A model generated the notes under the pieces. That model was not told where the DNA came from, ran no database searches, and was given only the letters and a program-made list of their open reading frames with translations. Below, in pieces: positions 1-64,000 of a stretch of 64,000 nucleotides of DNA; position 1 is the stretch's first letter; the number at the start of each line of letters is the position of its first letter. Both the position numbers and the translations under genes were made by a program. This stretch comes from Arctopsyche grandis (taxonomy: Eukaryota; Arthropoda; Insecta; Trichoptera; Hydropsychidae): the NCBI RefSeq assembly GCF_051622035.1, contig NC_135361.1, forward strand, positions 30,475,205-30,539,204, given 5' to 3'.

Positions 1-368
1 TGACAATTAAGCCAAAACTACGAGATATATTATGTATTTTATTGTTTAAAATCATACTTTATATGTTAATTAACATATCTGGTTACTTGAGAAAATATTA
101 AAATCTGTATTTAAGGTCGAAAACTCAATTGCCAAATTCGCGAAAAAGGTCCCGCGTACAGAGCTTGTTCGCTATATTTATTACCGCGGGCAAAGGGTTA
201 ATAATCAACCACAAAAGCACATTGGGGTTTACCTGTTAAGCCTTCCTGGTATATATGTATATGTAAAAATAATAAAATAAAGCTCTCCAGTAGAAAAGAG
301 TGTAGACTGATCAAATTAAGATGACTGCAAAATGTTTCCCGGTCAATACTGGAGATCAAATATATTAC
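1..368. other. Crag intron sequence with a LINE-tail-like repeat
   Basis: AT-rich sequence downstream of the last visible Crag coding exon (donor at 368/367 on the minus strand), so probably an intron; the rest of Crag lies beyond the left edge. Bases about 218-285 (ggggtttacctgttaagcc, then a TATATG/AATAAA-rich tail) recur in inverse orientation at about 34566-34622, so this is a dispersed repeat, probably the 3' end of a non-LTR element. No coding sequence was recognised. Confidence 0.5.
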
Positions 369-3300
369 CTGTCTTTTTTCGGAGATGCTGCTAGGCCATG
401 AATTCGCCTCTGTTCTTCCTAAGCTATTGGATCTTTGTCGAGCTAATTCCGTCAAATCAGGATCAGACGGCAAACCTAAGCCAAAAAAAACCAATTCAAA
501 TTTACACAGCAAATTCCTCACATATGAAAACATTCACAAAAGCTAAAACATACCGGAAATTAGCAAACCGGCCGCGTTTGAAATACGAGCACGGTGTCGA
601 ATACCAGGCTTCAAAATAGTAGCTCCGCCTGTATGCTGCCATCGATCTTCCGAACCCTCACTTCCGCTGCCTAAGCCGGTGCCTGAAGAAATACAACACG
701 TCAAAACAACTCAAACAAACACACACCACAACGACCGAACAGCGAAGACATACCCGAATCCAAGCTCGTCCTGCTGGCGTTCGGATCGGCGGGCACGCTC
801 AAAGGTCGGCTCAGGTGAAAGAGAGCACGCGGCAAGGGGACTCCGGGAACGCCTTCACGACGGCGAGCCTCTCGACGAGCTCCGGCCCGTCTGAAGAGTG
901 CGGCTCCGAGGACGGCGACGCGAAGCTTATTCCACAAGAGTTGAGATCCACTGCGTTAAACGAACCAAAATTAAAACGACAATTCGGAACAAACCCAATG
1001 AAACGATCACACGTTTTATATTACATGTACCTGGGCATGTCTTGAGGCCACTGAGCTTCCAACACGCACTTGTTGTAGAAGCCGTAAGTGAGAGCGTTCG
1101 GCTGAACGCCGCTTCTTTTCATTAAAAATAGTAATTTAACCGCTAAAACTGGGAGGGAATGTACTCCGCACACTTGCATCATCACCCGATAGCACACCTT
1201 CAATAAAACAAGATTGTAAAAATTGTTCCGAATGTACATATGTATCGATAGAGGATGAACGAAAATGGCACCTAAACTATCAACTATTTCTTATTAGCTT
1301 GGAAACTTATCGAAGCTTTTGAGATGTGGGTCTAAAGGCGTATGCTGAGGATCCCATGAACCACAAAAGTCTCAAATGAAGCTGTCAACTATTTTTTTTT
1401 TGAGATGTGAGTCTACAGGCGTATGATGAGGATCCCATGGACCAAAATGAAGCTGTCCTCAGCATGATAGGGAGAGGCAGGGAACTTGTTTCTGTCTTCA
1501 AGCGGAGAAATATGGAGTACCTCGGGACACATGATAGGGGCCAAAATACGAATTTCTCCATTTGAAAGATAGAAGGTAGGGGAAAACCATGGGAAAGATA
1601 GAAGGTACGAAATGGATTGGCAGGAAGAAGTTGTCTTGGCTTCGAAACATGAGCATGTGGACCGATATGAGATGATATGAGATCTGAGCCGTTGAAAACC
1701 GATACGGATATCTACAAAAAATCAATGAGGTGGTCACCAACTTCTGGATGCGGACAAGGCATTAGAAGAAGGAAGCTTGGGTCCAATACAAAAAATATAT
1801 GTACGTTTTCTAAAAAGAGTGTGGAGTGACAAATTCAGTCTATTCCAAAAAAGCAAAAAGCACCTTTGAGACAATGAAAAATAGTACCAAACTAAGCTCA
1901 ATTATTGAATTCCCATTTTCTTTCATCCCCTGTGTACGTCGTTTCATATATACCTCATCGCACGGAACCTTAAGTTTACTAGCCTTAACTAATAACTCGT
2001 AAGCGTAACGCAATAGCGTATGTTCTTTACCTGAAACACAACGAAACATTAAAACAAACGTCTCGTAGATCAAACCAGACCAAACGAAGATCAAATTACC
2101 GGGTTGGAGCATCAAATGGCACGGCAACAGTATAAAATACAAAGAATAACAAGTCCCCAATAGGCAGCGAGCCCACATTTCCGGATTGGCCGACAGCTTC
2201 ATCGCCAAAACCTGAGCGCTTTTGATCTCGTGCCGGGTGCGACGAGCCAAAGGCGAGTTGTCCTGGCCGTCTCCGGTGCCCTCGGACGCGATCACCATCT
2301 GCACCCCTCGGGGGACTTTCTTCTTACCCCCCAGCAGGCTAGGATCCAGTTCGAACTTGTTGTACGTGTAAGTTCGTCCGGTTTCTGGCGCGTCCGGCGG
2401 CAGGACGAAGACGGTCCTTTCGGAGCTATGAGCTGCCGTGTCGATGTCGAGCAGTCGGATCTGAGAGGTGATATCATCGAGTCCGCTGACTTTCTCCGTG
2501 CACTCGTCGAAGAACGTCAGGCCGTGGTCGCCGTCGCACACGAACGACCTCTCTTCGATGAATCGTATGAACATTTGCGTCTTCATCAGCAGCGTGAAGA
2601 ATTTTTGATGCATCTGAGAACCGAAATTGAGTCAAAGCCCTGCATGACGTGCGAGCAAGTTTAAGCTGAACGAATTATACTAACTTTATCGCGCGATCGG
2701 AGAAAAGCTTGCAGTTGAAATAGGGCTTGAGGATCAGTCGTGCCGACCGTTGGAGCTTTCGTTATCGGTAATAAAAAGGTTCGATATCCTTTCAATGTAG
2801 ATGCCATAAAACGGAGAAAAGCTCCTTGTATTTCTAATTCTAACGCCAACTGTAAAAAAAATAGATCATATTTAATAAATTAATAATATGTATATTACGA
2901 TGAGTCAATTTTGTTTTAGTCGGAATCGTATAAAAAATATCTGATTGTAGTAGAAAGTGACTGATCTAAGGTTTAGGTAATGGAAACGGGATAAAATCCA
3001 AACTCGAGTCATATTAAGGTAAAGAAAAAGTTAAAAAGATTTTGCAGCAATAATAAAGAAACATCTTTAGATCTGGTGGAAGATAAAATGTACGTATTTA
3101 AATGACAAGTCATCAGTTATATACCACTGAATCGCTTGTTTGTCACACAAACAAACACAATGCTTAATGGTTTGACTCTTATTTATGTTTAAATCTAGGA
3201 CTGGGACTCGTATCATAGAAGTAATGGCATTATATCATGTGTCTCGTACCATATGAGTTTATTAAAAATACACTTAAACCATACTTCTTTCCGTCTTCGT

Positions 3301-5770
3301 TGAAAATCTCTATCAAGACTAGTAGTCGGCTCTCCGTTATAATAACCATGTCCGTGATGATTTCCACCTGTAAAAAAATAAACCATAAAAACCAACCCAC
3401 TTATATTTAACACTTATATATTTAATATTAACTAACCGCCTCCAGGTCTAAGTTTACTGTACAAAGTTTCCAACGTATTACGAAGCACTCTAGCTTGCCT
3501 TTTCGGTAAAATTTTCGTTGATATGTGACGTTGAGCCTCGCACACCTAAACATCCAAACAACGACATTACAAAACAACCAAATTGCGCAACGTAAATAGC
3601 AAAAACCTTCGAAATCAACTAACGGTGATATTATTAGTATCTAAATCAATACAAGACACATCCGGGGGCGGATCGTACAGATCGAAGAACCGAGAATCAA
3701 CTCCGATCAAATACGGCAACGGCGCATGCAACACTTCAGCCAATCCTGAAATAAAAATGAAAATTGCATTCAGATCAAATTTTATATTATATATTAAATA
3801 TACACTAAAAAAAAAAGTCAAAATAATTACCTAATGGACACAACGGAATATACGGACATTGCCATTTGAACGGGAAAAGAAGACTAGACACGGCTTCCGA
3901 TACCGCCGTTAGAGTATCCGGCCTGAAATACGTATTATTGTAATTTAAAAATCGTTATTATGCTATTGTAAAAAAATAATAAACAAACAAAAAAACACCT
4001 CAACGAATGGATAAGTATTTTTTGTTCGGTCAACGCTAGCAATAAGACGAGTAAACAATTTTCCGTGCCTAAATTTAGCAACAATTGACGGAATCCTGCC
4101 CCGCTTCTGACCAGCGGTTGGTCTTCTCTCTGCGTCAAAATCACCCTATCGCTAACATTAGAGGCCGATAGCTAAAAAAATATAAACAAAACACGTAGAA
4201 ACGTATCGAATACAACGCGTAAGTATACATGCATAGGAATACGAACCTGTATAAGTATTCTCGGCTCCGGAAAAGGAACTTCTTCTAACAAATGTGTAAT
4301 GTATCGCTCGATCGGAATCGCCGACGGTTCGTTAGTACACGACATACCCTGAAATAATCAAGAAGTGATTGATTAAAGAAGTACAAGAAGTGATTAAAGG
4401 TCAAAATTTAGCCCAACTTACATGTATATACAGCAGCCACCGTTCGAAAGTGTCGCTGAACGGCCAATGGGACAACAAACAAATACTTTTACTAATGTGA
4501 ATGGTATAGTCCGACTGCGACACGCCCTTCCTCCATCCCAAGCTTTCCATCTGAACGTCAGTCAAATTATTGTGGTTATAGTCTTCGTAAAACGTAACAG
4601 CCGAACCGTAAACCTGAAAGAAATGCGATACGGTAAGTAACACGTGCGTATGTCGAATTGAATATTGGATTCGGGCGGTTGTGAAGACCTTATCGGTGGC
4701 ATCGGACACGGTTAAAACAAACGTGGAAAAGACAGGCTTCGGTTGAGAAGCCTGCTTCGGCCACATTTCCAAAGTGGCTCCCATCGGCAGGCAAAACAAC
4801 GGTACCGACTCCGGAAATGAAAAATTATTATAGTCTACGGACGGATATCTAAACAAAACTTCGGGCTTATAAGATAATAGTGTGGGTCTGTTCATTGATT
4901 TCTTGTAGCAGAGGAACACGTCGCTGCCCATCAGTCCCTTGTTGAGATTCTTGGATATTAAGCAGAATGCGTGCGGCGCAGTCTCCTCCTTGCTCGTGAT
5001 CACGATGCAGACGTCGGTGACGACCAGAGCGTTGCACGGAGCCGATGAATGAGCTCGCCTGTACGTTATGAACGTTTTGGCCGTGGAATTGTTGACATTG
5101 GCCACCCGGCCACCGACACTCTCTAATATCATCTCGGCATCGGCCATCAGTCGCTCCTTCCCATCGTACATCACACCTGAAATTCAATACGACTCTTCAA
5201 ATCAATCTTTTCAATACAAATGAAAAACAGCAATTATGCAATTCAAATGTGTCGCCCTTTTTTTATTACTATTTCACAAAAAACCACTACGTGTTCAATG
5301 AAATAAAAAATCATTACCGATGTCGACGAGAGGCGGCCGATCTCGACCTCGCCGAAAGCAAAGATAGCATTCGGCGGATCTCAAAGAGCCATGGTTTAAA
5401 TTGGCCGGCAAATCGGTCGGCGTACGTTCCAGCATCTCGTAGCCGTCGGGAAGAGTTTCTTCCAATCCAGGAAAAATTATACCTGAAACAAACCACCGCA
5501 ATTTACAATTTCGTGTATAAAAAGCATCATAAATCACTTCTTATCTGCACGCAGCCGGACTATGTATATATTTAATACAATCATAGTAAATCACAAACGC
5601 AACCTTGAAACGTGCGTATCGCATTTTGAATTACCTAAGTCGGTTATGGGAGCTTTGGAATCGCTGCTCTTTAAATGACCCGAATCGCTGAAGATCGACT
5701 CTTCGAGCAGTTCCGGATGCTTCGGCAGTCCCGCGACCACAAAGTAGTCGGCTATTCTTCGGTCGTCCAT
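369..5770 (-). CDS. Crag: Crag / DENND4 family Rab guanine-nucleotide exchange factor (C-terminus off window)
   Basis: Seventeen coding exons on the minus strand, with splice phases that chain throughout: 5635-5770, 5318-5482, 4689-5176, 4422-4613, 4247-4348, 3999-4171, 3831-3922, 3624-3745, 3437-3545, 3285-3367, 2685-2849, 2100-2613, 1954-2030, 1031-1197, 754-950, 554-670, 369-475 (3006 nt, 1002 codons). The protein begins [20 protein letters not shown], typical of DENND4. A MABP domain follows (exons 1-4), then the DENN module; exon 7 reads [19 protein letters not shown] and exon 8 [14 protein letters not shown]. Exon 14 (about residues 807-862) encodes the PPR-like stretch with [15 protein letters not shown]. 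Fly Crag and vertebrate DENND4 activate Rab10 and relatives in polarised secretion and bind calmodulin; that role is taken from the family. The family is usually longer than 1600 residues, so roughly 40 percent is missing to the left. Introns of 69 nt (2031-2099) and 75 nt (4614-4688) are open in frame and could be mistaken for coding. Confidence 0.93.
1198..1953. repeat. Crag intron with a direct duplication
   Basis: Intron between the PPR-coding exon (1031-1197) and the exon at 1954-2030. It contains two direct copies about 80 bp apart of a roughly 48 bp block (near 1318-1365 and 1399-1446): tttgagatgtgggtctaaag versus tttgagatgtgagtctacag, each continuing to a GGATCCCATG core. No coding signal was seen. 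Confidence 0.5.
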
Positions 5771-5816
5771 TGTCCAGTGTTTATTTGACCATCCTGTAGA
5801 CTCGAATCGGGGTATT
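5771..5816 (-). other. Crag 5' UTR segment with splice acceptor
   Basis: Upstream of the Crag ATG on the minus strand there is a good acceptor (pyrimidine-rich, then ATTTCAG) ending at 5817. The first coding exon therefore carries about 46 nt of 5' UTR, and at least one non-coding exon should lie at higher coordinates. The ATG at 5770 is the first methionine of the conserved DDRRIADYF start. Confidence 0.55.
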
Positions 5817-7330
5817 CTGAAATGTAATCGGGATTTTTATATGAATATCCACTGTTGAAAGCTTATCGATAGGTTTATCAATTTTTCGGTAACATGTTCT
5901 CAATATATACAGTATATTGACATTGTGATTTATCGTAGGGCCGATTTATGTATGCTTCTTATCAATATTATTGAATTATACTTTTCTCGGTTTCGAAATG
6001 TAACATTAAATTTGAACAATGAAGAAATATGTAGAGAATGGCACGTTGTAAATAATACAATGTGCAAATCCACTTTTAATTCAATGCTTATAAACGTTAT
6101 TAATCCACAAGAATAGTCGAAATATGATTTTTCTAAGTGGAATTTTATTTAATTCTCATATAAAGATAATTTAATATATTATCCCTATTAATTCAATTCA
6201 GATCCGGGTAAATACGAGTAAACACTAGTACGAGCTTTTTGCTCGCAATTTTACCGATTTAAAGTTCAGCACACTTCCAATTAACCATTTTAAACGAAAA
6301 CAAATAATAGTGTGGTTAGAACACTATCTCAATAAACATGTTTCAATAGAAAAAAACTCAATATGAAATAGTATTAACAGTGGGAAAAAATCCCAAGTGA
6401 AAATACGTACTTTTGACTTTTGATTTGAACTGGATGACTACTTCGAGAGATTTAAAAGCTGAAAAGTACTACAAATAGAAGATAAAATACCCGACTATAG
6501 ATTCCAATATTCAATTTGAACAGGAAATTGACAGATTTTGAGACATCGACCGAACAACACCAAGATATAGAAAAATCGCACGATTTAAAAAACACATATA
6601 TCTCCGAATCTCGAGCCAATCAACATTTTTTATTACCAGATTCGTGTTCACTGGCCATAATTCTATAAGAAAAGTCATATCTCGTCTCTGAACCAAAAAA
6701 AAAGTCGTCATTTGTCGAACAGTGTTATTATAGACAAGGAAACTGTATATATTTTTAAAAACTAGAAAAATCGTTGTTGAAACCAGTCATATCTAGTTAT
6801 TAGATATGACTGGTATCAACTACAAAAACTTAAAATTCGATACAAATCAAAAAAAAAAAACTTACATCTTTTGTCCAATTTTATAAATTTTGTTTGTCAT
6901 ATAAATTAAATTAAATTAAATTAAATATAAATTAGATTAAATTAAATTAAATATAAATTAGCTTGATAGCTAAAATATATATAAATAAAAAATAAATATA
7001 AATGGAAACATTTGATGAATTTGAAAACTTTGTTATATAGACATTTCCAAGCAATGTTTTGCACAAATATAATAATTAAAGCCTATAATTGAATTTACAC
7101 ATGTCTACAAACTTATATTGCAAATCATACGTGCAACTCAAGACAGACAGTCAGAACTACTGACACATTAAAATCAACAAGTAATTATTTTTCACACTAC
7201 AAGCTGATAATTTGGCTACTGAGAACTACATTTATCAAAAGGCATTTATTTCTTGTGCAAAAATGAACAATATAGAATTCTTGTGAAATTTCACACCAAT
7301 ATCAAGTCGTGCAATATGCGTACGGGACGA
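5817..7330. other. AT-rich non-coding region, probable Crag 5' intron
   Basis: No protein-coding segment was recognised. It holds a perfect 14 bp palindrome with a 5 nt loop at 6782-6814 (ACCAGTCATATCTA ... TAGATATGACTGGT) and a run of TAAAT-type tandem repeats at about 6900-6960. The acceptor at 5817 and the GC-rich block near 7.5 kb make it the likely first intron of Crag. Confidence 0.4.
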
Positions 7331-7435
7331 TTAGATTAACGGGAGCGAAAAATTGCGCGAATAACAATTATGAGTAGACGAACGGAAATGGCCGATAATC
7401 GCATAATAAATGACAGTTGAATATTGAGTTGGTTT

Positions 7436-7650
7436 TTTTTCGGGGTGCTTTCGAATAGCCGGCGCGAGGGTGAGGGGCGGGGCTGGGGGTGGGGCGGGGG
7501 CGGATTACCAGGCGCGGGGGCTCCCGGAGGGTCTCCGTGACGTGCGAAGCCTTGCGTGGGGGCTCCGGTAAGAAGGAGCGCGCGCCCCCGACCGCGACTG
7601 ACACTGCGACAGTCGACGCGACGCAACGCGACCGGACTACGGCCATATAC
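7436..7650. promoter_or_regulatory. GC-rich, CpG-dense block, candidate promoter / first exon of Crag
   Basis: A short island of very GC-rich sequence (gggcggggctgggggtgggg, then CGCGGGGG, GCGCGCGCCC and several CGACGCG) in an otherwise AT-rich locus. It lies about 1.7 kb upstream of the Crag start codon, on the side where a non-coding first exon is expected. There is no TATA box, and no transcript evidence can be seen. It could instead belong to a mobile element or a divergent transcript. Confidence 0.3.
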
Positions 7651-8109
7651 CGGATACTGTATACCGCTGAGCTTTTTATGGTCTCGGCATCGCGTCATCT
7701 CCATAACTTTATTCTAATTTGATTCGTCCGCCGAATAATAAGCAGAGCTCACTTTTCATTAACGCGCTCTGTCGGTTCAATTTTTGGTCCCTGCGCGTAA
7801 AAGCACATACATATAAATAACGGGTCTCCTCACGGGACCGAAAACGCAAATATCGGAAGGCAAAGATCGAAAATCGAAAGATCTTAAGTCGAAAGATAAA
7901 AAAGGGTCTCTCCCCCCCCCCCCCCCGTCGTATATACTCACTTAATTTGCGCGAGCAGGATACAAGAAAAACAGGCTTTTCCTCCCGTATTCTGCGCGCG
8001 CACATTAAACAAGGCTGTATGATATAAAGAGAGATAAGATCTGTTCATACTTAACAGCACTGCACGACTCCGTTTCAAATATGTCATTTTATTACATTTC
8101 TATTCATAT

Positions 8110-8269
8110 TGTGGCGGCTCGCTTATACGACATGGTCGAGTTTGGTTGCCTTCCTGCGAGTGGGGACCAACCCGGCTGGGTTCGGAGAGCCACTACTCAC
8201 TCTGTCTTCAGCTGTCATATAATAAACACGTGCATTAACATGCCAGTCGTCTGATTCGTTCATCCTCCA
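8110..8269 (+). mobile_element. Solo LTR of a miniature LTR retrotransposon family
   Basis: A 160 bp unit starting tgtggcggctcgcttatacg and ending TTCATCCTCCA, nearly identical to the two LTRs at 34719-34878 and 35653-35812 (two differences seen). No internal region follows, so it is a solo LTR. Flanks are TCATAT on the left and TAATAT on the right, a plausible 6 bp duplication with one mismatch. It sits inside the terminal repeat of the Harbinger relic. Confidence 0.85.
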
Positions 8270-8464
8270 TAATATCTACCTACACGTCGCGGTCACGTCA
8301 CGTTTACAGCAATTTGGCCGAGTGCAAGGCAAAATCGGTTTACTTATACATTAGAGGCCATGACGATACGGCGCAATATTGCTTACGTCGTATTGTCGAG
8401 AACTTGCAATATGAATGCATACACGTGCATTCGTAGCTACGCGTCAGAATACAAGTCAGCAAAA

Positions 8465-8716
8465 ATGTTTCGATGTTTATCGAACGAAAAATTATGTATA
8501 ATCGCGCTGTTGTTGGAAGAAGAAGCTCAAGAAGGCAATAAAAAAGCACGGAGGCGTTTTGATGTGCATCCCATGTTAAAAAATAGAAAAACCGAAGGAG
8601 AGTTTGGGACACTGTATAAGGAGCTTGTGGATCATGGACAAAATTTTTTTAAATATTTCCGTAAAAAATTTAAATTTTTTTTAAATATTTGCGCGAAAAC
8701 CATGTCGAAAAATTGA
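8465..8716 (+). pseudogene. N-terminal fragment of a Harbinger (HARBI1/ALP1-like) transposase
   Basis: The reading frame starting MFRCLSNEKLCIIALLLEEE continues to ARRRFDVHPMLKNRKTEGEF, GTLYKELVDHG and FFKYFR. Insect HARBI1/ALP1-like nucleases commonly carry a WVHPINxxR...GEF...L..ELxxxxxxFFxYFRM stretch just before the catalytic domain. Only this N-terminal part is present. The DDE nuclease domain is absent, and the frame decays into low-complexity FKFF sequence. The recognition rests on motif pattern alone. The fragment supports assigning the surrounding element and its MITEs to PIF/Harbinger. Confidence 0.6.
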
Positions 8717-8925
8717 ACAGCTGTCAACTGTCACTATCGATAATTGGTCCAAAAAAGCAAAGCGGCAGACCCATGGCACGTAATTCGCGTGTATATTTCC
8801 ACGATGGCCAAAAAACGGATACGATACGTTGACGGATGTTGCTGTAAGGTATGAACAGGAAATGTCGGGTACTGCTGTAAGCCTGCCGTGGCGTAAACGT
8901 GACGGTTGGTGTACAGACTCCAGGG

Positions 8926-10540
8926 ATGTTCAACTCGAGAGCACCCCCGAAGTCGGTTTTCTGAGATAGCTAGTGGTAAGCGTGGGCGGGGCAGGTTTCC
9001 TCAAGGTGCCTTCCTTCGTCGTCGGTGGTCTGGTCTCTGCTGATGTCGGCTGCTCTGCCCCTATGTCCCTTTCTCCTTCGTAATGTGCGTGGGATGCGTG
9101 ATGTGGAAAAAGGGGGGAAATTGTATAATAATAAAAACAGGTTGTAATTCTGTTTGTATGGTGACTGTATTTTATATATATATGTATATACAGAGATCAA
9201 GCAGGGGGGACAGAAAAGGGGGGGGGGGGAGTCCGACTTGAAATTAGCGCGCACGTGTTCAAGAGGTTATGATAACCTCACTCAACCACGTGGCTACGTG
9301 ATCTGACTTCGACGAAGAGAGACCAGGAATTCCTCACTTCTCACCGGACGTATACTGAAGCTGTACTTCCAGTATCGTCTGCCGATCAAGGCTGAGCTGA
9401 TCGGGACTCGGTGGTGGGAACCAACTCGGTAGCGAACAGAGATGTTCACTCGACCGACGCGGAAAACGAATAGAAGGCGGGGACGCGCGCTCGGCGCCGA
9501 TCTCCCTCCAAAACGGCTCCTTTGGTCGTAACGCCACGAAAGCTGACCATGAAGACTTGGTCGGAACAGTTGGTATGAATATGTACCAAAGACCCATACA
9601 AAATGTGTACCCATACAAAATGTACCAAAGAATACTTTTCGTACGGCCGGATACCTGCTGAAGTCGGTACGTGCTGACTAGGTATAAACAGACCTATAAT
9701 TTTACCGCATGCCACTCATATATATTATATATACATAGTACCGTTTACTTTCGATTTTCGATCTTTGCCTTCCAATATTTGCGTTTTCGGGCATTTCACA
9801 TTCGGGCCCGTGGGGGAGACCGATAACCACGGTGGCCGCCACTTTGTCAAATCTGTCTAAAAATCGAAAAGATTGGCGGAGTCATGGGTGCAGTGAACGA
9901 ATACCCCCTCTTACGAGTGTGAAGTTTATCCGAATATGTGAGCGTTAGAACGAGACACAAATATTTAAATTCAACTCATACTCCAAATACTCGACTGTTA
10001 AAATGCACTTCGAAAGATTTTCTCTTTTTCACAATTTTTTTAATGGTCAAGTTAAACGATTCCAATGCATTTTTGGTGGAAGGTGAGCGTGTTGCTGTAC
10101 CTTCATACTAATTTTGATGGGTTGAGAACCATTACGCGATCATATAAGTTATGAATTGATTCTGATTCCTTTGTCTCTGATATTAATAATCAATTATTTA
10201 AGTTTAATTAATATAAACATCGTTCATTTTATATTATACATATTTTTGTTGAAACTATACATTACACGTTAATTTAAGAGTTCCCAAGGACAGACAAATA
10301 CATTACACACCCTTAAAAAATAAATAAATAAATAAATTGTAAATAAATCTTTATCAAAATAAAACAATTTAATTATCAAAAAGGACTTTTATTTCTGTAG
10401 TAATATGGAATGATCCTGATTCTATTCCGAGCGTAGTAATAGTGCGTAGTTACGGAAACGGACGCGTGTTATCGAAACAAGAAATGCATTCGAAAGAGAG
10501 CTTCTATTATTATAACATTTCTCTGTACATATTACCACAT
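8926..10540. other. Non-coding intergenic region with repeat scraps
   Basis: No host gene was recognised. It holds a G-run (about 9220-9231), a short duplication around 9585-9630 (repeats of acccatacaaaatgt and atgtaccaaaga), the right-hand foldback end near 9735-9822, and AT-rich sequence with an (AAAT)n run near 10318-10335 leading up to the zinc-finger gene. Confidence 0.4.
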
Positions 10541-10618
10541 TTAGACCAAAGATGTCACTAAAAAAAGTAGCAAGGGAAGGGCAAGTCGATCTGGTTGCTG
10601 TCAGAGTTCAATACAGGG

Positions 10619-12467
10619 ATGATGGAGTGCAGGCTTTGTCTTGGATCAGCTCCGGCCGCATCTTCCGTCTCCATCTTCGGCGAATCTCATCCAGAGCGTC
10701 TGGAGCAACGCATTCGAACCTGCTGTCAAATTCAGGTCGGTGCTGGTTACAGGTTACAATTATTGTGGACCCAATTGGTTAACTCTTCTCACCGCTTGAT
10801 CCTACTTTTTCCATCTGCAGGTTAAAAGAGGCGATGGGTTGCCAGACACGGTGTGTCTTTCGTGTAAGACCAGTCTGGAATTGTTGATCAGCTTTCGAAA
10901 GGCTTGTTTTCGAAACAACGTATCGTCTCAACTGAGGTTAGACGATTGCATGAAGATCAAGACTGAAGAAGTTTTATTGGAAGATCTAATATGGGACGAT
11001 GAGCCTTCCCAATCGACAATTCACCGAAAGAATAGTGAAATGTGCTTAGAGTCATTTCCCAGTGAATCTGAACTTATTTTACACAAAAGATCACATCCTG
11101 GAGAAAATCTGTTCAAATGTAACATTTGTTTGAAATCATATGTTCATAAAAAAAAACTTGTGTCACATTTGAGATCTCACACGGGGGAAAGGGCTTTCAA
11201 GTGTGAAATTTGTCTAAAATCATTTACTCGAAAATATAACCTCGAGATACATCGAAAATTGCATACTGGGATAAAACTATATAAATGTGACATTTGTTTA
11301 AAATCATATGTTCGTAAAGATGAACTTGTGTCACATTTGAGAACTCACACAGGGGAAAAGCCATACAGGTGTGAAATTTGTCTAAAATCATTTACACAAG
11401 CATCTAGCCTCGTGACACATAAAAAATTGCATACTGGGATAAAACCACACAAATGTGACATTTGTTTAAAATCATTTACTCTAAAATTTACCCTCGAGAC
11501 ACATAAAAAATTGCATACTGGGATAAAACCACACAAATGTGACATTTGTTTAAAATCATTTACTCTAAAATTTAACCTCGAGACACATAAAAAATTGCAT
11601 GCTGGGATACAAGTTCATAAATGTGACATTTGTTTAAAATCATTTATTTATAAACGTGAACTTGTGTCACATTTGAGATATCACACGGGGGAAAAGCCTT
11701 ACAAGTGTGAAACTTGTCTAAAATCATTTACTCGAAAATCTGGCCTCGATACACATAAAAAATTGCATGCTGGGATAAAACTACACAAATGTAACATTTG
11801 TTTAAAATCATATGTTCGTAAAAATGAACTTGTTAGCCATTTGAGATCCCACACAGGGGAAAAGCCATACAAGTGTGAAATTTGTCTAAAATCATTTACT
11901 CTAACATCTAGCCTCGGGACACATAAAAAATTGCATGCTGGGATAAAACCACACAAATGTGACATTTGTTTAAAATCATATGTTCGTAAAAATGAACTTG
12001 TGAGACATTTGAGATCCCACACAGGGGAAAAGCCATACAAGTGTGAAATTTGTCTAAAATCATTTACTCAAACATCTATCCTCGTGACACATAAAAAATT
12101 GCATACTGGGATAAAACCACACAAATGTGACATTTGTTTAAAATCATTTACTCTAAAATTTAACCTCGAGACACATAAAAAATTGCATACTGGGATAAAA
12201 CCACACAAATGTGACATTTGTTTAAAATCATTTACTCTAAAATTTACCCTCGAGTCACATAAAAAATTGCATGCTGGGATAAAACCACACAAATGTGACA
12301 TTTGTTTAAAATCATTTAGTTATAAAAGTAGACTTGTGTCACATTTGAGATCCCACACAGGGGAAAAGCCTTACAAGTGTGAAACTTGTCTAAAATCATT
12401 TACTCGAAAATCTGGCCTCAATACACATAAAAAAATTGCATGCAAGGATAAAACTACACAAATGTAA
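10619..12467 (+). CDS. ZAD-type C2H2 zinc-finger protein, tail broken by a frameshift
   Basis: Two exons: 10619-10735 and 10821-12467 (donor CAG|GTCGGT, acceptor CTGCAG|GTT; phase 0; about 587 residues). The N-terminus starts MMECRLCLG; CRLC in exon 1 and CLSC in exon 2 are the paired cysteines of a zinc-finger-associated domain, an insect-expanded dimerisation module. A short acidic linker with a possible degenerate finger follows. Then come fifteen intact C2H2 fingers with H-x3-H spacing, nearly all with the core CxxCLKSF/Y. Linkers alternate between HTGEKPYK and H(T/A)GIKPHK, and adjacent fingers are almost identical, pointing to recent 84 bp tandem duplication. Finger 16 loses its second zinc histidine because seven A replace the six seen in sister repeats (about 12427-12433); the frame then stops at 12467. 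It is probably a nuclear DNA-binding factor; target unknown. Either ATG of the MM pair could start it. Confidence 0.85.
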
Positions 12468-12618
12468 CATTTGTTTAAAATCATATGTTCGTAAAAATGA
12501 ACTTGTGAGACATTTGAGATCCCACACTGGGGAAACGCCTTTCAAGTGTGAAATTTGTTTAAAATCATTACTTGCAAATCTGTCCTCTGGTCACATAATA
12601 AATTGCATACTGGGATGA
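12468..12618 (+). pseudogene. Out-of-frame continuation of the zinc-finger array
   Basis: In the +1-shifted frame the array continues with one well-formed finger (HKCNICLKSYVRKNELVRHL, ending HTGE) and a last degenerate one (CEICLKSLLANLSSGH...). It ends at a stop at 12616-12618. Either this is the true C-terminus and the assembly carries a one-base homopolymer error, or the gene was recently truncated in this individual. A polyadenylation-like AATAAA lies near 12775. Confidence 0.7.
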
Positions 12619-12849
12619 ATATAAAAAAAATTGTTATTATATAATTATACTGTTAATATTCTTACATTTTGGCTGCATGCGTGGCAAGATGTTTCTGGTG
12701 CCCCCCCTCAGATTACATTTCTCCTCATTGCAGTTTATTTGAATAATTTTAAGAGAAATAATAATTGAAAATTAAATAAACAGATCTATTATTTGGCTTA
12801 CTTGTTTTATTTATTTTAAATGTAATAATTCACGAGGTACTTGCTTACC

Positions 12850-13416
12850 ATTACATTCATCAAGAAGCGCTTTGTGTGCAGACATTTCCAAAAAAGTTTG
12901 CAAAGTAATGGAATTGTTGATTAAGATTATCAACTCCATTATAGCTGATGCTCTTAATCATCGCTAATTTAAAGAATTTTTAGTTGAGATAGAAAGCGAG
13001 TACGCAGATCTTCTGCTGCATAACAAGGTACGTTGGTTATCAAGAGGAAACGTTTTAAAACGGTTCGCTTCCTTATTAACAGAAATTAAAACATTTCTCC
13101 TTGAGAACACCATCCAGAACTAAAGGATAATCAGTGGTGGATACAAAAATTTTATAAATCAGCTTAATCGTAAACTACAGTGGATGGAAACCCAAATTTT
13201 TCGATGTTAGAAGAAGCCATTTCATTCGAAAACAAATTATCCCTTTTTGATCAAGATTTTGAAAGAGAAACTTTGATTCACTTTTCAAGCCTGCTGAAAC
13301 ATCGCCAAGAAAATAATTCTGATATTGACATTTGCTATTTCAAAACAATAATTTTAAATATGAGGGAAACTATTCTCAACAAATTTCAGAAATTCAGAAA
13401 CGGCAAAGCGATTTGA
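12850..13416 (+). pseudogene. Decayed hAT transposase (ZBED5/FAM200-like) remnant
   Basis: Translation from about 12860 gives SRSALCADISKKVCKVMELL, a stop at ALNHR*FKEF, then ESEYADLLLHNKVRWLSRGN and VLKRF. This is the central region of hAT transposases of the ZBED5/GTF2IRD2-like branch, in which VRWLSRG is characteristic. A second segment at 13180-13416 (FENKLSLFDQDFERE..., NMRETILNKFQKF) matches the next conserved part. The internal stop and the frame changes show it is dead. The C-terminal dimerisation region is absent here. It is separate from the hAT copy that starts at 13652. Confidence 0.7.
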
Positions 13417-13714
13417 CTTTGATCCCGGTTTGACTTGCATGAAATCTGACTACCTTATACAGGAGCGATGATGATGCCATCGTAAGACTTGTGTATTGTT
13501 GTGCAATATAGCCGGAATAGCACAAGTTGTGCTATATTCCTACGGTAATTGGATTATTCGTCACATTGCGGTGGTCACAGAGACAATTTTTGCCATGAAA
13601 ATCTCGAATACACAATATTTGGCACTCAAGTTCTCGTTAATGATGTATGATTAAAGTGACCATACGTCCCGTTTTGAACGGGACCGTCCCGTTTTTAGGT
13701 AGCCTGTCCCGTTG

Positions 13715-13806
13715 GGTTACACGACAATTGGTGCAAGTCCAAAATGTTCAACGACAAAATGTACCCGAAAATTAGTGCACTGACAAAATGTACCCGCGAC
13801 AAAATG
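13715..13806 (+). repeat. Left terminal inverted repeat of the giant foldback element
   Basis: It starts ggttacacgacaattggtgc and contains the blocks TTCAACGACAAAATGTACCC, AAAATTAGTGCACTGAC and one CGACAAAATGTACCCG-type unit before running straight into the first satellite monomer. It matches the right end in inverse orientation nearly base for base. Confidence 0.8.
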
Positions 13807-16800
13807 TTTCAAATGAATAATTTACTTTTATCGTACACATCGCGGGCGTTATTAAATTAGTATAAATGACAGGGGTTCTTAACCGTATCCAATATTTACG
13901 TATTTAAATTGAAAAAAAAAACTTTCCGAGCGTATGAACTGCAGATTACATTGCATTAGTTTATATGGCAGGGCTTCTCAACCGTCTCCAAAATTTTCTT
14001 TATTTCAAATGAATAATTTACTTTTTATCGTACACATCGCGGGCGTTATTAAATTAGTATAAATGACAGGGGTTCTTAACCGTATCCAATATTTACGTAT
14101 TTAAATTGAAAAAAAAAACTTTCCGAGCGTATGAACTGCAGATTACATTGCATTAGTTTATATGGCAGGGCTTCTCAACCGTCTCCAAAATTTTCTTTAT
14201 TTCAAATGAATAATTTACTTTTTATCGTACACATCGCGGGCGTTATTAAATTAGTATAAATGACAGGGGTTCTTAACCGTATCCAATATTTACGTATTTA
14301 AATTGAAAAAAAAAACTTTCCGAGCGTATGAACTGCAGATTACATTGCATTAGTTTATATGGCAGGGCTTCTCAACCGTCTCCAAAATTTTCTTTATTTC
14401 AAATGAATAATTTACTTTTTATCGTACACATCGCGGGCGTTATTAAATTAGTATAAATGACAGGGGTTCTTAACCGTATCCAATATTTACGTATTTAAAT
14501 TGAAAAAAAAAACTTTCCGAGCGTATGAACTGCAGATTACATTGCATTAGTTTATATGGCAGGGCTTCTCAACCGTCTCCAAAATTTTCTTTATTTCAAA
14601 TGAATAATTTACTTTTTATCGTACACATCGCGGGCGTTATTAAATTAGTATAAATGACAGGGGTTCTTAACCGTATCCAATATTTACGTATTTAAATTGA
14701 AAAAAAAAACTTTCCGAGCGTATGAACTGCAGATTACATTGCATTAGTTTATATGGCAGGGCTTCTCAACCGTCTCCAAAATTTTCTTTATTTCAAATGA
14801 ATAATTTACTTTTTATCGTACACATCGCGGGCGTTATTAAATTAGTATAAATGACAGGGGTTCTTAACCGTATCCAATATTTACGTATTTAAATTGAAAA
14901 AAAAAACTTTCCGAGCGTATGAACTGCAGATTACATTGCATTAGTTTATATGGCAGGGCTTCTCAACCGTCTCCAAAATTTTCTTTATTTCAAATGAATA
15001 ATTTACTTTTTATCGTACACATCGCGGGCGTTATTAAATTAGTATAAATGACAGGGGTTCTTAACCGTATCCAATATTTACGTATTTAAATTGAAAAAAA
15101 AAACTTTCCGAGCGTATGAACTGCAGATTACATTGCATTAGTTTATATGGCAGGGCTTCTCAACCGTCTCCAAAATTTTCTTTATTTCAAATGAATAATT
15201 TACTTTTTATCGTACACATCGCGGGCGTTATTAAATTAGTATAAATGACAGGGGTTCTTAACCGTATCCAATATTTACGTATTTAAATTGAAAAAAAAAA
15301 CTTTCCGAGCGTATGAACTGCAGATTACATTGCATTAGTTTATATGGCAGGGCTTCTCAACCGTCTCCAAAATTTTCTTTATTTCAAATGAATAATTTAC
15401 TTTTTATCGTACACATCGCGGGCGTTATTAAATTAGTATAAATGACAGGGGTTCTTAACCGTATCCAATATTTACGTATTTAAATTGAAAAAAAAAACTT
15501 TCCGAGCGTATGAACTGCAGATTACATTGCATTAGTTTATATGGCAGGGCTTCTCAACCGTCTCCAAAATTTTCTTTATTTCAAATGAATAATTTACTTT
15601 TTATCGTACACATCGCGGGCGTTATTAAATTAGTATAAATGACAGGGGTTCTTAACCGTATCCAATATTTACGTATTTAAATTGAAAAAAAAAACTTTCC
15701 GAGCGTATGAACTGCAGATTACATTGCATTAGTTTATATGGCAGGGCTTCTCAACCGTCTCCAAAATTTTCTTTATTTCAAATGAATAATTTACTTTTTA
15801 TCGTACACATCGCGGGCGTTATTAAATTAGTATAAATGACAGGGGTTCTTAACCGTATCCAATATTTACGTATTTAAATTGAAAAAAAAAACTTTCCGAG
15901 CGTATGAACTGCAGATTACATTGCATTAGTTTATATGGCAGGGCTTCTCAACCGTCTCCAAAATTTTCTTTATTTCAAATGAATAATTTACTTTTTATCG
16001 TACACATCGCGGGCGTTATTAAATTAGTATAAATGACAGGGGTTCTAAACCGTATCCAATATTTACGTATTTAAATTGAAAAAAAAACTTTCCGAGCGTA
16101 TGAACTGCAGATTACATTGCATTAGTTTATATGGCAGGGCTTCTCAACCGTCTCCAAAATTTTCTTTATTTCAAATGAATAATTTACTTTTTATCGTACA
16201 CATCGCGGGCGTTATTAAATTAGTATAAATGACAGGGGTTCTTAACCGTATCCAATATTTACGTATTTAAATTGAAAAAAAAAACTTTCCGAGCGTATGA
16301 ACTGCAGATTACATTGCATTAGTTTATATGGCAGGGCTTCTCAACCGTCTCCAAAATTTTCTTTATTTCAAATGAATAATTTACTTTTTATCGTACACAT
16401 CGCGGGCGTTATTAAATTAGTATAAATGACAGGGGTTCTTAACCGTATCCAATATTTACGTATTTAAATTGAAAAAAAAAACTTTCCGAGCGTATGAACT
16501 GCAGATTACATTGCATTAGTTTATATGGCAGGGCTTCTCAACCGTCTCCAAAATTTTCTTTATTTCAAATGAATAATTTACTTTTTATCGTACACATCGC
16601 GGGCGTTATTAAATTAGTATAAATGACAGGGGTTCTTAACCGTATCCAATATTTACGTATTTAAATTGAAAAAAAAAACTTTCCGAGCGTATGAACTGCA
16701 GATTACATTGCATTAGTTTATATGGCAGGGCTTCTCAACCGTCTCCAAAATTTTCTTTATTTCAAATGAATAATTTACTTTTTATCGTACACATCGCGGG

Positions 16801-19800
16801 CGTTATTAAATTAGTATAAATGACAGGGGTTCTTAACCGTATCCAATATTTACGTATTTAAATTGAAAAAAAAAACTTTCCGAGCGTATGAACTGCAGAT
16901 TACATTGCATTAGTTTATATGGCAGGGCTTCTCAACCGTCTCCAAAATTTTCTTTATTTCAAATGAATAATTTACTTTTTATCGTACACATCGCGGGCGT
17001 TATTAAATTAGTATAAATGACAGGGGTTCTTAACCGTATCCAATATTTACGTATTTAAATTGAAAAAAAAAACTTTCCGAGCGTATGAACTGCAGATTAC
17101 ATTGCATTAGTTTATATGGCAGGGCTTCTCAACCGTCTCCAAAATTTTCTTTATTTCAAATGAATAATTTACTTTTTATCGTACACATCGCGGGCGTTAT
17201 TAAATTAGTATAAATGACAGGGGTTCTTAACCGTATCCAATATTTACGTATTTAAATTGAAAAAAAAAACTTTCCGAGCGTATGAACTGCAGATTACATT
17301 GCATTAGTTTATATGGCAGGGCTTCTCAACCGTCTCCAAAATTTTCTTTATTTCAAATGAATAATTTACTTTTTATCGTACACATCGCGGGCGTTATTAA
17401 ATTAGTATAAATGACAGGGGTTCTTAACCGTATCCAATATTTACGTATTTAAATTGAAAAAAAAAACTTTCCGAGCGTATGAACTGCAGATTACATTGCA
17501 TTAGTTTATATGGCAGGGCTTCTCAACCGTCTCCAAAATTTTCTTTATTTCAAATGAATAATTTACTTTTTATCGTACACATCGCGGGCGTTATTAAATT
17601 AGTATAAATGACAGGGGTTCTTAATATCCAATAAGGTTTACGTAATTTAAATTGAAAAAAAAAACTTTCCGAGCGTATGAACTGCAGATTACATTGCATT
17701 AGTTTATATGGCAGGGCTTCTCAACCGTCTCCAAAATTTTCTTTATTTCAAATGAATAATTTACTTTTTATCGTACACATCGCGGGCGTTATTAAATTAG
17801 TATAAATGACAGGGGTTCTTAACCGTATCCAATATTTACGTATTTAAATTGAAAAAAAAAACTTTCCGAGCGTATGAACTGCAGATTACATTGCATTAGT
17901 TTATATGGCAGGGCTTCTCAACCGTCTCCAAAATTTTCTTTATTTCAAATGAATAATTTACTTTTTATCGTACACATCGCGGGCGTTATTAAATTAGTAT
18001 AAATGACAGGGGTTCTTAACCGTATCCAATATTTACGTATTTAAATTGAAAAAAAAAACTTTCCGAGCGTATGAACTGCAGATTACATTGCATTAGTTTA
18101 TATGGCAGGGCTTCTCAACCGTCTCCAAAATTTTCTTTATTTCAAATGAATAATTTACTTTTTATCGTACACATCGCGGGCGTTATTAAATTAGTATAAA
18201 TGACAGGGGTTCTTAACCGTATCCAATATTTACGTATTTAAATTGAAAAAAAAAACTTTCCGAGCGTATGAACTGCAGATTACATTGCATTAGTTTATAT
18301 GGCAGGGCTTCTCAACCGTCTCCAAAATTTTCTTTATTTCAAATGAATAATTTACTTTTTATCGTACACATCGCGGGCGTTATTAAATTAGTATAAATGA
18401 CAGGGGTTCTTAACCGTATCCAATATTTACGTATTTAAATTGAAAAAAAAAACTTTCCGAGCGTATGAACTGCAGATTACATTGCATTAGTTTATATGGC
18501 AGGGCTTCTCAACCGTCTCCAAAATTTTCTTTATTTCAAATGAATAATTTACTTTTTATCGTACACATCGCGGGCGTTATTAAATTAGTATAAATGACAG
18601 GGGTTCTTAACCGTATCCAATATTTACGTATTTAAATTGAAAAAAAAAACTTTCCGAGCGTATGAACTGCAGATTACATTGCATTAGTTTATATGGCAGG
18701 GCTTCTCAACCGTCTCCAAAATTTTCTTTATTTCAAATGAATAATTTACTTTTTATCGTACACATCGCGGGCGTTATTAAATTAGTATAAATGACAGGGG
18801 TTCTTAACCGTATCCAATATTTACGTATTTAAATTGAAAAAAAAAACTTTCCGAGCGTATGAACTGCAGATTACATTGCATTAGTTTATATGGCAGGGCT
18901 TCTCAACCGTCTCCAAAATTTTCTTTATTTCAAATGAATAATTTACTTTTTATCGTACACATCGCGGGCGTTATTAAATTAGTATAAATGACAGGGGTTC
19001 TTAACCGTATCCAATATTTACGTATTTAAATTGAAAAAAAAAACTTTCCGAGCGTATGAACTGCAGATTACATTGCATTAGTTTATATGGCAGGGCTTCT
19101 CAACCGTCTCCAAAATTTTCTTTATTTCAAATGAATAATTTACTTTTTATCGTACACATCGCGGGCGTTATTAAATTAGTATAAATGACAGGGGTTCTTA
19201 ACCGTATCCAATATTTACGTATTTAAATTGAAAAAAAAAACTTTCCGAGCGTATGAACTGCAGATTACATTGCATTAGTTTATATGGCAGGGCTTCTCAA
19301 CCGTCTCCAAAATTTTCTTTATTTCAAATGAATAATTTACTTTTTATCGTACACATCGCGGGCGTTATTAAATTAGTATAAATGACAGGGGTTCTTAACC
19401 GTATCCAATATTTACGTATTTAAATTGAAAAAAAAAACTTTCCGAGCGTATGAACTGCAGATTACATTGCATTAGTTTATATGGCAGGGCTTCTCAACCG
19501 TCTCCAAAATTTTCTTTATTTCAAATGAATAATTTACTTTTTATCGTACACATCGCGGGCGTTATTAAATTAGTATAAATGACAGGGGTTCTTAACCGTA
19601 TCCAATATTTACGTATTTAAATTGAAAAAAAAAACTTTCCGAGCGTATGAACTGCAGATTACATTGCATTAGTTTATATGGCAGGGCTTCTCAACCGTCT
19701 CCAAAATTTTCTTTATTTCAAATGAATAATTTACTTTTTATCGTACACATCGCGGGCGTTATTAAATTAGTATAAATGACAGGGGTTCTTAACCGTATCC

Positions 19801-22800
19801 AATATTTACGTATTTAAATTGAAAAAAAAAACTTTCCGAGCGTATGAACTGCAGATTACATTGCATTAGTTTATATGGCAGGGCTTCTCAACCGTCTCCA
19901 AAATTTTCTTTATTTCAAATGAATAATTTACTTTTTATCGTACACATCGCGGGCGTTATTAAATTAGTATAAATGACAGGGGTTCTTAACCGTATCCAAT
20001 ATTTACGTATTTAAATTGAAAAAAAAAACTTTCCGAGCGTATGAACTGCAGATTACATTGCATTAGTTTATATGGCAGGGCTTCTCAACCGTCTCCAAAA
20101 TTTTCTTTATTTCAAATGAATAATTTACTTTTTATCGTACACATCGCGGGCGTTATTAAATTAGTATAAATGACAGGGGTTCTTAACCGTATCCAATATT
20201 TACGTATTTAAATTGAAAAAAAAAACTTTCCGAGCGTATGAACTGCAGATTACATTGCATTAGTTTATATGGCAGGGCTTCTCAACCGTCTCCAAAATTT
20301 TCTTTATTTCAAATGAATAATTTACTTTTTATCGTACACATCGCGGGCGTTATTAAATTAGTATAAATGACAGGGGTTCTTAACCGTATCCAATATTTAC
20401 GTATTTAAATTGAAAAAAAAAACTTTCCGAGCGTATGAACTGCAGATTACATTGCATTAGTTTATATGGCAGGGCTTCTCAACCGTCTCCAAAATTTTCT
20501 TTATTTCAAATGAATAATTTACTTTTTATCGTACACATCGCGGGCGTTATTAAATTAGTATAAATGACAGGGGTTCTTAACCGTATCCAATATTTACGTA
20601 TTTAAATTGAAAAAAAAAACTTTCCGAGCGTATGAACTGCAGATTACATTGCATTAGTTTATATGGCAGGGCTTCTCAACCGTCTCCAAAATTTTCTTTA
20701 TTTCAAATGAATAATTTACTTTTTATCGTACACATCGCGGGCGTTATTAAATTAGTATAAATGACAGGGGTTCTTAACCGTATCCAATATTTACGTATTT
20801 AAATTGAAAAAAAAAACTTTCCGAGCGTATGAACTGCAGATTACATTGCATTAGTTTATATGGCAGGGCTTCTCAACCGTCTCCAAAATTTTCTTTATTT
20901 CAAATGAATAATTTACTTTTTATCGTACACATCGCGGGCGTTATTAAATTAGTATAAATGACAGGGGTTCTTAACCGTATCCAATATTTACGTATTTAAA
21001 TTGAAAAAAAAAACTTTCCGAGCGTATGAACTGCAGATTACATTGCATTAGTTTATATGGCAGGGCTTCTCAACCGTCTCCAAAATTTTCTTTATTTCAA
21101 ATGAATAATTTACTTTTTATCGTACACATCGCGGGCGTTATTAAATTAGTATAAATGACAGGGGTTCTTAACCGTATCCAATATTTACGTATTTAAATTG
21201 AAAAAAAAAACTTTCCGAGCGTATGAACTGCAGATTACATTGCATTAGTTTATATGGCAGGGCTTCTCAACCGTCTCCAAAATTTTCTTTATTTCAAATG
21301 AATAATTTACTTTTTATCGTACACATCGCGGGCGTTATTAAATTAGTATAAATGACAGGGGTTCTTAACCGTATCCAATATTTACGTATTTAAATTGAAA
21401 AAAAAAACTTTCCGAGCGTATGAACTGCAGATTACATTGCATTAGTTTATATGGCAGGGCTTCTCAACCGTCTCCAAAATTTTCTTTATTTCAAATGAAT
21501 AATTTACTTTTTATCGTACACATCGCGGGCGTTATTAAATTAGTATAAATGACAGGGGTTCTTAACCGTATCCAATATTTACGTATTTAAATTGAAAAAA
21601 AAAACTTTCCGAGCGTATGAACTGCAGATTACATTGCATTAGTTTATATGGCAGGGCTTCTCAACCGTCTCCAAAATTTTCTTTATTTCAAATGAATAAT
21701 TTACTTTTTATCGTACACATCGCGGGCGTTATTAAATTAGTATAAATGACAGGGGTTCTTAACCGTATCCAATATTTACGTATTTAAATTGAAAAAAAAA
21801 ACTTTCCGAGCGTATGAACTGCAGATTACATTGCATTAGTTTATATGGCAGGGCTTCTCAACCGTCTCCAAAATTTTCTTTATTTCAAATGAATAATTTA
21901 CTTTTTATCGTACACATCGCGGGCGTTATTAAATTAGTATAAATGACAGGGGTTCTTAACCGTATCCAATATTTACGTATTTAAATTGAAAAAAAAAACT
22001 TTCCGAGCGTATGAACTGCAGATTACATTGCATTAGTTTATATGGCAGGGCTTCTCAACCGTCTCCAAAATTTTCTTTATTTCAAATGAATAATTTACTT
22101 TTTATCGTACACATCGCGGGCGTTATTAAATTAGTATAAATGACAGGGGTTCTTAACCGTATCCAATATTTACGTATTTAAATTGAAAAAAAAAACTTTC
22201 CGAGCGTATGAACTGCAGATTACATTGCATTAGTTTATATGGCAGGGCTTCTCAACCGTCTCCAAAATTTTCTTTATTTCAAATGAATAATTTACTTTTT
22301 ATCGTACACATCGCGGGCGTTATTAAATTAGTATAAATGACAGGGGTTCTTAACCGTATCCAATATTTACGTATTTAAATTGAAAAAAAAAACTTTCCGA
22401 GCGTATGAACTGCAGATTACATTGCATTAGTTTATATGGCAGGGCTTCTCAACCGTCTCCAAAATTTTCTTTATTTCAAATGAATAATTTACTTTTTATC
22501 GTACACATCGCGGGCGTTATTAAATTAGTATAAATGACAGGGGTTCTTAACCGTATCCAATATTTACGTATTTAAATTGAAAAAAAAAACTTTCCGAGCG
22601 TATGAACTGCAGATTACATTGCATTAGTTTATATGGCAGGGCTTCTCAACCGTCTCCAAAATTTTCTTTATTTCAAATGAATAATTTACTTTTTATCGTA
22701 CACATCGCGGGCGTTATTAAATTAGTATAAATGACAGGGGTTCTTAACCGTATCCAATATTTACGTATTTAAATTGAAAAAAAAAACTTTCCGAGCGTAT

Positions 22801-25800
22801 GAACTGCAGATTACATTGCATTAGTTTATATGGCAGGGCTTCTCAACCGTCTCCAAAATTTTCTTTATTTCAAATGAATAATTTACTTTTTATCGTACAC
22901 ATCGCGGGCGTTATTAAATTAGTATAAATGACAGGGGTTCTTAACCGTATCCAATATTTACGTATTTAAATTGAAAAAAAAAACTTTCCGAGCGTATGAA
23001 CTGCAGATTACATTGCATTAGTTTATATGGCAGGGCTTCTCAACCGTCTCCAAAATTTTCTTTATTTCAAATGAATAATTTACTTTTTATCGTACACATC
23101 GCGGGCGTTATTAAATTAGTATAAATGACAGGGGTTCTTAACCGTATCCAATATTTACGTATTTAAATTGAAAAAAAAAACTTTCCGAGCGTATGAACTG
23201 CAGATTACATTGCATTAGTTTATATGGCAGGGCTTCTCAACCGTCTCCAAAATTTTCTTTATTTCAAATGAATAATTTACTTTTTATCGTACACATCGCG
23301 GGCGTTATTAAATTAGTATAAATGACAGGGGTTCTTAACCGTATCCAATATTTACGTATTTAAATTGAAAAAAAAAACTTTCCGAGCGTATGAACTGCAG
23401 ATTACATTGCATTAGTTTATATGGCAGGGCTTCTCAACCGTCTCCAAAATTTTCTTTATTTCAAATGAATAATTTACTTTTTATCGTACACATCGCGGGC
23501 GTTATTAAATTAGTATAAATGACAGGGGTTCTTAACCGTATCCAATATTTACGTATTTAAATTGAAAAAAAAAACTTTCCGAGCGTATGAACTGCAGATT
23601 ACATTGCATTAGTTTATATGGCAGGGCTTCTCAACCGTCTCCAAAATTTTCTTTATTTCAAATGAATAATTTACTTTTTATCGTACACATCGCGGGCGTT
23701 ATTAAATTAGTATAAATGACAGGGGTTCTTAACCGTATCCAATATTTACGTATTTAAATTGAAAAAAAAAACTTTCCGAGCGTATGAACTGCAGATTACA
23801 TTGCATTAGTTTATATGGCAGGGCTTCTCAACCGTCTCCAAAATTTTCTTTATTTCAAATGAATAATTTACTTTTTATCGTACACATCGCGGGCGTTATT
23901 AAATTAGTATAAATGACAGGGGTTCTTAACCGTATCCAATATTTACGTATTTAAATTGAAAAAAAAAACTTTCCGAGCGTATGAACTGCAGATTACATTG
24001 CATTAGTTTATATGGCAGGGCTTCTCAACCGTCTCCAAAATTTTCTTTATTTCAAATGAATAATTTACTTTTTATCGTACACATCGCGGGCGTTATTAAA
24101 TTAGTATAAATGACAGGGGTTCTTAACCGTATCCAATATTTACGTATTTAAATTGAAAAAAAAAACTTTCCGAGCGTATGAACTGCAGATTACATTGCAT
24201 TAGTTTATATGGCAGGGCTTCTCAACCGTCTCCAAAATTTTCTTTATTTCAAATGAATAATTTACTTTTTATCGTACACATCGCGGGCGTTATTAAATTA
24301 GTATAAATGACAGGGGTTCTTAACCGTATCCAATATTTACGTATTTAAATTGAAAAAAAAAACTTTCCGAGCGTATGAACTGCAGATTACATTGCATTAG
24401 TTTATATGGCAGGGCTTCTCAACCGTCTCCAAAATTTTCTTTATTTCAAATGAATAATTTACTTTTTATCGTACACATCGCGGGCGTTATTAAATTAGTA
24501 TAAATGACAGGGGTTCTTAACCGTATCCAATATTTACGTATTTAAATTGAAAAAAAAAACTTTCCGAGCGTATGAACTGCAGATTACATTGCATTAGTTT
24601 ATATGGCAGGGCTTCTCAACCGTCTCCAAAATTTTCTTTATTTCAAATGAATAATTTACTTTTTATCGTACACATCGCGGGCGTTATTAAATTAGTATAA
24701 ATGACAGGGGTTCTTAACCGTATCCAATATTTACGTATTTAAATTGAAAAAAAAAACTTTCCGAGCGTATGAACTGCAGATTACATTGCATTAGTTTATA
24801 TGGCAGGGCTTCTCAACCGTCTCCAAAATTTTCTTTATTTCAAATGAATAATTTACTTTTTATCGTACACATCGCGGGCGTTATTAAATTAGTATAAATG
24901 ACAGGGGTTCTTAACCGTATCCAATATTTACGTATTTAAATTGAAAAAAAAAACTTTCCGAGCGTATGAACTGCAGATTACATTGCATTAGTTTATATGG
25001 CAGGGCTTCTCAACCGTCTCCAAAATTTTCTTTATTTCAAATGAATAATTTACTTTTTATCGTACACATCGCGGGCGTTATTAAATTAGTATAAATGACA
25101 GGGGTTCTTAACCGTATCCAATATTTACGTATTTAAATTGAAAAAAAAAACTTTCCGAGCGTATGAACTGCAGATTACATTGCATTAGTTTATATGGCAG
25201 GGCTTCTCAACCGTCTCCAAAATTTTCTTTATTTCAAATGAATAATTTACTTTTTATCGTACACATCGCGGGCGTTATTAAATTAGTATAAATGACAGGG
25301 GTTCTTAACCGTATCCAATATTTACGTATTTAAATTGAAAAAAAAAACTTTCCGAGCGTATGAACTGCAGATTACATTGCATTAGTTTATATGGCAGGGC
25401 TTCTCAACCGTCTCCAAAATTTTCTTTATTTCAAATGAATAATTTACTTTTTATCGTACACATCGCGGGCGTTATTAAATTAGTATAAATGACAGGGGTT
25501 CTTAACCGTATCCAATATTTACGTATTTAAATTGAAAAAAAAAACTTTCCGAGCGTATGAACTGCAGATTACATTGCATTAGTTTATATGGCAGGGCTTC
25601 TCAACCGTCTCCAAAATTTTCTTTATTTCAAATGAATAATTTACTTTTTATCGTACACATCGCGGGCGTTATTAAATTAGTATAAATGACAGGGGTTCTT
25701 AACCGTATCCAATATTTACGTATTTAAATTGAAAAAAAAAACTTTCCGAGCGTATGAACTGCAGATTACATTGCATTAGTTTATATGGCAGGGCTTCTCA

Positions 25801-28800
25801 ACCGTCTCCAAAATTTTCTTTATTTCAAATGAATAATTTACTTTTTATCGTACACATCGCGGGCGTTATTAAATTAGTATAAATGACAGGGGTTCTTAAC
25901 CGTATCCAATATTTACGTATTTAAATTGAAAAAAAAAACTTTCCGAGCGTATGAACTGCAGATTACATTGCATTAGTTTATATGGCAGGGCTTCTCAACC
26001 GTCTCCAAAATTTTCTTTATTTCAAATGAATAATTTACTTTTTATCGTACACATCGCGGGCGTTATTAAATTAGTATAAATGACAGGGGTTCTTAACCGT
26101 ATCCAATATTTACGTATTTAAATTGAAAAAAAAAACTTTCCGAGCGTATGAACTGCAGATTACATTGCATTAGTTTATATGGCAGGGCTTCTCAACCGTC
26201 TCCAAAATTTTCTTTATTTCAAATGAATAATTTACTTTTTATCGTACACATCGCGGGCGTTATTAAATTAGTATAAATGACAGGGGTTCTTAACCGTATC
26301 CAATATTTACGTATTTAAATTGAAAAAAAAAACTTTCCGAGCGTATGAACTGCAGATTACATTGCATTAGTTTATATGGCAGGGCTTCTCAACCGTCTCC
26401 AAAATTTTCTTTATTTCAAATGAATAATTTACTTTTTATCGTACACATCGCGGGCGTTATTAAATTAGTATAAATGACAGGGGTTCTTAACCGTATCCAA
26501 TATTTACGTATTTAAATTGAAAAAAAAAACTTTCCGAGCGTATGAACTGCAGATTACATTGCATTAGTTTATATGGCAGGGCTTCTCAACCGTCTCCAAA
26601 ATTTTCTTTATTTCAAATGAATAATTTACTTTTTATCGTACACATCGCGGGCGTTATTAAATTAGTATAAATGACAGGGGTTCTTAACCGTATCCAATAT
26701 TTACGTATTTAAATTGAAAAAAAAAACTTTCCGAGCGTATGAACTGCAGATTACATTGCATTAGTTTATATGGCAGGGCTTCTCAACCGTCTCCAAAATT
26801 TTCTTTATTTCAAATGAATAATTTACTTTTTATCGTACACATCGCGGGCGTTATTAAATTAGTATAAATGACAGGGGTTCTTAACCGTATCCAATATTTA
26901 CGTATTTAAATTGAAAAAAAAAACTTTCCGAGCGTATGAACTCCAGATTACATTGCATTAGTTTATATGGCAGGGCTTCTCAACCGTCTCCAAAATTTTC
27001 TTTATTTCAAATGAATAATTTACTTTTTATCGTACACATCGCGGGCGTTATTAAATTAGTATAAATGACAGGGGTTCTCAACCGTATCCAATATTTACGT
27101 ATTTAAATTGAAAAAAAAAACTTTCCGAGCGTATGAACTGCAGATTACATTGCATTAGTTTATATGGCAGGGCTTCTCAACCGTCTCCAAAATTTTCTTT
27201 ATTTCAAATGAATAATTTACTTTTTATCGTACACATCGCGGGCGTTATTAAATTAGTATAAATGACAGGGGTTCTTAACCGTATCCAATATTTACGTATT
27301 TAAATTGAAAAAAAAAACTTTCCGAGCGTATGAACTGCAGATTACATTGCATTAGTTTATATGGCAGGGCTTCTCAACCGTCTCCAAAATTTTCTTTATT
27401 TCAAATGAATAATTTACTTTTTATCGTACACATCGCGGGCGTTATTAAATTAGTATAAATGACAGGGGTTCTTAACCGTATCCAATATTTACGTATTTAA
27501 ATTGAAAAAAAAAACTTTCCGAGCGTATGAACTGCAGATTACATTGCATTAGTTTATATGGCAGGGCTTCTCAACCGTCTCCAAAATTTTCTTTATTTCA
27601 AATGAATAATTTACTTTTTATCGTACACATCGCGGGCGTTATTAAATTAGTATAAATGACAGGGGTTCTTAACCGTATCCAATATTTACGTATTTAAATT
27701 GAAAAAAAAAACTTTCCGAGCGTATGAACTGCAGATTACATTGCATTAGTTTATATGGCAGGGCTTCTCAACCGTCTCCAAAATTTTCTTTATTTCAAAT
27801 GAATAATTTACTTTTTATCGTACACATCGCGGGCGTTATTAAATTAGTATAAATGACAGGGGTTCTTAACCGTATCCAATATTTACGTATTTAAATTGAA
27901 AAAAAAAACTTTCCGAGCGTATGAACTCCAGATTACATTGCATTAGTTTATATGGCAGGGCTTCTCAACCGTCTCCAAAATTTTCTTTATTTCAAATGAA
28001 TAATTTACTTTTTATCGTACACATCGCGGGCGTTATTAAATTAGTATAAATGACAGGGGTTCTCAACCGTATCCAATATTTACGTATTTAAATTGAAAAA
28101 AAAAACTTTCCGAGCGTATGAACTGCAGATTACATTGCATTAGTTTATATGGCAGGGCTTCTCAACCGTCTCCAAAATTTTCTTTATTTCAAATGAATAA
28201 TTTACTTTTTATCGTACACATCGCGGGCGTTATTAAATTAGTATAAATGACAGGGGTTCTTAACCGTATCCAATATTTACGTATTTAAATTGAAAAAAAA
28301 AACTTTCCGAGCGTATGAACTGCAGATTACATTGCATTAGTTTATATGGCAGGGCTTCTCAACCGTCTCCAAAATTTTCTTTATTTCAAATGAATAATTT
28401 ACTTTTTATCGTACACATCGCGGGCGTTATTAAATTAGTATAAATGACAGGGGTTCTTAACCGTATCCAATATTTACGTATTTAAATTGAAAAAAAAAAC
28501 TTTCCGAGCGTATGAACTGCAGATTACATTGCATTAGTTTATATGGCAGGGCTTCTCAACCGTCTCCAAAATTTTCTTTATTTCAAATGAATAATTTACT
28601 TTTTATCGTACACATCGCGGGCGTTATTAAATTAGTATAAATGACAGGGGTTCTTAACCGTATCCAATATTTACGTATTTAAATTGAAAAAAAAAACTTT
28701 CCGAGCGTATGAACTGCAGATTACATTGCATTAGTTTATATGGCAGGGCTTCTCAACCGTCTCCAAAATTTTCTTTATTTCAAATGAATAATTTACTTTT

Positions 28801-30336
28801 TATCGTACACATCGCGGGCGTTATTAAATTAGTATAAATGACAGGGGTTCTTAACCGTATCCAATATTTACGTATTTAAATTGAAAAAAAAAACTTTCCG
28901 AGCGTATGAACTGCAGATTACATTGCATTAGTTTATATGGCAGGGCTTCTCAACCGTCTCCAAAATTTTCTTTATTTCAAATGAATAATTTACTTTTTAT
29001 CGTACACATCGCGGGCGTTATTAAATTAGTATAAATGACAGGGGTTCTTAACCGTATCCAATATTTACGTATTTAAATTGAAAAAAAAAACTTTCCGAGC
29101 GTATGAACTCCAGATTACATTGCATTAGTTTATATGGCAGGGCTTCTCAACCGTCTCCAAAATTTTCTTTATTTCAAATGAATAATTTACTTTTTATCGT
29201 ACACATCGCGGGCGTTATTAAATTAGTATAAATGACAGGGGTTCTCAACCGTATCCAATATTTACGTATTTAAATTGAAAAAAAAAACTTTCCGAGCGTA
29301 TGAACTGCAGATTACATTGCATTAGTTTATATGGCAGGGCTTCTCAACCGTCTCCAAAATTTTCTTTATTTCAAATGAATAATTTACTTTTTATCGTTCA
29401 CATCGCGGGCGTTATTAAATTAGTATAAATGACAGGGGTTCTTAACCGTATCCAATATTTACGTATTTAAATTGAAAAAAAAAACTTTCCGAGCGTATGA
29501 ACTCCAGATTACATTGCATTAGTTTATATGGCAGGGCTTCTCAACCGTCTCCAAAATTTTCTTTATTTCAAATGAATAATTTACTTTTTATCGTACACAT
29601 CGCGGGCGTTATTAAATTAGTATAAATGACAGGGGTTCTTAACCGTATCCAATATTTACGTATTTAAATTGAAAAAAAAAACTTTCCGAGCGTATGAACT
29701 CCAGATTACATTGCATTAGTTTATATGGCAGGGCTTCTCAACCGTCTCCAAAATTTTCTTTATTTCAAATGAATAATTTACTTTTTATCGTACACATCGC
29801 GGGCGTTATTAAATTAGTATAAATGACAGGGGTTCTCAACCGTATCCAATATTTACGTATTTAAATTGAAAAAAAAAACTTTCCGAGCGTATGAACTGCA
29901 GATTACATTGCATTAGTTTATATGGCAGGGCTTCTCAACCGTCTCCAAAATTTTCTTTATTTCAAATGAATAATTTACTTTTTATCGTTCACATCGCGGG
30001 CGTTATTAAATTAGTATAAATGACAGGGGTTCTTAACCGTATCCAATATTTACGTATTTAAATTGAAAAAAAAAACTTTCCGAGCGTATGAACTCCAGAT
30101 TACATTGCATTAGTTTATATGGCAGGGCTTCTCAACCGTCTCCAAAATTTTCTTTATTTCAAATGAATAATTTACTTTTTATCGTACACATCGCGGGCGT
30201 TATTAAATTAGTATAAATGACAGGGGTTCTCAACCGTATCCAATATTTACGTATTTAAATTGAAAAAAAAAACTTTCCGAGCGTATGAACTCCAGATTAC
30301 ATTGCATTAGTTTATATGGCAGGGCTTCTCAACCGT
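13807..30336 (+). repeat. Satellite array, 197 bp unit, about 84 head-to-tail copies
   Basis: The unit boundary tttcaaatgaataattt recurs at 13807, 14003, 14200, 14397 and onward every 197 bp (the first step is 196 because one T is missing) to 30336. Copies in the body look identical apart from rare variants, such as one near 16046 (ttctaaacc, shorter A run) and one near 17622 (small rearrangement). Each unit is an ancient dimer: gcagggcttctcaaccgtct and gacaggggttcttaaccgta begin the two halves, about 98 bp apart, and both halves end in ATTAGT(A/T)TA. There is no open reading frame. It is bounded by the terminal repeat of the foldback element, so it is an expanded arm and not independent satellite DNA. 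Copy number depends on assembly quality. Confidence 0.97.
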
Positions 30337-33334
30337 AATATAAAATCTTATAGTGAAAATAAATAAATAAAAGCCAAAATTACAAATCTTTTCTTCGTAT
30401 GAAATAAGTTGTATTCAGTTGAAAACAAAACAAAAATCATTTAAACATAATATGAGCATACAAAATAGATAAAGAAAAAAGATCATCATTTGACATGTAT
30501 TTTTAAAATCATTTTTAAATTTATTACTTAATTTTGTAATAATATTTATTTTAATAAATAAACAATATTCAATTAAAATAATACATCATTAATTGTAAGA
30601 TTAAAAGTGATCTGCTCTCAAATAATGGAATCATCATAGTTCGAACTGTTGAAATGCACATGTCATTAAATTTAAAACATTAAAACACAAAATTTATCAA
30701 TTTTCAGATTAAAACAATAATTGTTAAATTAAAAATTTAAAATACCTAACATCAGTGACAAATTTAGTTATAATATAATTGCTTATCAATAGCTACCGCT
30801 GCATAAAAAATATTGATGTCATTTAAAAAATTTGAGTATATTATGACTTAATTTATACATTCTTAAATAATAAGAAATAAATAAGCAAAAAGTTGTGCAT
30901 TTGATGGAATATCGATAATAAGAGGAAGCTTTTATAAAAAAAAGATACAAAAAATGTACTAAAAGGAAATAAAAATATTGTATATAATATTAAAAAATCC
31001 ATAATTAGTAAGATTAAAAAATGGTATGACAGTATTTAAATAATGTAGATACATACATACATATGTACATTAAAAGGAATTTAATATTTTTCATATTAAA
31101 TAAGTTTAGTTTAGTTTTAAAATACAAGGATTTAAAATTAATAACTAAATATAATATACATAAGTATGTGACTAGATATATAAACTAGAACCCTGTTCGC
31201 CCTTGACTTGACTGCTGCGAGAAAAATATCCTGTGTACGCACCTGAAAATGAATGTTATATATTATTTTATATACAAAATTTTAACGAAATAATATTTTA
31301 GAATAAAAACTAACGAGTGTTAGAACGAGATTCTGCTCACAATATTTGGAATACAAAATTTTATGTGAAATTTTAGTCAAAATATTTTTTAATTGTACTC
31401 GAAAAACAATGTTTATATCAATCAAAGTGCCAGGGTGGCGATTTGATTTAAAAGTTATATTATTAAAATTTCTAGTCATAACAATAAAACAATAACAACA
31501 AAATATTTCTTAACAATAACAATAAAACTTGACTCTTTGTTGTTTTCGAGAAAGTTACAACCAACAGCCGCAATATTTCCGGGTAAGTTTAAGAAATAAA
31601 TACTCATTTGAAACGACATATGCCATTCATAAATAAACAGACAAAGCTGTTTTTTGCGTAAAGGGCTGTAGTGCACACAATATTGACTGTGACTAATTAC
31701 TACTTTTTATGTACGTACGTATCTTAGGGTTGCCATAATTGTCGGACCACCGAAGGGGACTTCCCCCCCCCAAAAAAAAAACACTCATAGCTTTCATAGC
31801 TTTATACACTCGAAATTCATAGCTTTGTTATAAAAAATTGTGCAATCTTTTAAAACAATGCATCTGTACCAAATCTAAAATCAAACAATATAGATTAATA
31901 GGCGATTAAATTTAATAAAACCAAATAGAACCTTACCTTAACATTTTAATTCATACGTTCTTCTCTCGCCTTTACTCTTCTTTGAATTGGGCGACTTCAT
32001 GTTTTCGTTTTTTGGAGCAGCTCTTTTTCCCCTTTTATATAATTATATAGTTCAATGCACGACATTTTATAATACATACACTTTTTTATAACACGCTTTT
32101 CACTGTGTCAATATAATGCGAATTGCGCTCATCTGTTCAGTGAGCTTTATGTAATTAATGAGAACACACGTTCAACATAGGCATTTTGCGGTGGGATGGT
32201 GAACAAGTATTGTTAACTTGATAACCTTATTAGAACTTTATAATACCAGAGAAATTATAAATTTATTACATAGAAATATGTATATTTTTCTATAATAAAT
32301 GTGATCGAGCTTATCAACTGTGAATAGCTAAAAATTATTATTCTAATGCTACAAACCGAAGTTGAAGAGGACATTGAAGAGATTTCGAACCCACCATTTG
32401 CCTATTGTCCTAGGGTTTTACGCAAAGAAAAAAATGCATTCAATAGCCTCTAACATGAGGGTAGTAAAATTTTATAACCCATTTGTCTTTTTACATATTT
32501 TCGTCCATTTGTGTAGACAATTCATCTGTCAATCATAGAACTAATTTCAAAATATATTATTGTTTTGCCATCTCTATTCAACGCGCGTGATTTTTTTTAC
32601 ATTTACATTTTAATTGCATTTTACATCAATCGTGTGTCTTTTACATGTCAAAATGAAATTTTGTATGCAACTCTTACGCATAATAGTTAGTTGTAAATGA
32701 TGCAATATTAATGTGAAACATAAAGGAGGTATGTAAAAATAATTTTAGCTGGGGATTAAGGAACCTGTTGCCCAAAAAAAAAAGGTTGACTATTGTAAAT
32801 TTCTAATGTCTGCCTTTTTTACATACCTCCTTTTTTCTCCAATACAATGTCCGATTCATACATTTGTTTTTTGTTAAACACTAAGTAAAATCTCTCCATC
32901 ATAAATCCTAATAGTCGTAATTCGAGACTTGATTGTAAAATAATACATTAAATTTATCTAAATTAATATTTGATATTCTTGCCTTATAATTGTATAATGA
33001 AATATTAAGTTTAAAAAAAACTTTCATTTTACATATAGCTTGCGAATGTACACTAGAAGACTTATTTGCAGAAGAAATAAAATAATTGCATTTTTAAACA
33101 AAATTTTGGAAAAAACTTATGTGAATTTGATTTAGAGACGCCGTAAAGGTCACATTCAATGTTAAAACTCGAAGTACACGTGACCGCTGGCTGGGAACTG
33201 TTTTATCAAAATAAAACGTGGCGATCAACGTTTATTTATTTATATATTATCTTAGCTATCAAGCTAATTTTAAAATTACTTAACTCTAAAATTTATAATT
33301 ATCTTATATGTACTGTCCCTCACAGAGGTCTTCG
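30337..33334. other. AT-rich centre of the giant foldback element
   Basis: About 3 kb of A/T-rich sequence between the satellite arm and the short opposite arm. I see no credible coding region, RNA gene or transposase motif, only short spurious frames. Small features include the inverse matches aaaggaggtatgtaa (near 32724) and ttacatacctcctt (near 32820), which resemble the end of a MITE family seen at 39330-39640, and a C-run near 31764. Confidence 0.5.
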
Positions 33335-33779
33335 GTGTTAAACTAATTCAATGACATACGCTTAAAAACTAAATTATTCATTTGAAATAAAGAAAATTTT
33401 GGAGACGGTTAAGAAGCCCTGCCATATAAACTAATGCAATGTAATCTGCAGTTCATACGCTCGGAAAGTTTTTTTTTTCAATTTAAATACGTAAATATTG
33501 GATACGGTTGAGAACCCCTGACATTTATACTAATTCAATGACATCTTAAAATGATATTCAATGAGTCACAATGACATTCGCTTAAAATGTAATTGTTCAA
33601 TTTAAATAAGTATATGTTGGTACGGTTGAGAACACCTTTAATTTATAATAATTTAATAACATCCGCGATCTATACGATAAAAAGTACCATATACATCGAT
33701 AAATATAATACAATAAAAAGTTACTTTTGCCATTAAAATAGGATAATTTAGGATTTTTGAACATTTTGAACATTTTTGA
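33335..33779 (-). repeat. Inverted, diverged satellite monomers of the right arm
   Basis: From 33371 the sequence is the reverse complement of the 197 bp unit (ttggagacggttaagaagcc, then gcaatgtaatctgcagttca, cgtaaatattggatacggtt). It continues into more degenerate half-units (ggtacggttgagaacacctt near 33617). Roughly two copies are present, against about 84 in the left arm, and they are much more diverged from each other. Confidence 0.85.
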
Positions 33780-33920
33780 ACATTTTGTCGCGGGTACATT
33801 TTGTCGCGGGTACATTTTGTCGCGGGTACATTTTGTCGCGGGTACATTTTGTCAGTGCACTAATTTTCGGGTACATTTTGTCGTTGAACATTTTGGCCTT
33901 GCACCAATTGTCGCGTCCCC
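33780..33920 (-). repeat. Right terminal inverted repeat with a 16 bp tandem repeat
   Basis: It contains four successive copies of GCGGGTACATTTTGTC (33788-33853), then gtgcactaattttcgggtac, attttgtcgttgaacatttt and the end gcaccaattgtcgcgtcccc. The left end has the same order with fewer 16 bp units, so the tandem repeat has varied in number between the arms. Confidence 0.85.
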
Positions 33921-34019
33921 GTCCCGTTGTCCCCAAGCACAGCTTCAGGACGTTGAAATGTCCCGTTTTCAAAAAGAGAGTATATTTATTGAATTATTAT
34001 ATATGTATATATCGTAAAA

Positions 34020-34183
34020 TTATTGAATACATGTTATGTCTGCCCGGAACTAATGCACCCGTAGAAAGAGTCTTTTCACAGATGAACAAGTTGTGGACGA
34101 CCGAAAAAACGCAATTGCAAGTCTCAGTTCTTAAAACGATGTTGTTAATTAAAATCAATTTTAAGAATTTTATTCTTATTTAA
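34020..34183 (+). pseudogene. C-terminal hAT transposase fragment (dimerisation region)
   Basis: It encodes MLCLPGTNAPVERVFSQMNK followed by LWTTEK and VLKTMLLIKINF. This is the conserved C-terminal hAT dimerisation motif (P-x-S/T-N-A-x-x-E-R-x-F-S). Only this piece survives, inside the hAT copy at 13652-34392. Nothing upstream encodes the catalytic core, so it cannot be active. Confidence 0.8.
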
Positions 34184-34565
34184 AAGCAAACCCAGTAATA
34201 CTTAAGAAAATTTGTTCATTAGAAAAATATAAAACAACATAATTTTTTTATATTCATATTATTCATTCCTGTTCTTTTTATTAATAAATAAAAACTATGA
34301 AAGAATACACGTTTTCTTGAATACACATATGTACTATTACGTAAAAATGGGTAGATGTCCCGTTTTGAGGACAAAAATAAATGACCACATTATGTATGAT
34401 GGCATAGATATATAATACACATAAATCCGCCCTCACGCTTTATACTGGTCTCCCTTTTGGCGCATGCAAAATACATGGCGCATGCACAGTTTCTCTCAGT
34501 AGGTAGGTAGGTACCGCTGCGTCGTAGGGAAAAAAACCTTTTTTTTCCCAACTTCCCCGCTAGTT

Positions 34566-34622
34566 TTATTTATTTTATTTTTACATACTATACCAGGAAG
34601 CCTTAAAAGGTAAACCCCAAAT
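34566..34622 (-). repeat. LINE-tail-like dispersed repeat
   Basis: The inverse complement reads ggggtttaccttttaaggct, then TCCTGGTATAGT and a TAAAAATAAAATAAA tail, matching about 218-285. The A/T-rich 3' end suggests the tail of a retroposed element. A short (AGGT)n tract sits just upstream at 34499-34512. Confidence 0.45.
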
Positions 34623-34718
34623 GCGCCTTCCTGGTCCACATAATTATTACATAGATACATGTAAATCTAAACAATATCTGACATCTATGGTCAGATATTA
34701 CAAACATCGTATTAATAC

Positions 34719-35812
34719 TGTGGCGGCTCGCTTATACGACATGGTCGAGTTTGGTTGCCTTCCTGCGAGTGGGGACCAACCCGGCTGGGTTCGGAGAGCT
34801 ACTACTCACTCTGTCTTCAGCTGTCATATAATAAACACGTGCATTAACATGCCAGTCGTCTCATTCGTTCATCCTCCATACTGGTGACCCCCGACATCGA
34901 GCCACGCAGCCTCGATCAATTTCAACATGCCGCTCATCCCCGCCTCGCCGAGTCAGGCGGGAGAAGCTACCTGCCGCGCCCCCATCGCCATCAACAGAGC
35001 GCGTCGCGGCCCGCGGGTGACAATAAACGAGCAGACACGGCTACCTACCTACCTACCTACCTACCTACCGACGTCCAGCCACAACGTCGACGACAGGTGC
35101 TTTTAAAAAATGGGGGAGCGAATGAGACGACGATCTTGACAGCTGGATGTGGAGTCATGCGCGATCCACTACACATAGAACGGTCATCCAGCACCACAAG
35201 ACATACACCACCTCAGCACCATCATCATCATCATCATCATCAAGGCCCCGTCCGTCCCCACGAGCGTCGTCACGCCGAGACGGGCGGTAGCGCTACAACA
35301 CCTCCACGAGCCACAACGACTCACAGTCCAGCTCGGAGTATCATCAACCACATCGATGCCCCTGCCGCCCCCGCCGCCCCACCAACCGACATCAGCCTCG
35401 GAAGAGCGCCGCCGCCGCAGCATCGCATCGCGCGACCATCGGACCACCCACCGTCCTGCTCGCGACGTCACCGCCCTCGAATCTACCGACCATTCAGGGC
35501 GGTACACCTATGTACACAGCGGATGACCCACGTCAACATTTTTTTTTCTCCCCACGTAATAATTTTTTCTCTTTGTGTAACAACAATTTTTTTTCTTTTG
35601 TAAAATTTGTTTCTTTGTAATTTTGGTATCGCTGATGCTGGGGGGGGAGTGATGTGGCGGCTCGCTTATACGACATGGTCGAGTTTGGTTGCCTTCCTGC
35701 GAGTGGGGACCAACCCGGCTGGGTTCGGAGAGCTACTACTCACTCTGTCTTCAGCTGTCATATAATAAACACGTGCATTAACATGCCAGTCGTCTCATTC
35801 GTTCATCCTCCA
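34719..35812 (+). mobile_element. Miniature LTR retrotransposon (TRIM-like), complete
   Basis: Two 160 bp LTRs (34719-34878 and 35653-35812) that look identical to each other, starting tgtggcggctcgc and ending CATCCTCCA. They flank a 774 bp interior. The target duplication TAATAC is perfect (34713-34718 and 35813-35818). A primer-binding-like ctggtgacccccgacatcga follows the 5' LTR, and a purine tract GGGGGGGGAG precedes the 3' LTR. The interior has no gag or pol, only CTAC and CAT microsatellites. A 239-codon open frame (34884-35603) reads as low-complexity P/H/R/S-rich sequence and is probably not a gene. Identical LTRs imply recent insertion using proteins from an autonomous relative elsewhere. 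A solo copy is at 8110-8269. Confidence 0.88.
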
Positions 35813-35929
35813 TAATACGATAAATAACGATGAATAACTTTCATGTAACAATACGAATTTTATATTCGATAAACAACCACAGAGACATATATGGTGAGCA
35901 ATATGGCGAAACCTAAGATATAACAATAA

Positions 35930-36135
35930 CTAAAGGTTCGCAACAGAAAATTGGGAAGGAAACACCAATTTTACAGTTTCAATGAAAATCAGAAAAATTG
36001 GCAAATTCTGATAAGAAACGATTGACCTTGACAAACCAAGGTCTGGCCAATAGCGAGACTTAGCGGGAATCGAACTCGTAACATGAAGTACGAGATAATT
36101 CAACATTCACCACTAGACCACGCTACTAGTTAAAC
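35930..36135 (-). mobile_element. tRNA-derived SINE
   Basis: On the minus strand the head resembles a tRNA: an internal promoter B-box-like GTTCGATTCCC (36065-36075 on plus) and an A-box-like region near 36115. It is followed by a body containing CAATCGTTTCTTATCAG and CCAATTTTTCTGATTTTC. The body is shared with the SINE near 47.2-47.4 kb. It is not a functional tRNA gene because the stem pairing is poor. Confidence 0.55.
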
Positions 36136-36209
36136 CCCCCCGCACCCCTCAATTAGTGAAGACAAGATCTCCGACCAAAATCACACGCCAGGGCCCATCT
36201 AGTATATTA

Positions 36210-36509
36210 GGTGACACGACAACTCGTTCACAGATTTTCCGTAAACCGATGATGCGCTCCAAGCATTACGTATACGGCCATATCTTTCCATGATCTCGTT
36301 TACTCTGCCATTACGTATGCAGCCATCTCTTTCACAGATCATTTTTTCATCGATAACAGACGGTCTGTGAAAGAGATGGCTGCATACGTAATGGCATAGT
36401 AAACAAGATCATGGTGAACAGACGGGGTGAGAAAGAGATGGCCGTATACGTAATGCCTGGAGCGCATCATTGGTTTACGGAAAATCTGTGAACGAGTTGT
36501 CAGGTAACC
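36210..36509. mobile_element. Foldback MITE with 9 bp target duplication
   Basis: Begins GGTGACACGACAACTCGTTC and ends as the inverse of GGTTACCTGACAACTCGTTC. It is flanked by a perfect 9 bp duplication AGTATATTA (36201-36209 and 36510-36518). The interior folds again on itself (cattacgtatgcagccatct against its inverse around 36310-36400), so nearly the whole 300 bp forms a hairpin. The ends resemble those of the giant foldback element (GG-T/G-x-AC-x-CGACAA). Confidence 0.85.
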
Positions 36510-36518
36510 AGTATATTA

Positions 36519-37300
36519 TACATCAATGGTATGATGGACATTTCGGCTGCCAGATGTTCCTGTAGGCATATATTATGTACAACTTAAATGATCTCATCAG
36601 GTCACTGCGACACATATCCAGGAAAGTCATTAACGCATGGCACACGCTCGCCTCGTAAAAAGGTCGACACGTGTTTCTATACACGTGTCTTGGAAACAAA
36701 GGAAGAACACACTGAACCCATAAAAACCACGAACTACGTCCAGGCGTATGAACCCATAAAACCACGCTCGCAGCATAAATAGGTCAGCGCGAGTACCAAG
36801 AACAAAAGATGTGCACACGACACACTTCAACCCAAAACGTTTATAAAGCAACGCAGCAACGTTCACCGGCAGAGTGAGCCTCTGGAGTTCAAACAGATCA
36901 CTTCTGCGAAGAAACCTCTTCGTACATACAATAACCATTGTACCAAATTGAACGAAAATAAACGATCCTCTTTCAAACTCAACTGAATTTCCATAGGCCG
37001 GGAAACGGTCGAAACCTTTCACTCGTCCTATAACCTGGTGACCACCGACCACCTGTCCTATATTCCGTTATAGAGATTTTAGTGACTTTGTGACGAGTCC
37101 TTTGCGACCAGTAATCACCAAACCATTCCTATATTCTCTACTCGCAAAAATCTTGTATCAACCGAACGAAAATAAATATCCCCCCCGTTATATTCAACCG
37201 AGTTTCCATAGGCCGGGGGGACGGTCGAAACACAACCTCCCCTCCTATAACATCGACCATGTTGCACTCGGGATACGGGCGATAACGGCGACCACGACGA
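36519..37300 (+). mobile_element. LTR-type remnant upstream of TPP2, with a duplicated segment
   Basis: Contains a TATA-like CATAAATAGG (near 36773), an AATAAA (36957-36962) and an LTR-end-like stretch (ttccataggccgggaaacgg, then CCTATAACCTGGTGACCACC, a primer-binding-like site). The AATAAA-to-CGGTCGAAAC segment recurs about 212 bp later at roughly 37163-37235. No coding domains are present. It is probably the decayed LTR and leader of a Gypsy-like element directly in front of the TPP2 5' end. The end of this interval may include TPP2 promoter or 5' UTR. Confidence 0.4.
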
Positions 37301-37349
37301 TGACGTAACGCATCGAGGAGTTGGAATGTGCAGGGTGGAGAGTGGAGGC

Positions 37350-37386
37350 GATGCACTCGCACTCGCACTCGCACTCGCACTCGCAA
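37350..37386 (+). repeat. (CACTCG)n hexamer microsatellite at the TPP2 5' end
   Basis: About six tandem hexamers just upstream of the TPP2 coding start. The same hexamer array occurs inside the first coding exon of msl-2 (about 60684-60746). If translated upstream of the chosen start it would give an ALALAL tract, so I treat it as 5' UTR. Confidence 0.7.
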
Positions 37387-37430
37387 TGTGGCGTCGGTGC
37401 ATGGTCGCTCGATGCGTCGCTTACGTCCAG

Positions 37431-40400
37431 ATGAATTGTCATAATGGTAAGTTCAGTGAGCCGGTGCGCTTCGCCATGTTCGGATGTGCGGACGAGTCGG
37501 TGTGCGGAGTCGGGGGCGGGGGCGGGTGCGGCGAGGGGGCGGGGGGCGAATTCCCGTCATGGGGGCTGATGCCGAAGCGGGAGACGGGCGCAGCCGCCTT
37601 CACCTCCATGTACCCTTCCAGCGACGGTCGCGGGACGATCATCGCCGTTCTCGACTCCGGCGTAGACCCAGCTGTCACTGGTCTACAGGTACACACCCAC
37701 TTACTTGCTTACCTATTTACTTACTTACTTACTCACTCACTTCTAAGCATTCATTCCTTTCAAATTTCCTCAAATTCGAAACTAAATCCTTTTTTTTTCT
37801 ATCGCTAATTCAATCACAATGGATTGTACAATGTTACCATACCGAGTCACCATACAAGTCAACTTTTTTTTCATATGTTTTTTAAAATATGTGTCCGTAT
37901 TCAGTGGCGGTGTGGCCATACGAGCGACATTGCAAGTGGACCCCGCTATCTGTTAGAAAATATGGGTCCTCAGCAGTGGCGGCTCGTCTATGTGGCCTGC
38001 CGTACCCCCGGTTTTATTTATTTATTTTATTAATTGAAAAATCAACAGACAGGATGTACAGAGATAGGTATAAAAAAAAACCAAAAAGTAAATAAATAAT
38101 ATATGTAACATCCGAGTCCAATAATAGATTTTTACAAAAATGAAAAAATGAAAAAGATAAATATAAGGAAAACAAATTAAAAAGTAAAGAATAAAGGCAT
38201 GACAAAATATGTAGTACATTGCATAATTAAAATATAGTATTAAAATATTTGGAAAAGGTTATAAGATAGAATATAAGAAGAAATTGAAATTTACAAATAT
38301 AAAAAACAAATGAAAAAGGTAAATACAAAATAAACAAATGAAAAGGAAAAGAATGAAAGCTATAATATGATTAAATAGCACATTACATAACTAAACTAAA
38401 GTATAAAAATAAAAATAGAATAGAAGAAAAAATGAATCAATCGGTCAAGATTCTCTTGATGTTAGACCTGAATTGATGTAGGGAAATACCAAACAGATCA
38501 ACCTCATTCAGCTCTCCGTTAAACATACGATAAACGCGCTGCAGATAAAAATATTTTTGGGAATTAGTATTGAAAGGATCAAGTGAAAAGAGTGCAACGC
38601 GTCTAGAGTATCGAACTGGGATTCTGAAATTAACCTTATTCAGTAAATCAGAACAATCAAGGAAACCATTTATGAGCTTAAAGAAGAATATAGCATCAGA
38701 ATGTCGTCGCCTGACAGAAAGATTGTTAAAAGAAAGGATTTTTAAAATGTCGGAAACAGTAGAATGGGTATAGGTAGGAAAAAGGTAGCGTAAGGATTTA
38801 ATAAATTTAAGTTGAACTTTCTCAATACAATTAATATGGGATAAATAAAAAGGTGACCAGATAATTGAATTACCGGTTTAGTAAATATGCATGATATTTT
38901 TGTCGATCATATAGTCTGCGGCTGCAGCTCTACTAGTTTAGTACATATACATGCTATTTTTGTTTCCCAATTCATCTCTGCAGCCCCCAACCCCCCCCCC
39001 GCCCACTGGTCCTCGGTAAAATTAAATAACTTTTTAACTATTCCATTTTATGTGTGTAAAAATTTAGAATATTTTTTTTTATTTGTATCGTAGCAACGAA
39101 ATGCTTATTACAATTTTTGTTTTTTCCTGCCGGCCCATAATGTTGTCGAAGCATTTCTATCAAAACATCGTCAGCATATACATATCTATTAAATGAATAG
39201 GGCCAACCTTAACCTAACCTAACCTATCCTGACCCTTAAATAAATAGGTGTCGGCTGCTAAGATATGTTTTTTTTTTTGTGAAAATATTGATAAAATAAA
39301 ACTTAAATAAAAAAAAAAGTTTTTTAAAAACATACCTCTTGTATAATTTGTATATAATATTATTATTTTGAATAAAAACACCAATATTTTTTTTTTACTA
39401 CCGCCATCTACATATGTATAAAATTAATGACTACCAACTGTCACCGAGATTAAAAATCTTCAGACCTGAAATGCTTCTTATATGATATTTTATCTCTATC
39501 GTAATAGCGGAGGCTCCATTTACTTATATTGATGACCAAAATGAGCAATATGGCAAAGTATGAGAACGATCGGATAAGAAGCAAACTTTTTCCTGAATTG
39601 TAATCGTAAGTGAAACGTAAAGGAGGTATGTAAGTAATAAAAAAAGGTGACCCACATCAAGCCAACGTAAAAGTTTTAATAAAAATTAGCATTTCATTGA
39701 CCGATACAAAGTTTCAACGTGATAGAATCAATAGTGTTGAAACTATCTCTAAAATGGGTCTACCTCACGGGCCGGAATGTGAAATTACCATTGTAGTATA
39801 ATGTATAGAATAGTCATTCCTAACAAAAGTATCGCTTAAAAGCGAGCCATCGAAGAGAGAGACGTAAAGTCAGAAGAGAGACAAAAGAGTGAGGAAAAAA
39901 AATTCGTGGAAGTGATCGTCCCTTACAACAACTGGACAAAACAGCTGACATCTCCGGGCACACGGATTTTTTGTGGCAACATTTTTAGGGGCTGAGAGCA
40001 ATTCTATGCATACTACTTCAATGTAGATAAAGTAATAATTAGTTTTAGAAAAGAATACGGTGTACGGCCCTGTTTTTCAATGAGTGAGGCATGGTAGGTC
40101 CGAACATCTAGCACGTGCACATACAGATGTTCGGACTTTGTCGAACTAATACTATCACACAATTTCACTAGTAGAGCCTATTTCAAAGAGATCCTACTGC
40201 TACAGAGCTTAACAAACAACTGAGCAAAACAGCCGAAATCTCCGTCTGCACGGAGATTTTGTAGCAACATTTTTGGAAGTTGAGAGCGCTTCTACCCATT
40301 CTACTTCAATGGAAATTACCGAAAACGCAAATATCGGAAGGCAAAGATCGAAAATCGAAAGATCTTAAGTCGAAAGATCAAAAAAAAAAGGGTGCATGGT

Positions 40401-43400
40401 AAACGGTACATACTCACTTAATTTGCGCGAGCAGGGTACAACATGAACAAGAGGAACAGGCTTTTCCTCCCGTATTCTGCGCGCGCACATTAATACGGGA
40501 GGAAAAGCCTGTTCCTCTTGTTCTTGTTGTATCCTGCTCGCGCAAACTAAGTGTGTATGTACCGTTTACCATGCACCCTTTTTTTTTTTGATCTTTCGAC
40601 TTAAGATCTTTCGATTTTCGATCTTTGCCTTTCGATATTTGCGTTTTCGGTAATTTCACATTACGGCCCGTCACGGAGACCGCTCTAAAATACACAAACA
40701 CACATCATCAAAATGAGATCAGGGATCAATAATACCGAGTACAAATTTTCTCACGATGACAATACCTCATCTATTGACACTTCATATACAATAGATAGGT
40801 TTTTATTTCGGCCGTGAACCTTTCCTCTCCATTCCATCCTTTCAAAAGATGAAAGAACAATATCAATTTCTTGTACTATTATCGTTCTTTATTAGTCGAA
40901 AAAAAAAAAGTCCACGCCCATTCACAGGTTCACGGAATACTCATTATGACTTTGGGTCAAGATTTAAATAAAATTGATCATATTTCATGCATTGTTTCAG
41001 CGCACAAGTACGGGGGAAATAAAAGTGATCGAGAGATTCGACTGCAGCGGATGTGGAGACGTAGACACCAGTACGACCTGCGAAGTCGTAGACGGTTGCA
41101 TAACCGGCCTGACCGGCCGTAAGTTGCAAGTATGTAAATTTATACAAGTAAATAAACATCAAAATTGAAAATTCCTCCGTCTATATAAATATATATTTAC
41201 TGTCCATTCACAGTTGCCGACCGCGTGGGAGAATCCGAAAGGCGTGTGGAGAATAGGTGTCGTCCATCCGTACATATTGTATCCCCCGAAGCTGAAGGAA
41301 AGGGTCCAAGAGCACCGGAAGGAATTTTTATGGGATCCGAAGCATAAATTAGCTCTGGCCGACGCGACGAGAGAAGTCGTAGACTTGGATAACCTTTCGC
41401 GTGCTGCTCGACCCAAAAGTGAATATTACATATACTGTTTTTCCTCGTTTGTATTTTGATTTAACAAGTGTATCGAGTCGTATCATTGAGTTATCTATTT
41501 GTTTATAATATTGCGCTGTAATGGTAAGAACACACTGAAAAGTACGGAACGACGCGCCTAGGTAAACTCCAGCTGTGATAGGCGTGGCTTCATGTCATTT
41601 TATTATATCTCTTGCATTTCTTCAAATATGAGAGACACCGTTATCGATCACTGTCAAACCTATGTCAATACAAGGATTTAATACCACCAAAAACACTCCA
41701 TGGGGTGAGTTTTTTGAAGGATCGCGATGAAATAGAATAGGCGTGCTAGTGTTTTTTTTTACATATGCTACTCTATGTGTCTGAACCTTAATCGTAAGGC
41801 TTTTAAACTATTTCTGTGGAACTAAGTATGTGATTAGATTATTAATTAGCTTTTTAACACTTGCCATATTCGGTAAACGGATTATTGCGCAAATTGCGCA
41901 CGACAATCGTTGCCACAAAAATTGCGAATACGGAATATCTGTCACTCGAGCTCTCGTTAGTACAATATTTCGTGTGGTTAGCTCTCGATTGATGGAGTTT
42001 TTGGGTGCCAGATGTTCCGTGATAGAGATTTTAGTGACACTTTTTGCGGAATAATCACCGAACCGCCGTACTCCAACCACTGTGCTGTACTCTAAGCGTC
42101 CAGTTAAAAGTGTGTGTTTTAAGTTAAAATAATGCAAAATCTGCTAGGTTTATTATTGTAATTAGATATAAAAATCATTTTATTATGTTTTTAATATATT
42201 AAATAATATGAAATGAAAAAAATAACAGAGCCGTCATTCCAAGGCGGATATCATTCTCATACTGATCGTTGGGCGCGGCGCGTACTGAATTCCCCCTCTT
42301 GCATTTATGAGGCCATGGATCAATGTTTTTATTTCGTAATCATATAGGTTTTGTTGAGGAATATATAAAATATGAAGGCTCTGTATTCAGTATATTTAGA
42401 AAAATAAAATAAAATATAAGTTCTGGCCACACACTATCCATCACAGCGTGACAAGTGTTACCACTCACTTTTTATTTTAATATTATTTTTATTCGTTTTC
42501 AAAAATATGATATTTCACTATGTAAAGGTTGCCGTATACTTTTGATATACACTTTCATGTCAGTCGTTGCATACTATTCTTATATATTTCAGTGTCGTTG
42601 ATAGAATCAACTGATGATAAATTATTTAGAGAGGACACTGAATCTCGTCTAGAGGCCTTAATGACATTAGAGAAAAAATTCAACGACGTGGGACCGTCAT
42701 ATGATTGTGTGCTGTTCAACGATGGAGAAGTTTGGCGGTATTAAAATTAAATTCCTATAGATAAAATATATTTCAGCCGCTCATGTGTGTTCAACGGAAC
42801 GCTTAAATGTTTCCAGAGCTTGCGTCGACACTAGCGAAGTGGGCGATCTATCGAAGGGCGTATTCCTCGGTGAGTACAGCAAAACGCACGAGCACAAGCA
42901 TCTGACCGACGTCGACCTGATGACGATCAGCATCAACGTTCACAACAACGGCAACATCTTGGAAATCGTCGGGATGTGCTGTGAGTTTCATCAGATACAC
43001 ATCAGATATCAAATGTTCGAAACGTGTGCTCCAATTTACGGTGCATTTCAGCCAGTCATGGAACGCACGTCGCTTCCATTGCGTCTGCGTACTTCCCAGA
43101 CGAGCCGGAGAAGAACGGAATCGCACCTGGTGCGCAGGTCATATCGCTCGGCATCGGCGACGGCCGACTGGGTTCGATGGAGACCGGAACTGCTTTGGTC
43201 AGGGCTTGCATTAAAGTCATGGAGTTGTCCAAGGAGAGAAAGATCGACGTTATTAATATGAGCTACGGTGAACACGCTCACTGGTCCGATTCAGGGTAAA
43301 TATATTTTCTTATGTTAAACCTGTCGACTTGACCTTTCCTATACTACATACATAGATATACATACATACATTCCAATTTTATATTGCATTGCAATTGAAC

Positions 43401-46400
43401 ATTTCAAATTTGATTGAGTTTGCACCTTTAACCCTTTGAGTGCCGACGTCTTTTCTGTTGAAAGCCTGCCACGCTGAAAATCTAGCCAACATTTCCAACT
43501 AAAATTATTTAGAAATCCAATAGAAAGCAGGTATAAAAATTGTGGCTAATCCGAACAAACCCTAGATAATTACCGCCGAGGATGTCGAGTTTTGTAAAGG
43601 TGTGTTTAGACTCTCTAATATATCTTGCAACAATATAAAATAGCCAAAAGAAGTCTATTAATGAATGTATTTTTCCAAAACCAGTTCCATCTTCTTCATT
43701 GTTGTTACAAACCTCCTTTACGTTTCACTTACGATTACAATTCAGGAAAAAAATTGCCTCTTATCCGATCGTCTTCCTACTTTGCCATATTGCTCATTTT
43801 GATCATCAATATACGCGTTTGAAGTTTGCAAATGTGAAATCTGGGTGACGTCTATGTAGTCTTTAGTTTTATACATATGTAGATGGCGGTAGTAAAATAA
43901 AATTATTGGTATTTTTATTCAAAATAATAATTTATTTATCTTAATATTGTATACAAAACTAAAAAAGAGGTTTGTTTTAAAAAAACTTTTTTTTACAAGG
44001 CTATTTTTTAAAATGTAATGCTCACAATCTAAATGCCAAGCCACAATCTAAAATACTCGGCAGTTGGGGATTTCCATTGGGAAATTAAGCTATCGTTATA
44101 AATTCAGAAATTCCGGTCTAAACGAGACTTTATAAACGCTGAAAAATGAATGACATGGATTAAACGATCCATGTTCAATGCTAAGCTACTGGAAAGGCTT
44201 AGCGGGTAATATTCTCGTTTACTTTGTACAGTACATCAAAATACAACACCTTGGCAACTCTTGCCAAACGCAGATCGGCGTCAAGGGTTCGAGCCCTAAT
44301 TCAGTGTTGCTCGCCAGACTTTGGATATATGTGACTCCAGGTCGATTGTTTCCTACCGGTGTCACGACAAAACGTTCACAGACATAACACTCAACGACAC
44401 AACGCCCAAGACACCGCTCACACGACAAAACGCTCATGGATATTATACTCACAGATAAAACGCTCACGAAATTATTTTTAATTATTCCTAAATTCAATAA
44501 AACGTGTTGTGACGAATTAGCACATTATCCTATCTTAGATTAATAAATAAAATATATATTAGATAATCTAGTTTAATCTCAATTTATTCACGAAGTATAA
44601 ACTTTATTATAACATGTTTTTTATTCCTTCGTATTAATAAGGATTTTTGGACAGTTACAATTATTTTTTTAATTGGCGTTAATTGAAATGCTTTACATGT
44701 GAAATAACCAATGGGATTATATAATGTTATGTTTGTAAAGCCAATACATGATCAATTCATCATCACAGACAGCAGGACTGGGCTAGGGATTGAACCCGTG
44801 ACCATTCAGTTGAAAGCATTACACTCTAACCACTCATTATAAATTTAAATATAGTCCCATATGTACAAAGTTAGCCATAGGTGTCGATTTGGGGCATTCC
44901 ATAATGGCACCATGGTAAATAAGATTTAAAGAAAAAATATATATAATATAAATTTGCTTTCAGTCGAATCGGCGATCTGATGAATGAAGTGATAAATAAA
45001 TATGGAGTCGTGTGGGTAGTATCTGCCGGAAATCATGGGCCAGCGCTCAGCACCGTCGGTGCACCCCCAGACATTGCTCAAACCAACATGATAGGTTAAT
45101 TCCTGACATCACAGTCGGCTATATTGATGATGGAGTCGAAATGTCAAATCTTACTTTAAAATTCTAGGGGTAGGAGCTTATGTGTCCCCCATGATGATGA
45201 TAGCCGCGTATTCGATGCGCGCCAAGTTGAAGGGTACGGCGTATAGTTGGAGCTCTCGTGGTCCATGCATAGACGGTGCAATGGGAGTTAGCATTTGTGC
45301 TCCAGGCGGAGCCATCACCTGTGTCCCAAATTTCACTCTCCGCGGCACTCAGCTAATGAACGGAACGAGCATGTCGGCGCCGCACGTCGCTGGAGCTATA
45401 TGTTGGTGTCGCTTCTTGTGTTTGTTTCCTTACAAATATTCGAATTTGATTATATCTTTGATTTGTTTTACAGCTACTTTGATATCGGGATTGAAGGAGA
45501 ACAATATTTCATATTCGCCGTACAGTATAAAGAGGGCGCTCGAAAATTCGGCTACGTATATTCCGGATGTAGAGCCGTTCGCTCAGGGCTGTGGATTGTT
45601 GAATGTCGAGAAAGCTTACAAATTGCTGTGCGAGTATTGCGAGGTTCCCGAAAGAGACGTGCGGTTTTCAGTCACGTGTGGAAAAAACAACCACAAGGGG
45701 ATCTACTTCAGGAGAGGTTTCTTGGACAAGTCGAGAGAAGTCAATTGTTTCATCGAGCCGTTCTTTGCGACTGATTTTAAAAATCCTGAAGGTTTGATTT
45801 ATTTTTAATAACAAAACATCAAAGCGTTTCATAGTTGGGAGTACACAAGGAATCGTTTAGGGGCATTTTTTGATAGTTTTGTTCTCTTTATGACTATTTA
45901 CAACGTGTTATTTCTTTATCGTTGTGATATAAAAGAAACGAAAGTTGTTCTTCATTATATATAGGTGCTTTTATTCGCTTTTTGAATTTTTAAGCTAGAA
46001 AATAAATCTTATACGACATTACTGAGGACTTTTTTGTGACATAGTTGGTGCTTTGTTTATTACTAATTGGTTATATTAACTGTTATCAGTTGGCGTTTGT
46101 GTATTTTAGTTGAAATATTATGTATATTTGCTCGATATGTGATGCGCATAATCAATGAGTACGATTTTCACTCAAATAAATTTTCCAGGACTAGATGCCA
46201 ATTTCAAAAAAATCAATTTCAACTTGAAAATCGTGCTCGTATGTGACGCCGACTGGGTGAAAGCGCCCGAATACTTGGATCTGATGAACGTGACTCGATC
46301 CTTCCCCGTTCAAATATCACCGGAAGGTCTTCCTCCAGGCGTACACTGCACCAGGTAAGGCCGCGTTCAACAAACCCACAACACATTGTATCACATTATA

Positions 46401-49400
46401 TATTCGAACACGTATATTTTTCAGCATCAAGGCGTACGACATCAAGTGCGTGGCCAAAGGTCCCGTGTTCCAAATACCGATCACGATGGTCCAGCCGCAG
46501 CCACTGAGCGTGGATAGCTCGGGCGGACCCCATCTGTCGGTGCTCTCGTACAAGTTCACGCCAGGAACGATTCAGCGCCATTTCGTGCTCGTGCCGGAGC
46601 ACGCGACGTGGGCCGTCCTCAAGTTGAGCTCGCCGGAGAAACGCGGTAGATTCATGATCCACTGCGTGCAGCTAATCCCCCGCATGAGTTGCAAAAGTTG
46701 TGAATTTCAAAAAGTCGTACCCGTCAATCCCACATCGGACGTTGTCCTACCATTCCAAGTCAAGGTACATTGCGAGTCTCCTCGTTTGACAGATACTAAC
46801 TGGCGCTGGCACGGTGACGTTCAGGGGGCCCACGAACGGAGTGATCTACACGATTTATTGATCGTAGAGATCTCCGTTACGATACTCCGTGTCGTAGCTA
46901 GCAATTTCAGCACGTCAAATTGAAAGATAATTCGACCAACTTTGGTTGGGGAATTTGTTTCAAACAAAAAGCTGTTACATTGCCACAAGTCTACTTGCGA
47001 TCAATTATCTAACTATGCATATTTCATTTCAGTGGTCTTTGCAGGGGGCTAACTCCAAATGTCGATTCCTATTTATTTTTTACTTATTTATACTTATTTT
47101 TTTTAAATAAAATATTTATCTTGATGGGTTTTGACACCATGGCCAAAAATATGGACAAATACAAGTGGAAATCATAATCAGACAATAGTAACAATAATGG
47201 GTAGGGATGAGTCAATTTCTGAGGAACCGTTTCGACAGTCAAATCAGATTAATTGGCAACCTCTGATAGAAAACGATCGACTTGGATGTCAAAATTGTCC
47301 AAATCGGATCAGCAATACCACAGAAATTCTTTTAATTATACATCGTATGGTTTTAATCAATCAAGTTCTAATCTGGAGTTCGAACCTAGGACCTGTAAGT
47401 CTACAGCAGCACAGGCTAGTCACTGATCTATACGGGGACGCGACAATTTGTTCAACGACACAATGTACCCGACAATTGGTTCACTGCCAAAATGTACATA
47501 CGACCTAATCTTCACGCGACAATTGGTTCATTACCAAAATGTTTACGCGACAAAATGTCCACGAAAATAACATTCACGCGACAAAATGTTCAAAAGTCCT
47601 CAACCGTATCGAAAATTTTCGTATTTTAATGGAAAAAGTAACTTTTTATTATATTACATATATATATTGCGGATTTCATTGAATTAATTTAAATATCAGG
47701 GGTTCTCAACCGTATCCAATATTTTTTTATTTAAATTGGAAAAAATACTTTTTAAGCGTATTCATTTTATCATTTTCTATGCAATTTAATTCGCATCGCA
47801 CATTATATTAAACACTAGTCCACGCTGCTGGTTTTGTTTGGAACATCTTAACTGACTTATAGGAATCGCGTATTCCCCCCCCCCCCCTATTGCAAACAGC
47901 CATGAAGTTTAATATAATTGTATAGATAAAGGTCTATTCATACTGGCACATCACAGAACGGCAACTTCACGTAAACAGCAGTATGAAAAGTATTTGGTGG
48001 CGTACTTGTAACAGCGTAGGTGACAAAATCTATTCATGTTATACAGCAGTACATGTCACCATAAGCCGATTTTTCCTTGCACTCAACCAAAACTTGTATG
48101 AACGTATAGTGTGAATAGAAGCAGCCTTTTCTGTGCACTGTTGTGCCTTGCATAGTATGAATAGACCTTAAATCGCTCCGTCTGTGGGCACCATTAGAAA
48201 GGCTTGGTTTTAGATTTAACTGTGTGATTGTTTAAGTCCATTAGTTCATTTATTTGGTAATGGCGGGTTTAAAGCATTCGGTAGATAGATAGATGATCCA
48301 AAACTTCAGCGTATGTGTAATTACGCCATTTTGAATTTGAATCAACTGTTTGTTTGAGTCTGACGTAACGTACGTTTTCTATGTTAGGCCTGGTATTGGA
48401 TATGAATTGTCATTTCATTGAATTATAGATTTCTTCATCACACTCCATTTAAGCTTCATCATATTATTTGATCCTCGTCTATAGATTGTATGTAGTACAT
48501 ATGTATATCCAGAAGAATCATGTAAAATCATCGTTTTCAGGGTGGATACATTCTCGAAGTGGCCATCGCCAAGTATTGGGCAGGCATCGAAACGATGTTG
48601 TTGAACTACAGTATCGAATTCCACGGCATCCGGCCCGACACCAACTCTGTGGTGATCCACGGAGCCGAAGGTCTTCACTGTGTCCGATTGCGCATGTTGA
48701 GACGCGCCGACTGTTTGCCGCAGGTCGCGTTGAAATACACCACGCAAACCATACGGTGAGTAACATATGTATATTCCCACGAGGGTGGGAAAGAGGTGGT
48801 GGAGCGAATCTCCCCCAACGGGAAAGAATCAGTCGGTGCCACGTTTTCGATTGATATGATTAATTCAATTGTAATTGCTTTGTTGCGTTCAGGCCGACCG
48901 AGTCCAAAGTGGGGCCATTGACTGACAGAGACGTGATTCCTCCGAGTCGACAGATATATGAAATGATCAACACGTATAACTTCTGCGTTGTTAAGGCGAC
49001 CGAGGTTTGCAAAAAATTGTCCATCAGCATTGTATATATTGTTGATGTTTTCGATTCGTTTTGTGATGACTCTTTGTTTTAGATTACGCCTAATATACCG
49101 ATATTGAGCGATACGCTGTACGAATCGGAGTTTGAATCACAATTATGGATGCTCTTCGATTCCAACAAACAGTATATAACGTCAGGAGATGCTTATCCCT
49201 CTAAGGTAATATTATTTCGATTAAAATCTTTGTATATACATATGTATCTTTGTATATACTCAATGAATCACTGCTGTTTTTCCTTTTCACCTTTTGTACG
49301 TTTAAATTTTTTTTATTAAGTTAAACTTTAAATGTAAACATGATAAATCGACCTCAAACAACCAACTAATTGATTTCATTATATTACATACATAATACAT

Positions 49401-52400
49401 CATTTGTGCCATGATAGGAATTATTAACAATTTTTTAAACATAACAGTACATAGAATACAATAGAGACATCTATGGACAATCAACATTTTTTTTGACAGA
49501 AAATTTGTGAGAAATACATAATATAGGTAGCTTATTTTTATAAGATTCAATAATTTCGAGTTTATAACTCGAATTTGCGAGAAATTGAGGGGGAGGATAC
49601 CGATCTAGGGTGAAATCACACAGGAAGGAACGTGGCACTTGGTTTTTTTTTAGATAAACATGCGAAAAAAATGTGGCAAGCCCGGTACATATTCAAGGCA
49701 CGCCCAGCATACACCACCCCAAAATCACCTCCTGGAGTGTTTTCGGTAAAATTTTATCCTTGCTTGATAGTGATCGATAACGGTGTATCCCATATTTGAA
49801 GAAATGTACGAAACCCCCACAGCGGGGAGTCAAGCACACGACGTGCCGTTCTTCCCTGTGTGATTACGCCCTTATTAGATCCGTCACAACATTCAAGCTA
49901 GGAAAATGCGAAAATTGTAACAGGAGAAGGTCGATTTGTGTTTTAATAACCACACAATTTCGCCAGCAGCGTATGTGGCCGGGACTGGAACCCATGACCT
50001 CTCTACTGGTATGCAATAGCTCCATCAGTGCACTACGCTGAGGCTATACAGCAACATTCAACATACGTCGATTTGTGTCTTATAACCATTACGATACTGC
50101 TGTAGCCTATGTACATTACTTATACACTCGTCAGTTGAAAGTTTGAGTCCGATTTACCACAGTGAAAGCATTATTCATATTGATTTAAGGTCTATTCATA
50201 CCAGCACAGCACGTACCGGCAAATGCTCGTAACCAACAGTACGAAATGTATTCTATATGGATATATTAGTATCTAACGTGGCGTGGACGTAGCAGCAGTA
50301 GCCGACAACATTTATTCATACTATACAGCAGTACATGTCATCACAACCTATCAAGCAAAACCGGTTTTCTTTGGGCACTGTGTGGATGTGGCGTCATAGT
50401 AGCGAGTGCATACGTACTAACGAAAGTGCGCATGCGCTTACATATGACAATATTTATACGATGCAAGCAATATTGCGCCATATATTTCGCGCTCTGCAAT
50501 GTATATGTAAGCCGATTTTGCCAAAACAAGTCTAAACGTGGCGAAACCGTGCTGTACCAGTATGAATATAAGCTGTCGTTTACGTGAGCTGCGGTGCTGT
50601 GTTGTTGCCGTGAAATGCTGGATAGTACGAATGGACCTTTACTATCATATATCTTGAATGCGTTGTTTTCAAATTCAATCTTGAAAAATTTAACTTGAAC
50701 TAACTTTATACAGGTTATATTGTATAACCTAACCTAACCTGTTGATGAATTTGTTTTATAGTATACTTTGAAAGTCGAAAAAGGAGATTATGTATTGAAA
50801 TTGAGCGTACGTCACGAACGGAAAGAACTGCTTGAAAAACTAAACGATACTCCATTATTAGTATCGCACAAACTTCCGCAATGTCTAACGTTGGACGCTT
50901 ACTCGTCGAACGCTTTGGTAATACCAGACTTTCTTAATTTTTTTCTATATAATGATATATAATTGTATTTAAAATTTAAATTACATAAAATTTTTCAGGC
51001 CTTCACCGGTAAGAAACTCCTCGGCGCGAATATGCCCCCAGGAGTTATATTCCCCGTATACTTCGGACCTCTTCCATCCGATAAGTGAGACAATACCTTT
51101 GCAATGTATCTTACATTTGTGAATTATAGACTATAATATAGAATTCATCGCATTTCAGAATCGGAAAGAACGTAACGGTCGGACAGTACATGTCAGGTCA
51201 CGTGACGTTCGCCAAAGACGAATTGGGCAAAAAGGTCGATCTTTACAATATCAAGTATATTCTACCCGAATTGCCGAAAAAGACTAGCAACGGAAGCGCA
51301 ACAAAAGACAAAGAGAAGAATAAATCGGACGAGTATGCAGAGGCTTTGAAGGATTTGAAGGTCAATTGGCTTTCAAAGCTCGGTAAATTTGCGCATATTC
51401 AACGATTGACGTACGCCGTGACGGATCATGTAACGTGTCTTGCCCTTTGCAGAGGGAGAGACTGCTCAAAAGTTGTACGACGAGCTGCTGAAGGAGTATC
51501 CGGATCATATGGGGACGCACACGGCGTTCATGCAGAGCTTGGACTCGACGACGGATCTGCGCAAGCTGCCGTCGCCGAACCAGACCGTCGAAGTGTCGAA
51601 GGCCACTTGCGAAAAGATCATATCGATCGCCGACAAGGTGATCGAGGGCATCGATCAGGAAAAGATGCTCTCTTACTACGGCATGAAGATCGACAGCAGA
51701 ACGGATGCAGCTAAAATTAAAACGTATTTTCAATATTAGTGTATTACAAGTACGTGTTTTATGGATTTGTTTGTTTAATGTTCTTCGTCATTGCAGTCAG
51801 CAGGAGAAGTTACGAGGGTACTTGCTGGACGCTTACACCAAACGTGGCGTCGCCTTGTGCAAGATGCATCTGTCTTCGGACACGTCCAACGAGGATATTA
51901 TGGATAAAATCAAACAGACTGTTATCGACATTTTGAAATTCACAGAACTCACCGATTCTAAGGTTCGCAATGAAATAGGTTCAAAAGTAAAATATTTACC
52001 GCTATGGGACGCTTGCTTCTAGAGTTGTCGGTTTAGAAAGGCTACAAATTGTTTGGTTGGTTTATAATTCCAAAAGTGGTCAGTAAAAAAATTAAAAATT
52101 TATCAGTAATCAATTATGAACTTGATCAGTTACTTATTCTAAATGATCAGTAGAATATAATAAACGATCAGTTCATTATTCATTTTTGTTCAGTGAATAA
52201 TTATTTTTTTATTAGTGAATAAATCCTTTTTGATCAGTATTTTATTTAAATACTGATCAGAAAGGATTTTCTTCTAGTGAAATTATAATTTTTGACAGTT
52301 GGATGATAGCGCGTCGACCCGCTACTGTCCATTCCCAGTCTCCTCATGGTCCACACACCGTAATGTCTATCCAAACACATCGCAATATACATATACATAT

Positions 52401-53222
52401 ATGTATTTCTTTAAAGTTTATTTCATCAATATTTTCACAAAAAAAAAACATCTTTTAAGGGTCAGGTTAGGTTAGGTTATGTTAGGGTTGGCCATATTCA
52501 TTTAAGATTATATTGTTAGGGTCGGTATTATTCAGTCTTGCTGTCACACGCGAGAACTGAGACTGACCTGAACTTGGTTCGAGAGGATTGAAAACGGAGA
52601 GGAGGAGATTATTAAAAGAAGTGGCAAAATTCATCAGAATTTTTTATACTAGGAGCCATAATGCGAAATGGCAACACTGACTATTTTCTGACTGTCAAAA
52701 TGAAATGATCATATTTAAATGATATTACCGTTCATCTTATTAAAATAATCGGCCGTTTCATTTTATTATCATTTTGATTTAATACTCACTGATAATTTAG
52801 AAATATTAACTGACAATTTAGTTATTTTTGTTGATCAAAAGCTGAATAAACTACTGATCAATTAAAATAAACGCCGTTTAAAAATATATTACTATGGGTT
52901 AGCATTGAACATTTACAAAAGGCCTTTAGATGTTAGTTAATTTTGTATTCAAAATGGCGGATGACTGTAGCGTATGTGTGTGTGTGTATTGATGGCCGTC
53001 TCCCTTTTTCAGGTGATACATTTCTCCCTGTGGCACAGTGTAGTGATGGAGCAGTGGGGTCGTGCAATAAAGTATCTGAACAAAATCGCCGAGGACCATC
53101 CGACGAGCGACGTCGAAGATAGACTGATCAAAGTGTATACGGCGCTCGATTGGCAACACGTAGCCACATTTGCCACGAGCGCTCTTCCCCAGAAATTCCC
53201 CAATGCTTATAGGTTATTCTAA
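37431..53222 (+). CDS. TPP2: Tripeptidyl-peptidase II, complete
   Basis: Giant cytosolic subtilisin-type serine peptidase that trims tripeptides from proteasome products. Twenty exons with consistent phases: 37431-37688, 41001-41129, 41214-41418, 42593-42737, 42817-42980, 43052-43295, 44964-45094, 45168-45401, 45474-45791, 46189-46354, 46425-46764, 48541-48755, 48893-49004, 49083-49205, 50762-50917, 50999-51084, 51159-51382, 51453-51723, 51797-51962, 53013-53222. They total 3897 nt, 1298 residues (human 1249). The catalytic set is complete: Asp75 ([10 protein letters not shown]), His303 (SHGTHVAS), oxyanion Asn405 (SAGNHGP) and Ser493 (NGTSMSAP). Homology runs from [14 protein letters not shown] to the end of the protein, including the GDAYPS and [14 protein letters not shown] regions. 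The 72 nt intron at 45402-45473 is open in frame. The start is uncertain: in-frame ATGs at 37326, 37386, 37401 and 37476 also exist, and a strong GTAAGT follows the chosen one. It converges on msl-2. Confidence 0.95.
38005..38869 (-). mobile_element. 5'-truncated non-LTR retrotransposon (Jockey/CR1-like) tail
   Basis: The inverse complement encodes the end of a reverse-transcriptase-type ORF2 ([50 protein letters not shown]), followed by a 3' UTR and an (AATA)n-type tail at about 38005-38040. It lies in TPP2 intron 1, antisense to the gene. A near-identical copy at 57742-58620 has the same orientation relative to its own tail and begins at the same internal position. Confidence 0.8.
39180..39330. 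repeat. Dispersed repeat with short TTAGG-type telomere-like motif
   Basis: Contains ccttaacctaacctaacct flanked by GGGCCAACC and CTGACCCTTAAA, followed by gtgaaaatattgataaaata. The whole block recurs in inverse orientation at about 52410-52510 (intron 19), so the motif belongs to a mobile repeat. A third bare motif is at 50726-50740. Confidence 0.6.
39330..39640 (+). mobile_element. MITE-like repeat (AAAGGAGGTATGTAA end)
   Basis: The block from tattattattttgaataaaa through actaccgccatctacatatg, gagcaatatggcaaagta and aatcgtaagtgaaacgtaaa to GGAGGTATGTAA recurs in inverse orientation at 43706-44000. End-like pieces also occur near 32720 and 32820. No coding capacity. It is in TPP2 intron 1. 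Confidence 0.6.
39756..40682. mobile_element. Long-hairpin foldback element with 9 bp target duplication
   Basis: The left end gggtctacctcacgggccgg-AATGTGAAATTACC is mirrored at the right end (ggtaatttcacattacggcc ... GGAGACCG). It is flanked by an exact 9 bp CTCTAAAAT (39747-39755 and 40683-40691). The right half (40311-40682) is a near-perfect palindrome centred near 40495, with arms containing gcaaatatcggaaggcaaag, TCGAAAGATCTTAAGTC and gaacaggcttttcctcccgt. The other half-kilobase (39790-40310) is unrelated filler. The family also supplies the ends at 7821 and 9822. Confidence 0.8.
41523..41720. mobile_element. Diverged MITE copy in TPP2 intron 3
   Basis: Shares atttcttcaaatatgagaga-CACCGTTATCGATCACTGTCAA and AAACACTCCA with the inverse complement of 49609-49870, so both belong to one family. 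Its ends are unresolved here. Confidence 0.45.
41860..42060. repeat. Dispersed repeat shared with about 13500-13640
   Basis: attcggtaaacggattattg, the CGACAATCGTTGCCA region, AAATTGCGAATACGGAATAT and CACTCGAGCTCTCGTTA parallel a diverged copy around 13536-13642 downstream of the dead hAT transposase. The following gatagagattttagtgaca also appears at 37070, next to the LTR remnant. It is probably the end of an LTR or DNA element. Confidence 0.4.
43428..44130. mobile_element. Dispersed repeat with piggyBac-like TTAACCCTTTGAG end, carrying a nested MITE
   Basis: Begins TTAACCCTTTGAGTGCCGAC, like piggyBac-type ends elsewhere in the window. The body (acatttccaactaaaattat, gacuctctaata-type stretch, ttaatgaatgtatttttcca, ACTCGGCAGTTGGGGATTTC) is present in inverse orientation at 56105-56450 without interruption. 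Here it is split by the inverse copy of the 39330-39640 MITE (43706-44000). The right end was not found. It lies in TPP2 intron 6. Confidence 0.55.
44354..44470 (+). repeat. Foldback-family terminal sequence
   Basis: Begins GGTGTCACGACAAAACGTTC and continues with repeated ACGACAAAACGCTCA-like units, the same design as the ends at 13715, 36210 and 47437. No matching right end was seen, so it is a broken or solo end. Confidence 0.5.
44740..44845 (-). mobile_element. tRNA-derived SINE fragment
   Basis: On the minus strand it reads GGTTAGAGTGTAATGCTTTC, then ACGGGTTCAATCCCTAGCCC, resembling a tRNA A box and B box with a degenerate cloverleaf. It lies in TPP2 intron 6. Confidence 0.5.
47180..47440 (-). 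mobile_element. tRNA-derived SINE, interrupted by a foldback fragment
   Basis: The body (cagattaattggcaacctct, gatagaaaacgatcgacttg) matches the SINE at 35930-36135. The tRNA-like head has a B-box-like GGTTCGAACTCC (minus strand, about 47376-47387). The head stops at about 47436, where GGGGACGCGACAAT starts. Its expected continuation (cactagtccacgctgctgg) reappears near 47812. Confidence 0.5.
47437..47805 (+). mobile_element. Degenerate relative of the satellite-bearing foldback element
   Basis: Begins GGGGACGCGACAATTTGTTC, followed by repeated CGACAAAATGT-type units. Then come two diverged monomers of the satellite sequence: cctcaaccgtatcgaaaatt near 47599 and ggggttctcaaccgtatcca near 47700, spaced about 100 bp. 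No clear right terminal repeat was found. It shows the arm structure of the 20 kb element in unamplified form. Confidence 0.7.
47930..48168. mobile_element. Harbinger-type MITE (239 bp)
   Basis: Starts AGGTCTATTCATACTGGCAC and ends GTATGAATAGACCT, flanked by TAA on both sides (47927-47929 and 48169-48171), the TWA target of PIF/Harbinger. Internal GTGACAAAATCTATTCATG and ATACAGCAGTACATGTCACC are shared with the 50188 copy. It is in TPP2 intron 11. Confidence 0.8.
49609..49870. mobile_element. MITE with inverted AATCACACAGG ends
   Basis: The left end aatcacacaggaaggaacgt-GGCAC and the inverted right end aatcacacagggaagaacgg-CACGTC form a 20-plus bp imperfect terminal repeat. The interior matches 41523-41720 in inverse orientation. 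The target duplication is not clear. It is in TPP2 intron 14. Confidence 0.6.
49895..50050 (-). mobile_element. tRNA-derived SINE
   Basis: The minus strand reads GCCTCAGCGTAGTGCACTGA as an A-box-like region and ATGGGTTCCAGTCCCGGCC as a B-box-like region, then a body with AATTGTGTGGTTATTAAAAC. Mispaired stems argue against a working tRNA. Confidence 0.5.
50188..50638. mobile_element. Harbinger-type MITE (451 bp)
   Basis: Starts AGGTCTATTCATACCAGCAC and ends GTACGAATGGACCT, flanked by TTA (50185-50187 and 50639-50641). It holds a core (gcaatattgcgccatatatt, taagccgattttgccaaaac) homologous to the Harbinger relic at 8095-8925 in inverse orientation, so it is a deletion derivative of that family. 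Confidence 0.82.
52405..52515. repeat. Inverse copy of the TTAGG-motif repeat
   Basis: tcatcaatattttcacaaaa, then AGGGTCAGGTTAGGTTAGG and TTGGCCATATTCATTTAA, the inverse complement of about 39190-39300. It is in TPP2 intron 19. Confidence 0.6.
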
Positions 53223-53538
53223 ATTTTGCGCGTTTTGAGTTTTTTTTACTACATGCATGCATTGATAACTGTTGCATTTTATAAATGATTGTCGGATCTA
53301 ATTAATATTAAATTTTATTAAAATGTGAAGAAGTTTCTATCGCATCCAACTTGATTTTTCATCGCGTGGTGAAAATAATGCATTTTTTTACATACAATCG
53401 TATGAATATTATCCAGCTGCTATAAATGTTGTGTTCAGGAGTGTTGTGATAAAAACGGAAATATACTATACTAATAATAAAATAAAACAATTATATTATT
53501 CAATTTTTTTTTTTTTACTTTTAAAATAAATTTATTGA

Positions 53539-53597
<59 letters not shown>

Positions 53598-55143
53598 AGA
53601 TATATCTTTTTATTAATTTAATTTAAAAAAAAGGAAACATCGGCATATTAAAAAGAAAAATTGTTGTAATTATTAATTCAAATATTTGTAAATAAATTGC
53701 ATCGTACATAAATACATATATAATAATTACATTTTTATTTTATTTTTATGCAATTCCATATATAAAAATAGTACTATTGTCGAAATTTCATCAAATGTGT
53801 TGTAATTTTTTTTTTGAAATTAGAAAATATTGTCGATACGATAATATGTCATATGTATTAAATACTCTTGCTAAAACTTTTCGCAATTTTTTTCCTGAAA
53901 CTTATTCTTTTAATTAACATATCAGTCTAAGAAAAAAACAAATACAAATCTTAAACATTAAAATAAATACAAAATATTAAGTAAAAAGGCTGTCAGAAGA
54001 ATATATCTCGATCAACAAGATTCACAATCAAAACGTTAATTAATTAATAATAATTAAAAAAAAAAATCTGAAAAATATCACTTGCTATACATACATACAT
54101 ACAAACTCTCATATAAGCATTTATAAAATGTGTTAAAAAGAGAAGAGAATAATCGAAATATTAAATTAAAGCGGAATCCATGTATAATACAATTTGAAAC
54201 AATTATTTTAATGTATGCAGGAGATACAGTATCCAACATTTAAATGACGAAATTTAGAATGTAATTTGTAGACGATGATATAAAAATATGTAAAAAACTT
54301 TCAACCGTTTATTAGCAAATGCTAAAAATATATAACAATTTAAATATTTAAAAATCATTTTTTTCGAGTCGGATATATAAATATAGTATAAAAGTCAATA
54401 TATATTACTAGGGATCGAATCAAAGATATCATTTCATTATATATGTATATTAATATAATCATCTTTGCACAAATTTTGAAATACTGATTTCGTCACCGTA
54501 AACAATTTTCCTAATTTTTTTATAATTAATAATAATTTAAAAAAAAAGTCCCTAGAAATAACATTGACGTCGCTCAGATCTTTTCAGTGTTTCTTTACAG
54601 CTACAGACAAGATTTGATTGGGAATGTTTTGAAATTGCAAGTAATTCAAGAAGACAATAAAAATACATTAAATCCATAAAAAAATTTAAATCAAAAGCAC
54701 AAAACAGACGAAGAGAAATAGGAATGACGAATAATAATTAACAATGCGTTGAAATTAAAAGTGAACATGTGATTCATACAATACAATATTAATGTATAAT
54801 AGATTATGAGAACGTTTGTAAAAAAGGAGTATCAAAATATATAAAAAAATGTGGTTTTTCTGAGAGTTACATCATAATAATATATATATATATCACCTTA
54901 CGTGGCTAAACTTACAAACTCGGCACTCCTAAAATTTGTACAACAAGTTAAATCTAAGCTAAGTGCACTCTAAAATTGCCTAAAATATTAATTTTTCACA
55001 GCTCTTATTTTGCTTTGTTATTTTATACAACAAAAATAAAAAAAAGTTATACACATACACACGTGTGTGTGTGTGTGTGTATATATAAATAATAACTACG
55101 GCTTAGAGGACTAATCTTGGTCATTTTCTATTTTAATTGAATG
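53223..55143. other. Convergent 3' region of TPP2 and msl-2
   Basis: No coding sequence. It should contain the 3' UTRs of both genes. Candidate poly(A) signals on the plus strand lie at about 53477-53485 (AATAAAATAAAA). A (TA)n microsatellite runs from about 53541 to 53594. The rest is very AT-rich with many A/T homopolymers; on the minus strand these would put U-runs in the msl-2 3' UTR. A (GT)n run is at about 55064-55080. Confidence 0.5.
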
Positions 55144-58100
55144 TCATACTTCCACTTCGATGTCGCTGGTGCTGTCCTGATGGGACAGACTCGACGACGA
55201 CGATCTATGGAACGGCATGAGTAGGTTGTGAACGGGCATGAGGAGAGAGTGATGCGCCGACGACAACGGAGACGTCAGGTTCACGCGGTCCGGCAGGTGC
55301 GTCGAGTCCGAGTCTTCCGACGTAGGAGACGCCGGCGAGATGTCTTCGTCCATCATTATAGCGGCGGGGAGATCGGGAGACACTTCTTGAAGTTGACTCG
55401 TGTAAACTGCCAAAGACGCCAATAACATTCAACATTTTGTACACATGAATATAGTTTCACAACAATAGACTACATCTCAATTACCTTTAATATTCGACGG
55501 ATTAATATTGCTAGTATCGAAGGTTATAGTTTGATCTAACGACGATATTTCGAACGTCTCCGTATCCATAGCATCCATCGAACTGGTGCGAGACGGCGAC
55601 GATATCTCCTGTTTAATCGGTATAGACAATTGTATATTATCTAATTGAGGTATGTGGGGGCGGACCTAAAACGAGTGGGCACAATGTATTATTACAATAT
55701 ATGTATTGATTCATTTCAAGTTTTGTTGGACGTTTCGCGGTACCTTTAGACCGTCAGCTCTGTGAGGATTCCGACAGCCTTTGCACTTGCATTCGGTGCA
55801 CGGTTTACTATCTACGTAGCACGGACACCGTTGTCCGCAGCACGTCAGTTTGCCGGGGGTGGCCGTCGCGTTTCCGCATCGACAGCCTTTTCTCTTATTG
55901 CTCGAGTTGCGAGACCGATAAGCGGGCTTCTTGAAATTGTTCTGGTTACCCTGAAATTTTAAAATGCAATAAACAATAAATTTCATTTCAAAACGGAAAA
56001 GAAATGATCTATGAGCTATTTTTTTTATATAAGTAAACGGTTCTGTGATAGAATCGGTCAATAACATTGAAAAAAAAATGTATCGAGCATGATTCGGGTA
56101 ATCCGGGTCATTTATACAGACTGGTTTACACCGGAATTTCTGAATTTATAACCATAGCAGAATTTCCCGATGGAAATCCCTAACTGCCGAGTATTATATG
56201 TAGATTGTGAGCATTGCATTTTGAACAACAATGAAGAAGATGGAACTAATTTTGGAAAAATACATTCATTAATAGACTTCTTTTGCTTATGTTATATTGT
56301 TGCAAGATATATTAGAGAGTCTAAACACACGTTTACAAAACTCGAAATCCTCGGCAGTAGTTATCTAGGGTTTGTTCCGATTAGCTACAATTTTTATACC
56401 CGCTTTCTATTGGATTTCTAAATAATTCTAGTTGAAAATGTTAGTGAAAGTATTTAAAAAAAAGTATCTTTCGTTGAGAAGTACAACTTAGTTATTGTTG
56501 AGTTAAATTGCTATTCAAAACATACATACATTCTTTATTTGAAAACTGAAATAAACGAAATCAAAATTATCATAGCAACACACTTGATTAAGTAAGTTTA
56601 TTGGGATGTAATTTAACCCAATGGAACTGATTTATATAATCAATATGTTGTTATATTTAACTAGTGGTTTTACCCGGCTTTTCTAATATAAACCCGATTA
56701 AACATGGCCAATCTAATAGTAAACATTTTATTAAATATATTTGAATATTTTTATCTTATATAAATTTATTTGATTTTTATTAAGTTTGATGTCACGGATT
56801 CTACCATTTAAATCTTACATACATACAAAGTCTCTTTCAAAATTATATATTAGACTAATGCTTTTACCTGGTTTTGCTGGGCATTTGTAATATAAACCGT
56901 TTAAACACGGCCAATTTAATAAATTTATATTTAAATAGACATATTTTATTTAAATTTTTTTGAATATTCATTAGTTTTTTTTATTACATTTAACGTCACG
57001 GATTCTACCACCTAAATACTTTACATACATACAAAGTCTCTTTCGAAATTATATATTAGACTAGTGTTTTTACGTCGGATTCGCTCGGTATTTGTAACAT
57101 AAACCATTTGTCTAATCTAATAGTAAATATTTTATTAAAGTGAACGTATTCTATTCACGAATTCTATGAACCAACAATAGTTACATACAAAGTCTCTTTC
57201 AGAATTATACATATATAAGACTAGTGCAGTGGTTCTTAACCTGGGTTCAATCGAACCCTAGGGGTTTGGTGAATCAGTCTCAGGGGTTCGGCGGAAGTCA
57301 AGACACACCTGAATCATATGATTCGAGTGCCAATTAAGAGGGCTGTGCACCCGAAACCTTAATTTTGTTGCCGCTCCTTTCTTCGATATATATATATATT
57401 GAGTGAATGCGACAATATATATCAATATATATATTGAGTGAATGTGACAGTTTCGTTTCGACCAGATAATACGTATTTTAAATCGACAAAATCGACGTTT
57501 CGTATTCTCATATTTTCTCCTCCAAAACTGGACCAATTTAAAAAAAAAAATCATCATCGGTACGAGAAAGATATTTTCTGTGCAACTATGCGCGTATTTT
57601 TTTTTAAATCGACCGTTAAATAAGCACGCTGGACTCTTTTCGTGGGTGTAAAAAAGAGGCAATTTTATAGATGTTTGGTGGCTCCTAGTTCCTATAAAAA
57701 ATAACTAATCAAAAAAATAAAACGATAGCACCTTGAATTTGCCTCAATTATCTGGTCACCTTTTATTTATCCCATATTAATTGTATTGAGAAAGTTCAAC
57801 TTAAATTTATTAAATCCTTACGCTACCTTTTTTCTACCTATACCCATTCTACTGTTTCCGACATTTTAAAAATCCTTTCTTTTAACAATCTTTCTGTCAG
57901 GCGACGACATACTGATGCTATATTCTTCTTTAAGCTCATAAATGGTTTCCTTGATTGTTCTGATTTACTGAATAAGGTTAATTTCAGAATCCCAGTTCGG
58001 TACTCTAGACGCATTGCACTCTTTTCACTTGATCCTTTCAATACTAATTCCCAAAAATATTCTTATCTGCAGCGCGTTTATCGTATGTTTAACGGAGAGC

Positions 58101-61100
58101 TGAATGAGGTTGATCTATTTGGTATTTCCCTACATCAATTCAGGTCCAACATCAAGAGAATCTTGACCGATTGATTCATTTCTTCTCCTATTCTATTTTT
58201 CCAATATTTCCAATATTTTTATACTTTAGTTTAGTTATGAAATGTGCTATTTAATCATATTATTGCTTTCATTCTTTTCCTTTTCATTTGTTTATTTTGT
58301 ATTTACCTTTTTCATTTGTTTTATATTTGTAAATTTCAATTTCTTCTTATATTCTATTTTATAACCTTTTTCCAATATTTTAATACTATAGTTTAATTAT
58401 GCAATGTTCTACATATTTTGTCATGTTATAGCCTTTATTCTTTTCTTTTCCATTTGTTTTCCTTATATTTATCTTTTTCATTTTTTTTTATAATTTTTGT
58501 AAAAATCTGTAATTGGACTCGGATGTTAAATATATTATTATTTATTATTTGTTTTTTTATACATATTTATGTACATCCCGTTGTCTGTTGATTTTTCTAT
58601 AAATAATAAAAAAAAAAAATAGATGCATTTCTATGGTGGATAACCATAGCATATTAAAAAATAATTTCTCTAGTGCCATAATTGAGGAAGGGAGAAGTCC
58701 AATACGTTTGTATGGACAAGGCGCTGATGTCCAACTCTCTTAAGAAGGATTCCAATTAAGAAGGGTTCGGTGAATGCGCATATGAATCTGGTGGGGTTCA
58801 GTACTACCAACAAGGTTAAGAACCACTGGACTAGTAGTGGTTTTACCTGGCTATAATTTGCAACATAAACCGCCTAGCATGGTTAATCTAATAGTAAACA
58901 TTCATTTGTTTTTGTATTAAATGTATTTGAGCCGAAAAAACAATAATATAACAATAAACTACTTTCTACAATTTCTATGTTTGACTTATTTAATATTAAT
59001 GCTATACAAGCTAGAGTGATTATTGCAAATTTGTTTTTCGATGATTAATTTTATTGAATATTTACGATTGTGATTATGAATTTTTTTGACGTCTTTTTGT
59101 TTATTGTTATATATATTACATTATTTTTATTATTTCATAATTTTTATCATATTATTATCGTTTTGTTATTCTTAGTATTTCGATATTTTTATTATACTGT
59201 TATTTCTATTATCATTTTTGTTTCTTATTTTAAATGTTTAAGCTTTTCTTTTTTTACCTATATGCGAAAATTATTAATGGTTTACTTAACCCTTTGGCTG
59301 CTACGAGGTTTTTCAATGTCCAAGCGAAAAATGCTAACATTTGTAATTATTTTGAAAAAAAAAAAATATAATATTTTTTTTTACATACTTACTTCGCCGA
59401 ACACTCGTAATTTTTATAATACTTTATATACATTTTTAAGAAGCAGTCGTGAACTCGTGCTCTCTCTTTCTGTCTTGCTTTTACATGCGTGCGTGCGAAA
59501 GAGATACCTACATATATACACTAAATAAGTTTTGACGATTGTTTTCCGAGGCTTTATTCTTTTTAATAATCTATTTTTAGATATCGATGTATCCTTACAA
59601 CATGCGATATATTCGAAACAGGTAGCGGTCTCTCTCTCTTTCTTTCTTGGTTTTAATTGTGTACGTATGAGCGAGACACACAAGGATGCGAAGTTTCTAA
59701 TAATCAAATAATTTTTCAACATGTATCATAAACATTTTGTATGAATTTCAGTTGCATTTGATTGATTGCATGAATTCGTGACGTCTCGTGACCTATATAA
59801 TTGAAAGCGGATTTCTATTGTTTTTTGCCATTTATTTTAACTCTGCAAAATGATATCGGACAGTGAAAGTGATGAAAGCGAAATAATAGCTCCTCGCCGA
59901 GGAACTCGACAAATCAGCAGCTCTACTGATTCTGAAAATGAATTTATCGATAATAATCAATTCCCAAGTAATAACTCCTTATATGACATTGACAACGAAC
60001 CCGAAATTTACTTTGATGATGAACCCGAAATTGAAGAGCTTTTATTTAAAAAATTGATAAATATTTATAAAGCGTGATTGAAAAATAAATATAAATACGT
60101 ATATAAAAAAAATGTTTCGTGCCACTGATGCGCTGGTGGCTCAAAGAAAGTATTGAAATACGACAATTAATGACGTCAACAACGATCGTCGTAGCAATCT
60201 TCGCCGATTTCAAAACAACGATTTATCGTTGTTGTAGCAGTCAAAGGGTTAAAATAATCATATTTTTTTACTATCAATCTATGTAACATAATAAACTGTA
60301 AATTTTCCAAATAAATAATAAATAAATAAATATTCAACCATCGTCGTAGAAACTTCAGTTTGTTTCTGAAGCTTCCAACCAAACTTCACAAAGTCTCTCT
60401 CGAAATAATATACTAGACGTACAATATAATGGGAGTAAAGCAATTACCAAATTGTCTTTGATAAGGATGGGTTCTCTGGAGGTGAAGTTGGTTTCGTCCT
60501 CGTCGGGAGGCTTCCTCTTGAAGGTGAGTTTGTTGCCGGAGCCGGCGTACATGACCGAGTAGGTGGATCCGTTGGGCAGCGGCCGGTGCGGCGCCACCGA
60601 GGAGGGGGGCGCAGGCGAGGGGGGCGAAGCCGCCGTCTGCGTGGACGAGTGGCAGAAGGTGGGGGTCGCAGTCGAGGTTGCACTCGCACTCGCACTCGCA
60701 CTCCCGCTTGCACTCGCGGTCGCACTCGCACTCGCACTCGCACTCGAGGTGTGGGGGGACGGCGGGGACAGCTCGTCGTGGTCGTGATCGTGATCGTGGT
60801 CTTCGTCGTCGTCGTCGCGGTCGAGGAGAGCCGCGCCCTCCTGCACCAGCTCGACGAGTGCATCGTCGCGCGGCAGCGAGCGGAATGCGTCCGACGAGCG
60901 CACGAACTGGCACAGCTGGCAGTAGGCCGACGAGAGCAGCCGCAGCCGCTGGTCCGAGTGGAACGAGTCTTGGCAGGGAGAGGAGGGGTCCGGGGGGGCG
61001 GAGGCGGCCTCGGGGTCGGGGGACGGCTGTCGGGGGAGGGAGGGGGAGGGGTCGGGGGAGAGGGACAGGGACAGCGCGTCGCAAGAGGGGCAGAGGAGGA

Positions 61101-61200
61101 GCGCGCGCAGGGGAGGCAGCGAGTCTCTGAGCGCGGGGAGGGAGGGCGCGCCGCCGATGGCCCCGCGGCACGCCGCTACGTAGAGGCTCGTGTCGGTCAT
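55144..61200 (-). CDS. msl-2: Male-specific lethal 2 homologue with CXC domain and degenerate RING
   Basis: Four exons on the minus strand: 60448-61200, 55744-55950, 55485-55665, 55144-55406 (1404 nt, 467 residues; human MSL2 577). MSL2 is the E3-ligase/DNA-binding subunit of the MSL histone-acetylation complex. The CXC domain at residues 273-314 is clear (KGCRCGNATATPGKLTCCGQ, then CPC, CTECKC, GCRNPH). The N-terminus keeps the family landmark SLYVAACR and the first RING pair Cys37/Cys40 (LLLCPSCDAL). The next 35 residues are Pro/Ser/Asp-rich with no Cys-x-His or Cys pair until Cys76, after which RLRLLSSAYCQLCQFV matches the family again. Exon 1 also has D/H-repeat and Ser-Ala-repeat tracts encoded by GATCAC-like and ACTCGC repeats. 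The start at 61200 was chosen by homology; the open frame extends upstream to an ATG at 61341. Intron 1 is 4.5 kb of transposon debris. Confidence 0.88.
56105..56450 (-). repeat. Inverse copy of the 43428-44130 dispersed repeat
   Basis: The inverse complement contains aacattttcaactagaatta, gggtataaaaattgtagcta, attaatgaatgtatttttcc and atactcggcagttagggat, aligning to 43480-43706 and 44000-44130. It lacks the MITE found in that copy, so this copy shows the uninterrupted state. Confidence 0.65.
56640..57218 (+). repeat. Degenerate tandem repeat of about 180-200 bp, three-plus units
   Basis: Each unit contains a ctagtg-tttttacctggctttg-like start, ATAAACCG..., GGCCAATCTAATAG-TAAACATT, CACGGATTCTACCA, and ends tacatacaaagtctctttc-AAAATTATATATTAGACTA. 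A further unit resumes at 58837 after the hAT insertion, and a lone end occurs near 60385-60415. The unit resembles the 3' end of an RTE-type LINE or SINE amplified in tandem. Confidence 0.55.
57227..58828. mobile_element. hAT-type non-autonomous element with nested LINE tail
   Basis: Starts CAGTGGTTCTTAACCTGGGT and ends GTTAAGAACCACTG. Flanks are GACTAGTG (57219-57226) and GACTAGTA (58829-58836), an 8 bp duplication with one difference. CAGTGGTTCTNAACC is a widespread hAT terminal sequence. It has no transposase. It is inserted within the tandem repeat of msl-2 intron 1 and has itself received a LINE fragment at 57742-58620. Confidence 0.85.
57742..58620 (+). mobile_element. 5'-truncated non-LTR retrotransposon tail (second copy)
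   Basis: The plus strand encodes the same ORF2 end as 38005-38869 ([45 protein letters not shown]-like [15 protein letters not shown]; stop after RILTD), with one missing T near 57765 shifting the first residues. It ends ATAATAAAAAAAAAAA. It is nested in the hAT element. Confidence 0.82.
59290..60248 (+). mobile_element. piggyBac-type deletion derivative
   Basis: Flanked by TTAA (59286-59289 and 60249-60252). Terminal repeats are CCCTTTGGCTGCTACGA at the left and, inverted, CCCTTTGACTGCTACAA at the right. It is 959 bp against roughly 2.4 kb for intact piggyBac elements. It retains a short acidic open frame (59850-60077) preceded by a TATA-like stretch. It is in msl-2 intron 1. Confidence 0.78.
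59850..60077 (+). pseudogene. N-terminal piece of a piggyBac-like transposase
   Basis: A 75-residue open frame starting MISDSESDESEIIAPRRGTR, very acidic and Ser-rich, as are the N-termini of many piggyBac-like transposases. It ends shortly after EIEELLFKKL with no DDE/D domain. The assignment rests mainly on its position inside TTAA-flanked piggyBac ends. It could be translated but cannot transpose. Confidence 0.5.
60684..60746. repeat. (ACTCGC)n hexamer repeat in msl-2 exon 1
   Basis: About nine imperfect hexamers encoding a Ser-Ala repeat on the minus strand. A neighbouring GTCGTGATCGTGATCG run encodes Asp-His repeats. It is the same hexamer as at 37350-37386. Confidence 0.75.
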
Positions 61201-61470
61201 GCGGCACCCACCCGCACCCACACCCACACCCACACCCGCGCCCCTCAAACTCGCCCCTGCGCCCGTCTCACCGAAGATCGTCACTCTCCAATCGCCACTC
61301 GCCCTCACCCTCGCCTCGCCGCCACTCACTGTCACTGACACTGACAGCTCGCGCCGAACGCACTCTCGCCAACCGCGCCGGTACGACTCTAACGCCGACT
61401 TCCACGACCAACACCCCCGCTGCGAAATGTTCGCCTTTTTCTTTTATTTGCTCGCTCGATTAACAGGATC
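61201..61470 (-). promoter_or_regulatory. GC-rich upstream region / 5' UTR of msl-2
   Basis: CpG-rich sequence with (CACCCA)n, directly upstream of the msl-2 start and dropping to AT-rich sequence near 61500. It is a likely promoter/5' UTR. The open frame continues here to an ATG at 61341, so an N-terminal extension cannot be excluded. Confidence 0.4.
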
Positions 61471-61811
61471 TGCTTAATCGGTGACGGTCATAGTCCCTAA
61501 GTCCTGAAGCCGTTTTGAAAAAAAATTCAAGATATATATTTTTCTATTTATTTTTAAATTGTAACGCGACGTTCTCCCATCGTCCCATAGGGAAACACTC
61601 GCCTTTTATTTCAAGTGGCTGTAGGAATATCGTCATCGAAACATTCGAGAATATTTCGCAATAACAAACCACATTCCTTGCAGAACTCACACACGTAAAC
61701 AAGCGGAACGAAACCCAGACGACGCACACCTGCAGCCATTATATTAAACTCAAGCGGAACGCCCCTACCAGTCGAGCGGAACCAAAACGGTCGACACGCC
61801 GCCGCCATTAA
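61471..61811. other. Upstream flank of piggyBac, LTR-like host sequence
   Basis: No gene. From about 61709 it carries three repeats of an AAGCGGAAC/GAGCGGAAC motif (61712, 61753, 61777). The motif recurs once on the other side of the piggyBac element (63331), so piggyBac inserted into this repeat-bearing sequence, probably part of the LTR region that continues to the right edge. Confidence 0.4.
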
Positions 61812-63321
61812 CCCATTTGAACCCAGAGCTCGCGTGAAAACACATGTCCCATGTGCCCAGGACTATTTTTTCGTTTATTTTCCAAAATCTTTGAGTTATT
61901 TCATGGGAAATATTTTTTATAGGATAGGGATGAATAATTAATTGATTTTTCAACATTTTTAATTTTTTTCAAGGTGGTGTCGTGAACGACCTTTGGGGCT
62001 AATGAAACATGTTTTTTAAAATAAAACAAAAATCACAACGGAGTTACATAATCAGTTATAATACTTTCTCACTGGTTATTTGTAATTTTATTGTTAAAAA
62101 ATTTATAAAATTAATTTTAAAAATAACAAACACGCATCTCTTCGATAAAATGATATTTTCAAATCGCATAACATAACACACGTAGGTACATATATTGTGA
62201 CATATACACATCGTCAACAAAAAAAAGGGTGCACCCTTTTAAAAGAAGAAATGTCATAAACGAGATTTTGGGTTCAAAAGTCGTAAAAACAAAATACATG
62301 AAGACAAAATAATTAATTATTATGATACGGTACAAAACATTTGTCATGCAATGGAATTTCACAGTTATCACAAACGGAAAACGTTTTATTTTTACAGTGT
62401 CCACAATTTCTCCTTTTCTGTTTGACCAATATCAAATGTCTTCCAACTTCCTTTTGATTTTGATTAACTTTGCCGGGTCTGAATGGGACCAATTGTTTTC
62501 GTTTTTGACCATAACACTTGCACAACGTCTCTGTTACCTGTCTGATAAATCCTAATTTATCAAATTTACAACCAAAACTTTTGCTTAGAATCCAAGCGTT
62601 ATTCACAGCTACATCGATGTTCCAAAACAGAATAGGCATGTACCATTTTTTCCCTCTAATACTTATGTTATAGTTAGAAATATGGTTATCCATTAGATCA
62701 ACCCCAACCATATATTTATTATACATATTTATACTAAATGGTTGATTGATTTCCACCCTACTTTTTTCTTTAACCGAATATCAGTTTCCAGGGGTGATAA
62801 TATGTATGTATGTGGAATCCGGAAGTTGAGACTCATCCCAATTATCAATTTCTTCCCGTATCTCTGCAGTAGTAAAATTGCATTCTCTGGAAAAAAATAT
62901 GTGTCATTATCCCAAGGAGTCATATACGACTCTGTCGACTTTTGATTTTTTTTTTCAGGAATATGAGATATATAAACGCAATTTCTCTTATGCATATTAT
63001 ACAATAAGTCCTACTGTATTAGAAACATAAAGATAAATAAAAAATATGTAAAAATAAAAAACTTACGTATGTTTTCTCTTCGACATATCTGCAAGTCGAA
63101 AAGCGCTCGATGTTATTCCCTCAAAACTACAAAAGGAACTGATTTAATTTCGTGTGACTTTCTTAAAATTCATCACCAACATCTAACCAAGCGTAACGAA
63201 AGGTTTTACGGCCGGCCTGAGTGATCCCTTTATTTTACGACGCAAAATTGTAAAATGCCGTGAATGACCGCGCTGGCATACATCAAGTAAGTTCATAACT
63301 GACCGCGTGGGTTCAAATGGG
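61812..63321 (-). mobile_element. piggyBac element, internally deleted
   Basis: Perfect 14 bp terminal repeats CCCATTTGAACCCA (61812-61825) and TGGGTTCAAATGGG (63308-63321), with TTAA duplicated on both sides (61808-61811 and 63322-63325). It is 1510 bp, shorter than a full element. It holds the C-terminal half of a transposase on the minus strand. Confidence 0.92.
62313..63004 (-). pseudogene. piggyBac transposase, C-terminal remnant
   Basis: Two overlapping frames. The upstream one (62729-63004) starts MYNMHKRNCVYISH and reads SYMTPWDNDT, then IPHTYILSPLETD. The downstream one (62313-62756) reads YNKYMVGVDLMDNHISNYNI, KKWYMPILFWNIDVAVNNAW, and ends in a Cys-rich tail (CGHCKNKTFSVCDNCEIPLH, CF). 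VDLMD and WxxPxxFWxxDVAxxNAW are characteristic of the piggyBac DDE_Tnp_1_7 C-terminal region, and the tail resembles its zinc-binding domain. The frame change near 62750 and the missing N-terminus mean it is inactive. Confidence 0.85.
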
Positions 63322-63325
63322 TTAA

Positions 63326-63835
63326 ACTACATCGAGCGGAACGGCGCCAATCGTTCCAGAAAATTCTACCCCTCGACAAAAGCAAATTCCTCGCTTGCGC
63401 ATCAACAAACCATCACCATGGGTCAGGTGATTCCAGAAACACTATAAAAGGAGGTACAACCCAAACAACGCCAGTCGACACACAGCAGCAGACCAGTCAA
63501 CATACAGCTCCTGACCAGCCACCACTACCCTACGCGGACTTGGAAGATCAACCAGCCGGACGAGCCAGCAACACACTGCCGTATCCAGAGACCTTCCGAA
63601 CATAGCCGAACAACTAGCCAGCAACACACTGCCGCATCCAGAGACCTTCTGAACATAGCTGAATGCCGAGCCAGCGACACTCTACCATATCCAGAGACCG
63701 CTGAACGACATACTTTTGCCCAAATATAATACCTTTGTACAACCATAGGCAAACAATAAAACTTTATAAAACTAGCACAACAGTGTTTCGTTAGGCTGGG
63801 ATACGGTCAACACTTACCTACCCCGCCTACATGGC
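63326..63835 (+). mobile_element. LTR end and leader of a Gypsy-like retrotransposon
   Basis: Contains a TATA box (CTATAAAAGG near 63441) and poly(A)-signal-like AATAAA (63756-63761). It ends gggatacggtcaacacttac-CTACCCCGCCTACA, followed by TGGCCACCCAGG as a candidate primer-binding site (about 63831). The U5-like end resembles the LTR remnant at 36990-37050. Nothing of gag or pol is visible before the window ends; a GC-rich leader with GCGCGCGC palindromes follows to 64000. The left LTR boundary is unresolved because of the piggyBac insertion. Confidence 0.5.
63564..63722 (+). repeat. 53 bp tandem repeat, three copies, inside the LTR
   Basis: GCCAGCAACACACTGCC-starting units at 63564, 63617 and 63670 (exact 53 bp steps), each continuing through ATCCAGAGACC and a GAAC(A)TAGC stretch. 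The third unit is more diverged. Such repeats are common in the U3 regions of LTRs. Confidence 0.8.
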
Positions 63836-64000
63836 CACCCAGGGAAAAGCCTTATAGGCGCGCGCGCATGTAGCGCGCGCCCTCTCACCCGCGATCTCCC
63901 GTCGAAGAAAGATCTCTCCTGTGCACGTCTCCAGGGGGAGACGGGGCCCAGAGATCCATCACCATCCGTGCTGAAGAACCGCCGCGAGGTCAAGTGTAGC

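Follow-up and report, generated by a model that had tools for sequence, protein, structure and literature searches.

Drosophila Foldback (FB) elements possess inverted arms of tandem repeats and produce 9-bp duplications. The expansion of arrays inside transposable elements is, according to a 2025 review, a known route to satellites (PMC12628747), and the direct precedent for foldback arms that seed satellites is Tetris/TIR-220 of Drosophila virilis. This element is described as a foldback transposon with ~220-bp tandem units in its arms, duplications of 8-9 bp, unit arrays of up to 66 copies and an allelic pair of three and four units, and its arms were proposed to have seeded a satellite (PMC4079207). 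Repeat-built ends have also been reported together with MULE transposases. Muta1 of Aedes aegypti encodes a 504-aa FLYWCH MULE transposase, has 8-9 bp duplications and ends in which 12-bp subterminal repeats accompany a terminal motif, and has been called a type 2 Foldback element (PMC5225508). Tm1 of Meloidogyne has a Phantom-like MULE transposase, 9-bp duplications and composite ends, in which the outer 7-bp motifs are unequal and short tandem repeats vary in number (PMC3169594). The Phantom group, in which ichnovirus sequences have been placed, is characterised by 8-10 bp duplications and by transposases with either no finger, a FLYWCH finger or a SWIM finger (PMC6446971). A literature search, mostly without full texts, returned no earlier account of the family described below.

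We examined a 64,000-nucleotide stretch of the genome of the caddisfly Arctopsyche grandis (the window; C7:30475205-30539204 of the 475.7 Mb assembly), and found that window positions 13715-33920 are one transposon insertion with 9-bp target site duplications, inside a hAT copy. The duplications, GTCCCGTTG, lie exactly at 13706-13714 and 33921-33929 (both plus strand), and neither strand of the window contains this 9-mer at any other place. The left terminal repeat (A end; 13715-13806, plus strand, 92 bp) begins with the 7-mer GGTTACA, followed by CGACAATTGGTGCAAG and CGACAAAATGTACCCG-type repeats, and the right terminal repeat (B end; 33769-33920, minus strand, 152 bp) contains 16-bp tandem repeats and has, read inward, the unequal outer 7-mer GGGGACG. 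Next to the A end is the A arm (13807-30336, plus strand), in which Tandem Repeats Finder reports 83.9 copies of a 197-bp unit with 99% matches, as well as a 98-bp period, and in which cutting at a fixed anchor yields 84 units, of which 70 are identical letter for letter, a long homogeneous tandem array of satellite type. Each unit consists of two related halves, alike at 68 of 102 aligned positions (compared against a shuffle control that was not phase-optimised). The 3.0 kb internal region (30337-33373, plus strand) is a non-coding deletion form. The B arm (33374-33539, minus strand) amounts to about one unit, comprising 0.84 of the 197-bp unit in inverse orientation at ~97% identity to the array units, and is followed by a B-side subterminal block of ~230 bp (33540-33768, minus strand) with a diverged half unit at 33593-33686.

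An earlier reading of this DNA made from the letters alone (the sequence-only reading) had recognised the identical 9-bp flanks and the approximately 84 copies of a 197-bp unit, both of which agree with our coordinates and counts. Its inverted ends apply to the motif CGACAATTGGTGCAAG, which begins directly inside the unequal 7-mers, and not to the outermost 7 bp, which differ. Its few diverged inverse copies at the right end are correct in orientation, and consist of a single well-preserved partial unit plus a diverged half. Another tandem repeat in the window is due to an 84/168-bp coding repeat of a C2H2 zinc-finger gene at 10800-12616.

The interrupted hAT copy spans 13644-34400, with 8-bp flanks TGTATGAT at 13644-13651 and 34393-34400, and its right part gave a weak match to the hAT dimerisation domain (E 0.005, below the Pfam cut-off). 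When the flanks were joined with one duplication and searched for, at least 50 matches spanning the junction were obtained in hAT copies (40 of 308 candidates scored); none of the matches listed is an empty allele identical over the full length. Five hAT paralogs were aligned, of which L035, L036 and L037 have an empty site, GGTAGCCTGTCCCGTTGTCCCC, with a single GTCCCGTTG; L034 was left out of the count, and in L038 7 bases are missing at the insertion spot. These empty sites are paralogous, not allelic, and bear out the proposed insertion into a hAT copy.

The window element is a member of a young family dispersed in A. grandis, and the idea of a unique structure was rejected on account of this dispersal over the genome. 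Allowing up to two mismatches, the assembly contains the left terminal 32-mer 307 times (0 for the reversed control), and searches with the 197-bp unit and the internal region gave at least 189 (39 of 398 candidates scored) and at least 64 matches (40 of 2614 candidates scored), respectively; both counts are lower bounds, and the unit matches listed leave out the window's own array. Many of these matches are 98-100% identical and are spread over many chromosomes. A total of 28 loci were read, picked mostly as the best internal-region matches, a sample that leans to window-like copies; 27 are complete with both ends, and L046, with one end only, was left out. All 27 complete copies have one GGTTACA end and one GGGGACG end, together with inverted arms of a variable number of tandem units, in support of the foldback-type transposon that the sequence-only reading had envisaged. 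A chance arrangement is ruled out by the recurrence of ends and inverted unit arms in these copies. Perfect 9-bp duplications, within the 8-10 bp range of Mutator elements, flank 20 of the 27 copies, equivalent to 19 of 26 sites because two of the 20 copies represent one site on two contigs. Imperfect duplications were found at L040, L047 and L048 (displaced by one base or 8 bp in length) and at L009 (7 of 9 positions). No 9-bp duplication was found at three complete copies, L031+26 (C11:25823793-25829832), L041 and L044, which are possibly products of exchange between copies. The copies without a perfect duplication were sorted into these classes by eye. Different flanks were observed at the two ends of L031+26, as would be expected from exchange between copies or from a flanking deletion. 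The mean pairwise core difference was 0.46% among 25 copies, a set without L040, L041 and L048 (short core) and L049 and L050 (flanks only). Five further copies, at C8:10.24, C8:15.24, C4:21.95, C13:26.06 and C5:32.19 Mb, have an A-end-to-core distance of 842-1058 bp, determined by hand from terminal-motif and internal-region matches.

Individual copies show additional rearrangements. A 10.4 kb copy at C7:9057452-9067817 (L020, L030, L003, L005) keeps its transposase frame open and is flanked by a perfect duplication; with this duplication intact, its core is inverted relative to its arms, as recombination between the inverted arms would produce. The core of another copy (L028:4034-6074) holds a 2.0 kb GC-rich insert of repeated GGGCTTCGCCCC- and GGGCTGCGCCCC-type units, which was rejected as coding sequence because of its repeat composition. 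Also present in the window, at 47434-47766 (plus strand), is the old relic of a GGGGACG-type end from a related element; it includes half-unit sequence and is 76-82% identical to B-end pieces in the longer matches. It sits between exons of a tripeptidyl peptidase II gene, with TPPII domains on both sides, and the window yielded no partner end.

The longer-cored copies contain a 494-aa reading frame encoding FLYWCH (PF04500, E 7.8e-10, residues 13-73) and MULE (PF10551, E 1.9e-14) domains, the latter scoring above cut-off in two sister copies; the window copy has no transposase gene. The 494-aa frame is open in C2:30333896-30341179 and in the C7:9057452-9067817 and C11:25823793-25829832 copies, measures 487 aa in C3:36005295-36014558, is broken in C2:31964544-31971744 (369 aa) and measures 169 aa in L025. 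Residues D203, D272, C293, H296, E371 and E412 are invariant or at least 90% conserved in 31 aligned transposases, comprising the acidic residues and CxxH motif of Mutator transposases, with E371 and E412 both candidates for the catalytic E. A protein search identified 91 relatives (7998 candidates scored), the best being 63-64% identical. The relatives include a further A. grandis protein, and an ichnovirus ORF that matches at 33% identity (E 1.7e-51). A phage collection searched with the transposase gave no match. A predicted cytochrome P450 6a14 of A. grandis (P0062, contig C1) is 94% identical to the transposase over 17% of the latter's length, and this public gene model therefore seems to include part of a transposon. 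Since sister copies encode a FLYWCH plus MULE transposase, we would class the family as a Phantom/Muta-like Mutator (MULE) with foldback ends, an assignment by domains and end descriptions. Drosophila FB was rejected as the kind of element because of this transposase in the coding copies.

Judged by core coverage, the deletion form of the window copy is common to L009, L010, L011, L012 and L028, and a second deletion form is common to L013, L016, L017, L019, L014+15 and L021+22. Deleted forms have therefore multiplied, which would be explained most simply by transposition, and the window copy was probably moved in trans by the FLYWCH plus MULE transposase of other copies.

Measured end to end in the 27 copies, 51 of the 54 arms contain 1.3-12.8 units and the remaining three contain 83.9, 30.5 and 29.3. 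The A arm (GGTTACA side) ranges from 1.5 to 83.9 units (median 4.5) and the B arm from 1.3 to 29.3 units (median 4.3; both medians by hand). The outliers are the A arm of the window copy, the A arm of C5:3221223-3232320 (30.5 units) and the B arm of C1:6001750-6013310 (29.3 units, broken by an insertion), and all three copies have perfect duplications. A long arm is thus not unique to the window, whose 84 units form the longest array among the loci read. One insertion is present on two contigs, C162:122160-127539 (L027) and C2:30941617-30947555 (L042), where its flanks agree at 100% over 961 and 1445 bp; its A arms both have 8.5 units and its B arms 2.8 versus 5.8. The two versions are probably haplotypes; possible alternatives are an assembly error and a very recent duplication. 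The flank of this insertion (GTGGCGGCTCGCTTATAC...GGTTGCCTTCCTGCGAGTGGGG) is also found by eye near 34720 in the window, and the insertion therefore lies within a dispersed repeat.

Unit types in the window array indicate how its length may have arisen. The first 66 units on the terminal side contain no substitution (63 are identical and three have a 1-bp length change), and the inner 18 comprise mixed types in repeated blocks. The common window unit, or founder haplotype, carries T and G at positions 73 and 134 (T/G). Among 196 full-length units from the other 27 loci (of 222; 26 not 197 bp long were left out), 148 are C/G, 46 are C/C, two are T/C and none is T/G. The exact 71-base T/G pattern has 71 matches in the assembly, all 71 in the window array; T/G units with other changes within these 71 bases would escape an exact search. 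The two T/C units open the A arms of L012 and L028, a C/G unit coming next in each, and the same T/C-C/G pair (types 7, 1) persists at the inner end of the window array. Of the 25 copies compared, L012 is closest to the window copy (1 of 1774 core positions different); it is sited elsewhere and has an A arm of 3.5 units holding types 7 and 1. The T/G founder looks like the product expected from exchange between neighbouring T/C and C/G units, and could alternatively stem from a point mutation. At an insect mutation rate of 2.9e-9 per base and generation, the 66 substitution-free units place the burst at less than ~80,000 generations, presuming one event without later homogenisation.

Recent growth of the window A arm is well supported, and growth after the window copy split from its relatives is favoured because the founder haplotype is found only here and the nearest relative is short-armed; such growth would most simply have occurred in place. 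The strong expansion of one arm that the sequence-only reading had proposed is supported by the 70 identical units out of 84, the 3.5 units of L012 and the restriction of the founder to this array.

A further case is provided by the C5 copy, in which the outer block of the 30.5-unit A arm consists of 11 dimers of types 3 and 2. Its nearest relative, L016 (1 of 1904 positions different), has an arm of 3.5 units made up of types 3, 2 and a last unit, and the two copies can be read as a second before-and-after pair in the family, an independent case. The polarity of growth was compared as the number of distinct types in the outer and inner halves of the six arms with at least eight units. Uniformity on the outside was seen in the C5 A arm (2 outer, 6 inner) and, by substitutions, in the window arm (4 and 4, with outer differences only in length). 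The C7_9.06 arm is reversed (4 outer, 1 inner), and the remaining three arms have no clear trend (4/4, 2/2 and 2/3). Terminal-side growth as a rule was rejected given the reversed arm and the three trendless ones. We tentatively raise, as a rather doubtful generalisation, that the arms might act as satellite nurseries with transposition as the driving force: the transposase would cut at the terminus, and gap repair out of register would then add units from the terminal side. If true, this would join the substitution-free outer blocks of the window and 30-unit copies, the shared deletion forms, and the independent growth in copies one mutation from short-armed relatives.

The best explanation of the whole, to which we assign a probability of roughly 0.73, is that the window element is a non-autonomous, deleted Phantom/Muta-like copy whose A arm grew after the split from its relatives, most simply in place. 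After the window copy had separated from L012, its A arm would have lengthened from ~3.5 to 84 units as tandem units exchanged or were copied out of register. A hybrid-looking unit derived from two neighbouring ancestral units would have become the founder and been multiplied, chiefly in a single recent burst on the terminal side, most simply in place once the element had entered the hAT copy. The arm may instead have been long already when it landed in the hAT copy, or have grown during transposition, its donor being lost or outside the assembly. The intact duplication and ends, as in normal transposition, would suit such a landing, and the deletion forms common to several copies show that altered copies do transpose. 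We nevertheless consider it improbable in view of the restriction of the founder haplotype to the window array, the short arm of L012 and the absence of any other arm near 84 units among the copies read.

The figure of 84 units is an assembled length, and assemblies err in uniform arrays. A shorter array could have been inflated, or reads from several loci merged, given that long reads perhaps cannot be placed uniquely among 70 identical units and that the two arm lengths of the C162/C2 insertion could also reflect assembly error. However, the inner 18 units follow an ordered, non-random block pattern, and merging with other loci is unlikely because the founder haplotype is absent there, so that an array length due to assembly alone seems quite improbable. 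Least probable is an independent satellite captured by, or inserted into, the transposon. The unit is of satellite-like size with two related halves, as such an origin could predict, but this explanation was rejected because units occur in inverse orientation in both arms of all 27 complete copies. The old relic at 47434-47766 already carries half-unit sequence, the arrays of all complete copies lie between the element ends, and neither a free-standing 197-bp array nor a chromosome-wide satellite was encountered in the 28 loci read.

Compared by description, Drosophila FB shares with the window family its inverted tandem-repeat arms and 9-bp duplications. Muta1 is alike in its FLYWCH MULE transposase and repeat-built ends and differs in being a 3.2 kb element with 145-bp ends, for which PMC5225508, as far as its description extends, gives no units of the 197-bp class and no large array. 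Tm1, likened here by description, has similarly unequal 7-bp motifs outside the inverted repeat, but with other motif letters and repeats of ~14 bp in 1-9 units, and its description in PMC3169594 includes neither long-unit arms nor a kilobase array. Closest is Tetris, again as described in PMC4079207, which resembles the window family in its foldback structure, long tandem arm units, variable unit number and satellite seeding. Unlike the window family, Tetris appears to be non-autonomous, that account giving no transposase for it, and its large arrays are found mostly in repeat-only contigs and beta-heterochromatin. The window array, in contrast, lies inside an intact element, between genes, and has coding sisters and a short-armed nearest relative. 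The central idea of the sequence-only reading, the start of a satellite from a transposon arm, stands, its novelty lowered by Tetris. What is unusual relative to Tetris is an intact, traceable case of such a start inside a transposon. Satellite starts are mostly inferred from old, scrambled remains, whereas much of the start is preserved in the window element, the record including intact ends, empty paralogs, coding partners, a short-armed relative, a founder matched only here and a second case. With the start so well preserved, the mode and speed of array growth could therefore be measurable in living caddisfly populations.
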